DNA of 35,271 nucleotides from an uncultured Lachnospiraceae bacterium (GTDB lineage: Bacteria; Bacillota; Clostridia; Lachnospirales; Lachnospiraceae). Position numbers and translations under genes: made by a program. Under the pieces are notes generated by a model. The model saw only the letters and a program-made list of their open reading frames with translations, did no database searches and had not been told where the DNA came from. Location of the stretch: contig CADBRN010000010.1 of NCBI GenBank assembly GCA_902797025.1, positions 1-35,271 on the forward strand, given 5' to 3'. This document shows, piece by piece, positions 1 through 35,271 of the stretch; the stretch's first letter is position 1, and each line of letters opens with the position of its first letter.

Positions 1-62
1 TCCTTCGCCGCCACGGCAAACTCCGGTTTTTTTTCTACATAAACGCGTCTGACGTTTCCCAT
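1..62 (-). CDS. purL: Phosphoribosylformylglycinamidine synthase, N-terminal start only (partial)
   Basis: Only the first 20 codons are inside the window; the gene runs off the left edge. The reverse strand reads MGNVRRVYVEKKPEFAVAAK from an ATG at 62, with AAGGAG 5 bases upstream. This start closely resembles the N-terminus of the long single-chain PurL of clostridia (MxNVRRIYVEKKPEYAVxA), which makes FGAM from FGAR, glutamine and ATP in purine synthesis. A promoter 45-75 bases upstream supports the start. The identification rests on a short peptide, so the family call is good but not certain. Confidence 0.72.
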   Translation of the reverse strand, partial: MGNVRRVYVEKKPEFAVAAK

Positions 63-106
63 TTTATCTCCTTCCGTATGGGCTGAAAGGCTTTTTTACC
101 TTCATA

Positions 107-135
107 AGAATAGCATAGATCCCCATAATAGTAAA
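107..135 (-). promoter_or_regulatory. Sigma-A type promoter for purL
   Basis: On the reverse strand a TTTACT -35 box (130-135) and a TATTCT -10 box (107-112) are separated by 17 bases, about 45 bases upstream of the purL start. I saw no convincing purine riboswitch in the short leader. Confidence 0.55.
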
Positions 136-166
136 ACGAAAAAAAGGAACGGGATTTGCGGATTTC

Positions 167-196
167 TCGACCGTTCCGATCGCTTTGATGTATACT
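167..196 (+). promoter_or_regulatory. Possible promoter for the glycerophosphodiesterase gene
   Basis: TCGACC (167-172) and TATACT (191-196) are spaced by 18 bases, about 50 bases before the ATG at 249. The -10 box is good and the -35 box is moderate, so this is a weak call. Confidence 0.3.
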
Positions 197-248
197 TGAC
201 AGAAGATGAGATGATTTCCCAGTGCTTTTACAGACATGAGGTACGAAC

Positions 249-1103
249 ATGAATACACTGATCGTTCTTTCGCTGACCGCCGCCGGACTCCTTCTGCTCT
301 TTGTCTGGGCGGTTCATCCGGATGGCAGCGGCCGCGGCAGGAGTCTCGTTTTTTCCGGATGCAGCTTTGCCCACCGCGGTCTCTGGGATCTGTCCCGGGG
401 TATCGCCGAAAATTCACTTCCTGCATTTCGCGCCGCTGTGGAAAACGGATATGGGATCGAACTGGACGTTCACCTGTCGAAAGACGGCCGGCTCGTCGTC
501 TTTCACGACGACACGCTTGACCGCGTCTGCGGTGTTCCGGGGACCATCGAGGGAAAATCCTATGACGAACTCCGCCGTCTTCCGCTCTCGGGCACGGATC
601 TGTATATGCCGCTTCTTGGCGACGTTCTGAAAATCGTCGACGGAAACGTACCGCTTCTGATTGAACTGAAACTCTCCGGAACGAAGTGCCGTCTGTGCGA
701 AAAGACGATGGACCTGCTCTCCTCCTACAATGGAGCGTACCTGATTGAATCCTTCAACCCTTTCGCGCTCTACTGGTTCCGGACTCACCACCCGGAGATT
801 TTACGCGGCCAGCTTTCCTCACGGTACAGTCCGTCGCTCGGCCTGAATCCGCTCATCCGGATTGCCTCCACGACGCTTGTCGAAAACGTCATCAGCCGTC
901 CGCATTTTATCGCATACAACCACAAGACGGACGATGTGCTCGGACTTCGGATCTGCCGCAATCTATTCCATGCGCCGTGCTTCGCCTGGACCGTCCGGAG
1001 CGAGGCGGACGCAGAGCAATGTTTCCCGCGATATGACGCCATCATCTTTGAACACTTTCTTCCTTCCTCTGCTTTTTTATCCGGCAGACCGCGCAGCTAT
1101 TGA
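249..1103 (+). CDS. Membrane-anchored glycerophosphodiester phosphodiesterase (GDPD) family protein
   Basis: 284 residues. GDPD enzymes hydrolyse glycerophosphodiesters to glycerol 3-phosphate and an alcohol using a metal-dependent TIM barrel. The catalytic signature is present: H42-R43-G44, E54-N55, E71-x-D73, H86-D87-D88 and E139-x-K141 on the next strand. Residues 3-22 are a single hydrophobic helix with no cleavage site, so the enzyme is probably tethered to the membrane with the barrel outside or at the membrane face. The ATG at 249 has GAGG 7 bases upstream. The gene is followed 60 bases later by a PAP2-type phosphatase on the same strand, so the two may act on lipid or teichoic-acid-derived phosphoesters. 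The substrate cannot be read from the sequence. Confidence 0.9.
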   Translation: MNTLIVLSLTAAGLLLLFVWAVHPDGSGRGRSLVFSGCSFAHRGLWDLSRGIAENSLPAFRAAVENGYGIELDVHLSKDGRLVVFHDDTLDRVCGVPGTIEGKSYDELRRLPLSGTDLYMPLLGDVLKIVDGNVPLLIELKLSGTKCRLCEKTMDLLSSYNGAYLIESFNPFALYWFRTHHPEILRGQLSSRYSPSLGLNPLIRIASTTLVENVISRPHFIAYNHKTDDVLGLRICRNLFHAPCFAWTVRSEADAEQCFPRYDAIIFEHFLPSSAFLSGRPRSY

Positions 1104-1163
1104 AATTCAGTTTCTCGTGCGTTAGGATTGATCTATTGGTAGAACACATCCGGAGGAAAAGAA

Positions 1164-1850
1164 ATGACATTCAAAGAAGGATTTATCAAACTGAAAAATC
1201 GCTGTGTTTATCGCTGGTGGGTCCTCCCTGTTTACTCTCTCGGTTATTTTATTTTTTTCAATCGGCTGGAAAAAGCGGTGGGCACAGACAGCGCTTACCA
1301 TGTCATCTCAACGCCCCTGGATCATATCATCCCGTTCTGCGAATACTTCATCGTACCGTATTATCTCTGGTTCGCGTTTATCATGGGAACCTGCACGTTC
1401 TTCATCCTCATTAACCGCAACCGCAGAGAATACTACAGGTTTGAAATCGCCATGATCACCGGGATGAGCATCTTCCTCCTGATATCGTGGCTCTATCCGA
1501 ACGGTCTGATGCTCCGTCCGAAGACATTTACCCATGACAATCTCTTTGTCCGGATGGTTCAGCACCTTTACCGGACCGATACGCCGACAAATGTTTTCCC
1601 GAGTATGCATGTATACAACTCACTCTGCGCTTATCAGGCACTTGCAGGCTGCAGGATGCTGCGCAGACACAGATGGGTTGTGAACAGCGCCGGTATCCTC
1701 ACCGTGCTGATCATTCTCTCGACCGTTTTTCTGAAACAGCACTCCGTCCTTGATGTCCTGTGCGCGATGATTCTGAATTTCTTCGTCTATCAGATCGTCT
1801 ACCGTCCGGTATGGGACGGCAGCCGGGAAGAATCCGTATCGGTCAACTGA
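1164..1850 (+). CDS. PAP2-superfamily membrane phosphatase, with altered motifs
   Basis: 228 residues with about five or six hydrophobic segments. PAP2 enzymes dephosphorylate lipid phosphates or move phospho-head groups at the membrane. Motif 2 is clear (P146-S147-M148-H149). Motif 3 reads S186-x6-H193-x3-D197, keeping the catalytic His and Asp, but the usual Arg after the first Ser is Thr187. Motif 1 keeps R118-P119 but lacks the usual Lys seven residues before. This pattern recalls inositol-phosphoceramide-synthase-like branches of the family rather than classical phosphatidate phosphatases. A GGAGG ribosome-binding site precedes the ATG. The last 8 bases overlap the convergent pcrA gene, so no terminator fits between them. 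Confidence 0.82.
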   Translation: MTFKEGFIKLKNRCVYRWWVLPVYSLGYFIFFNRLEKAVGTDSAYHVISTPLDHIIPFCEYFIVPYYLWFAFIMGTCTFFILINRNRREYYRFEIAMITGMSIFLLISWLYPNGLMLRPKTFTHDNLFVRMVQHLYRTDTPTNVFPSMHVYNSLCAYQALAGCRMLRRHRWVVNSAGILTVLIILSTVFLKQHSVLDVLCAMILNFFVYQIVYRPVWDGSREESVSVN

Positions 1851-4068
1851 GCTTCTCAAGTTTCGCAAAGGAGGCGAACATTTTTCTCACCCCCGCTTTG
1901 TCGAAATTGACGGTCACCTCGTAGTCCCGCCCTCCTTCAACAATGCTCTGTACGGTTCCCTCTCCGAATTTGACGTGCCGGACGCGGTCGCCCGTCGTAT
2001 AATCCAGATGATCTGCCTTGACGACCTTGAAATCCCGCGGACGGAAAGCGGGCATCTTCGTTTTCACGCTTCGGGAGGCGCCTGCGTATCCCTGCGCCTG
2101 CTCTTCTTTCCGGTCGTCTCTGCGCATCCCGTATCCGGTCTCCTGATCCATCTCGATCAATTCATCCGGTATTTCACGGACAAATCTGGAAGTCCGCATA
2201 TTATACAGCTCACCCCGCACGACACGCGTCCGCGAAGCGGTCAGGGTGAGCTCTTTTTTCGCCCGAGTAATGCCGACGTAGCAAAGCCGCCTCTCTTCTT
2301 CCAGTTCAGTCGGATCGCCGGAATTAATCGAGAGATAACCCGGAAATGTCCCGTCCTCCATGCCCGCCATATAGACCGAATCAAACTCGAGTCCCTTCGC
2401 GGCATGGAGTGTCATCAGCAGAACGCAGTCCGTCGTGTCATCCACCGTATCGATATCCGCGACAAGAGAAACCTGCTGCAGAAATTCCGAGAGGCCCGCC
2501 CCTCCGCCGGTTTCTTCAAAATCAGCCGCCTTGGAAATCAGTTCATCGATATTTTCAAGCCGCGCATCTGCCTCCGGCGTTTTCTCTGCCTCAAGATCCG
2601 TCCGGTACCCCGTCTCCGTGATAATCGTCTCAAGCAGTTCCCGTACGCCGAGATAATCCGTCATCGCGCGGTATCTTTCGATCTGATTTGTAAATCCCGC
2701 GACCTTTGAAGCAGACCTCCCGATGCCGGGGATCTCCTCTGCCCGGAGCGCCGCCTCAAAGAAACTGACCGACTGCTGTGCCGCAAACGAGGCGATCCGC
2801 CCCACTGTCGTCTGACCGATGCCGCGCTTCGGGACATTGATGATCCGCTGACACGCAAGATCATCCATGCCGTTATCGATCGTCTTCAGATAAGAAAGCA
2901 GATCCTTGATTTCTTTCCGCGCGTAGAAATTCACGCCGCCCACCAGTTTGTACGGGATATTTTCCCGGACAAATTTTTCCTCGAACATACGGGACTGTGC
3001 ATTCGTGCGGTAAAGAACCGCGAAGCTGCTGTACGGGCACTTCCGGGAAGCGGCGCGCTCCGCAATATCCCGGGCAATAAAATCCGCCTCGTCATACGCG
3101 GTGTCAAACCTGCGGAACCGAATCTTCGCACCCGCCCCGTGATCAGACCAGAGATGTTTTTCCTTTCGCGCCGAATTATTCGAGATTACATCGTTCGCTG
3201 CATTCAGAATATTCTGAGTCGACCGGTAATTCTGCTCCAGACGGATCACCTTCGCGCCGCCGAACGTCTCCTCGAAATCAAGAATATTCCGGATATTCGC
3301 TCCGCGGAATTTATAGATCGACTGGTCATCGTCTCCGACGACGCAGATATTCCGGTAGCGGTCCGCAAGCAGTTTTACAAAAAGAAACTGGGCGGTATTC
3401 GTGTCCTGATACTCATCGATCATGATATAGCGGAACTTTTCCTGATAATACGCAAGCACTTCCGGATCGCTTTGGAACAGTTCCACGGTCTTCACAAGAA
3501 GATCATCAAAATCCAGCGCATTATTGCTCTTAAGGATCTGCTGATACATCCGGTAAGCATCTGCGATATTGCAGTCATCCGAAGTGACCGCTTCGCGCCT
3601 GAACATTTCCGGATCAATCAGTTCATTTTTCGCCGCTGAGATCCTCGCCAGTATCCCGCGTTCCTTGTAGACCTTCGGATTCAGATTGAGACGGCTGATC
3701 ACCGTCTTCATGACCTGCCGGCTGTCGTCCGTGTCGTAGATCGTAAAATTCGTCTCATATCCGATCCGGTCAATATAACGGCGCAGAATTCTCGCGCAGC
3801 TGGAATGGAATGTCGCGATCCAGACACCCGATCCGCTGCCGACCATCTTCTCGACGCGCTCCTGCATCTCCCCGGCAGCCTTGTTCGTAAAGGTAATCGC
3901 CATGATATTCCACGGCGCGACTCCGCAGGCGTCGATCAGATATGCGACGCGGTTCGTGAGAACACGCGTCTTCCCGGATCCCGCGCCGGCAAGTATCAGA
4001 AGCGGTCCTTCCGTATGTTCGACCGCTTCTTTCTGCGGTTCATTCAGATGTTCAAGATATTGATTCAT
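1843..4068 (-). CDS. pcrA: ATP-dependent DNA helicase PcrA (UvrD/Rep family)
   Basis: 741 residues, the normal PcrA length. It is a 3'-5' superfamily 1A helicase acting in nucleotide excision repair, rolling-circle replication and removal of RecA filaments. Visible motifs include the Q-motif (LNEPQKEAV), Walker A (AGAGSGKT, residues 27-34), Walker B (IDEYQDTN), motif III (GDDDQSIYKFRGA), motif IV (LEQNYRS), motif V (LMTLHAAKGLEF) and motif VI (RRLCYVGITRAKKEL). The C-terminal tail has the Tudor-like RNA-polymerase-binding module typical of PcrA (GDRVRHVKFGEGTV). The ATG at 4068 has AAGGATGAG upstream and lies 18 bases after the stop of the exporter gene, so the two are probably co-transcribed. 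Confidence 0.97.
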   Translation of the reverse strand: MNQYLEHLNEPQKEAVEHTEGPLLILAGAGSGKTRVLTNRVAYLIDACGVAPWNIMAITFTNKAAGEMQERVEKMVGSGSGVWIATFHSSCARILRRYIDRIGYETNFTIYDTDDSRQVMKTVISRLNLNPKVYKERGILARISAAKNELIDPEMFRREAVTSDDCNIADAYRMYQQILKSNNALDFDDLLVKTVELFQSDPEVLAYYQEKFRYIMIDEYQDTNTAQFLFVKLLADRYRNICVVGDDDQSIYKFRGANIRNILDFEETFGGAKVIRLEQNYRSTQNILNAANDVISNNSARKEKHLWSDHGAGAKIRFRRFDTAYDEADFIARDIAERAASRKCPYSSFAVLYRTNAQSRMFEEKFVRENIPYKLVGGVNFYARKEIKDLLSYLKTIDNGMDDLACQRIINVPKRGIGQTTVGRIASFAAQQSVSFFEAALRAEEIPGIGRSASKVAGFTNQIERYRAMTDYLGVRELLETIITETGYRTDLEAEKTPEADARLENIDELISKAADFEETGGGAGLSEFLQQVSLVADIDTVDDTTDCVLLMTLHAAKGLEFDSVYMAGMEDGTFPGYLSINSGDPTELEEERRLCYVGITRAKKELTLTASRTRVVRGELYNMRTSRFVREIPDELIEMDQETGYGMRRDDRKEEQAQGYAGASRSVKTKMPAFRPRDFKVVKADHLDYTTGDRVRHVKFGEGTVQSIVEGGRDYEVTVNFDKAGVRKMFASFAKLEKLS

Positions 4069-4086
4069 TGTCTCTCATCCTTCTGC

Positions 4087-4971
4087 TCACAGGAGCGAAA
4101 TACCGAGTGCCTCGATCAGGATTCCCCAGAATACGCCGCAGGCAAAGAGCACCGCGGTAATTTTCATGTTTTCTTTCAAGTGCCGGCTGTTTGTCCGGAA
4201 AAGGACGAGGAGTCCGACACCTGCATTCACGAGCAGACCCGCCATCATCTGACCGGAACCGGCGATCCCCCGGAGAAACAGCTCCGTAAGAAGCACGGAA
4301 GCGCCGCAGTTCGGAATCAGTCCGATCAGCGCCGCGATCAGCACGCCGGCTATATTCCGGCTGTTCATGACAGAGGTCAGAGCGTCTTCACCGCCCGCCT
4401 TCAGCACCAGATCGAGCACGATCGAGATCAGAAAAATGAACAGAGCGATATGAAGCGTGTGTTTCAGAGCCGGCAATAAAATCCCGCTGTGCCCGTCCTC
4501 ATCGCACCCGCAGTGCTCCTGCTCGCAGAGCTCATGGATCGCGTGGCGCGGACTCGGACGGTTTTTCCGGAACGTCCGGTTCAGAAAATCGATCACAAAT
4601 CCGCTCACGATCCCGATCGCCATCTTCACGGCGACGATCCGGACGATGCCGCCCGCGTCGGTACGTTCTGAGATCAAAATCGGAAGCATCTCATCCGAGG
4701 TCGACAGAAATGCGGCGAGCATCGTGCCCACGGTGATCACACCGCCCGAAAACAGGCTGGCCGCCGCCGCAGAAAATCCGCACTGAGGAATCACACCGAC
4801 GGCGCCTCCGAACAGCGGCCCCATTCTTCCTACTTTTTTCAATGATTCCGCTGTTTTCTCCTCGGTCCTGTCCTCCAGATATTCCATCAGCAAATATGTG
4901 AGGAACAGAAACGGAAGCAGTTTCAGCGTATCGATGACTGCATCTGCAAGTGCATCCGTAAATATCGTCAA
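4087..4971 (-). CDS. Putative manganese/heavy-metal exporter (10-TM ArsP_2-like family)
   Basis: 294 residues and about ten hydrophobic segments in two similar halves. Each half has a glycine/proline-containing hydrophobic motif ending in cysteine: GVIPQCGFSAAAASL and GLIPNCGASVLLTEL. The family (Pfam ArsP_2, often named putative manganese transporter or arsenic efflux protein) is predicted to export metal ions. A cytoplasmic loop between the halves is rich in His and Cys (HELCEQEHCGCDEDGH) and could bind metal. I chose a TTG start at 4971: AAGGAG at 4981-4986 lies 9 bases upstream, and the conserved sequence begins right after it. Reading further upstream would add an unlikely Cys/Tyr-rich extension through the metA terminator. 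No yybP-ykoY manganese riboswitch was seen. Confidence 0.8.
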   Translation of the reverse strand: MTIFTDALADAVIDTLKLLPFLFLTYLLMEYLEDRTEEKTAESLKKVGRMGPLFGGAVGVIPQCGFSAAAASLFSGGVITVGTMLAAFLSTSDEMLPILISERTDAGGIVRIVAVKMAIGIVSGFVIDFLNRTFRKNRPSPRHAIHELCEQEHCGCDEDGHSGILLPALKHTLHIALFIFLISIVLDLVLKAGGEDALTSVMNSRNIAGVLIAALIGLIPNCGASVLLTELFLRGIAGSGQMMAGLLVNAGVGLLVLFRTNSRHLKENMKITAVLFACGVFWGILIEALGISLL

Positions 4972-5003
4972 AATACATCTCTCCTTCTTTGTCTGTTGTT
5001 TGT

Positions 5004-5059
5004 TATAAAAACAGGGGATGCCGCAGGAAGTCCCATACGTCCTTCCCGTGTACACCCCC
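5004..5059 (-). terminator. Rho-independent terminator after metA
   Basis: On the reverse strand an outer stem GGGGGTG (5053-5059) pairs with CATCCCC (5014-5020), and an inner stem GGAAG/CTTCC (5042-5046 with 5026-5030) closes the top. TGTTTTTAT follows directly. It lies 24 bases beyond the metA stop and ends about 35 bases before the exporter start, so it should separate metA from the exporter-pcrA pair. Confidence 0.6.
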
Positions 5060-5082
5060 GATCACTGTCTTCTTTCAGACTG

Positions 5083-6012
5083 TCAGCGTTCAAAATCCGG
5101 CGCGCCGTACAAATGGTACGGCGTGACCTGATAGACGTAATAATTCAGCCAGTTGTTGTAAAGGTTGAACGACAAAGAACGCCAAAGCAAAAGCGGCTTT
5201 TCCGTCTGATCGTTTTCCGGATAATACCGGACCGGCAGATCCGTATCCAGCCCGCGCTCATGATCTCTTCGATACTCCCGATCCAGCGTCAGCCTGTCAT
5301 ACTCCGGATGCCCCTGCACGAACACGCGGCGTCCGTTGTCCGCCATACCGAGGAAAAATCCCGCCTCATCCGAATCCGCAAGGACACATATCTCGTCATG
5401 TTTCTTCAGATCTTCCGGATCCACGCCCGTGTAGCGCGAGTGCGGCGCGAGGAAGATATCATCAAACCCCCGGACCAGCGGGATCTTTCTCTTGTTCACC
5501 TTGTGCCAGTACAGACCGAAAAGTTTCTTCGGGAGCAGCTGTTTTTTGATTCCGTAGAAATAATACAGCGCAGCCTGACAGCCCCAGCACTGGTACATCG
5601 TCGAAGTCACGTGCGTATCGGTCCAGTCCATGATCTTCGTGAGCTCATTCCAGTAGTCGACCTCTTCAAAATCCATCAGTTCAACCGGAGCCCCCGTGAT
5701 AATCATGCCGTCGAAATATTCTTTTTTCACATCATCGAACGTCACGTAAAACTTGTTCAGGTGACTTTTCGACGTGTGACTCGAGGTGTGTGAGGAAACC
5801 ACCATAAACGTCACATCGACCTGAATCGGGGAATTCGACAGACACCGCAGAATCTGCAGCTCCGTATCCTCTTTTAACGGCATCAGATTCAGAATCAGAA
5901 CCTGAAGCGGCCGGATGTCCTGATGCATCGCACGGTCTTCATCCATGACAAAAATATTTTCTGATTCCAGAATCTCCTTCGCCGGGAGGTCACTCTGTAC
6001 CTTAAGCGGCAT
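5083..6012 (-). CDS. metAA: Homoserine O-acetyltransferase (MetA family)
   Basis: 309 residues, the same length as E. coli MetA. The enzyme acylates homoserine in the first committed step of methionine synthesis. Catalytic Cys142 (YQCWGCQAAL), His235 and Glu237 (GHPEYD) are in place. Residue 111, which decides the acyl donor in this family, is glutamate (TGAPVE), not the glycine of succinyl-CoA enzymes, so acetyl-CoA is the likely donor. The ATG at 6012 was chosen because AAAGGAAG lies at the right distance; a GTG three codons earlier would sit on that site. Its promoter overlaps the end of ligA and a terminator follows. The leader of about 80 bases is too short for a SAM or T-box riboswitch. 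Confidence 0.95.
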   Translation of the reverse strand: MPLKVQSDLPAKEILESENIFVMDEDRAMHQDIRPLQVLILNLMPLKEDTELQILRCLSNSPIQVDVTFMVVSSHTSSHTSKSHLNKFYVTFDDVKKEYFDGMIITGAPVELMDFEEVDYWNELTKIMDWTDTHVTSTMYQCWGCQAALYYFYGIKKQLLPKKLFGLYWHKVNKRKIPLVRGFDDIFLAPHSRYTGVDPEDLKKHDEICVLADSDEAGFFLGMADNGRRVFVQGHPEYDRLTLDREYRRDHERGLDTDLPVRYYPENDQTEKPLLLWRSLSFNLYNNWLNYYVYQVTPYHLYGAPDFER

Positions 6013-6101
6013 ATGGCTCACTTCCTTTATTCAATCATTCAACCTGTCCTGTCGATGCGTTTCAGCCGCGCCGATCAAAAATCCGGCCGAAACTTCGGTC
6101 T

Positions 6102-6110
6102 ATTATATCA
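6102..6110 (-). promoter_or_regulatory. Extended -10 promoter for metA inside the end of ligA
   Basis: The reverse strand reads TGATATAAT, a perfect extended -10 (TG-n-TATAAT), and its TGA is the ligA stop codon. The -35 region inside ligA is poor (TTTCAT at 18 bases), as is usual for extended -10 promoters. Transcription would begin about 85 bases before the metA ATG. Confidence 0.55.
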
Positions 6111-8135
6111 CACATCCTCCTCAAAATGAAACTGTGTAATGAAATCTTCCTCAGACAGAATCGGTATGCCGAGTTCTGCCGCCTTCCTGTTCTTCGCAGA
6201 TGCGGAATGCACATCATTATTAATCAGGTAATCCGTCTTCGCGCTCACGGAACCCGTTACCTTTCCGCCCTCCCGTCCGATCAATTCCGCCAGTGCTTTG
6301 CGGTTTGCGAACCGGGCCAGGCTTCCCGTGATGACAAATGTTTTCCCTTCAAGCTTCGATCCGCCCCTGCCGGCAAACTCTTTTTCAAATGTGAGATATG
6401 GAAGAAGCTCATCGACCGAAGCCGCATTCTTCCCGTCGCTCCACCATTTCACAAAATCCGACGCGGTCACGTCCCCGATGCCGTCGATCGCGGTCAGAGA
6501 TGATTCCGCTGCAGCCCGGATCCGGTCCGGATCCTCATCATAAGCGCGGCTGATCAGCTTCGCGGTCGCCACGCCGATTCCCGGGATACCGAGTGCGAAA
6601 AGGAGCCTTGAAACCGTCGTCTTCTTTGACCGCTCAATCCCGGCCATCAGATTCTCAAAGGACTTCCGGCCAAATCCGTCCATCTTCGTGATCGTCTCCT
6701 CATACCGTCCGAGACGGTACAGATCCGCACGGCTGTGTATCATGCCGTGCGCCATAAATTTTTCGAGCGTCTGCTCCGAAATTCCCTCCATGTTCATGGC
6801 ATCGCGGCTCACGAAAAGCGTGTAGGACTTCATATGCTTTGCCGGGCAGTCCGGATTCAGACAATAAAGTGTCTGCACCTCCCCCGTGGACTTCACCCCG
6901 GTCGGTCCTCCGCAGGCCGGACACGTTTCCGGAATTTTCGCCGTCCCGCTCCCGGTCAGATTCCGGTTGATCTGCGGAATGATCATATTTGCCTTATAGA
7001 CCTCCAGCTCATCTCCGATCCCAAGCGCAAGATCCCGGACGATGCTGACATTATGGACGCTCGCCCTCGACACGGTCGTCCCCTCCAGCTCCACCGGCTC
7101 AAAAACCGCGACCGGGTTCAGCAGTCCCGTCCGCGACGGGCTCCACTCAATATCAAGAAGACGCGTCTTCGCCATCTCGTCCGCCCATTTGAAGGCATAG
7201 GCGTTTCTCGGATATTTCGCAGTCGATCCGAGGGATTCGCCGTATGCAATATCATCATACAGCGCCACAAGTCCGTCCGAGGGGAAGTCGTTTTTTCTAA
7301 CCTGATTTCTGAAATATTCCATCGCCTCATCAAGCGTGTCCGAGCGGGCCACGCGGTAGCCGACTGTCTCAAACCCCTGGCTCTTCAGCCACTGAAACTG
7401 TTTCTCATGCGAATTTTCAAAATCAACGCCATCCGCGCGGACGAGCGCAAACGCGTAAAAATGCACGTTCCGGCTGGCAGTGACCTCATTGTTGAGCTGG
7501 CGGACCGATCCGCTGCAGAGGTTGCGCGGATTTTTATATTTTGCCTCCGTCTCCGGAATCATGCTGTTGATCCGCTCAAAATCCGGATACGTGATAAACG
7601 CTTCTCCCCGCAGCACGAGTTCTCCCGTATACGCGATCTTCAGCGGAATATTCACGAATGTCTTCGCGTTGTTCGTCACCACTTCGCCGGTCCTTCCGTT
7701 CCCCCGTGTCACCGCTTTTGCCAGTGCTCCGTCCCGGTAAGTCAGGACGACCGTAAGACCGTCCATCTTCCACGAGAGAAGCGTCCGGTTATCTCCGATG
7801 AAGCTTCGCAGCTGCTCCACATCCTTCGTTTTGTCCAGAGAGAGCATCGGCCGCTCATGATCTTCCTTCGGAAGCGAATCGACCGATTCATAGCCGACCC
7901 GCTGCGTCGGTGAATTCGCCATGACGATTCCGGTCTTTTTTTCAATCCCGCAAAGCTCATCGTAAAGCGTATCGTACTCGTGATCACTCATGATCTCACG
8001 GTCTTCCGCGTAATAGGCCCGCGACGCGTCATTCAGAAGGCGCACGAGTTCCTGCATTCTTGTAAGATTTTCGGGCTGTTCCGCACCGTTCTGCCCCTGA
8101 TTCATATCCTGCTGCATCCTTTCCTCATCCATCAT
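6108..8135 (-). CDS. ligA: NAD-dependent DNA ligase LigA
   Basis: 675 residues, normal for LigA. It seals nicks during replication and repair using NAD. Domains in order are: an N-terminal Ia domain with the conserved YY...D..YD..YDEL pattern (about 40-60); the adenylation domain with catalytic Lys123 in the motif KMDG; an OB fold; a four-cysteine zinc finger (CPACGG...LYCLNPDCPAKH); helix-hairpin-helix repeats (GIPGIGVATA, IDGIGDVTA); and a C-terminal BRCT domain (LEGKTFVITGSLARF onward). The start codon overlaps the stop of the upstream pseudouridine synthase gene by 4 bases (ATGA), so translation is coupled. ATGs at codons 7 and 11 are other possible starts; the first 25 residues are poorly conserved low-complexity sequence. 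Confidence 0.96.
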   Translation of the reverse strand: MMDEERMQQDMNQGQNGAEQPENLTRMQELVRLLNDASRAYYAEDREIMSDHEYDTLYDELCGIEKKTGIVMANSPTQRVGYESVDSLPKEDHERPMLSLDKTKDVEQLRSFIGDNRTLLSWKMDGLTVVLTYRDGALAKAVTRGNGRTGEVVTNNAKTFVNIPLKIAYTGELVLRGEAFITYPDFERINSMIPETEAKYKNPRNLCSGSVRQLNNEVTASRNVHFYAFALVRADGVDFENSHEKQFQWLKSQGFETVGYRVARSDTLDEAMEYFRNQVRKNDFPSDGLVALYDDIAYGESLGSTAKYPRNAYAFKWADEMAKTRLLDIEWSPSRTGLLNPVAVFEPVELEGTTVSRASVHNVSIVRDLALGIGDELEVYKANMIIPQINRNLTGSGTAKIPETCPACGGPTGVKSTGEVQTLYCLNPDCPAKHMKSYTLFVSRDAMNMEGISEQTLEKFMAHGMIHSRADLYRLGRYEETITKMDGFGRKSFENLMAGIERSKKTTVSRLLFALGIPGIGVATAKLISRAYDEDPDRIRAAAESSLTAIDGIGDVTASDFVKWWSDGKNAASVDELLPYLTFEKEFAGRGGSKLEGKTFVITGSLARFANRKALAELIGREGGKVTGSVSAKTDYLINNDVHSASAKNRKAAELGIPILSEEDFITQFHFEEDV

Positions 8136-8839
8136 CTGTGATTCTGCCCGGCCATCTTCTTCAGCCGCCGCACCTCTTCCTCCGACAATTCACGGTATCG
8201 TCCGGGTTTGAGATCTCCCAGCTCGAGATTCATGATCCGCACGCGGCAAAGCCGGCTGATCCTGTATCCGTATATCGCGCAGATTCTCCGGATTTCGCGG
8301 TTGATTCCCTCCGTCAGAATGATCCGGAACCGATGATCGTCGATCCGGCGGGTTTTCAGCGGCCGCGTCCTCCGGCCAAGATCCGGAAGGTAGACGCCGC
8401 CTTCCATCTCTTTCAGATCTTCCGTCCTGACGATCCCCGTGACCGTCACCTCGTACTCCTTTTCATGCACGTCTCCCGCCGACATCACCGCGTCGATCAG
8501 ATCGCCGTCGTCCGTCATGAGCATCAGCCCCTCGGACCATTTGTCAAGCCGCCCGGCATACGTCACGCGCTTCGGATAATTCAGACAGTCGATGATATTG
8601 TCCGGCTCCTTACGGCTTGCGGTGCAGACGATTCCGCGGGGCTTATTGAACGCGAGATATATTTTCTTTCCGGCCGGCCGCACCTCTTCTCCATCCACCC
8701 GGACGACATTCTTCTCATCGACCTGACTTCCGGGCTTTGCCGTCACACCGTCGATCGTCACGCGTCCTGCTTCTATCGCTTCATCCGCTCCCCGCCTCGA
8801 AAACAATCCGCAGGCGGCCAGATATTTGTTTACTCTCAT
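8132..8839 (-). CDS. rluF: rRNA pseudouridine synthase, RluB/RluF type
   Basis: 235 residues. It isomerises uridine to pseudouridine in rRNA. An S4 RNA-binding domain occupies about residues 1-55 (MRVNKYLAACGLFSRRGAD), followed by the RsuA/RluB/E/F catalytic domain with the catalytic Asp in GRLDKWSEGL near residue 99. The motifs HEKEYEVTV, INREIRRIC and RIMNLELGDL match RluF (23S U2604 in E. coli) better than RsuA, but assigning the modified base by eye is uncertain. It is first in an operon with ligA, overlapping it by 4 bases. Confidence 0.88.
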   Translation of the reverse strand: MRVNKYLAACGLFSRRGADEAIEAGRVTIDGVTAKPGSQVDEKNVVRVDGEEVRPAGKKIYLAFNKPRGIVCTASRKEPDNIIDCLNYPKRVTYAGRLDKWSEGLMLMTDDGDLIDAVMSAGDVHEKEYEVTVTGIVRTEDLKEMEGGVYLPDLGRRTRPLKTRRIDDHRFRIILTEGINREIRRICAIYGYRISRLCRVRIMNLELGDLKPGRYRELSEEEVRRLKKMAGQNHR

Positions 8840-8941
8840 CTGACAGTTCCATTTCTGATCTGCTGCATTTTAACCTGCTGTCCTATAGAATAGTAACACG
8901 TTTCTCCCGCCTCACCTACCCCCGATGCCGAAAGATTCGTG

Positions 8942-8961
8942 AAAAGTTTGCAAAAGTTTGC
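8942..8961 (+). repeat. Tandem 10-bp direct repeat at the gtrA promoter
   Basis: AAAAGTTTGC occurs twice in immediate succession, its second copy running into the -35 box of the gtrA promoter. It could be a regulator-binding site; no regulator is assigned. Confidence 0.5.
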
Positions 8962-8986
8962 AATTCTCCCGCAAATATTGTATTGT
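8958..8986 (+). promoter_or_regulatory. Sigma-A type promoter for the gtrA-symporter operon
   Basis: TTGCAA (8958-8963) and TATTGT (8981-8986) are spaced by exactly 17 bases. Transcription would start near 8993, giving a leader of about 130 bases that contains a terminator-like hairpin. Confidence 0.5.
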
Positions 8987-9017
8987 TAGAAAATAAGATC
9001 GTTCACTGTAAATGGCC

Positions 9018-9065
9018 GATGCGGAATATTTCTCACATGAATTTTCCGCATCGTCCTGTCTTTTT
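9018..9065 (+). terminator. Terminator-like hairpin in the gtrA leader (possible attenuator)
   Basis: A perfect 9-bp stem GATGCGGAA (9018-9026) / TTCCGCATC (9044-9052) with a 17-base loop is followed by GTCCTGTCTTTTT. It lies between the predicted promoter and the gtrA start, not after any gene on this strand, so it may act as an attenuator. The T run is 8 bases from the stem, which weakens the terminator reading. Confidence 0.4.
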
Positions 9066-9120
9066 GCTGTTTTTTCTTCAATCAGCGAAGAACTTTCGGA
9101 AGGGAGATCTTTTCAGAGTC

Positions 9121-9504
9121 ATGCAAAAATTGATCCGACAGCTTTTCCGTTTCGGCATCGTGGGCGTCATCGCATTCGCGATCGATTACGGATTGCTGTT
9201 CGTTTTCACAGAATACGCCGGGGTCAACTATCTGTTTTCCGCCCTGCTTTCCTACTCCATCTCGACGGTATTCAATTATATCGCAAGTGTCCGATGGGTA
9301 TTTAATGTCAGCGACAGACACAGCGGAACCAGAAATTTTATCGTTTTCATTGTGTTCAGCGTGATCGGCCTCGGCATCAATGAGCTGATCATGTGGCTCG
9401 GCGTGGACCGCCTGCATCTCTATTATATGCTGGTCAAGATCGGCGCAACCGCAATCGTCATGGTTTACAACTTCATCACAAGAAAACTGTTTCTCGAAAA
9501 ATAA
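9121..9504 (+). CDS. GtrA-family membrane protein
   Basis: 127 residues with four hydrophobic segments, the typical GtrA size and topology. Conserved features include the start LIRQLFRFGIVGVIAFAID, an SYSISTVFNYIASVRWVF segment and a C-terminal YNFITRKLF. GtrA proteins are thought to help move undecaprenyl-linked sugars across the membrane for wall or surface polysaccharide glycosylation. I chose the ATG at 9121, where the conserved domain begins; the same frame is open upstream but passes through the divergent promoter region. AAGGGAG lies 14 bases upstream, a rather long spacing. No glycosyltransferase partner is nearby, and the next gene, 30 bases later, is a transporter. Confidence 0.85.
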   Translation: MQKLIRQLFRFGIVGVIAFAIDYGLLFVFTEYAGVNYLFSALLSYSISTVFNYIASVRWVFNVSDRHSGTRNFIVFIVFSVIGLGINELIMWLGVDRLHLYYMLVKIGATAIVMVYNFITRKLFLEK

Positions 9505-9534
9505 ATCGATAATACTTTCTAAGGGGGGATAAAA

Positions 9535-10917
9535 ATGGCACAATCTACAAACCCGAAATCCCGGGCAAACTTCTCCGGAACGATCGGCTACGTCCTCGCG
9601 ACGGCAGGCTCCGCAGTCGGTCTCGGAAATATCTGGCGTTTTCCGTATCTTGCCGCAAAATACGGCGGAGGAATCTTCCTTCTGATCTATCTTATTTTCG
9701 TACTGACGTTCGGATACGCGCTTCTGATGTCGGAAACGTCACTCGGCCGCATGACGAGAAAAAGTCCGGTCGGCGCATTCAAACATTTCGGCAGGGGCGG
9801 AGCCTACCGGTTCGGCGGATGGATTAACGCGATCGTACCGATGATCATCGTACCGTACTACTGCGTGATCGGCGGATGGGTACTCCGCTACCTCGCGTCC
9901 TATTTTCAGGGAGCGGTTCATTCTCTCGCCGGGGATGACGCATTTACCTCGTTTATCTCAGATGCAAAATCCGTTGAAGTATTTTTCGTCATCTTCGCGC
10001 TCTGCACGATCATCGTCATTCTTCTCGGTGTGCAGAGCGGAGTCGAACGCGCGTCAAAAATCATGATGCCGGTCCTCGTCGTCCTGGCGTTCGTCGTAGC
10101 GATTTACTCGATCACACGGCCCGGCGCGATGGCAGGTGTAAAATACTTCCTGATTCCGGATCTGAGACACTTTTCCTGGATGACGATCGTATCCGCGCTG
10201 GGGCAGATGTTCTACTCGCTCTCCTGCGCGATGGGAATCCTTTACACGTACGGCTCCTATATGAAGAAAGATGTCAACATCGAGGCGTCGAATTCCCAGG
10301 TTGAATTCTTCGACACTCTGATTGCGGTCCTCGCCGGCCTGATGATCATCCCGGCCGTCTTCGCCTTCTCCGGCAGCAGCGCCGCGGAAAACCTGAAGGC
10401 AGGACCCTCTCTGATGTTCATCACGATGCCAAAAGTATTCGACAGCATGGGGCTTGGAACGATCATCGGAATCGTATTTTTCCTGCTCGTATTCTTCGCG
10501 GCGCTGACGAGTTCCATCTCGCTGGCGGAGAGCTGCGTCTCCACATTTGAAGATGAGTTCCACATGAGCCGCCTCGGTTCCTCGATTCTGGTCGGTGTCA
10601 TCATCCTGGCTCTCGGAACGCTCTCGAGCCTCGGTTTCAATGCACTCTCCGGCATCACAATTCTCGGCATGGATTTTCTTGACTTCTTCGATTTTCTGTC
10701 GAATTCCGTCATGATGCCGATCGCCGCCATCGCCACCTGTGTGCTGATTCTGAAGAAAGTCACCCTCGACGGACTCGCCGCGGAAGTCACTGCCTGCGGC
10801 ATGCCCTTCAAGAGACGCAAGGTCTATAACTTCATCATGAAGTACCTCGCCATCGCGTTCATCGCGGTCATACTCGTGAGCTCCGTGCTCAACGCGTTCG
10901 GGGTCATTCATATTTGA
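9535..10917 (+). CDS. Sodium-dependent transporter of the neurotransmitter:sodium symporter (SNF) family
   Basis: 460 residues, about 11-12 membrane helices, the standard length of bacterial SNF proteins such as LeuT and MhsT, which import amino acids with sodium. The first helix has the diagnostic stretch ATAGSAVGLGNIWRFPYLAAKYGGG, which supplies part of the substrate and sodium sites. The unwound helix 6 region is recognisable (SALGQMFYSLSCAMG). Helix 7-8 residues (LTSSISLAE) fit sodium ligation. A very strong ribosome-binding site (AAGGGGGG) lies 5 bases upstream. It probably shares a transcript with gtrA. The amino acid transported cannot be predicted. Confidence 0.93.
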   Translation: MAQSTNPKSRANFSGTIGYVLATAGSAVGLGNIWRFPYLAAKYGGGIFLLIYLIFVLTFGYALLMSETSLGRMTRKSPVGAFKHFGRGGAYRFGGWINAIVPMIIVPYYCVIGGWVLRYLASYFQGAVHSLAGDDAFTSFISDAKSVEVFFVIFALCTIIVILLGVQSGVERASKIMMPVLVVLAFVVAIYSITRPGAMAGVKYFLIPDLRHFSWMTIVSALGQMFYSLSCAMGILYTYGSYMKKDVNIEASNSQVEFFDTLIAVLAGLMIIPAVFAFSGSSAAENLKAGPSLMFITMPKVFDSMGLGTIIGIVFFLLVFFAALTSSISLAESCVSTFEDEFHMSRLGSSILVGVIILALGTLSSLGFNALSGITILGMDFLDFFDFLSNSVMMPIAAIATCVLILKKVTLDGLAAEVTACGMPFKRRKVYNFIMKYLAIAFIAVILVSSVLNAFGVIHI

Positions 10918-10919
10918 AT

Positions 10920-10933
10920 CGAAAACTTCCTGC
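10920..10933 (+). repeat. Copy 1 of a CGAAAACTTCC-containing motif
   Basis: CGAAAACTTCCTGC here is identical over 14 bases to 24287-24300, and its first 11 bases recur at 28831-28841. It sits in the 18-base gap between two convergent genes. Confidence 0.45.
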
Positions 10934-10935
10934 AA

Positions 10936-11913
10936 TCAAAAGACTTCCCCCTCGTACGTGTAGCCCCAGTCTTTGCGGATCCCGGTCATAAGATCCATGA
11001 CATCCGCGGTATAATCGAGGCACATGTCCGAGGGGTCTCCGCCTATGGCCTTCTCCATATCCTCCATCTCATACGCAAGCGCCCGGTCCTGTTTTCCGGC
11101 TCGCACGATCTCTTTCTCGCCGGTTTCCGTCCAGGTGATGACGGCTTCTTCCGCACGCGGATATTCCATGATCTCGATGTAGGCTTTGTCACAGGAAATC
11201 ATCGCGCGTTTCGGCTGTTTGGAGTGCATCGTCAGACAGATTGTGACAATCTGGCCTTCTCTGTTCATCATAACAATTCCGGATTTTTCATCCGAGCCGC
11301 TGGGCGCGTATGTGACCTTCGATACGACCTGATCCGGCTTTGACTTCAGGTAGCAGCGCGCTCCGGCAATCGCATAGACGCCGATATCAAGCATCGCACC
11401 GCCCGCGAGCGCCTTGTTAAAAAAGCGGTTCTTCATATTATATTCCTTGTAGCTTCCGAAGTTCATCGTGATGACATTCACGTCACCGAACTCTCCGGAA
11501 GCGACGCGGCGGCGCAGTTCCTTGTGGATCGGCATATGATAGATCGTCATCGCTTCCGCCAGAATCACATGATTCTTCTTTGCCAGATCCATCGCCTCCC
11601 TGAGTTCCGCACTGTTCATCGTGATGGATTTTTCGCACAGAACATGCTTGCCGTTCGAAAGTGCCTCACGAAGGAAACGGATGTGCGTGTTGTGCGGGGT
11701 CGTGATGTAGATCACATTAACATCCGGATCCGTGAACATCTCGTTCAGATCATCATACACTCTGCCCACATGATATTTTTTCGCGAACGCTGCCGCTTTT
11801 TCATGCGTCCGGTTTCCGACCGCGTAGATTTTCTTTCCGACCCCGGTAAGGGCAGCCGCCATCTCATTCGCCACAACCCCGCACCCGAGAATTGCCCAAT
11901 TGTACTCTTTCAT
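10936..11913 (-). CDS. Gfo/Idh/MocA-family NAD(P)-dependent oxidoreductase
   Basis: 325 residues. The N-terminal Rossmann fold starts with WAILGCGVVANEMAAAL, followed by the TPHNTH loop and the family signature CEKSITMN (EKP in most members; here the Pro is Ser). The C-terminal domain carries the catalytic-site segment GGAMLDIGVYAI. Such enzymes oxidise or reduce sugars, inositols or dihydrodiols; the substrate is unknown. The gene lies downstream of the fructose operon on the same strand, 99 bases away, with a hairpin between. AGAAGGAGG precedes the ATG at 11913 but can be folded into a small hairpin. A sugar role is plausible from context only. Confidence 0.88.
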   Translation of the reverse strand: MKEYNWAILGCGVVANEMAAALTGVGKKIYAVGNRTHEKAAAFAKKYHVGRVYDDLNEMFTDPDVNVIYITTPHNTHIRFLREALSNGKHVLCEKSITMNSAELREAMDLAKKNHVILAEAMTIYHMPIHKELRRRVASGEFGDVNVITMNFGSYKEYNMKNRFFNKALAGGAMLDIGVYAIAGARCYLKSKPDQVVSKVTYAPSGSDEKSGIVMMNREGQIVTICLTMHSKQPKRAMISCDKAYIEIMEYPRAEEAVITWTETGEKEIVRAGKQDRALAYEMEDMEKAIGGDPSDMCLDYTADVMDLMTGIRKDWGYTYEGEVF

Positions 11914-11924
11914 CTGTTGTGCCT

Positions 11925-11939
11925 CCTTCTAACAGAAGG
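11925..11939 (-). promoter_or_regulatory. Hairpin covering the ribosome-binding site of the oxidoreductase
   Basis: On the reverse strand CCTTCT-GTT-AGAAGG folds into a 6-bp stem whose right half is part of the AGAAGGAGG ribosome-binding site. This could lower translation, though the 3-base loop and short stem make it weak. Confidence 0.25.
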
Positions 11940-11969
11940 GCTGCCGAAGATATAAATACTGCGGCAGCC
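11939..11969 (-). terminator. Hairpin after fruA, probable weak terminator
   Basis: A perfect 8-bp stem GGCTGCCG (11939-11946) / CGGCAGCC (11962-11969) with a 15-base loop. On the reverse strand it is followed by CTTCTGTT rather than a clean T run, so it may only partly terminate fructose-operon transcripts or may protect their 3' end. Confidence 0.4.
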
Positions 11970-12012
11970 TTGAAATGATTATTGACGAAAGCGGTCTCTG
12001 AGGGCGGTTTTC

Positions 12013-14001
12013 TCAGTCAGCCAGTCCGCTCTTCTCCGGCGGAAGTTTTTTCTTCCAGATCGAAAGGATCAGAGATCCCGCAACTGCGCCGATCAGAATC
12101 GCAGCGATGTATCCAACCGGATTGTGGATGACCGCGATGACCCAGATACCGCCGTGCGGTGCCGGGCTGGTGCATCCCCACGCCGCTGACAGAGCGCCCG
12201 CAAGTGCGGAACCGACGATACAGGATGGAATCACGTGTCCCGGATCTGCCGCCGCGTAAGGAATCGCTCCCTCTGTAATGAAGGAAAGGCCCATGATATA
12301 GTTCACAATACCGGCTTTTCTCTCCTCGGAAGTCCAGCGATTTTTGAAAAACGTGGTGGACAGCGCGATCAAAATCGGCGGAACCATACCGCCCGCCATG
12401 ACGGATGCCATGATCGACTGACCTGCGTCTGTTCCGCCCTCCAGCATTCCTGTGCCAAACAGATACGCCGCCTTGTTGATGGGACCGCCCATGTCGGTCG
12501 CCTCCATTCCTCCGACGACACCTCCGAGAAGCGTCAGATTTCCGGTTCCCATGCTGTTCAGAAGGCCGGTGATTCCGCTGTTGATCGCGCCCATGATCGG
12601 ATTGATGCCGCACATGACGAACCCGATGCACAGGATTCCGATCAGCGGATAGATCAACACGGGTTTGATTCCTTCCAGCGCCGAAGGCATCCGGTCACAG
12701 AGTTTTTCCAGACCAAGCGTCAGATACCCGGCAATAAAGCCTGCCAGCAAGGCTCCAAGGAAGCCTGCGCTGACCGCCGACACAGACGGCTCCGCGCCGT
12801 GCACCGCGACGTTGACCTGATCTGCGAGATAAGCGAAGGTAAATCCTTCCTTCGCGATCCAGCCTCCTACAAAGCCGACCGCAAGTCCCGGCCGGTCCGC
12901 GATGGACATCGCGATAAATCCGGCGAGAACCGGGAGCATGAAACTGAAGGCGACATTACCGATCTGGTTGAAAAACTTTGCCGCGGCATTGCCCTGTCCG
13001 TAAAAGCTCTGCCCGATGGAACCCGTATCGATCAGGAAAGACAGTGCGATCAGAATACCGCCGCCGACGACGAACGGAAGCATATGCGACACGCCGTTCA
13101 TCAGATTTTTGTAGATCGTGTGCCAGACCGAATCCTTCTCCCCGGAACCAGCGGCGGACAGATCGGCGCTTCCCTCAAGAACCGGCGCTTCCTCATTCAG
13201 AATCTTGCTGATCAGAACCTCCGGTTCATTGATTCCTTTTGATACGGAACACTGGTAGACCTGTTTGCCCTTAAACCGCGAAAGATCGATGTTCTTGTCC
13301 GCCGCGATGATAATTCCCTTCGCGTTTGCGATCTCCTCCGCAGTCAGGATATTTTTTGCGCCGACAGATCCCTGCGTCTCAGCTTTCAGCCGGATGCCCA
13401 TTTCTTTTGCAGTCTTTTCGAGATTCTCGGCTGCCATATATGTGTGAGCGATTCCGGTCGGACATGCGGTTATGGCAAGCACATCCGGAAGAGGATTTGT
13501 CCCGGAGGCCGCTTGTGCCGCCTTCTCTTCTTCCTGCTCCTGCTTCTCGGATTCCGCCTCGTCGATCACCGCAAGAAATTCCTCCGGCGTCCGGGCGGCC
13601 CGGAGATTGTCCGTGAAGTCGTCATCCATCAGCATCTCTGCCAGACGGCTCAGTACCTCAAGGTGAACGTCATTCGCCCCCTCCGGCGCGGCGATCATGA
13701 AGAACAGATCCGACGGCTCGCCATCCGGCGCATCGTAATCGACGCCGTCCGGAACAGTCATGGCGACGAGCCCGGCACGCTTCACCGCTGCGACCTTCGC
13801 GTGCGGAATCGCGATTCCGTCCCCCATCGCAGTCGTGCTCTCCGCCTCGCGGGCGAGGATTCCTTCCTTATACTTCTCCCGGTCGGAGATGTTTCCGGAA
13901 GCGACCTGCAGATCAACCAGCTGATCAATCGCATTCTCCTTGTCCGTTGCCGAAGCCCCGAGTCTGATGCCCTCGGCCTTCAGCAAGTCCCTGATTTTCA
14001 T
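12013..14001 (-). CDS. fruA: PTS fructose transporter, EIIA-EIIB-EIIC fusion
   Basis: 662 residues. It imports fructose and phosphorylates it to fructose 1-phosphate using phosphate relayed from PEP through HPr. EIIA comes first (about 1-150), with phospho-His67 in the motif IAIPHAK. A charged Glu/Gln/Ala-rich linker follows (about 150-170). EIIB starts near 173 with phospho-Cys180 in ITACPTGIAHTYMAAE. EIIC is the membrane part from about residue 300, with the family motif GSALAGALSAAWGCTSPAPHGG near the end. It is the third gene of the fruR-fruK-fruA operon, 63 bases after fruK, with AGGAGG upstream of the ATG. All key residues are present. Confidence 0.97.
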   Translation of the reverse strand: MKIRDLLKAEGIRLGASATDKENAIDQLVDLQVASGNISDREKYKEGILAREAESTTAMGDGIAIPHAKVAAVKRAGLVAMTVPDGVDYDAPDGEPSDLFFMIAAPEGANDVHLEVLSRLAEMLMDDDFTDNLRAARTPEEFLAVIDEAESEKQEQEEEKAAQAASGTNPLPDVLAITACPTGIAHTYMAAENLEKTAKEMGIRLKAETQGSVGAKNILTAEEIANAKGIIIAADKNIDLSRFKGKQVYQCSVSKGINEPEVLISKILNEEAPVLEGSADLSAAGSGEKDSVWHTIYKNLMNGVSHMLPFVVGGGILIALSFLIDTGSIGQSFYGQGNAAAKFFNQIGNVAFSFMLPVLAGFIAMSIADRPGLAVGFVGGWIAKEGFTFAYLADQVNVAVHGAEPSVSAVSAGFLGALLAGFIAGYLTLGLEKLCDRMPSALEGIKPVLIYPLIGILCIGFVMCGINPIMGAINSGITGLLNSMGTGNLTLLGGVVGGMEATDMGGPINKAAYLFGTGMLEGGTDAGQSIMASVMAGGMVPPILIALSTTFFKNRWTSEERKAGIVNYIMGLSFITEGAIPYAAADPGHVIPSCIVGSALAGALSAAWGCTSPAPHGGIWVIAVIHNPVGYIAAILIGAVAGSLILSIWKKKLPPEKSGLAD

Positions 14002-14064
14002 TGATAATCCTCCTTTACAGAAAAATCAGCGGTTCCATATTACGCCGGATAAATCCGGTCCCGT

Positions 14065-14970
14065 TCAGGAAAGCGTCTTCAGAAGAGCCTCCACCTCTTC
14101 CTTTGTCGCAAGATCCGTCGAGAACGCGCTCGCCGAACCTGCGCACAGGCCGGTTCTGAACGCCTTGTCATAATCGCCCGTATCGAGATAACCCGTCATG
14201 AATCCTGCGACCATCGAGTCGCCGGCGCCGATGGAGTTCACGAGTGTTCCCTTCGGCGCCTCACTCATGAAGACCTCTCCATTCTCTGCAAGCAGCACGG
14301 CACCCTCACTCCCCATGGAGATCAGGACATTCCGCGCCCCCTTCTCCTGCAGCTTCTTCGCGCAGGGGACGACCTCGCCGCGCTTCTTCAGATCGACTCC
14401 GAAGATCGCTCCGAGCTCGTGATGATTCGGCTTGATCAGGAACGGATGATACTGCAGTACATTGACCAGGAGATCTTTCTCCGCATCTACGATGAACGCG
14501 ATGCCCCTGCCCTGCAGACGGCTCAGAATCCGCTCGTACATATCGCCCGGAAGCGTGCCCGGAACACTGCCCGAGATGATGAGAATGTCGCCCTGCTTCA
14601 GCGTATCCAGTTTGGCGAAGAGCGCGTCGATTTCATCGTCTGCGATCTTCGGCCCCATTCCGTTGATCTCCGTCTCGCCGTCCGATTTCATCTTGACGTT
14701 GATCCGCGTAAATCCCTCGCGGACATGGATGAACTCGCTCTTAACACCGCAGTCAGCGAGCCGGTCCTCCAGTTCACGGCCGGTAAATCCGGCGACAAAT
14801 CCCAGCGCCGTGCTCTCACGGCCGAGATTGCCCAGAACAATCGAGACATTGATGCCCTTGCCGCCCGGAAGAATCTGTTCATAATACGTACGGTTCAGAG
14901 TATCCGGCTTAAAATTTTTCACCCGGACGATGTAATCGATCGACGGGTTGAACGTGACTGTATAGATCAT
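14065..14970 (-). CDS. fruK: 1-phosphofructokinase
   Basis: 301 residues, PfkB/ribokinase superfamily. It phosphorylates fructose 1-phosphate to fructose 1,6-bisphosphate, feeding fructose imported by FruA into glycolysis. The start IYTVTFNPSIDYIV and the sugar-binding GGKGINVSIVLGNLG are typical of the FruK/LacC branch, as is the ATP and catalytic motif NSIGAGDSMVAGF with the catalytic Asp. The ATG overlaps the fruR stop by 4 bases (ATGA), indicating coupled translation. Confidence 0.96.
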   Translation of the reverse strand: MIYTVTFNPSIDYIVRVKNFKPDTLNRTYYEQILPGGKGINVSIVLGNLGRESTALGFVAGFTGRELEDRLADCGVKSEFIHVREGFTRINVKMKSDGETEINGMGPKIADDEIDALFAKLDTLKQGDILIISGSVPGTLPGDMYERILSRLQGRGIAFIVDAEKDLLVNVLQYHPFLIKPNHHELGAIFGVDLKKRGEVVPCAKKLQEKGARNVLISMGSEGAVLLAENGEVFMSEAPKGTLVNSIGAGDSMVAGFMTGYLDTGDYDKAFRTGLCAGSASAFSTDLATKEEVEALLKTLS

Positions 14971-15719
14971 GGATTCGCCACCTCCGTGATATGCTGATAT
15001 TTTCTGTACTTCGGATCTTTGATACGATCCGTAATAATAAACGCATCTTGAAATCCCGCGAACGTAACCGGTGAAATCTGCTCAAACTTACTTGAATCAC
15101 AGAGGACGTACCGGACTGCGCACTGTTTCAGCGCCGCGCGCTTGACCGTCGCCTCGCCGATCTCCGGCGTTGTAAACCCCGTGTCGTCCGTCACACCGTT
15201 CGTTCCGAAAAAGCCGATGGTGAAATGATATTTTTTCAGGGACTCCGCCGTCTGCGGACCGACAATCGCCTCGGATATCACCTTCAGCTCTCCCTCCGGA
15301 AGAATGACATGACATCCTTTCAGGGCAAGTTTCCTCGCATGGGCGATCGAATTTGTCATAAATACGGCGCGTGTCTCAGAAAGACAGTCAATCAGCCGAT
15401 CCGTCGTCGTCCCGGCATCGATATATACAAAGTCCTTTTCTCCGATCAGCCCTGCCGCATACACTGCGATCCTTTTCTTCTCATCCGGGTTTTTCGCACT
15501 CTTCTCCGCTACTGCCTGGTCTTCGAGTACATACCCGCGGTCAATGACCGTCGCGCCGCCGTGCACCTTGTTCAGCCTGCCCATCCTGTCCAGCTGCGCA
15601 AGATCGCGCCGTATGGTCGACTCAGAGGCGTTGAGGCGCTTTGTCAATTCCTCCACCGTCATGCTCTTATTCTCTATCACCAGAGAAAGGATCTCTCTTT
15701 GTCGTTCCTCCGCAAACAT
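14967..15719 (-). CDS. fruR: DeoR-family transcriptional regulator of the fructose operon
   Basis: 250 residues. The N-terminal winged helix-turn-helix has the DeoR signature (ERQREILSLV near residue 5; ASESTIRRDLAQLDRMGRLNKVHGGA near 30-55). The C-terminal DeoRC sensor domain includes the FIDAGTTT-like loop YIDAGTTTDRLI, which binds a phosphosugar, probably fructose 1-phosphate. By analogy it represses the fruRKA operon until fructose enters. The first gene of the operon, it has GGAGGAGG 6 bases before its ATG and probably controls its own promoter, where two 10-bp direct repeats are seen. Confidence 0.93.
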   Translation of the reverse strand: MFAEERQREILSLVIENKSMTVEELTKRLNASESTIRRDLAQLDRMGRLNKVHGGATVIDRGYVLEDQAVAEKSAKNPDEKKRIAVYAAGLIGEKDFVYIDAGTTTDRLIDCLSETRAVFMTNSIAHARKLALKGCHVILPEGELKVISEAIVGPQTAESLKKYHFTIGFFGTNGVTDDTGFTTPEIGEATVKRAALKQCAVRYVLCDSSKFEQISPVTFAGFQDAFIITDRIKDPKYRKYQHITEVANP

Positions 15720-15770
15720 ACTGCCTCCTCCGCAGCCTCATTCTTTTCCCATCGATTCCGCCTTCCGTGC

Positions 15771-15788
15771 GATCGATCTTGATCGATC
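15771..15788. repeat. Palindrome in the fruR leader
   Basis: GATCGATC-TT-GATCGATC is an 8+2+8 palindrome about 50-70 bases upstream of the fruR start. It could fold in the mRNA leader, though a 2-base loop forces the stem to open at the top. Its function is unknown. Confidence 0.4.
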
Positions 15789-15823
15789 ACGCATTTTTAT
15801 GATTGTTTTATCTCTGTAGTTTT

Positions 15824-15867
15824 ATAATATGCTCGTATTCGGTCATAGTCAATCATTTTCAGTCATA
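15824..15867 (-). promoter_or_regulatory. fruRKA promoter with two direct-repeat operators
   Basis: On the reverse strand a TTGACT -35 (15847-15852) and a TATTAT -10 (15824-15829) are spaced by 17 bases. Two copies of TATGACYGAA (15838-15847 and 15858-15867, reverse strand) are 20 bases apart and flank the -35 box. Direct repeats around the promoter fit a DeoR-type repressor such as FruR. Confidence 0.6.
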
Positions 15868-15904
15868 TCCGTTCACAAATTTTCAGGCGAATTCTTATGC
15901 ACTT

Positions 15905-16843
15905 TTACAAATACCCGAACCCCGTCGACTTCAGTTCCTTCTCCACCGCAGAACGCTCCGGAACCGAAGTCTGACTGCCTTCGTATCGGACCGAAATCGA
16001 TGCCGCCATCTGCGCGAGACACAGGATTTGCTCAAATTCCATGCCCTCCGCCAGTCCGCAGACGAAGGCGCCGTGAAAAATATCCCCGGCTCCCGTCGTA
16101 TCGACCGCTTCTGCCGGATAAGCCGGCATATGGCAGACCTCTCCCCCGTGTCCGGATAAAGAATTCTCCGGAGCACGATAGAGGAGACCTTCCCCGCCCA
16201 GCGTGATCACGGCTGTTTTCCCATTGATCGCTTCCACCGACTCAAATATCTCCGCACATCCTTTCGGATCACCGACGTCGATCTTCCTGCCGGTGTATCC
16301 TTCTGCGAAAACCTGTGAAGAGACAAGATAATCAACCTCTCTCGCGACCTCCAGTGTGTAATCCCGGAAATTTCCGGCATCGAGCACGCGCAGCGCACGG
16401 GGATACTTCTCAAATGCGTCGAGCGACATCGTTTTCTCATGGCCATCCGTAAGGATGACGCCGATATCGTGATCGCCGAAAGGAAGGTGACGGGTTTCCG
16501 GATCATCGCGGAAGTTCATGACCGTCCGGTTTCCGTTGAAATTGTTCGTAAAGATATAGCTGTACGGCGTGTGAAATTCCCTTCTCTGCAGAACTTCCTC
16601 CTCAAAAATTCCCGCACGTTTCATCAGGGTGCGCATCGCCTCTCCAAACTCATCACAGCCGATCCTTGTACGAAGGTAAGCAGGAACTCCCCATTTCGCA
16701 CAGAGATAAGCGGCGTTAAACGCCGGACCGCCGCCGCCCCGGGTGCTGACGCGCAGATGATATTTCTGATTCTCAACAAGCGGTCCGTCCATCGGAACCG
16801 TTATATCATAGGTAGAAAGACCGATCATCAATACAGGTTTCAT
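15905..16843 (-). CDS. PfkB/ribokinase-family sugar kinase
   Basis: 312 residues from the ATG at 16843, chosen because GGAGTG lies 8 bases upstream and the conserved fold starts with VLMIGLSTYDI; the frame is open for 11 more codons upstream without a good ribosome-binding site. The substrate-binding motif GGGGPAFNAAYL and the ATP/catalytic motif DTTGAGDIFHGAF are intact, so it should be an active kinase of a sugar, nucleoside or sugar phosphate. It differs clearly from the two kinases at 23.3 and 30.1 kb, which have GRGD instead of GAGD. The gene is a single transcription unit, divergent from a DtxR/MntR-type regulator. Confidence 0.88.
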   Translation of the reverse strand: MKPVLMIGLSTYDITVPMDGPLVENQKYHLRVSTRGGGGPAFNAAYLCAKWGVPAYLRTRIGCDEFGEAMRTLMKRAGIFEEEVLQRREFHTPYSYIFTNNFNGNRTVMNFRDDPETRHLPFGDHDIGVILTDGHEKTMSLDAFEKYPRALRVLDAGNFRDYTLEVAREVDYLVSSQVFAEGYTGRKIDVGDPKGCAEIFESVEAINGKTAVITLGGEGLLYRAPENSLSGHGGEVCHMPAYPAEAVDTTGAGDIFHGAFVCGLAEGMEFEQILCLAQMAASISVRYEGSQTSVPERSAVEKELKSTGFGYL

Positions 16844-16880
16844 ACTTCTCACTCCATTCCTGTAAAATTGTATCAAAAAC

Positions 16881-16886
16881 AGTATA
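16881..16886 (-). promoter_or_regulatory. -10 box and small inverted repeat before the PfkB kinase gene
   Basis: TATACT on the reverse strand lies about 40 bases upstream of the kinase ATG. No good -35 box was found. The -10 overlaps a short inverted repeat (TATAC-7-GTATA, 16883-16899), which may be an operator. Confidence 0.3.
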
Positions 16887-16906
16887 CCAGATTTGTATAA
16901 CGATGC

Positions 16907-16935
16907 TTGAAATTTCTGTTCAATGATGCTAATCT
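16907..16935 (+). promoter_or_regulatory. Promoter for the DtxR/MntR-type regulator
   Basis: TTGAAA (16907-16912) and TAATCT (16930-16935) with a 17-base spacer, 45 bases before the ATG. No canonical MntR or DtxR box was recognised. Confidence 0.5.
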
Positions 16936-16979
16936 AAATTGACTACTATGGTTTGATCGAACCGGAAAGGATGATAATA

Positions 16980-17381
16980 ATGAACGCTTCTTCTGAAAGT
17001 GTAGGAAAAAGCAAAGAAGATTACCTTGAGGCGATTTTGATTATAAAAGAAAGACAAGGATATGTGCGCTCGACCGATGTGGCGGATCAGCTGGGAGTGA
17101 CGAAGCCGAGTGTATCCTACGCGACACGTCATCTGAAAGAGGACGGATATATCGTATCGGATCACGCCGGTATGCTGATTCTTACGGACAGCGGACGTAA
17201 AATTGCGGAACGTATCTACCTGCGTCACCGGATCCTCACAAAGCTTTTTACAGATCTCGGTGTCAGCGAGGCGCAGGCTTCCTCCGATGCCTGCATGATC
17301 GAACATGACCTCAGCGATGAAACATTCGACGCGATCTGCCGGCACTGCGGCGTAAATCTCAAATCTTTTAATGAAACGTGA
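16980..17381 (+). CDS. DtxR/MntR-family metal-dependent regulator
   Basis: 133 residues, with a winged helix (about 10-70, VRSTDVADQLGVTKPSVSYATRHL) and a dimerisation/metal domain, and no C-terminal SH3 domain, as in MntR. Aligned with B. subtilis MntR, the metal ligands are Asp14, Glu17, His83, Glu108 and His109, but the position of MntR Glu99 is Cys105, as in the iron-sensing DtxR (Cys102). The metal sensed is therefore unclear: Mn or Fe. I chose the ATG at 16980 because AAAGGA lies 8 bases upstream; a TTG at 16953 is also in frame. A strong terminator follows. The regulator probably represses metal uptake or activates efflux genes elsewhere. Confidence 0.88.
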   Translation: MNASSESVGKSKEDYLEAILIIKERQGYVRSTDVADQLGVTKPSVSYATRHLKEDGYIVSDHAGMLILTDSGRKIAERIYLRHRILTKLFTDLGVSEAQASSDACMIEHDLSDETFDAICRHCGVNLKSFNET

Positions 17382-17394
17382 TTTTAATCAGATT

Positions 17395-17426
17395 AAAGGA
17401 CTGTCCCGAAAGCAGGACAGTCCTTT
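17395..17426 (+). terminator. Strong rho-independent terminator, probably bidirectional
   Basis: A perfect 12-bp stem AAAGGACTGTCC / GGACAGTCCTTT with an 8-base loop, followed by a T on the plus strand and by TTTAATC on the minus strand. It lies between the convergent regulator and MBL-protein genes and serves both. Confidence 0.85.
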
Positions 17427-17454
17427 TGTAGAAATCAGATGATTTAAGGGCGGA

Positions 17455-18450
17455 TCAGATTTCATAACGGAACGAAATGCGCCCATCTTCGGATAGTTCG
17501 TAAATCAGTGCGCTGTGAGGTTCAAGATTGTCAGTCTGACCGGGCACGTCCGGGCAATCCGAAAAGGTGAGTTCCGCTCCCTCCTCTCGCATCATCTTCA
17601 GAATTTCCGGCGAAGCACTCCCATATCTGCGGTCACTTGACGCGCAGCAGATCACATACTCCGGCCTGATCCTCCGGAAAATATCCCGGCTGATTCCGTC
17701 TTTCTGGCCGTGATGCCCGACCTTGAAAATGTCGGCTGAAAGATCCACATCCTTCAGACGGACGTAGCCGTTCTGATTGGTATCGCCCGGAAGCAGAATC
17801 CTCCGTCCGGCATATTCAATCATCAGCATCAGGCTGAAATTATTCATGGCTGCATCCGCGCGGTTCGCTGCGGAGCGTGCCGCATTCTCATCCGTTTCCG
17901 TACAGATCGCCGTTATCATGCGTCCGAGCAGTTCCTCCCTGTCGAGGGCCGGCTCCAACACGGTCATTTTCAGTTGTTCGGCAGGAATAAGGCAGGAGCT
18001 TTCGCAGCTCAGCTGCCTGATTTCACATCCCTTTGCCGCGAGGATTCTGCAGACATTCCGGTAATCATTTACCGAATTGAGAAATTTCTTCTCGGTCGTC
18101 TGCAGTTCCTCCCGTACGTAAAGAGGTGTCATGGTCTGATAGAAAAGAGGCGGAAGTTCCTGCCAGAAACTGATCGGCGCGTACCGTTCCGCAACCGCCA
18201 GAAGACCGCTTGTGTGATCCTCGTGAATGTGCGTATTGACGAGCAGGTCAATATGCGTGATCTCTTTTCTCTCAAGCCAGCGGATAACGGGAATTCTTCC
18301 GGAAGAAGTGTCGTGATATTCTTCCGGCTCCGCGCTCCCTCCGTCGATCAGCGCACGGAACACGCCGTCTTTACGTGTCCGGTCCGCGGTCTCCAGAAGA
18401 ATCGATTCCCCGTAACCGACATTAATAAAGGTAAGGCGCAGTCCTCTCAT
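17455..18450 (-). CDS. Metallo-beta-lactamase-fold hydrolase (ComEC C-terminal-like)
   Basis: 331 residues, no signal peptide. The metal-binding motif H74-x-H76-x-D78-H79 (NTHIHEDHTSG) is intact. Later motifs LLPGDTN and FKVGHHGQKDG match the soluble ComEC/Rec2-like branch, members of which are nucleases or phosphodiesterases; the actual substrate is unknown. The ATG overlaps the stop of the upstream sugar-permease gene by one base (TGATG), so the protein is translated with the transporter and probably works in the same pathway, which is unusual for this family. An insert between about 100 and 190 separates the two halves of the fold. It is the last gene of the operon and is followed by a terminator. 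Confidence 0.85.
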   Translation of the reverse strand: MRGLRLTFINVGYGESILLETADRTRKDGVFRALIDGGSAEPEEYHDTSSGRIPVIRWLERKEITHIDLLVNTHIHEDHTSGLLAVAERYAPISFWQELPPLFYQTMTPLYVREELQTTEKKFLNSVNDYRNVCRILAAKGCEIRQLSCESSCLIPAEQLKMTVLEPALDREELLGRMITAICTETDENAARSAANRADAAMNNFSLMLMIEYAGRRILLPGDTNQNGYVRLKDVDLSADIFKVGHHGQKDGISRDIFRRIRPEYVICCASSDRRYGSASPEILKMMREEGAELTFSDCPDVPGQTDNLEPHSALIYELSEDGRISFRYEI

Positions 18451-19346
18451 CAGCTCACCGTTTTGCGGATATAACCGATCGAAAGGATCAGTACAAGAAT
18501 CGTCATGATAATCGCGCCTGCCGAGCCGAATCCAAATTTCAGATTCTTGATACCATAGTTGTAGAGGAACTGCGTAATTGTCGAAGTTGTGCCTGCCGGA
18601 CCGCCGCCGGTCAGGATGTTGACTTTATCAAAGAGTCGGAATGTATCAATCGTGCGGAGCAGTGCGCACAGGATCAGGCCGCCCTTGATATTCGGGATCG
18701 TGATATGCCAGAAGGTCGTCCACGCGTTGGCACCGTCAATCTTCGCCGCCTCATACTGATCCTGGGAGACGCTCTGCAGAACCGCATACAGAAGCAAAAA
18801 TACAAAGGGCACATTCTGCCATACGTCGATCAGAAGAATCGTATTGAACGCGGTCCCTGTCTCCATAAACCAGTTATGCACCGGGAGATGGAAAAACTTA
18901 AGAACCTGGTTGACAATCCCGTAGTTCTGGGAAAGCATCATCTTCCAGGACAGAGCGACCGTGACCGTCGGGAGCAGATAAGGAAGAAGGAGCAGTATAC
19001 GAAGCACCTTCTGTCCGCGAAGCAGTGAATGCACAAACACCGCGATTAAAAGTCCGATCACCATCTCAAAAAGAACGGCAAGGATCGTAAACTTAATTGT
19101 ATTCAGGACGGCTGTCTGAAAGTAAGGACTCTTGAACAGGGATTGGTAGTTCTGGAGTCCGATTATCTTATAGCCGCCCTTCTTGCCGTACTGGTAATTT
19201 GTAAAGCTGTAAAATACCGTAAACACCAGCGGATAAGCCGTCATGACAAGCAGCACGATCAACGTCGGCAGCGTCATGAGCCGCGGGAATGCCCGGTCCT
19301 CAGAATCCGGTTTTCCATATTTCAATGCTGTATTTTTTGCTCTCAT
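18450..19346 (-). CDS. Carbohydrate ABC transporter permease (MalF/UgpA-like)
   Basis: 298 residues with six hydrophobic segments. The cytoplasmic EAA loop that docks the ATPase reads EAAKIDGANAWTTFWHITIP. It belongs to the CUT1 family, forming a heterodimer with the permease at 20.9-21.7 kb and working with the binding protein between them. AAAGG precedes the ATG. A GC-rich hairpin lies between the binding-protein gene and this one. The substrate is probably an oligosaccharide or a glycerol-phosphate-like compound but cannot be read from the sequence. Confidence 0.92.
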   Translation of the reverse strand: MRAKNTALKYGKPDSEDRAFPRLMTLPTLIVLLVMTAYPLVFTVFYSFTNYQYGKKGGYKIIGLQNYQSLFKSPYFQTAVLNTIKFTILAVLFEMVIGLLIAVFVHSLLRGQKVLRILLLLPYLLPTVTVALSWKMMLSQNYGIVNQVLKFFHLPVHNWFMETGTAFNTILLIDVWQNVPFVFLLLYAVLQSVSQDQYEAAKIDGANAWTTFWHITIPNIKGGLILCALLRTIDTFRLFDKVNILTGGGPAGTTSTITQFLYNYGIKNLKFGFGSAGAIIMTILVLILSIGYIRKTVS

Positions 19347-19393
19347 AACTGGAACCTTTCAGAAACAGGATCGTCTGTTCCGATCCAACGTCC

Positions 19394-19430
19394 GGCGCGC
19401 CGCCGTCGCTGTCAGGGCAGGCGGCGCGCC
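19394..19430 (-). terminator. GC-rich hairpin between binding protein and permease genes
   Basis: A perfect 11-bp stem GGCGCGCCGCC / GGCGGCGCGCC with a 15-base loop. On the transcribed (minus) strand no T run follows, so it more likely stabilises the binding-protein mRNA than terminates it fully. This arrangement commonly gives more binding protein than permease. Confidence 0.55.
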
Positions 19431-19483
19431 AATTTTATAAATCAGGATTCATTCTTTCACTCGCTGCATGATCCGTCCATTGA

Positions 19484-20794
19484 TCACTGCATCAGAAGCT
19501 CAAGCTGAGACTGCGCGTTCTTCAGAGCGTCGTCGAGGGACTCGGTTCCCTGCATGTAGTTGTCAATCTCGGTTCCGAACGTCGTGGTGAAGTCGTTCCA
19601 CTGCGCGATAACCGGACGATATACACCTTTTTCCAGAGCGTCGCAGACGACGGAAAGTGTCGGATGGTTCTTCAGAACGTTTTCGTCCTTCAGGCAGGAG
19701 TATCTGCACGGTACGCCGCCCGCATCAACCGTAGAGAGCTGCACGTCTTTGTCCATGAGGTACTCGAGAAGTTTGACGCCGAGATCCTTGTCCGGAGCAT
19801 TCTGCGGAACGCCGATGCACCATGTGCCGTACAGGGAGGTGTTGACTTCCTTGCCGTCTGCGGTCAGTTTGCTCGGAATGACACAGTAGCTGCCCGCGCT
19901 GTCAGAGGTCGGCGAATACCATCCCGGCCATCCGACTGCCAGTGCGCCGTCGCCGTTGTCAATCTGTGCCACAATATCATCTTTTTCCATCGACTGACCG
20001 GTAGCCGCAAGATCCTTGTACTGAGTCAGTGCCTGCTTCATCTCCGGTGTGTCAACGGTCGGTTTGTTGTTGTCATCGACGACCCATGCGCCGTTTGCAA
20101 GCATCACCGGGATAAAATCAGAAAGGATCGAATCCGGGTTTCCGCCGCGGACGATGTATCCGTTCTTTCCGGAGTCCTTCGCAGACTGTGCGATCTTCAT
20201 CACATCGTCCCAGGATTTGATATCATTATCGCCGGTATATCCCGCCGCCTTGACGAGATCCTTGTTGTAAAGAAGAACGGTGACATTTCCGAAATACGGT
20301 GCAAGGTAGATATTCCCGTCCTTGTCTTTGCAGATGTCCGTTGTTCCCGGAATAATATCGTCATCGAAGGAATACCCTGCATCCGAAAGATTCGTCAGAA
20401 CCTCGTTCTCTGTAAACTCAGCCATCCAGGAACCGTCGACCATAACCAGATCGTATGCTCCCTTGGAATTCTGCGCATCGAGCGCGATCTTGCTGTGAAG
20501 GTCATCGAACTCAAGCTCCAGAACCTCGATATCACAGTTATTCTCTTTCTCAAATTCCGGCAGACACTGCTTGATGACGTCGCCGTATGTGCCGCCGCGG
20601 AGAGCCAGTGTCATTTTGACTTTTTCTCCGGAAGCTGCCGCTCCGGATCCGCCCGCACTCGTCGCTGCAGCCGAACTGCTTCCTGCTGCCTCGCTCGACG
20701 CATCTGTTCCCGACGAGGAAGATCCGCCGCATGCCGCCAGCGACAATGCCATCGCTGCAGCCAGTCCCGTTGCCATTAGTTTTTTCATCTTCAT
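19484..20794 (-). CDS. Sugar ABC transporter substrate-binding lipoprotein (family 1)
   Basis: 436 residues. A lipoprotein signal peptide ends in the lipobox L19-A-A-C22, followed by a Ser/Ala/Gly-rich linker (about 25-55) that tethers the domain to the membrane. The rest is a typical CUT1 binding protein (VLELEFDDLHSKIALDAQNSKG; YDLVMVDGSWMAEF; AVGWPGWYSPTSD; LMDKDVQLSTVDAGGVPCR). It lies between the two permease genes, an uncommon order. GGAGGAGG lies 9 bases upstream of the first of two close ATGs. The ligand is probably a carbohydrate. Confidence 0.93.
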   Translation of the reverse strand: MKMKKLMATGLAAAMALSLAACGGSSSSGTDASSEAAGSSSAAATSAGGSGAAASGEKVKMTLALRGGTYGDVIKQCLPEFEKENNCDIEVLELEFDDLHSKIALDAQNSKGAYDLVMVDGSWMAEFTENEVLTNLSDAGYSFDDDIIPGTTDICKDKDGNIYLAPYFGNVTVLLYNKDLVKAAGYTGDNDIKSWDDVMKIAQSAKDSGKNGYIVRGGNPDSILSDFIPVMLANGAWVVDDNNKPTVDTPEMKQALTQYKDLAATGQSMEKDDIVAQIDNGDGALAVGWPGWYSPTSDSAGSYCVIPSKLTADGKEVNTSLYGTWCIGVPQNAPDKDLGVKLLEYLMDKDVQLSTVDAGGVPCRYSCLKDENVLKNHPTLSVVCDALEKGVYRPVIAQWNDFTTTFGTEIDNYMQGTESLDDALKNAQSQLELLMQ

Positions 20795-20863
20795 GTCTTA
20801 TATCCTCCTCCTTATTAATAAAAGACATCGGTCCATTGATACCAGATTATTTATACCGGCGGA

Positions 20864-21697
20864 TCAGCTCTTTACCGCTCCGCTCGAAAGTCCGGAGATC
20901 AGATAGTTCTGCGCGAAGATCACGAACAAGGTGATCGGGATGACGGAAATCACGCCGCCTGCCGCGACCAGTCCGAAGTTTGTAAGATTATCCTCCGTAT
21001 TCAGCGCGGCGAGTGCGATCGGCACTGTATTGTTCGCCGGCGACTGAATGAAAATGATGCTGTAGGTGTACTCATTCCATGCATACATAAAGGACAGCAT
21101 CGCGATGGCCGCAATTCCCGGAGCAACGAGAGGCAGTACGATCTTCCGGAACAGCTGCCACTCGGTCGCACCATCGACTTTTGCGGACTCCTCGATTTCT
21201 TCCGGAAGTTCCGCGAAGAACCCGATCATGTACCAGATGATCAGCGTGATGTTGATCAGTACGCACGCCAGAATCACCGGAACTTTTGTGTTCAGGATCC
21301 CGAGTTTTGAGAACATCGTGTACAGCGGAATCGTAAATGCAACCGGCGGAAGAATACGGATGATCATGATCCAGAACGAGATCGGCTTTTTCATGCCGAA
21401 GCGGAACCTGTGCCGCGCAAGAACGTACGCGGTACAAAGTCCGATCGTCAGCGAAATCGCTGTCGAAATCAGTGTCGTCTGAAGAGAATTTCCGATTGCC
21501 TTTCCGAACCCGTTGTCCGTGAACAGAGCGAGGAAATGTTCCCCTGTCAGCGCGTGCGGAATCAGTGAAATATGTCCCTTCATCTCCGACATCGGGCGGA
21601 TCGACATACCGATCAGCCAGTAGATCGGGAAAAGCGCGATCAGAAGCAACAGCGCTGCGATGATCGCTTTCACCACACTCACCCATTTTTTATGCAT
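20864..21697 (-). CDS. Carbohydrate ABC transporter permease (MalG/UgpE-like)
   Basis: 277 residues with six hydrophobic segments. The EAA loop reads EESAKVDGATEWQLFRKIVLP. It is the partner of the MalF-like permease. The ATG at 21697 has GAAGGAGG 6 bases upstream; a GTG one codon earlier is less likely. It directly follows the LacI regulator gene (97 bases). No ATPase gene is present in the operon, so a shared ATPase of the MsmX/UgpC type is likely to energise it. Confidence 0.93.
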   Translation of the reverse strand: MHKKWVSVVKAIIAALLLLIALFPIYWLIGMSIRPMSEMKGHISLIPHALTGEHFLALFTDNGFGKAIGNSLQTTLISTAISLTIGLCTAYVLARHRFRFGMKKPISFWIMIIRILPPVAFTIPLYTMFSKLGILNTKVPVILACVLINITLIIWYMIGFFAELPEEIEESAKVDGATEWQLFRKIVLPLVAPGIAAIAMLSFMYAWNEYTYSIIFIQSPANNTVPIALAALNTEDNLTNFGLVAAGGVISVIPITLFVIFAQNYLISGLSSGAVKS

Positions 21698-21794
21698 CAC
21701 TTTCCTCCTTCGCTGGCGGCTTTTGCCGCTTCTGTATCGATTGTTCTGAATTGTCCGGCGGCCGCCGCCGTCTTATCTTATTGATCGATCCGGA

Positions 21795-22772
21795 TCAGGT
21801 CGATCCCCGGATGACCAGCTTCGGTTCGATCACAAACCGGTTCTTTTCCGGTTTATTTCCCGATAGAAGATCGAGCATCAGCTTCGCCGACAGCTCGCCC
21901 ATCCTTGTACAGTCGGTATGAACCGAGGACAGTTCCGGCTCAAGCGCCTCGCAGACCCTTGAATCATCGTAACCGATGACTGCGACGTCATCCGGTATCT
22001 TCCGTCCGAGACGAATCGCCGCTTTCATGGCGCCGGTCGCGATCACATCGTTCGCTCCGAAGATTGCCGTCGGAGGATCCTGCTGGATCAGAATTCTCTC
22101 CGCCTGTCTTTCCGCATCCGGAATATTCGGATCGCAAATTCTGACGTACCGGTCCGGGATAGGGAGTCCGTGTTCCTTCAGCACTGAGCAGAACGTATTG
22201 AATCGGACTTCACAGATATAGGGAGAAAACCGGCCCGCGAGCATCGCGATTTTCCTGTGCCCGCGGCTGATCAGATGCTCCACCGCCATCCTCACGCCGG
22301 TCTGCTCGTCCGAAACGACGCGCGGAAAATCAAACCCCCCCAGCTCATGGTTGACGAGAACAATCTTCGTGTTCTGTCTCACATAGCCCGAAATCATCCC
22401 GACTGTCGCGCTTCCTCCGAGAATCACGCCGTCTACCTGATTTCTTCGCGTGCTTCCCCAGTCATCCGCCGTGGAAACAAGCAGCCGGTAATCTGCATCT
22501 TTCGTCACACGCATGATTCCGTCACAGATTCCCGCGTAAAATTCATCCAGAATAGAAGAATCATGCTTGCATATCAGAAAAGCGATGTGCTCGGTCGTCT
22601 GGCGTGCCATCGACTGTGCGATCGCGTTCGGCTGATAGTCGAGAATCCTCGCTGCCTCCATCACCTTCGCCCGCGTCGCCTCCCGTACACTTTCCGGATT
22701 TGAAAATGCTCTGGACACCGTCGCTGTCGATACACCGGAAAGCCGGGACACATCTTTAATCGTGTGAGCCAT
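21795..22772 (-). CDS. LacI-family transcriptional regulator
   Basis: 325 residues. The N-terminal helix-turn-helix and hinge (MAHTIKDVSRLSGVSTATVSRAFSNP) are typical, followed by a periplasmic-binding-like sensor domain. The ATG at 22772 is chosen because AAGGGAAG lies upstream and the domain begins there; the frame is open 14 codons further. It is the first gene of the sugar ABC operon and probably represses it until the sugar is present. Its leader carries a TGTAA-N4-TTACA operator, and similar sites occur at 23040 and 31104, so it may also control neighbouring genes. Confidence 0.94.
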   Translation of the reverse strand: MAHTIKDVSRLSGVSTATVSRAFSNPESVREATRAKVMEAARILDYQPNAIAQSMARQTTEHIAFLICKHDSSILDEFYAGICDGIMRVTKDADYRLLVSTADDWGSTRRNQVDGVILGGSATVGMISGYVRQNTKIVLVNHELGGFDFPRVVSDEQTGVRMAVEHLISRGHRKIAMLAGRFSPYICEVRFNTFCSVLKEHGLPIPDRYVRICDPNIPDAERQAERILIQQDPPTAIFGANDVIATGAMKAAIRLGRKIPDDVAVIGYDDSRVCEALEPELSSVHTDCTRMGELSAKLMLDLLSGNKPEKNRFVIEPKLVIRGST

Positions 22773-22857
22773 CTGTCCACTTCCCTTCAGACCACTATAT
22801 TTTCCACCGGCCATTCAGCCGTTCGTCCGGTACAGCTGCCCCGCCGCAAGGTTTGAA

Positions 22858-22871
22858 TGTAAACGCTTACA
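22858..22871. promoter_or_regulatory. LacI-type operator 1 (or cre site) in the lacI leader
   Basis: TGTAAACGCTTACA, with 5-bp inverted arms and central CG, about 45 bases downstream of the predicted lacI transcription start. It fits a LacI-family operator (autoregulation by roadblock) and also the CcpA cre consensus, so either factor could bind. Confidence 0.6.
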
Positions 22872-22916
22872 TTTATAAAACATACGCATTTTCTGCTTCC
22901 CTCACTGGATAGGGTC

Positions 22917-22945
22917 ATCTTACCATCAGTACGAGGGTTTTTCAA
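22917..22945 (-). promoter_or_regulatory. Promoter of the lacI-ABC-MBL operon
   Basis: Reverse strand: TTGAAA (22940-22945), 17-base spacer, TAAGAT (22917-22922). Transcription would start near 22910, giving a leader of about 135 bases. Confidence 0.55.
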
Positions 22946-23039
22946 GTAAAATGCAGGTAAAATCACGATATTCAGTTATTGTTTACAGAATTTATTAGAT
23001 ATTTTGTGCACTTTTTATGTGTTCACAGTTTGGGCACAT

Positions 23040-23053
23040 TGTAAATGTTTACA
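23040..23053. promoter_or_regulatory. LacI-type operator 2
   Basis: TGTAAATGTTTACA has 6-bp perfect inverted arms around a TG centre. It resembles the sites at 22858 and 31104 and lies about 95 bases upstream of the lacI promoter -35 box, a distance that would allow DNA looping with operator 1. Confidence 0.5.
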
Positions 23054-23071
23054 CGTTTTTTACATTAGAAA

Positions 23072-23152
23072 GGGAAATCCCCTGGGTACAACAGCCGGCG
23101 TTCGCGATTTCCTCGCTCTCCTGCCGATGCTTTTGTACCCGGGGGATTTCCC
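23072..23152 (-). repeat. Long inverted repeat (20-bp arms), possible terminator of the kinase operon
   Basis: Arms at 23072-23091 (GGGAAATCCCCTGGGTACAA) and 23133-23152 pair over 20 positions with a single mismatch or G-U pair; the loop is 41 bases and contains short stems of its own. On the minus strand it lies about 120 bases beyond the kinase stop at 23270 and is followed by TTTCTAATG, so it may terminate or protect that mRNA. It is larger than a normal terminator. Confidence 0.55.
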
Positions 23153-23269
23153 GGCGGGTGGTTTCCCGGAAAGGTGATTCAGACGGTATTTTTCAGTTCT
23201 TTCGGACCGCACAGGGCAGCCGCAGCACGTTTCGCCCGGACGGTGCGCGGGAAGACAGAAAAGCGTGTA

Positions 23270-24160
23270 TCAATCCATGTAGAATTCGCGGATATATCGT
23301 TCTACGTCTTCTCTTGTTCCGCAGAACGGTCCCGGCGTCTCCATCTTGAGTGATACCAGGGCTGTCGCGAACAGCAGTGCGTCTTTCATGGTGTGGCCGA
23401 GGCGCTCGACGAGATAGCCTGCAAACGTGGTATCGCCTCTTCCGGTACGTCCTACGAGGCTTCGCGCGCGGATCGGGCTGACGCAGTATTCGTTTCCGTC
23501 GTATGCAAGGACTTCCGTGTTATGCGTGATGACAATTTCCTTCGCGCCCCACTCATGCAGAATCTTCGCCGCCTCTTTCCTGTCGTCGGTTCCGGTCAGA
23601 ATCTTCGCTTCCGCCGCATCCGTTTTCAGGAAGTCGATGTACGGAAGGTATTTTTTCTTATTCTCCCAGTCATAAAAATTCATCGAACCGTCCGCTTCGC
23701 CGTGCCGGAGCAGGCACTGTACATCCACAGCCACTTTTCCCTTTTCCGACGCTTTGACAAAAAGTTCATCCGGAAAGTCGCCGTACGTCAGCCCGGCGAA
23801 ATGATAAATCTTTGTATCCACCGGCGGGAGATCTTCGAACGCGAACGAATCACTCTTGGACAGGAGCGTGCACTCACGCGTCTCCTTGTCCTCCGTGAAA
23901 TACTTATTCCGGATCGAGGTTGTGTGCGCGGACAGTTTCCAGTAGACGTCCGCCGGACAGTTTTTAAAGGCATCATACACATCGGCATCCGCCGGATTCA
24001 GCTTTGTGAAAACAGCCGTTCTTCCGCCGATATTCGAGGCAGCGTAACCGGACTGAATCACAGCTCCGCCGGTCAGCCGGTCTTCGTGATCATGACAGTC
24101 GATCATGATATCGAGCGAAAGCGGACCGATCACCATCGTGTCATATGCAGGTTTTTTCAT
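23270..24160 (-). CDS. PfkB-family kinase, paralogue A, with a GRGD motif
   Basis: 296 residues, no signal peptide. The fold starts with MVIGPLSLDIMID, and GGAVIQSGYAASNIGG is the substrate-side motif. The usual GAGD ATP/catalytic motif is GRGD here (RTGRGDTTFAGYL), keeping the catalytic Asp. It is closely related to the kinase at 30.1 kb, most strongly over FLKTDAAEAKILTG and the C-terminal third. It is the last gene of the operon binding protein-permease-ATPase-kinase, 176 bases after the ATPase gene, with GGAGG upstream. It probably phosphorylates the sugar or polyol moiety brought in by the transporter; the substrate is unknown. Confidence 0.87.
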   Translation of the reverse strand: MKKPAYDTMVIGPLSLDIMIDCHDHEDRLTGGAVIQSGYAASNIGGRTAVFTKLNPADADVYDAFKNCPADVYWKLSAHTTSIRNKYFTEDKETRECTLLSKSDSFAFEDLPPVDTKIYHFAGLTYGDFPDELFVKASEKGKVAVDVQCLLRHGEADGSMNFYDWENKKKYLPYIDFLKTDAAEAKILTGTDDRKEAAKILHEWGAKEIVITHNTEVLAYDGNEYCVSPIRARSLVGRTGRGDTTFAGYLVERLGHTMKDALLFATALVSLKMETPGPFCGTREDVERYIREFYMD

Positions 24161-24203
24161 TTGAACATTCCTCCTCTGTTTTGATTCACCCCGTCATACG
24201 TAA

Positions 24204-24241
24204 TGCGGCGGCCGTTCTGCCGGGGCAAAACGGCCGCCGCA
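24204..24241 (-). terminator. GC-rich 13-bp hairpin between ATPase and kinase genes
   Basis: TGCGGCGGCCGTT / AACGGCCGCCGCA with a 12-base loop. No T run follows on either strand, so it may be an mRNA-stability or processing hairpin inside the operon rather than a strong terminator. Confidence 0.5.
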
Positions 24242-24282
24242 CGGGCAATATTGTATTCTGCCCGGAGTTAAATTGCAACTTT

Positions 24283-24300
24283 GTAACGAAAACTTCCTGC
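24283..24300 (+). repeat. Copy 2 of the CGAAAACTTCC motif
   Basis: GTAACGAAAACTTCC (24283-24297) is identical to 28827-28841, and CGAAAACTTCCTGC to 10920-10933. It lies in the gap after the ATPase gene and, unlike the 28.8-kb copy, has no inverted partner nearby. Confidence 0.5.
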
Positions 24301-24336
24301 CGCGCCGCGCTATGAAATACCGTCTGCGGATCGGCT

Positions 24337-25458
24337 TTATCGCAGTACGCGGACGCTCCCTTCGACAAGCGAGAGAGAAACTTCCTGTCCCGCCGCATAA
24401 CGCTCATGAAGCTGCGGATTGTAGGTTTCTACGATATACTGTGAATCGCCGAGCATGAGTGCGTATTCGATTTTTGATCCGTAATACGTCGCACGTGCGA
24501 CTTTGCAGCGGAAGACACCCTCCTTCGAAGAGAGTTTCACTCCCTCCGGACGGAAGCAGAGGCAGCAGTCCGATCCGGCTTCGACATCCTGCATCGCTCC
24601 GGGTTTCGGCACAAGCATCTCTCTTCCACCGACCCGTACGACTGCTCCGTCCGGACCTTTCGATACGAGCGTTCCGTCGATAAAATTCGCCTTGCCGATG
24701 AAGTTCGCGACGAAACGGTTGACCGGCTGCTCGTAAATTTCCATCGGCGTTCCGACCTGCTGGATTACCCCGTCCTTCATGATGACGACCTTATCGGAAA
24801 TTGCCATTGCCTCAGACTGATCATGCGTGACATAGAGCGATGTAATTCCAAGCCTCTGCTGAAGGGCTCTCAGATCATCCCGCATCGTCTCGCGCAGTTT
24901 TGCATCCAGATTAGAGAGCGGCTCATCAAACAGCAGTACGCTTGGTTCGATTACGACCGCGCGGGCGAGAGCGACTCTCTGCTGCTGGCCTCCGGAAAGC
25001 TGATTCGGGAACCGGCGCTCCATGCCTTTGAGCTGCATCATCTCAATAACCGCGTCGGTTCTCTTTGTAACCTCCTCCGGAGGACGTTTCGCGACACGCA
25101 GACCGTATGCGATATTTTCATAGATGTTCATATGCGGAAACAGCGCGTAGCTCTGGAATACCATTGAAATTCCACGTTTGTTCGGCGGAATCTTCGCGAC
25201 GTCGCGGTCTCCGATATAAACACTGCCGCTCGTCGGATATTCAAACCCCGAGATCATCCGGAGCGTCGTCGTTTTTCCGCACCCCGAAGGTCCCAGAAGG
25301 GTCACCATCTCGCCGGAATTCACTTTCAGATTGATATGATTGACGGCTGTAAAATCCTTGCCGGTATCCGGCTGCTGAAATACCTTCGTGATGTCTTTGA
25401 GAACTACTTCCGAGCTTTTCCTTCCCAGATTCACTCCCGTATTATTCATTTCGCTCAT
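24337..25458 (-). CDS. ABC transporter ATP-binding protein (FbpC/PotA type)
   Basis: 373 residues. Walker A GPSGCGKTT, Q-loop VFQSYALFPHM, signature LSGGQQQR, Walker B VLLFDEPLSNLD and switch His (YVTHDQSEA) are all intact. A C-terminal TOBE domain from about residue 270 is typical of the CUT1/FbpC/PotA branch. GGAGG lies 7 bases before the ATG at 25458. It is encoded 30 bases after the two-domain permease and energises that permease. It could also be the shared ATPase of the sugar transporter at 18.5-21.7 kb, which lacks its own, but this is a guess. Confidence 0.94.
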   Translation of the reverse strand: MSEMNNTGVNLGRKSSEVVLKDITKVFQQPDTGKDFTAVNHINLKVNSGEMVTLLGPSGCGKTTTLRMISGFEYPTSGSVYIGDRDVAKIPPNKRGISMVFQSYALFPHMNIYENIAYGLRVAKRPPEEVTKRTDAVIEMMQLKGMERRFPNQLSGGQQQRVALARAVVIEPSVLLFDEPLSNLDAKLRETMRDDLRALQQRLGITSLYVTHDQSEAMAISDKVVIMKDGVIQQVGTPMEIYEQPVNRFVANFIGKANFIDGTLVSKGPDGAVVRVGGREMLVPKPGAMQDVEAGSDCCLCFRPEGVKLSSKEGVFRCKVARATYYGSKIEYALMLGDSQYIVETYNPQLHERYAAGQEVSLSLVEGSVRVLR

Positions 25459-25488
25459 GGCAAAACCTCCATTTTCCTGACTGATACG

Positions 25489-27243
25489 TTACGCCGCCTT
25501 CTTCTCACTCGTTTGAACACGCGCCGCGGCGCTCTCTTTCGGAACCTTCGACCGCGGGGAAAGAAGAACTTTGATCACCCGGTCGAAAATACCGATAAAT
25601 ACGAGAAGAATCACGATCATCATTGTGACGAATGCAGCTGCCTGCCCGTATTTTGCCTGATCAAACAGGGTATAAATCTTCGTCGTGATCACATTCCACT
25701 TCGGCGATACGAGGAAGATGACGGCACTGACCGCAGTGATCGCTTTCACAAACGAATAGACGAGTCCCGAGAAGAATGCGTTCCGCAGCATCGGGAGCGT
25801 GATCCTCCGGAAGCTGTAGCCTGTATCCGCCCCGAGCACTGTCGAAGCCTCCTCGATGGAATTATCAATCTGCAGCAGTGTCGTCGTACCCGATTCGACC
25901 GCGACCGGCATGTTTCTGAAAATAAATACGATCACAAGAATCGCAGCCGTACCGGTCAGAACGATCGGTTTCGTGTTGAACGCAAGGATGTAGGAAATAC
26001 CGAGAACCGTACCCGGTACCGCGAACATCAGAACCGACGAAACCTCGATGAATGTCTTGCCATAATAATGACGTTTTGCCGTGATATACGCGATAACCAT
26101 ACCGAACAGTCCGCCGATCAACGCGGAGATCAGCGCGAGAATCATCGACGTCTTCAGTGCGTCAAGTCCGTAGCTGAGTGCCTTCTTATACTGGCGCAGC
26201 GTGATCGACCAGTCATACCCCCACGTCTTGATGAAAGAGGCCGCGATGACGGTTCCGTACAGGAGGATGACGATACATGCCACTGCCATGCAGATCGCGA
26301 ACAGCGGATATTTGATGCGCTTTTCATCGATCATCTTGCGCGCCTGGGTCGGTTTGCCGGTGACCGTCACAAAGCTCTTCTTATTTACCCAGTATTTGTT
26401 CAGCAGATACGCGATCACGGCAGGGATCAGCAGCAGCAGCGAGAGCGCGGCGCCCTTCCGCATATTGTACGATCCGGTGATGGTCGTGTAAATTTCGATC
26501 GAAAGCGTTGTGAAATCTCCTCCGATGGTGGCAGGATTCGAGAAATCCTCAAGAGAGGAAATAAATACCAGCAGCATCGCGGAAATAACACCCGGAAGAG
26601 ACAGCGGGAACGTCACCGTCCAGAAGGTCTTCCACCTCCCGGCGCCCATGTTGCAGGCCGCATCCTCGACCGAAGCGTCAATCGAACTGAGGATTCCGGA
26701 CAGCGTAAGGTAGGCGATCGGGAAGAATGACATCACCTGCACGATGATCAGCGACGTTGCGCCGTAGACATTGTTCCCCCGGATACCGAGCAGTGACTTT
26801 GTGATCAATCCCTGCTTTCCAAATAAGAAGATGATCGAAAGGGAAAGGACGAACGGCGGGGAAAGGATCGGAAGCGTTGCGATCGCCTTGAGAAATCCCT
26901 TGCACGGGACGTTCGTTCTCGTAGTGGTGTAAGCGAAAATATAGCCGATGAACGTCGCGATCAGGGCGACTACCAGACCCAGAAGAAGCGTTCTCCCGGT
27001 CGTTTTCATATATCTGGAAGTCGAAAGGATCGAAATCAGGTTCGACATCGACGCGTGACCGCTCTCGTCTGTAAAACTGAATGCAAGCATCTTAACGAGC
27101 GGATATATGACAAAAAGCAACAGGAGCGCGATAACAACGATGATCGTGATCAGAAGCACCGGCTGGCGTGCGATCATCTTCGTCTCGTTTCTCCTTTTTT
27201 CGCGGGCGATGCTTCTCCCGCTTCTCCCTGTATTCTCTGCCAT
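25489..27243 (-). CDS. Two-domain ABC transporter permease (FbpB/AfuB-like)
   Basis: 584 residues with about 12 hydrophobic segments forming two fused permease halves. Each half has an EAA-type loop: first EDAACNMGAGRWKTFWTVTFPLSLPG, second EEASTVLGADTGYSFRRITLPMLR. Such fused permeases occur in iron (FbpB), putrescine-like and sugar-phosphate (AfuB) systems. A Lys/Arg-rich cytoplasmic N-terminus precedes the first helix. GGGAGG lies upstream of the ATG. A terminator-like hairpin lies between the binding-protein gene and this one. Confidence 0.92.
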   Translation of the reverse strand: MAENTGRSGRSIAREKRRNETKMIARQPVLLITIIVVIALLLLFVIYPLVKMLAFSFTDESGHASMSNLISILSTSRYMKTTGRTLLLGLVVALIATFIGYIFAYTTTRTNVPCKGFLKAIATLPILSPPFVLSLSIIFLFGKQGLITKSLLGIRGNNVYGATSLIIVQVMSFFPIAYLTLSGILSSIDASVEDAACNMGAGRWKTFWTVTFPLSLPGVISAMLLVFISSLEDFSNPATIGGDFTTLSIEIYTTITGSYNMRKGAALSLLLLIPAVIAYLLNKYWVNKKSFVTVTGKPTQARKMIDEKRIKYPLFAICMAVACIVILLYGTVIAASFIKTWGYDWSITLRQYKKALSYGLDALKTSMILALISALIGGLFGMVIAYITAKRHYYGKTFIEVSSVLMFAVPGTVLGISYILAFNTKPIVLTGTAAILVIVFIFRNMPVAVESGTTTLLQIDNSIEEASTVLGADTGYSFRRITLPMLRNAFFSGLVYSFVKAITAVSAVIFLVSPKWNVITTKIYTLFDQAKYGQAAAFVTMMIVILLVFIGIFDRVIKVLLSPRSKVPKESAAARVQTSEKKAA

Positions 27244-27272
27244 CTGAAGACCTCCCTATGTTTCTTCGATTA

Positions 27273-27306
27273 AAAAAGGGGCTTCCGAGCGGGGAGCCCC
27301 CTTTTT
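27273..27306 (-). terminator. Terminator between binding-protein and permease genes
   Basis: On the minus strand a GC-rich stem (GGGGGCTCCCC against GGAAGCCCC, one mismatch) is followed by TTTTTT. It lies 34 bases after the binding-protein stop, so it should cut most transcripts there and make binding protein more abundant than permease. Confidence 0.7.
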
Positions 27307-27339
27307 CACTGACCGGAGTGTTTTCCGGAGACATCGGTT

Positions 27340-28500
27340 TTACTTGGCGTCCTCTTCCGGTGCCGCGATCACATCGGATTCAAATCTCGCGGTCAGAGTC
27401 GACTTATTGTCCGCTGCCCAAGTCGCATCATAATCGATGCATTTTACCTGATCGAGAGTCACCAGTCCGTCTGCTACCGTCGCTTTGGAGTTCGTCGGTA
27501 CACGGAAAGAATCATTCTCAGCGTAGAGATTCTGTCCGTCCGTGGAAGTCATCCAGTCGATGAACTTCTTCGCGTTCTCCTGCTCGTCTGCCGGCCCGTT
27601 CTTGATGAGTGCGCATGCGCCTACCTCGTATCCCGTTCCGTCATCCGGGAAGGAAAGCTCGATCGGATATCCCTCAGCCGTCGGCTGCAGTCCGTCATGC
27701 GAGAACGTGATGGCGATCGCCGCCTCGCCCTGTGCGACCGCGTTCGGAGCCGCGGATCCGGACTTTGTGAACTGCGTGATGTTGCCGGAGAGTTTCTTCA
27801 TATAATCAAACGCCTGATCCTCGCCCATAAGCTGAACCAGTGTTGCAAGTACGGTATAAGCCGTACCGGATGTGGACGGATGCGCCATGATGATCTCGTT
27901 TTTATACTTTTCATCGAGAAGATCGTTCCAGCTCTTCGGGTAATCATAACCCTTATCCTCGAACCACTCCTTGTTGCACGCGAATGCGATGCATCCTACG
28001 TAGATCGGATCCCAGCCGCCCTTCGGATCCAGCAGATTTTCCGGCGTGTCGGAAAGTGCTTTGGACTGATACGGCTCGATCAGACCCTGATCTTCCATGT
28101 TGATATAGTTATCGGTCGAACCGCCGAGCATCAGGGCCGCCTGCGGGTTATCCTTCTCAGCCGCGACACGGGTGAGCATCTCGCCCGCGGAAAGGCGGAC
28201 GTAATTGCACTTGATCCCGGTCTGCTCTTCGAATTTCTGGAAATAATATTCAACCTCCGCCTCCGGGAAAGCGGTGTAAACAGAAAGCGAACCGCTGGAT
28301 TTTCCTGAAGATGCGGCATCTTTCGATGCATTTGCGGAACCTGACGAAGACGATGCTGACTTTGACGCGGAAGAAGCCGCTCCCCCGGAGGATGCCGAAG
28401 CGGAGCTGCTTCCGGATCCGGATCCGCAACCCGCAAGCATTCCTGCCGTCATGACACCCGCGAGCATAATCGCTCCAAATTTTCTGAAGTTCTTCCTCAT
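27340..28500 (-). CDS. ABC transporter substrate-binding lipoprotein (FbpA/AfuA-like fold)
   Basis: 386 residues from the ATG at 28500, chosen because AGGAAGGG lies upstream and the signal peptide begins there. Lipobox L22-A-G-C25. An unusually long Ser/Ala/Gly/Lys linker (about 26-70) follows. The mature domain reads LSVYTAFPEAEVEYYFQKFEEQTGI, a type-2 binding protein of the iron/sugar-phosphate group, with HPSTSGTAYT and a C-terminal cap. The adjacent Tyr pair that binds iron in the second lobe of ferric-binding FbpA is not seen near SGTAY, so I favour an anionic organic ligand such as a phosphosugar. It is the first gene of the transporter-kinase operon. Confidence 0.88.
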   Translation of the reverse strand: MRKNFRKFGAIMLAGVMTAGMLAGCGSGSGSSSASASSGGAASSASKSASSSSGSANASKDAASSGKSSGSLSVYTAFPEAEVEYYFQKFEEQTGIKCNYVRLSAGEMLTRVAAEKDNPQAALMLGGSTDNYINMEDQGLIEPYQSKALSDTPENLLDPKGGWDPIYVGCIAFACNKEWFEDKGYDYPKSWNDLLDEKYKNEIIMAHPSTSGTAYTVLATLVQLMGEDQAFDYMKKLSGNITQFTKSGSAAPNAVAQGEAAIAITFSHDGLQPTAEGYPIELSFPDDGTGYEVGACALIKNGPADEQENAKKFIDWMTSTDGQNLYAENDSFRVPTNSKATVADGLVTLDQVKCIDYDATWAADNKSTLTARFESDVIAAPEEDAK

Positions 28501-28661
28501 TGACTGTCCCTTCCTTTCCAACCTTGTGATGTGATAGAACCATCTGCCGCGGAATGCTCCGACTCGTTCCGGGCTTTCCGCAATCCTTTGCGAAAACATC
28601 CGGCTTTCTGTATAGAATTCTATTGCAGCCGTACAAATAATCGCAATGGATTTCTGTGAAC

Positions 28662-28699
28662 TTTACAAGTAAACTATCATTTTGCCCGTGTATTGTCAA
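28662..28699 (-). promoter_or_regulatory. Probable promoter and operator of the transporter operon
   Basis: Reverse strand: perfect TTGACA (28694-28699); at 17 bases the -10 is weak (TAGTTT, 28671-28676), suggesting need for an activator. A TTTAC-2-GTAAA inverted repeat (28662-28673) overlaps the -10 side. Confidence 0.4.
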
Positions 28700-28789
28700 T
28701 AATAATCATGCAATTTTGGCGAATGCTCCAATTTTATTATGCAAATTATGGTGATTCTGCGGATTCGCACACGTTTTCGTTCAAAATAT

Positions 28790-28818
28790 TTTACACAAAT
28801 AGAAACTGCGTGTAATAT
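28790..28818 (+). promoter_or_regulatory. Promoter of the phosphoesterase-kinase operon
   Basis: TTTACA (28790-28795), exact 17-base spacer, TAATAT (28813-28818). Transcription would start near 28825, so the nested hairpin at 28830 forms the very 5' end of the mRNA. A TTACAC-14-GTGTAA inverted repeat spans the spacer and could bind a regulator. Confidence 0.6.
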
Positions 28819-28829
28819 ATATATCAGTA

Positions 28830-28926
28830 ACGAAAACTTCCCATACACCTGATCTGCCGGTGCTTCGCCCTCAGAACCAGGCGCAGGGCGAAGGGCAGCG
28901 CAGATTTTCGGTATGGGAAGTTTCGT
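28830..28926 (+). ncRNA. Nested three-stem inverted repeat in the phosphoesterase leader (candidate structured RNA)
   Basis: Outer arms ACGAAAACTTCCCATAC (28830-28846) and GTATGGGAAGTTTCGT (28911-28926) pair over 16 positions with one bulged base. Middle stem ATCTGC (28852-28857) / GCAGAT (28900-28905). Inner stem CTTCGCCCT (28863-28871) / AGGGCGAAG (28885-28893), perfect, with a 13-base loop. The 5' arm contains copy 3 of the CGAAAACTTCC motif. The fold begins about 5 bases after the predicted transcription start and ends 52 bases before the ATG. I do not recognise a known riboswitch. It could instead be a palindromic DNA repeat. Confidence 0.5.
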
Positions 28927-28977
28927 CAGCAATATGCTCAGAGCCAGATACAATACAACGCAACGGAGGCGGTTCAT

Positions 28978-30063
28978 ATGAAACCAGTCACACTTAGTGA
29001 ACGAAGGAAGTTTGGCAATCTTTTGAAGACGGAAACCCAGGAAACGGTCATGGCAATGATTCCCCAATTTTCAGAAACTGAGACCGGAGCCTTCTCCAAA
29101 CCTTCGATTTTCTTTTCCCCGGATCCGGAAAACAGCGGATTCGGAGCGATGGTTTTTAATATCGAGAGAGGGGTGAACCTCCGGGAAACGATTGATTTTT
29201 TGAACTATTCCGAGGAAATCCGTCCGTTCGATATTATTCTTGCAAATGAACTCGATGACGGCTGTGTCCGTTCCGGCGGAAAGATGGTCGCCCGGGAAAT
29301 TGCGGAAGCTCTCGGGATGAATTATGTGTACGGGCTTGAATTTATCGAACTCGCAAACGAGGACGACCCGAAGGGATTTCATGGAAATGCAATTTTCACG
29401 TGTTTCCCGGTTCTCTGGAGCGAAACTTTCCGTCTGCCCGAGGAAAACAACTGGTACTTTGACCGCCAGACCCGTATCGGCGGGCGCTGTGCGATCTTTG
29501 CCAGACTGAAGATCGGAAGCCGGGAGCTCGGCGTCGTCTCTATGCATCTGGAAAACCGCACGGACGGGGCAGGCAGAAGGCGGCAGCTCGATGCGATCCT
29601 GCGCGAAGCCGGGCGGGTGTTCTCCGGAATCCCGGTACTGATGGGAGGCGATCTGAATACGAACACATTTGACGGCCGTTCCGTCCCTGCGATCGAGTTT
29701 CTCTCGGCGCATCCGGATCTTCTGCGGGACCAGATGGCCCGCGTCGAGGATTACGAGCCCTGTCTGAAGGATGCCGGGAAAGCAGGGTTCGACTGGCGCT
29801 CGGCCTCTTCGGTTTTCGAAAAAGAAAGCGTTCCGTACGCGGATACAAAAGGGACGCGCCGCAAGAAACTGCCGGACGGAACCGATATGCTGCTGCGGCT
29901 TGACTGGCTGCTGCCGAAAGATCTGACCGCCGATTCCGGACGGACAATCTCCACACTCACAAAAGACTGCGGATTCGCGCCCGATGGCAGCGCGCTCGCA
30001 CATTTTGAAAAAAGCGAACTTTCGGATCACAATGCGGTGTGGGCACACTTTCGGTTTCAATGA
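28978..30063 (+). CDS. Endonuclease/exonuclease/phosphatase-family phosphoesterase, cytoplasmic
   Basis: 361 residues. The EEP fold catalyses metal-dependent phosphodiester or phosphomonoester hydrolysis (DNase I, sphingomyelinase, inositol-polyphosphate phosphatase). The catalytic set is complete: Asn61 (FNIERG), Glu91 (ANELDDG), His190 (SMHLENR), Asp225 and Asn227 (GGDLNTN), Asp309 (RLDWLL) and Asp350-His351 (LSDHNAVW). There is no signal peptide or membrane helix, so it acts on an internal substrate. A GGAGG precedes the ATG, and the kinase gene follows 24 bases later. Pairing with a kinase and an uptake system points to cleavage of a small imported phosphoester rather than nucleic acid or lipid. 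Confidence 0.85.
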   Translation: MKPVTLSERRKFGNLLKTETQETVMAMIPQFSETETGAFSKPSIFFSPDPENSGFGAMVFNIERGVNLRETIDFLNYSEEIRPFDIILANELDDGCVRSGGKMVAREIAEALGMNYVYGLEFIELANEDDPKGFHGNAIFTCFPVLWSETFRLPEENNWYFDRQTRIGGRCAIFARLKIGSRELGVVSMHLENRTDGAGRRRQLDAILREAGRVFSGIPVLMGGDLNTNTFDGRSVPAIEFLSAHPDLLRDQMARVEDYEPCLKDAGKAGFDWRSASSVFEKESVPYADTKGTRRKKLPDGTDMLLRLDWLLPKDLTADSGRTISTLTKDCGFAPDGSALAHFEKSELSDHNAVWAHFRFQ

Positions 30064-30087
30064 TCCCCGACCAGACAGGAGGTTAAA

Positions 30088-30975
30088 ATGAATCACGATT
30101 TAATGTTTATCGGTCCCGCCTGCCGGGATGTGAATATTGACTTTGACGGAAGTATCGACCGCGGGATCGGCGGAGCCGTCTACTTCTGCTCTTTCGCCGC
30201 CCGTGCGGTCGGTGCGGATGTGATGAATGCGGTGAAGATCAATCCGGAAGACACCGATGTCCGGGACGCATTCGAGACGGACCGTGATCATATCCGGATT
30301 CTTCCGTCCCGCCTCACGACAAAAATGAAAAACGTTTACACGACTCCGACACGGGAAACCCGCGACGCTTCCTGCGAAGCACAGTCCGACCCGATCCTCC
30401 CCGAAGAAATCCCGGAAGATTCCTGCACGATTTATCATCTCGCGGGACTCCTTTACGGGGATTTTCCCGAACGCCTGATTCCGTATCTGGCAAAGCGCGG
30501 GCAACTCTCAGCTGATATTCAGGGGTTTCTCCGTCACAACGACAACGGACCGATGAATTTCCGCGACTGGGATCAGAAAGAAACGTTTCTGAAATACTTT
30601 GATTTTCTCAAGACCGATGCGGCGGAGGCGAAGATTCTGACCGGCAGCGACGACCGGCGCGAAGCGGCAAAAATCATGCATGACATGGGTGCAGGAGAGA
30701 TCCTGATCACGCACAGCACGGAAGTACTCGTATACGACGGCGACACCTGGTTCACCTGCCCGATCCGTGCCCGCAGCCTTTCCGGGAGAACCGGGCGCGG
30801 AGATACGACGATGGGCGTCTACCTGGCATGCCGGGCGAAGAACCTGCCGATACGCGACGCGCTTCTGTTCGCCACAGCCGCGGTATCGCTGAAGATGGAA
30901 CAGCCGGGACCGATCCGCGCGGACAGAGCGGCGATTCAGTCGTATATTGACGACTTTTACACAGACATCCGGTGA
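30088..30975 (+). CDS. PfkB-family kinase, paralogue B, with a GRGD motif
   Basis: 295 residues. It has the same architecture as the kinase at 23.3-24.2 kb: start LMFIGPACRDVNIDF, GGAVYFCSFAARAVG, then IYHLAGLLYGDFPERL, FLKTDAAEAKILTGSDDRREAAKIM, and SGRTGRGDTTMGVYL with the catalytic Asp after GRG. By eye the two proteins are about half identical, and more in the last third, pointing to a local duplication followed by specialisation. AGGAGG lies 6 bases before the ATG, and the gene is 24 bases after the phosphoesterase gene. The substrate is unknown; the two kinases may act on two related sugars or at two positions. Confidence 0.87.
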   Translation: MNHDLMFIGPACRDVNIDFDGSIDRGIGGAVYFCSFAARAVGADVMNAVKINPEDTDVRDAFETDRDHIRILPSRLTTKMKNVYTTPTRETRDASCEAQSDPILPEEIPEDSCTIYHLAGLLYGDFPERLIPYLAKRGQLSADIQGFLRHNDNGPMNFRDWDQKETFLKYFDFLKTDAAEAKILTGSDDRREAAKIMHDMGAGEILITHSTEVLVYDGDTWFTCPIRARSLSGRTGRGDTTMGVYLACRAKNLPIRDALLFATAAVSLKMEQPGPIRADRAAIQSYIDDFYTDIR

Positions 30976-31049
30976 TGTAACCGGTTAAGAAAGCGTGCTT
31001 CGACATTCCGAATGGATTTGTGCACATTTTCCAGAATTTGTTTTTTATA

Positions 31050-31078
31050 TTGACTTTTTTTCATTATAATGCTATGTT
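31050..31078 (+). promoter_or_regulatory. Promoter before the PHP phosphoesterase gene
   Basis: TTGACT (31050-31055), 17 bases, TATGTT (31073-31078), in an AT-rich stretch. A TATAAT at 31065-31070 lies between them but has no matching -35 box. Confidence 0.45.
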
Positions 31079-31103
31079 GGTTTAGCTCAGACTGTCCCCT
31101 GTT

Positions 31104-31117
31104 TGTAATCGTTTACA
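31104..31117. promoter_or_regulatory. LacI-type operator 3, before the PHP gene
   Basis: TGTAATCGTTTACA has the same TGTAA-N4-TTACA plan and central CG as the site at 22858, and lies 20-30 bases after the predicted transcription start, a blocking position. It could bind the LacI regulator at 22 kb or CcpA. Confidence 0.5.
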
Positions 31118-31151
31118 TTTGACATTCCATATTCCAACGAACAGGAACAGC

Positions 31152-31862
31152 ATGATAACGGAGATGAATCAGAAAATGCGTAAATATAAAATTGAAACCC
31201 ATGTTCATACGACCTATATCTCAAGATGCGGCTGGCTCGGAGCCGGAGCGATCGTCAGCACCTACAAAAAGCTCGGATTCGACGCAGTCTGCATCACGGA
31301 TCATTACAACCGTACCGCTTTTGATTATGCGGGCATCGATCTGACAAAACCGGGAAGCAAAGTTCACGATTATCTGGAGGGATACCGGCGGGTAAAGAAA
31401 TACGCCGAAGACGAGGGCGGCCTGGTCGTCATCCCCGGTGCAGAAGTCCGATTCGACGGATCCGATAACGATTATCTTTTATACGGATGGCATGAAGAGC
31501 TGCTGGCAGATCCTGAACACGTGATGAGCGAGGGTCTGGCCGCATTCGCGAAGGAGTACCGGAAAGACGGCGCGCTGCTCATTCAGGCCCACCCCTTCCG
31601 GAAGGGGTGCACGCCCGCTCCGGCTGAATACCTGGACGGTGTCGAGGTGTACAACCCCTGTCCGCGCCACTTCAGTCACAACGACCGCGCATACGACTAT
31701 GCGAAGGAACACGGACTGATCATGACGGGCGGATCCGACGCACACCGCCCCGGCGAGGAAGGCCTTTCCGGCATTGCAGCGGATATTCTGCCCAGAAACG
31801 GTTTTGAACTTGCGGAGCTGATCCGTTCCGGCGACTACGATCTGATCATCATGGACGAATAA
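31152..31862 (+). CDS. PHP-domain metal-dependent phosphoesterase
   Basis: 236 residues. The PHP metal-binding residues are all present: His17-x-His19 (THVHTTY), Asp50-His51 (ITDHYN), Glu98 (IPGAEV), His147 (QAHPFR) and Asp196-x-His198 (GGSDAH). Family members include histidinol-phosphate phosphatase, the 3',5'-nucleoside bisphosphate phosphatase type and a DNA-polymerase exonuclease domain; as a stand-alone protein it is probably a small-molecule phosphatase or phosphodiesterase. I chose the ATG at 31152 (AGGA 5 bases upstream); a TTG at 31119 is in frame but lies next to the operator. It is followed by mgtC-like genes and is transcriptionally separate from the upstream kinase. Confidence 0.85.
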   Translation: MITEMNQKMRKYKIETHVHTTYISRCGWLGAGAIVSTYKKLGFDAVCITDHYNRTAFDYAGIDLTKPGSKVHDYLEGYRRVKKYAEDEGGLVVIPGAEVRFDGSDNDYLLYGWHEELLADPEHVMSEGLAAFAKEYRKDGALLIQAHPFRKGCTPAPAEYLDGVEVYNPCPRHFSHNDRAYDYAKEHGLIMTGGSDAHRPGEEGLSGIAADILPRNGFELAELIRSGDYDLIIMDE

Positions 31863-31915
31863 GTTGATGATCGATGGATCGTCACGGATCAATTTGTATT
31901 CTCGGAGATGCGGAT

Positions 31916-32650
31916 ATGATTCACGCCTTTGATTATTTCAGGCAGGCAAATTTTGCAGGCGTCGTCATGCGCCTGGTAGTCGCGATGTTCTGCGGCGGCG
32001 TTATCGGGCTGGAACGTGAACGAAAACACGGGGATTCCGGTCTGGCCGGCATGCGCACGTATATGCTCGTATGTATCGGAGCCGCACTTACGATCGAGAT
32101 CAGTCAGTACGAATTTATCATGCTGTCCGGTCCCTGGAAAATGCTTGCAGAACAGATCGGTATCAAGACGGATGTCTCCCGTTTCGGCGCGCAGGTCATC
32201 AACGGCATCGGTTTTCTCGGAGCCGGCACCATCATCGTCACCGGCAGTCAGGAGGTAAAGGGCCTCACGACCGCCGCCGGCCTCTGGGCATCCGCCTGCA
32301 TGGGGCTCGCGGTCGGAGCCGGTTTTTACGAAGCCGTCATTCTTGCTGTGATTCTGATCATCCTGTCGATCGCCGCGCTCTCGAACGTGGAATCTAAAAT
32401 CATCGATATCGCCAGGAACATGAACTTTTATGTCGAATACAATACGATGAATGATATCACCGGCATCATAACTTCTCTGAAGCAGATGGACGTGCGGATC
32501 TACGAAGTCGATATTGAACGCGGCGATTTAAAACGCGGCATCAACCACAGCGCTGTTTTCAACATCCGTCTGAACCGGCGGATGTCTCACACTGCCCTGC
32601 TGATGGATCTTTCACAGCTTGATTCGATCATCACTATCTATGAAATCTGA
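31916..32650 (+). CDS. MgtC/SapB-family membrane protein 1
   Basis: 244 residues. The N-terminal membrane domain has the MgtC signature: GGVIGLERERKHGDSGLAGMRTYMLVCIGAAL and later GAQVINGIGFLGAGTI and KGLTTAAGLWASACMGLAVGAGFY. The C-terminal soluble part (about 155-244) resembles an ACT-like domain. MgtC is linked to growth in low magnesium and to inhibition of F-type ATP synthase in Salmonella; the role in commensal bacteria is unclear. I prefer the ATG at 31916, with GGAG 8 bases upstream, over one 14 codons earlier. It is followed 17 bases later by a second MgtC-like gene. Confidence 0.9.
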   Translation: MIHAFDYFRQANFAGVVMRLVVAMFCGGVIGLERERKHGDSGLAGMRTYMLVCIGAALTIEISQYEFIMLSGPWKMLAEQIGIKTDVSRFGAQVINGIGFLGAGTIIVTGSQEVKGLTTAAGLWASACMGLAVGAGFYEAVILAVILIILSIAALSNVESKIIDIARNMNFYVEYNTMNDITGIITSLKQMDVRIYEVDIERGDLKRGINHSAVFNIRLNRRMSHTALLMDLSQLDSIITIYEI

Positions 32651-32667
32651 CGGAGGGAAAAACGCCT

Positions 32668-33357
32668 ATGCTGTCTATTTTCGACGGACTTCGTCAACTG
32701 AATATGTACTCGGCGGCGTTTCGGCTTTTTCTCGCCGTCATCTGCGGAGGCATCATCGGCCTGGAGCGTGAATTTAAGCGCCGTCCGGCCGGTTTCCGCA
32801 CACACATCCTCATCTGCCTGGGTGCGGCGATGACGACCCTGACCAGCCAGTTCCTGTACCTCTATATGCACTACTTCACGGATATGGCCCGACTCGGCGC
32901 ACAGGTTATCGCCGGAATCGGCTTTATCGGCGCCGGTACGATCATCACGCGCCGCGAGCGGATCAAAGGCCTGACAACGGCGGCCGGCCTCTGGGCCGCT
33001 GCGATCGTCGGTCTCGCCATCGGCGGCGGCTTCTACGAGGGCGCGCTCATTACGACCGTTCTGATCGAGCTGGCGGAACTCGTATTTGCTCAGATCGATT
33101 TCGCATTGCTCAAGCATTCACCGGAAATAAACCTCTACATCGAATACGAGAGCCGGGAGGCCCTCGATACCGTCTTCGCCTACTTCCGTGAAAAGGAAAT
33201 CCGCCTGATCGACCTGGAGATCACCCACTCAAAAGTCACGGCCAAACACAACGCCTGCGCCATCCTTTCGGTCCGGATGAACCGTCATGTCACCGCAGAT
33301 GAAATGATGGTCAAGCTGAAATCCATCAAAGAAATCATCCTCATCGAGGAAATCTGA
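32668..33357 (+). CDS. MgtC/SapB-family membrane protein 2
   Basis: 229 residues and the same two-part build as the preceding gene: GGIIGLEREFKRRPAGFRTHILICLGAAM, GAQVIAGIGFIGAGTIITRRERIKGLTTAAGLWAA, then a soluble C-terminal domain with IYIEYESREALDTVFAYF-like segments. The two proteins share the signature motifs but diverge in the soluble part, so they are an old duplication rather than a recent one. GGAGGG lies 10 bases upstream. They may form a heteromer. Confidence 0.9.
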   Translation: MLSIFDGLRQLNMYSAAFRLFLAVICGGIIGLEREFKRRPAGFRTHILICLGAAMTTLTSQFLYLYMHYFTDMARLGAQVIAGIGFIGAGTIITRRERIKGLTTAAGLWAAAIVGLAIGGGFYEGALITTVLIELAELVFAQIDFALLKHSPEINLYIEYESREALDTVFAYFREKEIRLIDLEITHSKVTAKHNACAILSVRMNRHVTADEMMVKLKSIKEIILIEEI

Positions 33358-33381
33358 CATCCTGTATGCTTCCTCTGCCAT

Positions 33382-33410
33382 TTGCCCGTATATCATATCT
33401 TTGATATAAT
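33382..33410 (+). promoter_or_regulatory. Promoter of the (p)ppGpp synthetase-like gene
   Basis: TTGCCC (33382-33387), 17 bases, perfect TATAAT (33405-33410). The start of transcription would be about 33417, which argues against the in-frame ATG there and for translation from 33450 or 33462. A CGCCG-6-CGGCG hairpin lies in the short leader. Confidence 0.6.
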
Positions 33411-33461
33411 ACGGACATGAACTGGCACGCCGCTAAGCCGGCGCACGAAATGAGGATGGAT

Positions 33462-34451
33462 ATGATTCAGTTAACGGACTATCTCTATTCCGGCGATACC
33501 GTAATCCGGATCCTGCATAAATACACGCGGGATCTGCTCCTGTCTGCGGGGAATGATCCGGATTCGATCGACCGGACACACGCGGAATTTCTCCAACATA
33601 TGTGCGCGATGCTCGAGCACAATGACTTTCTGACCTCACAGTCTCAGAGAATCCGCGATTTCTACAAATATATGACGCAGCGTTACCCGTATCTTTCTTT
33701 CACATTCCACGGCCGGATCAAATCGCTGATCCGCGCGGAGGAAAAGTTCAACGGCTACATCATCAGCGGCGTATCAAACTATTACGCAAAACACGGCACG
33801 TATCCCTCAGCCCGGGAGCTACGGGATCAGGTCGGCCGTTTCCGCGATCTGATCGCCTACCGCATCGTGATCTCGATGCCCGCCTGTCATCTGAATCCCG
33901 GCGATGACCGGGAGAAGATCGAAATCGCCAGACTGTACGAGATCGCGAATGAGCTTCCGGATTTTCTGGAAGCCCGGGGATTCACACCGGAAGATGCAAA
34001 TATCCGGCAGGAAACGGCCTCCCCTCTCCTTCATGAAAACATTCGCCAGTATTACAAAGATTACATCGCAAACCCGAAATCCTCCGGTTACCGCTCTCTT
34101 CACATCGTGTTTTACGACAACCCGGCCCATTCTTTCACCGAGCTGCAGCTGCGAACGAAGGACATGGACGATTTTGCGGAAATCGGGGACGCAAATCACT
34201 CCATCTACGAGCTGAATCAGCAGAACGAGCGTTCTCATCCTTTTTCCGTCCCGGAAGGCGAATGCATCTGGTTCGACGAAGCGTACCGGCGCGTCCAGTC
34301 GCTCCAGAACCTGGATCTGTCAAAGGTTGACGTCAATATGTTCCGGGCGATGGACAATTACCGCATCAACGACGGGTGCGGACTTTACGCGAGCCGGTTC
34401 ATCCTTCCGTACGAACATCTGTCCCGCTTTCAGAACGATCGGATCGACTGA
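33462..34451 (+). CDS. Stand-alone (p)ppGpp synthetase (RelA/SpoT) domain protein
   Basis: 329 residues from the ATG at 33462 (GAGG 6 bases upstream; ATGs at 33450 and 33417 are also in frame). It carries the RelA/SpoT synthetase signature: FHGRIKSLIRAEEKF (about 82-96), RDLIAYRIVIS (128-138), DYIANPKSSGYRSLHIVF (200-217), TELQLRTKDMDDFAEIGDANHSIYE (226-250). The GTP/ATP-binding and catalytic residues (Arg, Lys, Asp, Glu of ExQxR) look intact. No HD hydrolase, TGS or ACT domain is present. The N-terminal 80 residues and C-terminal 75 residues match nothing I recognise. It would pyrophosphorylate GTP/GDP to alarmone, or possibly tRNA as toxic small alarmone synthetases do. It is preceded by two MgtC genes with its own promoter. 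Confidence 0.85.
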   Translation: MIQLTDYLYSGDTVIRILHKYTRDLLLSAGNDPDSIDRTHAEFLQHMCAMLEHNDFLTSQSQRIRDFYKYMTQRYPYLSFTFHGRIKSLIRAEEKFNGYIISGVSNYYAKHGTYPSARELRDQVGRFRDLIAYRIVISMPACHLNPGDDREKIEIARLYEIANELPDFLEARGFTPEDANIRQETASPLLHENIRQYYKDYIANPKSSGYRSLHIVFYDNPAHSFTELQLRTKDMDDFAEIGDANHSIYELNQQNERSHPFSVPEGECIWFDEAYRRVQSLQNLDLSKVDVNMFRAMDNYRINDGCGLYASRFILPYEHLSRFQNDRID

Positions 34452-35271
34452 AAAAAGTCTCACCCGGCATTTTCCAGCCATGCTGATCGGTGTGAAGAAG
34501 TTCTTCGGCGCGCTCCGAAAGCGGTCTTCCCAGATACTCCCGGTAGCATTCCTGAATAGCCGGATTGTCGTGTGAGAAGCGCAGCGTCATATTCCTGTCC
34601 TGACGGTAAAGCACGGGCGCACGATCTCCCGCCATCTCGACGCCGTCATGAATCGGCTGTCCGCCGCCTCCCACACATCCGCCCGGACATGCCATCACTT
34701 CAACAAAATCATAATTCACCCGGCCGCAATCCAGCGCATCCAGAAGCGCGGACGCATTTCCGAGGCCGTTTACGACCGCGACCCTCAGCTGCGTGCCGTT
34801 CAGATCGAAAACAGCCTGCTTCCATCCTCCCATTCCGCGGACTTCCCGGAAATGATCCGGGTCGGGATTTTCTCCGTTTACCGCATAGTACGCCGTCCGG
34901 AGGGCCGCCTCCATGACGCCGCCGCTGGCGCCGAAAATATTGCCGGCACCGCTTCCGATCCCGAGCGGGGAGTCCATCTCCTCATCCGGAAGATCCTGCG
35001 GTACAATGTGCGCCATCCTTATCAGTCTCTCTGCTTCGCGCGTCGTCAGAACAAGATCCACGTCGGCGTTGCCCGCCGCATCTTTCATCGTCGGATAGTC
35101 GCACTCCGCCTTTTTGGCCAGGCACGGCATAATCGAAATGCTGCAGATCTTTGACGGATCCACGTTGATCCGTTCTGCAAAATAGCTCTTGATCATGGCG
35201 CCGAACATCTGCTGCGGTGATTTTGATGTGGAAATCCGGTCGACGAACTGCGGATAATGCGCCTTGCAGAA
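34399..35271 (-). CDS. hydA: [FeFe]-hydrogenase, C-terminal part (partial)
   Basis: 290 residues are visible; the gene begins beyond the right edge. H-cluster motifs are clear: KSPQQMFGAMIKSYFA; IMPCLAKKAEC with ligand Cys; GAGNIFGASGGVMEAALR; and EVMACPGGCVGGGGQP, with two ligand Cys. This fits the group A cytoplasmic [FeFe]-hydrogenases that evolve hydrogen in fermenting clostridia. The N-terminal ferredoxin-like domains are not in the window. Its end overlaps the convergent synthetase gene by 53 bases; the last 20 or so residues (SRSDRSESGTDVRTEG) are an extension without family similarity. Confidence 0.9.
   Translation of the reverse strand, partial: FCKAHYPQFVDRISTSKSPQQMFGAMIKSYFAERINVDPSKICSISIMPCLAKKAECDYPTMKDAAGNADVDLVLTTREAERLIRMAHIVPQDLPDEEMDSPLGIGSGAGNIFGASGGVMEAALRTAYYAVNGENPDPDHFREVRGMGGWKQAVFDLNGTQLRVAVVNGLGNASALLDALDCGRVNYDFVEVMACPGGCVGGGGQPIHDGVEMAGDRAPVLYRQDRNMTLRFSHDNPAIQECYREYLGRPLSERAEELLHTDQHGWKMPGETFFSRSDRSESGTDVRTEG

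Follow-up and report, generated by a model that had tools for sequence, protein, structure and literature searches.

TM0415-like kinases, phosphoesterases and an AfuA-like importer form a conserved gene set in a Lachnospiraceae bacterium: a candidate system for phosphorylated inositol

Organisation of the locus

The window, i.e. the whole stretch of 35,271 nucleotides analysed from an uncultured Lachnospiraceae bacterium, carries two divergent gene groups (Table 1). An earlier note on this DNA had placed a binding lipoprotein, a fused permease, an ATPase and a PfkB kinase on one strand, and an EEP phosphoesterase, a kinase paralogue and a PHP phosphoesterase on the other. Using the open reading frame list and Pfam/NCBIfam profile searches, we recovered all genes of this set (23270-31862) where they had been placed; the EEP gene was further supported by alignment and an AlphaFold model. 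The interval itself was too narrow, because two MgtC genes lie at 31874-33357 and KinA-clade kinases elsewhere adjoin an orthologue of the operon at 17455-22814, so that the system spans 17455-33357.

On the plus strand, KinB begins 24 bases after the end of the EEP gene. The likely start of the lipoprotein is the ATG at 28500 rather than the longer open reading frame start at 28599, a LAGC lipobox being seen by eye, and the true start of the PHP gene is probably slightly downstream of 31119, as judged from homologues. An operator search in the divergent region returned weak repeats only.

Table 1. Features of the locus (positions in the window)
Feature	Position	Strand	Basis
MBL-fold hydrolase accompanying the neighbouring importer	17455..18450	-	orthology
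Neighbouring sugar-type ABC importer	18450..21700	-	orthology
Parts of the neighbouring importer: permease 20864-21700, binding protein 19484-20794, permease 18450-19346		-	
LacI-family regulator, neighbouring operon	21795..22814	-	Pfam/NCBIfam
KinA, ribokinase-family (PfkB-type) kinase, RXGRGD (TM0415) type	23270..24160	-	TM0415 E 2e-47; signature and contact residues; clade
ABC importer ATPase with TOBE_2 domain	24337..25458	-	Pfam/NCBIfam
ABC importer permease, two BPD_transp_1 stretches fused in one protein	25489..27243	-	Pfam/NCBIfam
AfuA-like binding lipoprotein	27340..28500	-	homology, alignment, residue mapping
Divergent intergenic region	28501..28977	.	partly conserved with L019
Cytoplasmic EEP (DNase I-like) phosphoesterase	28978..30063	+	Pfam, alignment, AlphaFold model
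KinB, second RXGRGD-type kinase	30088..30975	+	TM0415 E 3e-49; residues; clade
PHP-domain phosphoesterase	31119..31862	+	Pfam/NCBIfam; kept in relatives
MgtC-family membrane protein 1	31874..32650	+	Pfam; relatives' loci
MgtC-family membrane protein 2	32668..33357	+	Pfam; relatives' loci

Conservation of the arrangement

The gene set is conserved across gut and rumen bacteria. The arrangement recurs, whole or in part and with the kinase, at loci L019, L020 and L028; the earlier note's reservation that such homologues might always occur apart thus fails. It also recurs at L166 and L167, where the lipoprotein orthologues adjoin an EEP gene and the kinase is absent from the stretch fetched. The PHP gene is conserved in L019, L028, L075, L078 and L167, and more generally relatives group RXGRGD kinases with phosphoesterases (EEP, PHP, HAD or MBL-fold), MgtC proteins and ABC importers. 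MgtC genes also adjoined AfuA-like importers without the kinase in all three cases examined.

EEP, PHP, MBL or MgtC genes surrounded the kinase at 18 of 23 loci and at none of 20 control loci, i.e. the surroundings, unequal in length, of other PfkB genes in kinase-positive genomes (p = 5.5e-8, which is optimistic because the query families were chosen from the case loci). The case loci comprised the window, L064-L080, L027, L028, L106, L107 and L111 (genomes G109 and G761 contributing two each), with L081, L108-L110 and the phylum-level L082-L092 excluded.

Binding lipoprotein and phosphoesterases

The closest structures to the lipoprotein were 8x1a (6e-59), AfuA (9e-56) and a PLP-binding protein. 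AfuABC is a hexose- and heptose-phosphate importer in which the His-Asp-Glu triad of AfuA is essential (PMC4546632). The window resembles it in having an ABC importer, a homologous binding protein and the triad (His205-Asp206-Glu229), the AfuA/P5PA residues having been assigned visually, at a numbering offset of 2. It differs from it in its partners, i.e. EEP, PHP and kinases, and in the replacement of Ser37 by Ala and of Gln269 by Arg, such that these phosphate and ring contacts are not kept. Five of six aligned binding proteins keep the triad, the exception being that of L085. As the structure model was poor (pLDDT 34.5, three-row alignment), these statements on the pocket rest on sequence alignment, by which the lipoprotein is AfuA-like (sugar-phosphate-binding) and not ferric-type. 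Its orthologues were found in 4 of 397 same-family genomes, every one kinase-positive.

The Pfam score of the EEP protein (22.2) lies just below the cut-off of 24.5. The residues taken to form its DNase I-family catalytic motifs do not vary among the 10 sequences aligned, and its AlphaFold model shows an EEP fold with both monoesterases and diesterases among the fold neighbours; as modelled, the protein belongs to the EEP (DNase I-like) superfamily. A search of the bacterium's own genome for phytases of the PTP-like class found none.

Kinases KinA and KinB

The closest solved structure to both kinases was TM0415, described in PMC5931981 as a PPi-dependent myo-inositol kinase of Thermotoga maritima, and the source of the signature and contact residues considered here. 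Residues were compared across 38 kinases of at least 240 aa (among them the frame-broken L079, but neither the L108 kinase nor the fragments found in L081, L082 and L092), whose identity to TM0415 was 29-39 %. KinA and KinB keep RXGRGD, K171, R229, R232 and M266, i.e. four of the five PPi-donor-signature residues, as well as all four inositol contacts (D11, N78, Q141 and R145) and the catalytic D234. The fifth signature residue, F221, is Ile in both and hence still hydrophobic; since the full signature is not present, we refer to them as TM0415-like. In contrast to TM0415, the window has two paralogues, which sit among phosphoesterases and an organophosphate-type importer. In a clade comparison made without L079, KinA fell into a clade of its own, shared with the KinA of G082, and KinB into a separate one. 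Both scored below the 300-bit cut-off of the IolC model (TIGR04382), KinB reaching 18.7 bits.

Taken from their residues, both kinases are probably of the PPi-dependent inositol-kinase type, using PPi instead of ATP as donor, and their acceptor would be inositol or a later iol intermediate. A nucleotide-like substrate was rejected, as the closest solved structures were TM0415 and no nucleoside-kinase model stood among the matches listed.

Link to inositol catabolism

Among 397 same-family genomes, IolD was present in 15 of the 19 with the kinase (all except G601, G618, G660 and G713) and in 30 of the 378 without it (p = 1.8e-12); the comparison of kinase, IolD and binding protein assumes identical genomes each time, totals and handles being equal. 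True IolC accompanied IolD in 4 of 15 genomes with the kinase versus 27 of 30 without. A strict replacement of IolC by the kinase was nevertheless rejected and a trend retained, since four IolD genomes hold both and two (G081 and G717) neither; in G595, IolC is a contig-edge fragment. By our comparison, the kinase clades do not part IolC-positive from IolC-negative genomes. Pre-phosphorylated iol intermediates, as an explanation of the missing IolC, were set aside on chemical grounds.

Physical linkage was also found. In G606 and G633, kinase, ABC importer, HADs, iPGM and iol genes all lie on one contig, and L111 holds a true IolG (448 bits, cut-off 355) together with HADs, PHP, kinase, MgtC and ABC importer; the importers of these three belong to a binding-protein family different from that of the window. 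The AfuA-like importer is physically linked to an iol-type gene in L090 only, a single locus with importer, kinase and an IolO-like gene below cut-off (286 of 300), and whose kinase is changed at N78, S89 and L116. The bacterium's own genome encodes IolD (898 bits) and IolE (400 bits), with IolB-like (79 of 205), best IolG-like (327 of 355) and best IolC (202 of 300, a gene other than KinA or KinB) scores below cut-off. With respect to the canonical pathway (IolG, E, D, B and C), the kinase thus tends to be found in the same genomes and, in relatives, on the same contigs, whereas true IolC is mostly absent from kinase genomes and the IolB-like gene of the own genome is divergent.

Interpretation and alternatives

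On balance, we favour the view that the cell uses this locus to take up phosphorylated inositol, process it in the cytosol and supply a modified iol pathway, in which the kinases possibly replace IolC. Gene content, homology, signature residues, synteny and co-occurrence are observed here; we infer the ligand, reaction order, cleavage type, acceptors, PPi use and MgtC role as follows. The lipoprotein, fused permease and ATPase would bring in an intact inositol ester, our best guess being a phytate breakdown product such as inositol monophosphate, and the second a diester such as glycerophosphoinositol. EEP and PHP (in relatives HAD or MBL-fold enzymes) would cleave it in the cytosol, and the freed inositol would pass into the iol pathway, whose genes lie elsewhere in the genome. 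Both RXGRGD kinases would act with PPi rather than ATP on inositol or a later intermediate and may assume the IolC step, while the MgtC proteins may tune Mg/phosphate balance.

A conventional system of the AfuABC kind for hexose or heptose phosphates, which would import glucose 6-phosphate or a similar ester for dephosphorylation by EEP/PHP and whose kinases would act on a sugar, is rather improbable: it accords with the conserved triad and with kinase-less AfuA-like importers in the family (35-48 % identity), but the changed Ser37 and sugar-ring contact Gln269, the TM0415-like kinases and the association with IolD argue against it. Slightly less probable still is that the substrate is a polyol, such as a cyclitol in free or glycosylated form, which the kinases trap with PPi, the esterases handling side products or phosphate balance. 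KinA-clade kinases do adjoin a sugar-type ABC importer and an MBL-fold gene, and GH65 enzymes lie beside some distant kinases; yet the window importer is AfuA-like, its solved close relatives with known ligands all bind phosphate esters, and EEP adjoins such an importer in the window, L019, L020, L166 and L167. An importer of 2-aminoethylphosphonate or other phosphonates with unrelated neighbours is very unlikely, for although PhnS2, PhnT2 and PhnU2 were the top NCBIfam names for the importer genes, their scores (220 of 393, 370 of 458 and 348 of 593 bits) are all below the curated cut-offs and no phosphonate-cleaving gene occurs among the Pfam/NCBIfam-annotated window genes. Ferric-iron import, the common name for such systems and that given by depositors to some homologous structures, is least probable of all, given the far weaker match to the best other putative iron-binding protein (8e-19) and the conserved EEP and kinase partners; by sequence, ferric iron and nucleosides are both disfavoured as substrates.

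The earlier idea of import, phosphoester cleavage and phosphorylation therefore holds as one conserved gene set, although it had missed the PPi-inositol kinase type and the link to inositol catabolism. Its substrate range narrows from a phosphosugar, bridged phosphodiester or nucleotide-like compound to a phosphorylated cyclitol, nothing found favouring the nucleotide-like option. As it had also supposed, no described pathway with this gene set was found among the listings and passages of open-licence papers searched.

Significance

According to passages of PMC7618129 and PMC12482443 on phytate in the gut, its phosphates are removed outside the cytosol before inositol is taken up. As in phytate use by Mitsuokella and Anaerostipes (PMC7618129), inositol phosphates would supply carbon in the gut, but there a periplasmic phytase precedes uptake, whereas here ester uptake would precede cytosolic cleavage. 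If correct, a dedicated inositol-phosphate importer paired with phosphatases in the cytosol would mean an additional step in the use of dietary phytate by gut microbes and could account for iol gene sets that lack iolC. Should the kinases prove to phosphorylate an iol intermediate with PPi, this would also settle the true acceptor of TM0415, an open question in PMC5931981. More tentatively, gut and rumen Clostridia may import intact inositol phosphates and process them by a modified inositol pathway, with PPi-dependent RXGRGD kinases replacing the ATP-dependent IolC and/or trapping inositol with PPi. Such a system would spare ATP and scavenge phosphate while using carbon derived from phytate, and its various phosphatases (EEP, PHP, MBL and up to five HADs) would each handle specific esters.

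Gene content and conservation of the locus

All seven genes that the earlier note had grouped into a candidate uptake and breakdown system for a phosphorylated or phosphodiester sugar were found in the window, with families as claimed (ORFs, Pfam/NCBIfam). The minus strand carries a kinase (KinA), an ABC ATPase, a single permease containing two transport stretches, and a binding lipoprotein (SBP); the plus strand carries a DNase I-like phosphoesterase (EEP), a second kinase (KinB) and a PHP-domain phosphoesterase (PHP), with two MgtC-family genes 3' of the latter. A RelA/SpoT-type gene, also kept in locus L019, comes after the MgtC genes. The divergent region contains an inverted repeat with 24-nt arms, located in a stretch without counterpart in L019. 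The window is contig C10 of a 1.95 Mb genome (97 contigs, 90 % complete).

Coordinates of the features discussed
Feature	Sequence	Position	Strand
Sugar-type ABC and MBL-fold genes	window	17455-21700	
Candidate system	window	23270-31862	
KinA	window	23270-24160	-
Inverted repeat	window	28834-28923	
KinB	window	30088-30975	+
RelA/SpoT-type gene	window	33417-34451	
iPGM-like gene	L071	6554-8128	
iPGM-like gene	L111	2225-3829	
Purple-acid-phosphatase-type gene and Kelch protein	L085	6183-8562	
Second AfuA-like importer (L171)	G000:C37	1-13000	

The juxtaposition of EEP, RXGRGD-type kinase and ABC importer, which the earlier note had singled out as worth searching for, recurs in three loci: L019 (ATPase-permease-SBP divergent from EEP-KinB-PHP-MgtC-MgtC; the locus ends inside the ATPase, with the KinA position beyond view), L020 (EEP-SBP-permease-ATPase divergent from KinB) and L028 of genome G082 (KinA-permease-ATPase-SBP-HAD-HAD-EEP-PHP-MgtC-MgtC divergent from KinB). 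The L028 EEP is 35 % identical to that of the window; its ABC system is only distantly related, and its SBP gave no match to the window SBP. Two further genomes have the orders EEP-SBP-permease-ATPase (L166, G639) and SBP-permease-ATPase-EEP, plus LacI and PHP (L167, G761), their kinases sitting on other contigs, and in G793 the importer adjoins MgtC-MgtC-kinase (L107), the EEP being on a different contig. The kinase is present in 7/8 genomes found via EEP, and importer orthologues (E < 1e-150) occur in four of the 397 same-family genomes, all kinase-positive (chance 4e-6). EEP, PHP, MBL or MgtC genes were found in 18/23 kinase loci versus 0/20 control loci (surroundings of the best-scoring PfkB gene in 20 kinase-positive genomes), a comparison whose p-value is optimistic, since the kinase loci themselves had supplied the gene families for the test.

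The neighbouring sugar-type ABC and MBL-fold genes are orthologous to a kinase-adjoining cassette in L066, L068, L069, L070, L072 and L079 (permeases mostly 60-74 % identical, SBP mostly 49-54 %, MBL 41-49 % over 150 residues); the window is therefore probably the junction of two cassettes found apart elsewhere.

Kinases related to a PPi-dependent inositol kinase

Both window kinases score weakly as PfkB (47 and 44 bits, Pfam), and among solved structures both resemble TM0415 of Thermotoga maritima most closely (KinA, E 2e-47; KinB, 3e-49). According to the available text of PMC5931981, TM0415 phosphorylates myo-inositol with PPi, not ATP or ADP; its signature comprises K171, F221, R229, R232 and M266 with the motif RXGRGD, and D11, N78, Q141 and R145 contact inositol. 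When 38 related kinases were aligned to TM0415 (one gene, L079, being frame-broken), the donor signature was largely conserved (K171 38/38, R229 and R232 37/38, M266 36/38), as were the inositol contacts (D11, Q141 and R145 38/38; N78 33/38). F221 is Phe in seven, all outside the window's family, and elsewhere Ile, Leu or Val (Ser in L079). KinA and KinB each retain 4/5 donor residues and 4/4 inositol contacts. They fall into separate clades (support 85/96 and 100/100), hence an old duplication, and probably have different jobs.

Two other arrangements were observed. A GH65-type gene adjoins the RXGRGD-type kinase in L087, L088 and L092, a hint of phosphorolysis of a cyclitol glycoside, and in L085 the region directly upstream of the kinase encodes a purple-acid-phosphatase-type protein and a Kelch protein.

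Association with inositol catabolism

The kinase was detected in 19/397 same-family genomes (E 1e-45) and IolD in 45/397, both being present in 15. IolD thus occurs in 15/19 kinase genomes versus 30/378 others (p 1.8e-12; 6e-11 with the window's genus excluded), the genomes being related and the p-values free of phylogenetic correction; this association is without the family-picking bias of the locus-content test. The window genome itself encodes IolD (898 bits, cut-off 715) and IolE (400, cut-off 290), together with an IolB-like gene (79, cut-off 205) and an IolG-like gene (327, cut-off 355), both under cut-off, and an IolG-like fragment at the end of the iol contig.

Physical linkage was also found. 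One contig of G606 carries PGK-IolE-IolB-IolD-IolG-like-permease-ATPase-SBP-small ORF-HAD, LacI, and four HAD genes-iPGM-MgtC-kinase (IolE and IolB named by similarity to the window genome's genes), and one contig of G633 carries the kinase, HADs, ABC genes, iPGM, IolG-like, GAPDH-like, PGK-like, transketolase halves, IolE, IolB and IolD. IolG (448 bits, cut-off 355) lies together with HADs, PHP, kinase, MgtC and ABC genes in L111, IolM (537, cut-off 450) about 6 kb from the kinase in L083, and an IolO-like gene (286 of 300, under cut-off) with an AfuA-like importer and a kinase altered at N78, S89 and L116 in L090. In L142 (G606:C15) and L143 (G633:C19) iol genes stand alongside PGK, in G633 also with GAPDH-like, transketolase-half and LarA-like genes. 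The iPGM-like gene of L071 and L111 seems circularly permuted, judging from domain models: the iPGM model aligns by its C-terminal part to the first 300 residues, and the hit of the N-terminal domain model falls close to the gene's end.

Among the 45 IolD genomes, true IolC (>300 bits) occurs in 4/15 with the kinase versus 27/30 without (p 3.4e-5). Against a strict replacement of IolC by the kinase stand the four genomes with both, G081 and G717 with neither, and G595 with an IolC fragment at a contig edge. IolC is likewise absent from the four kinase genomes lacking IolD. The trend fits a remark in the available text of PMC5931981 that the genuine TM0415 acceptor is possibly an inositol-breakdown compound other than inositol. 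No true IolC was found in the G606 and G633 genomes, whose lower inositol pathway may be altered.

Importer and binding protein

The window SBP matches 8x1a (E 5e-59), AfuA (4r72, 8e-56) and a PLP-binding protein (8e-51); the best other putative iron-binding protein reached E 8e-19. H205, D206 and E229, essential in AfuA according to the available text of PMC4546632, are all present. Relative to the contacts listed in the accessible part of PMC8427247, it keeps the SGT loop and Tyr103 and has Ala for Ser37 and Arg for the ring-contacting Gln269. This Arg is found in 6/6 aligned SBPs and the His-Asp-Glu triad in 5/6 (exception L085), residues having been matched visually in the alignment. The ligand is therefore likely a phosphorylated ring unlike G6P at the ring end.

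AfuA-like importers also occur without the kinase (L168, L169, L170; SBP identity 35-48 %), with an MgtC gene beside 3/3 examined, and the window's own genome has a second one (SBP 35 %) adjoining an MBL-fold gene.

Phosphoesterases

A sequence search at E 0.1 found no solved relative of EEP. AlphaFold gave a good model of it (pLDDT 86, pTM 0.90), most similar in fold to 4ruw, nocturnin, TDP2 and neutral sphingomyelinase. Monoesterases and diesterases are both among these, so EEP may cleave either kind of ester. PHP matched only TM0559 (E 0.001).

Proposed pathway

Every component of the cluster is a member of a known family; no inositol-phosphate importer or such gene cluster was found in searches of open-licence papers or in the available text of PMC12482443, PMC7618129, PMC12838507 and PMC9430895. 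Gene content, residues, synteny and co-occurrence were established here, and the ligand, the order of steps and the use of PPi are inferred: most likely, an inositol phosphate would be imported and dephosphorylated in the cytosol by EEP and PHP, the released inositol would enter iol catabolism, and the PPi-type kinases would act on inositol or 5-dehydro-2-deoxygluconate.
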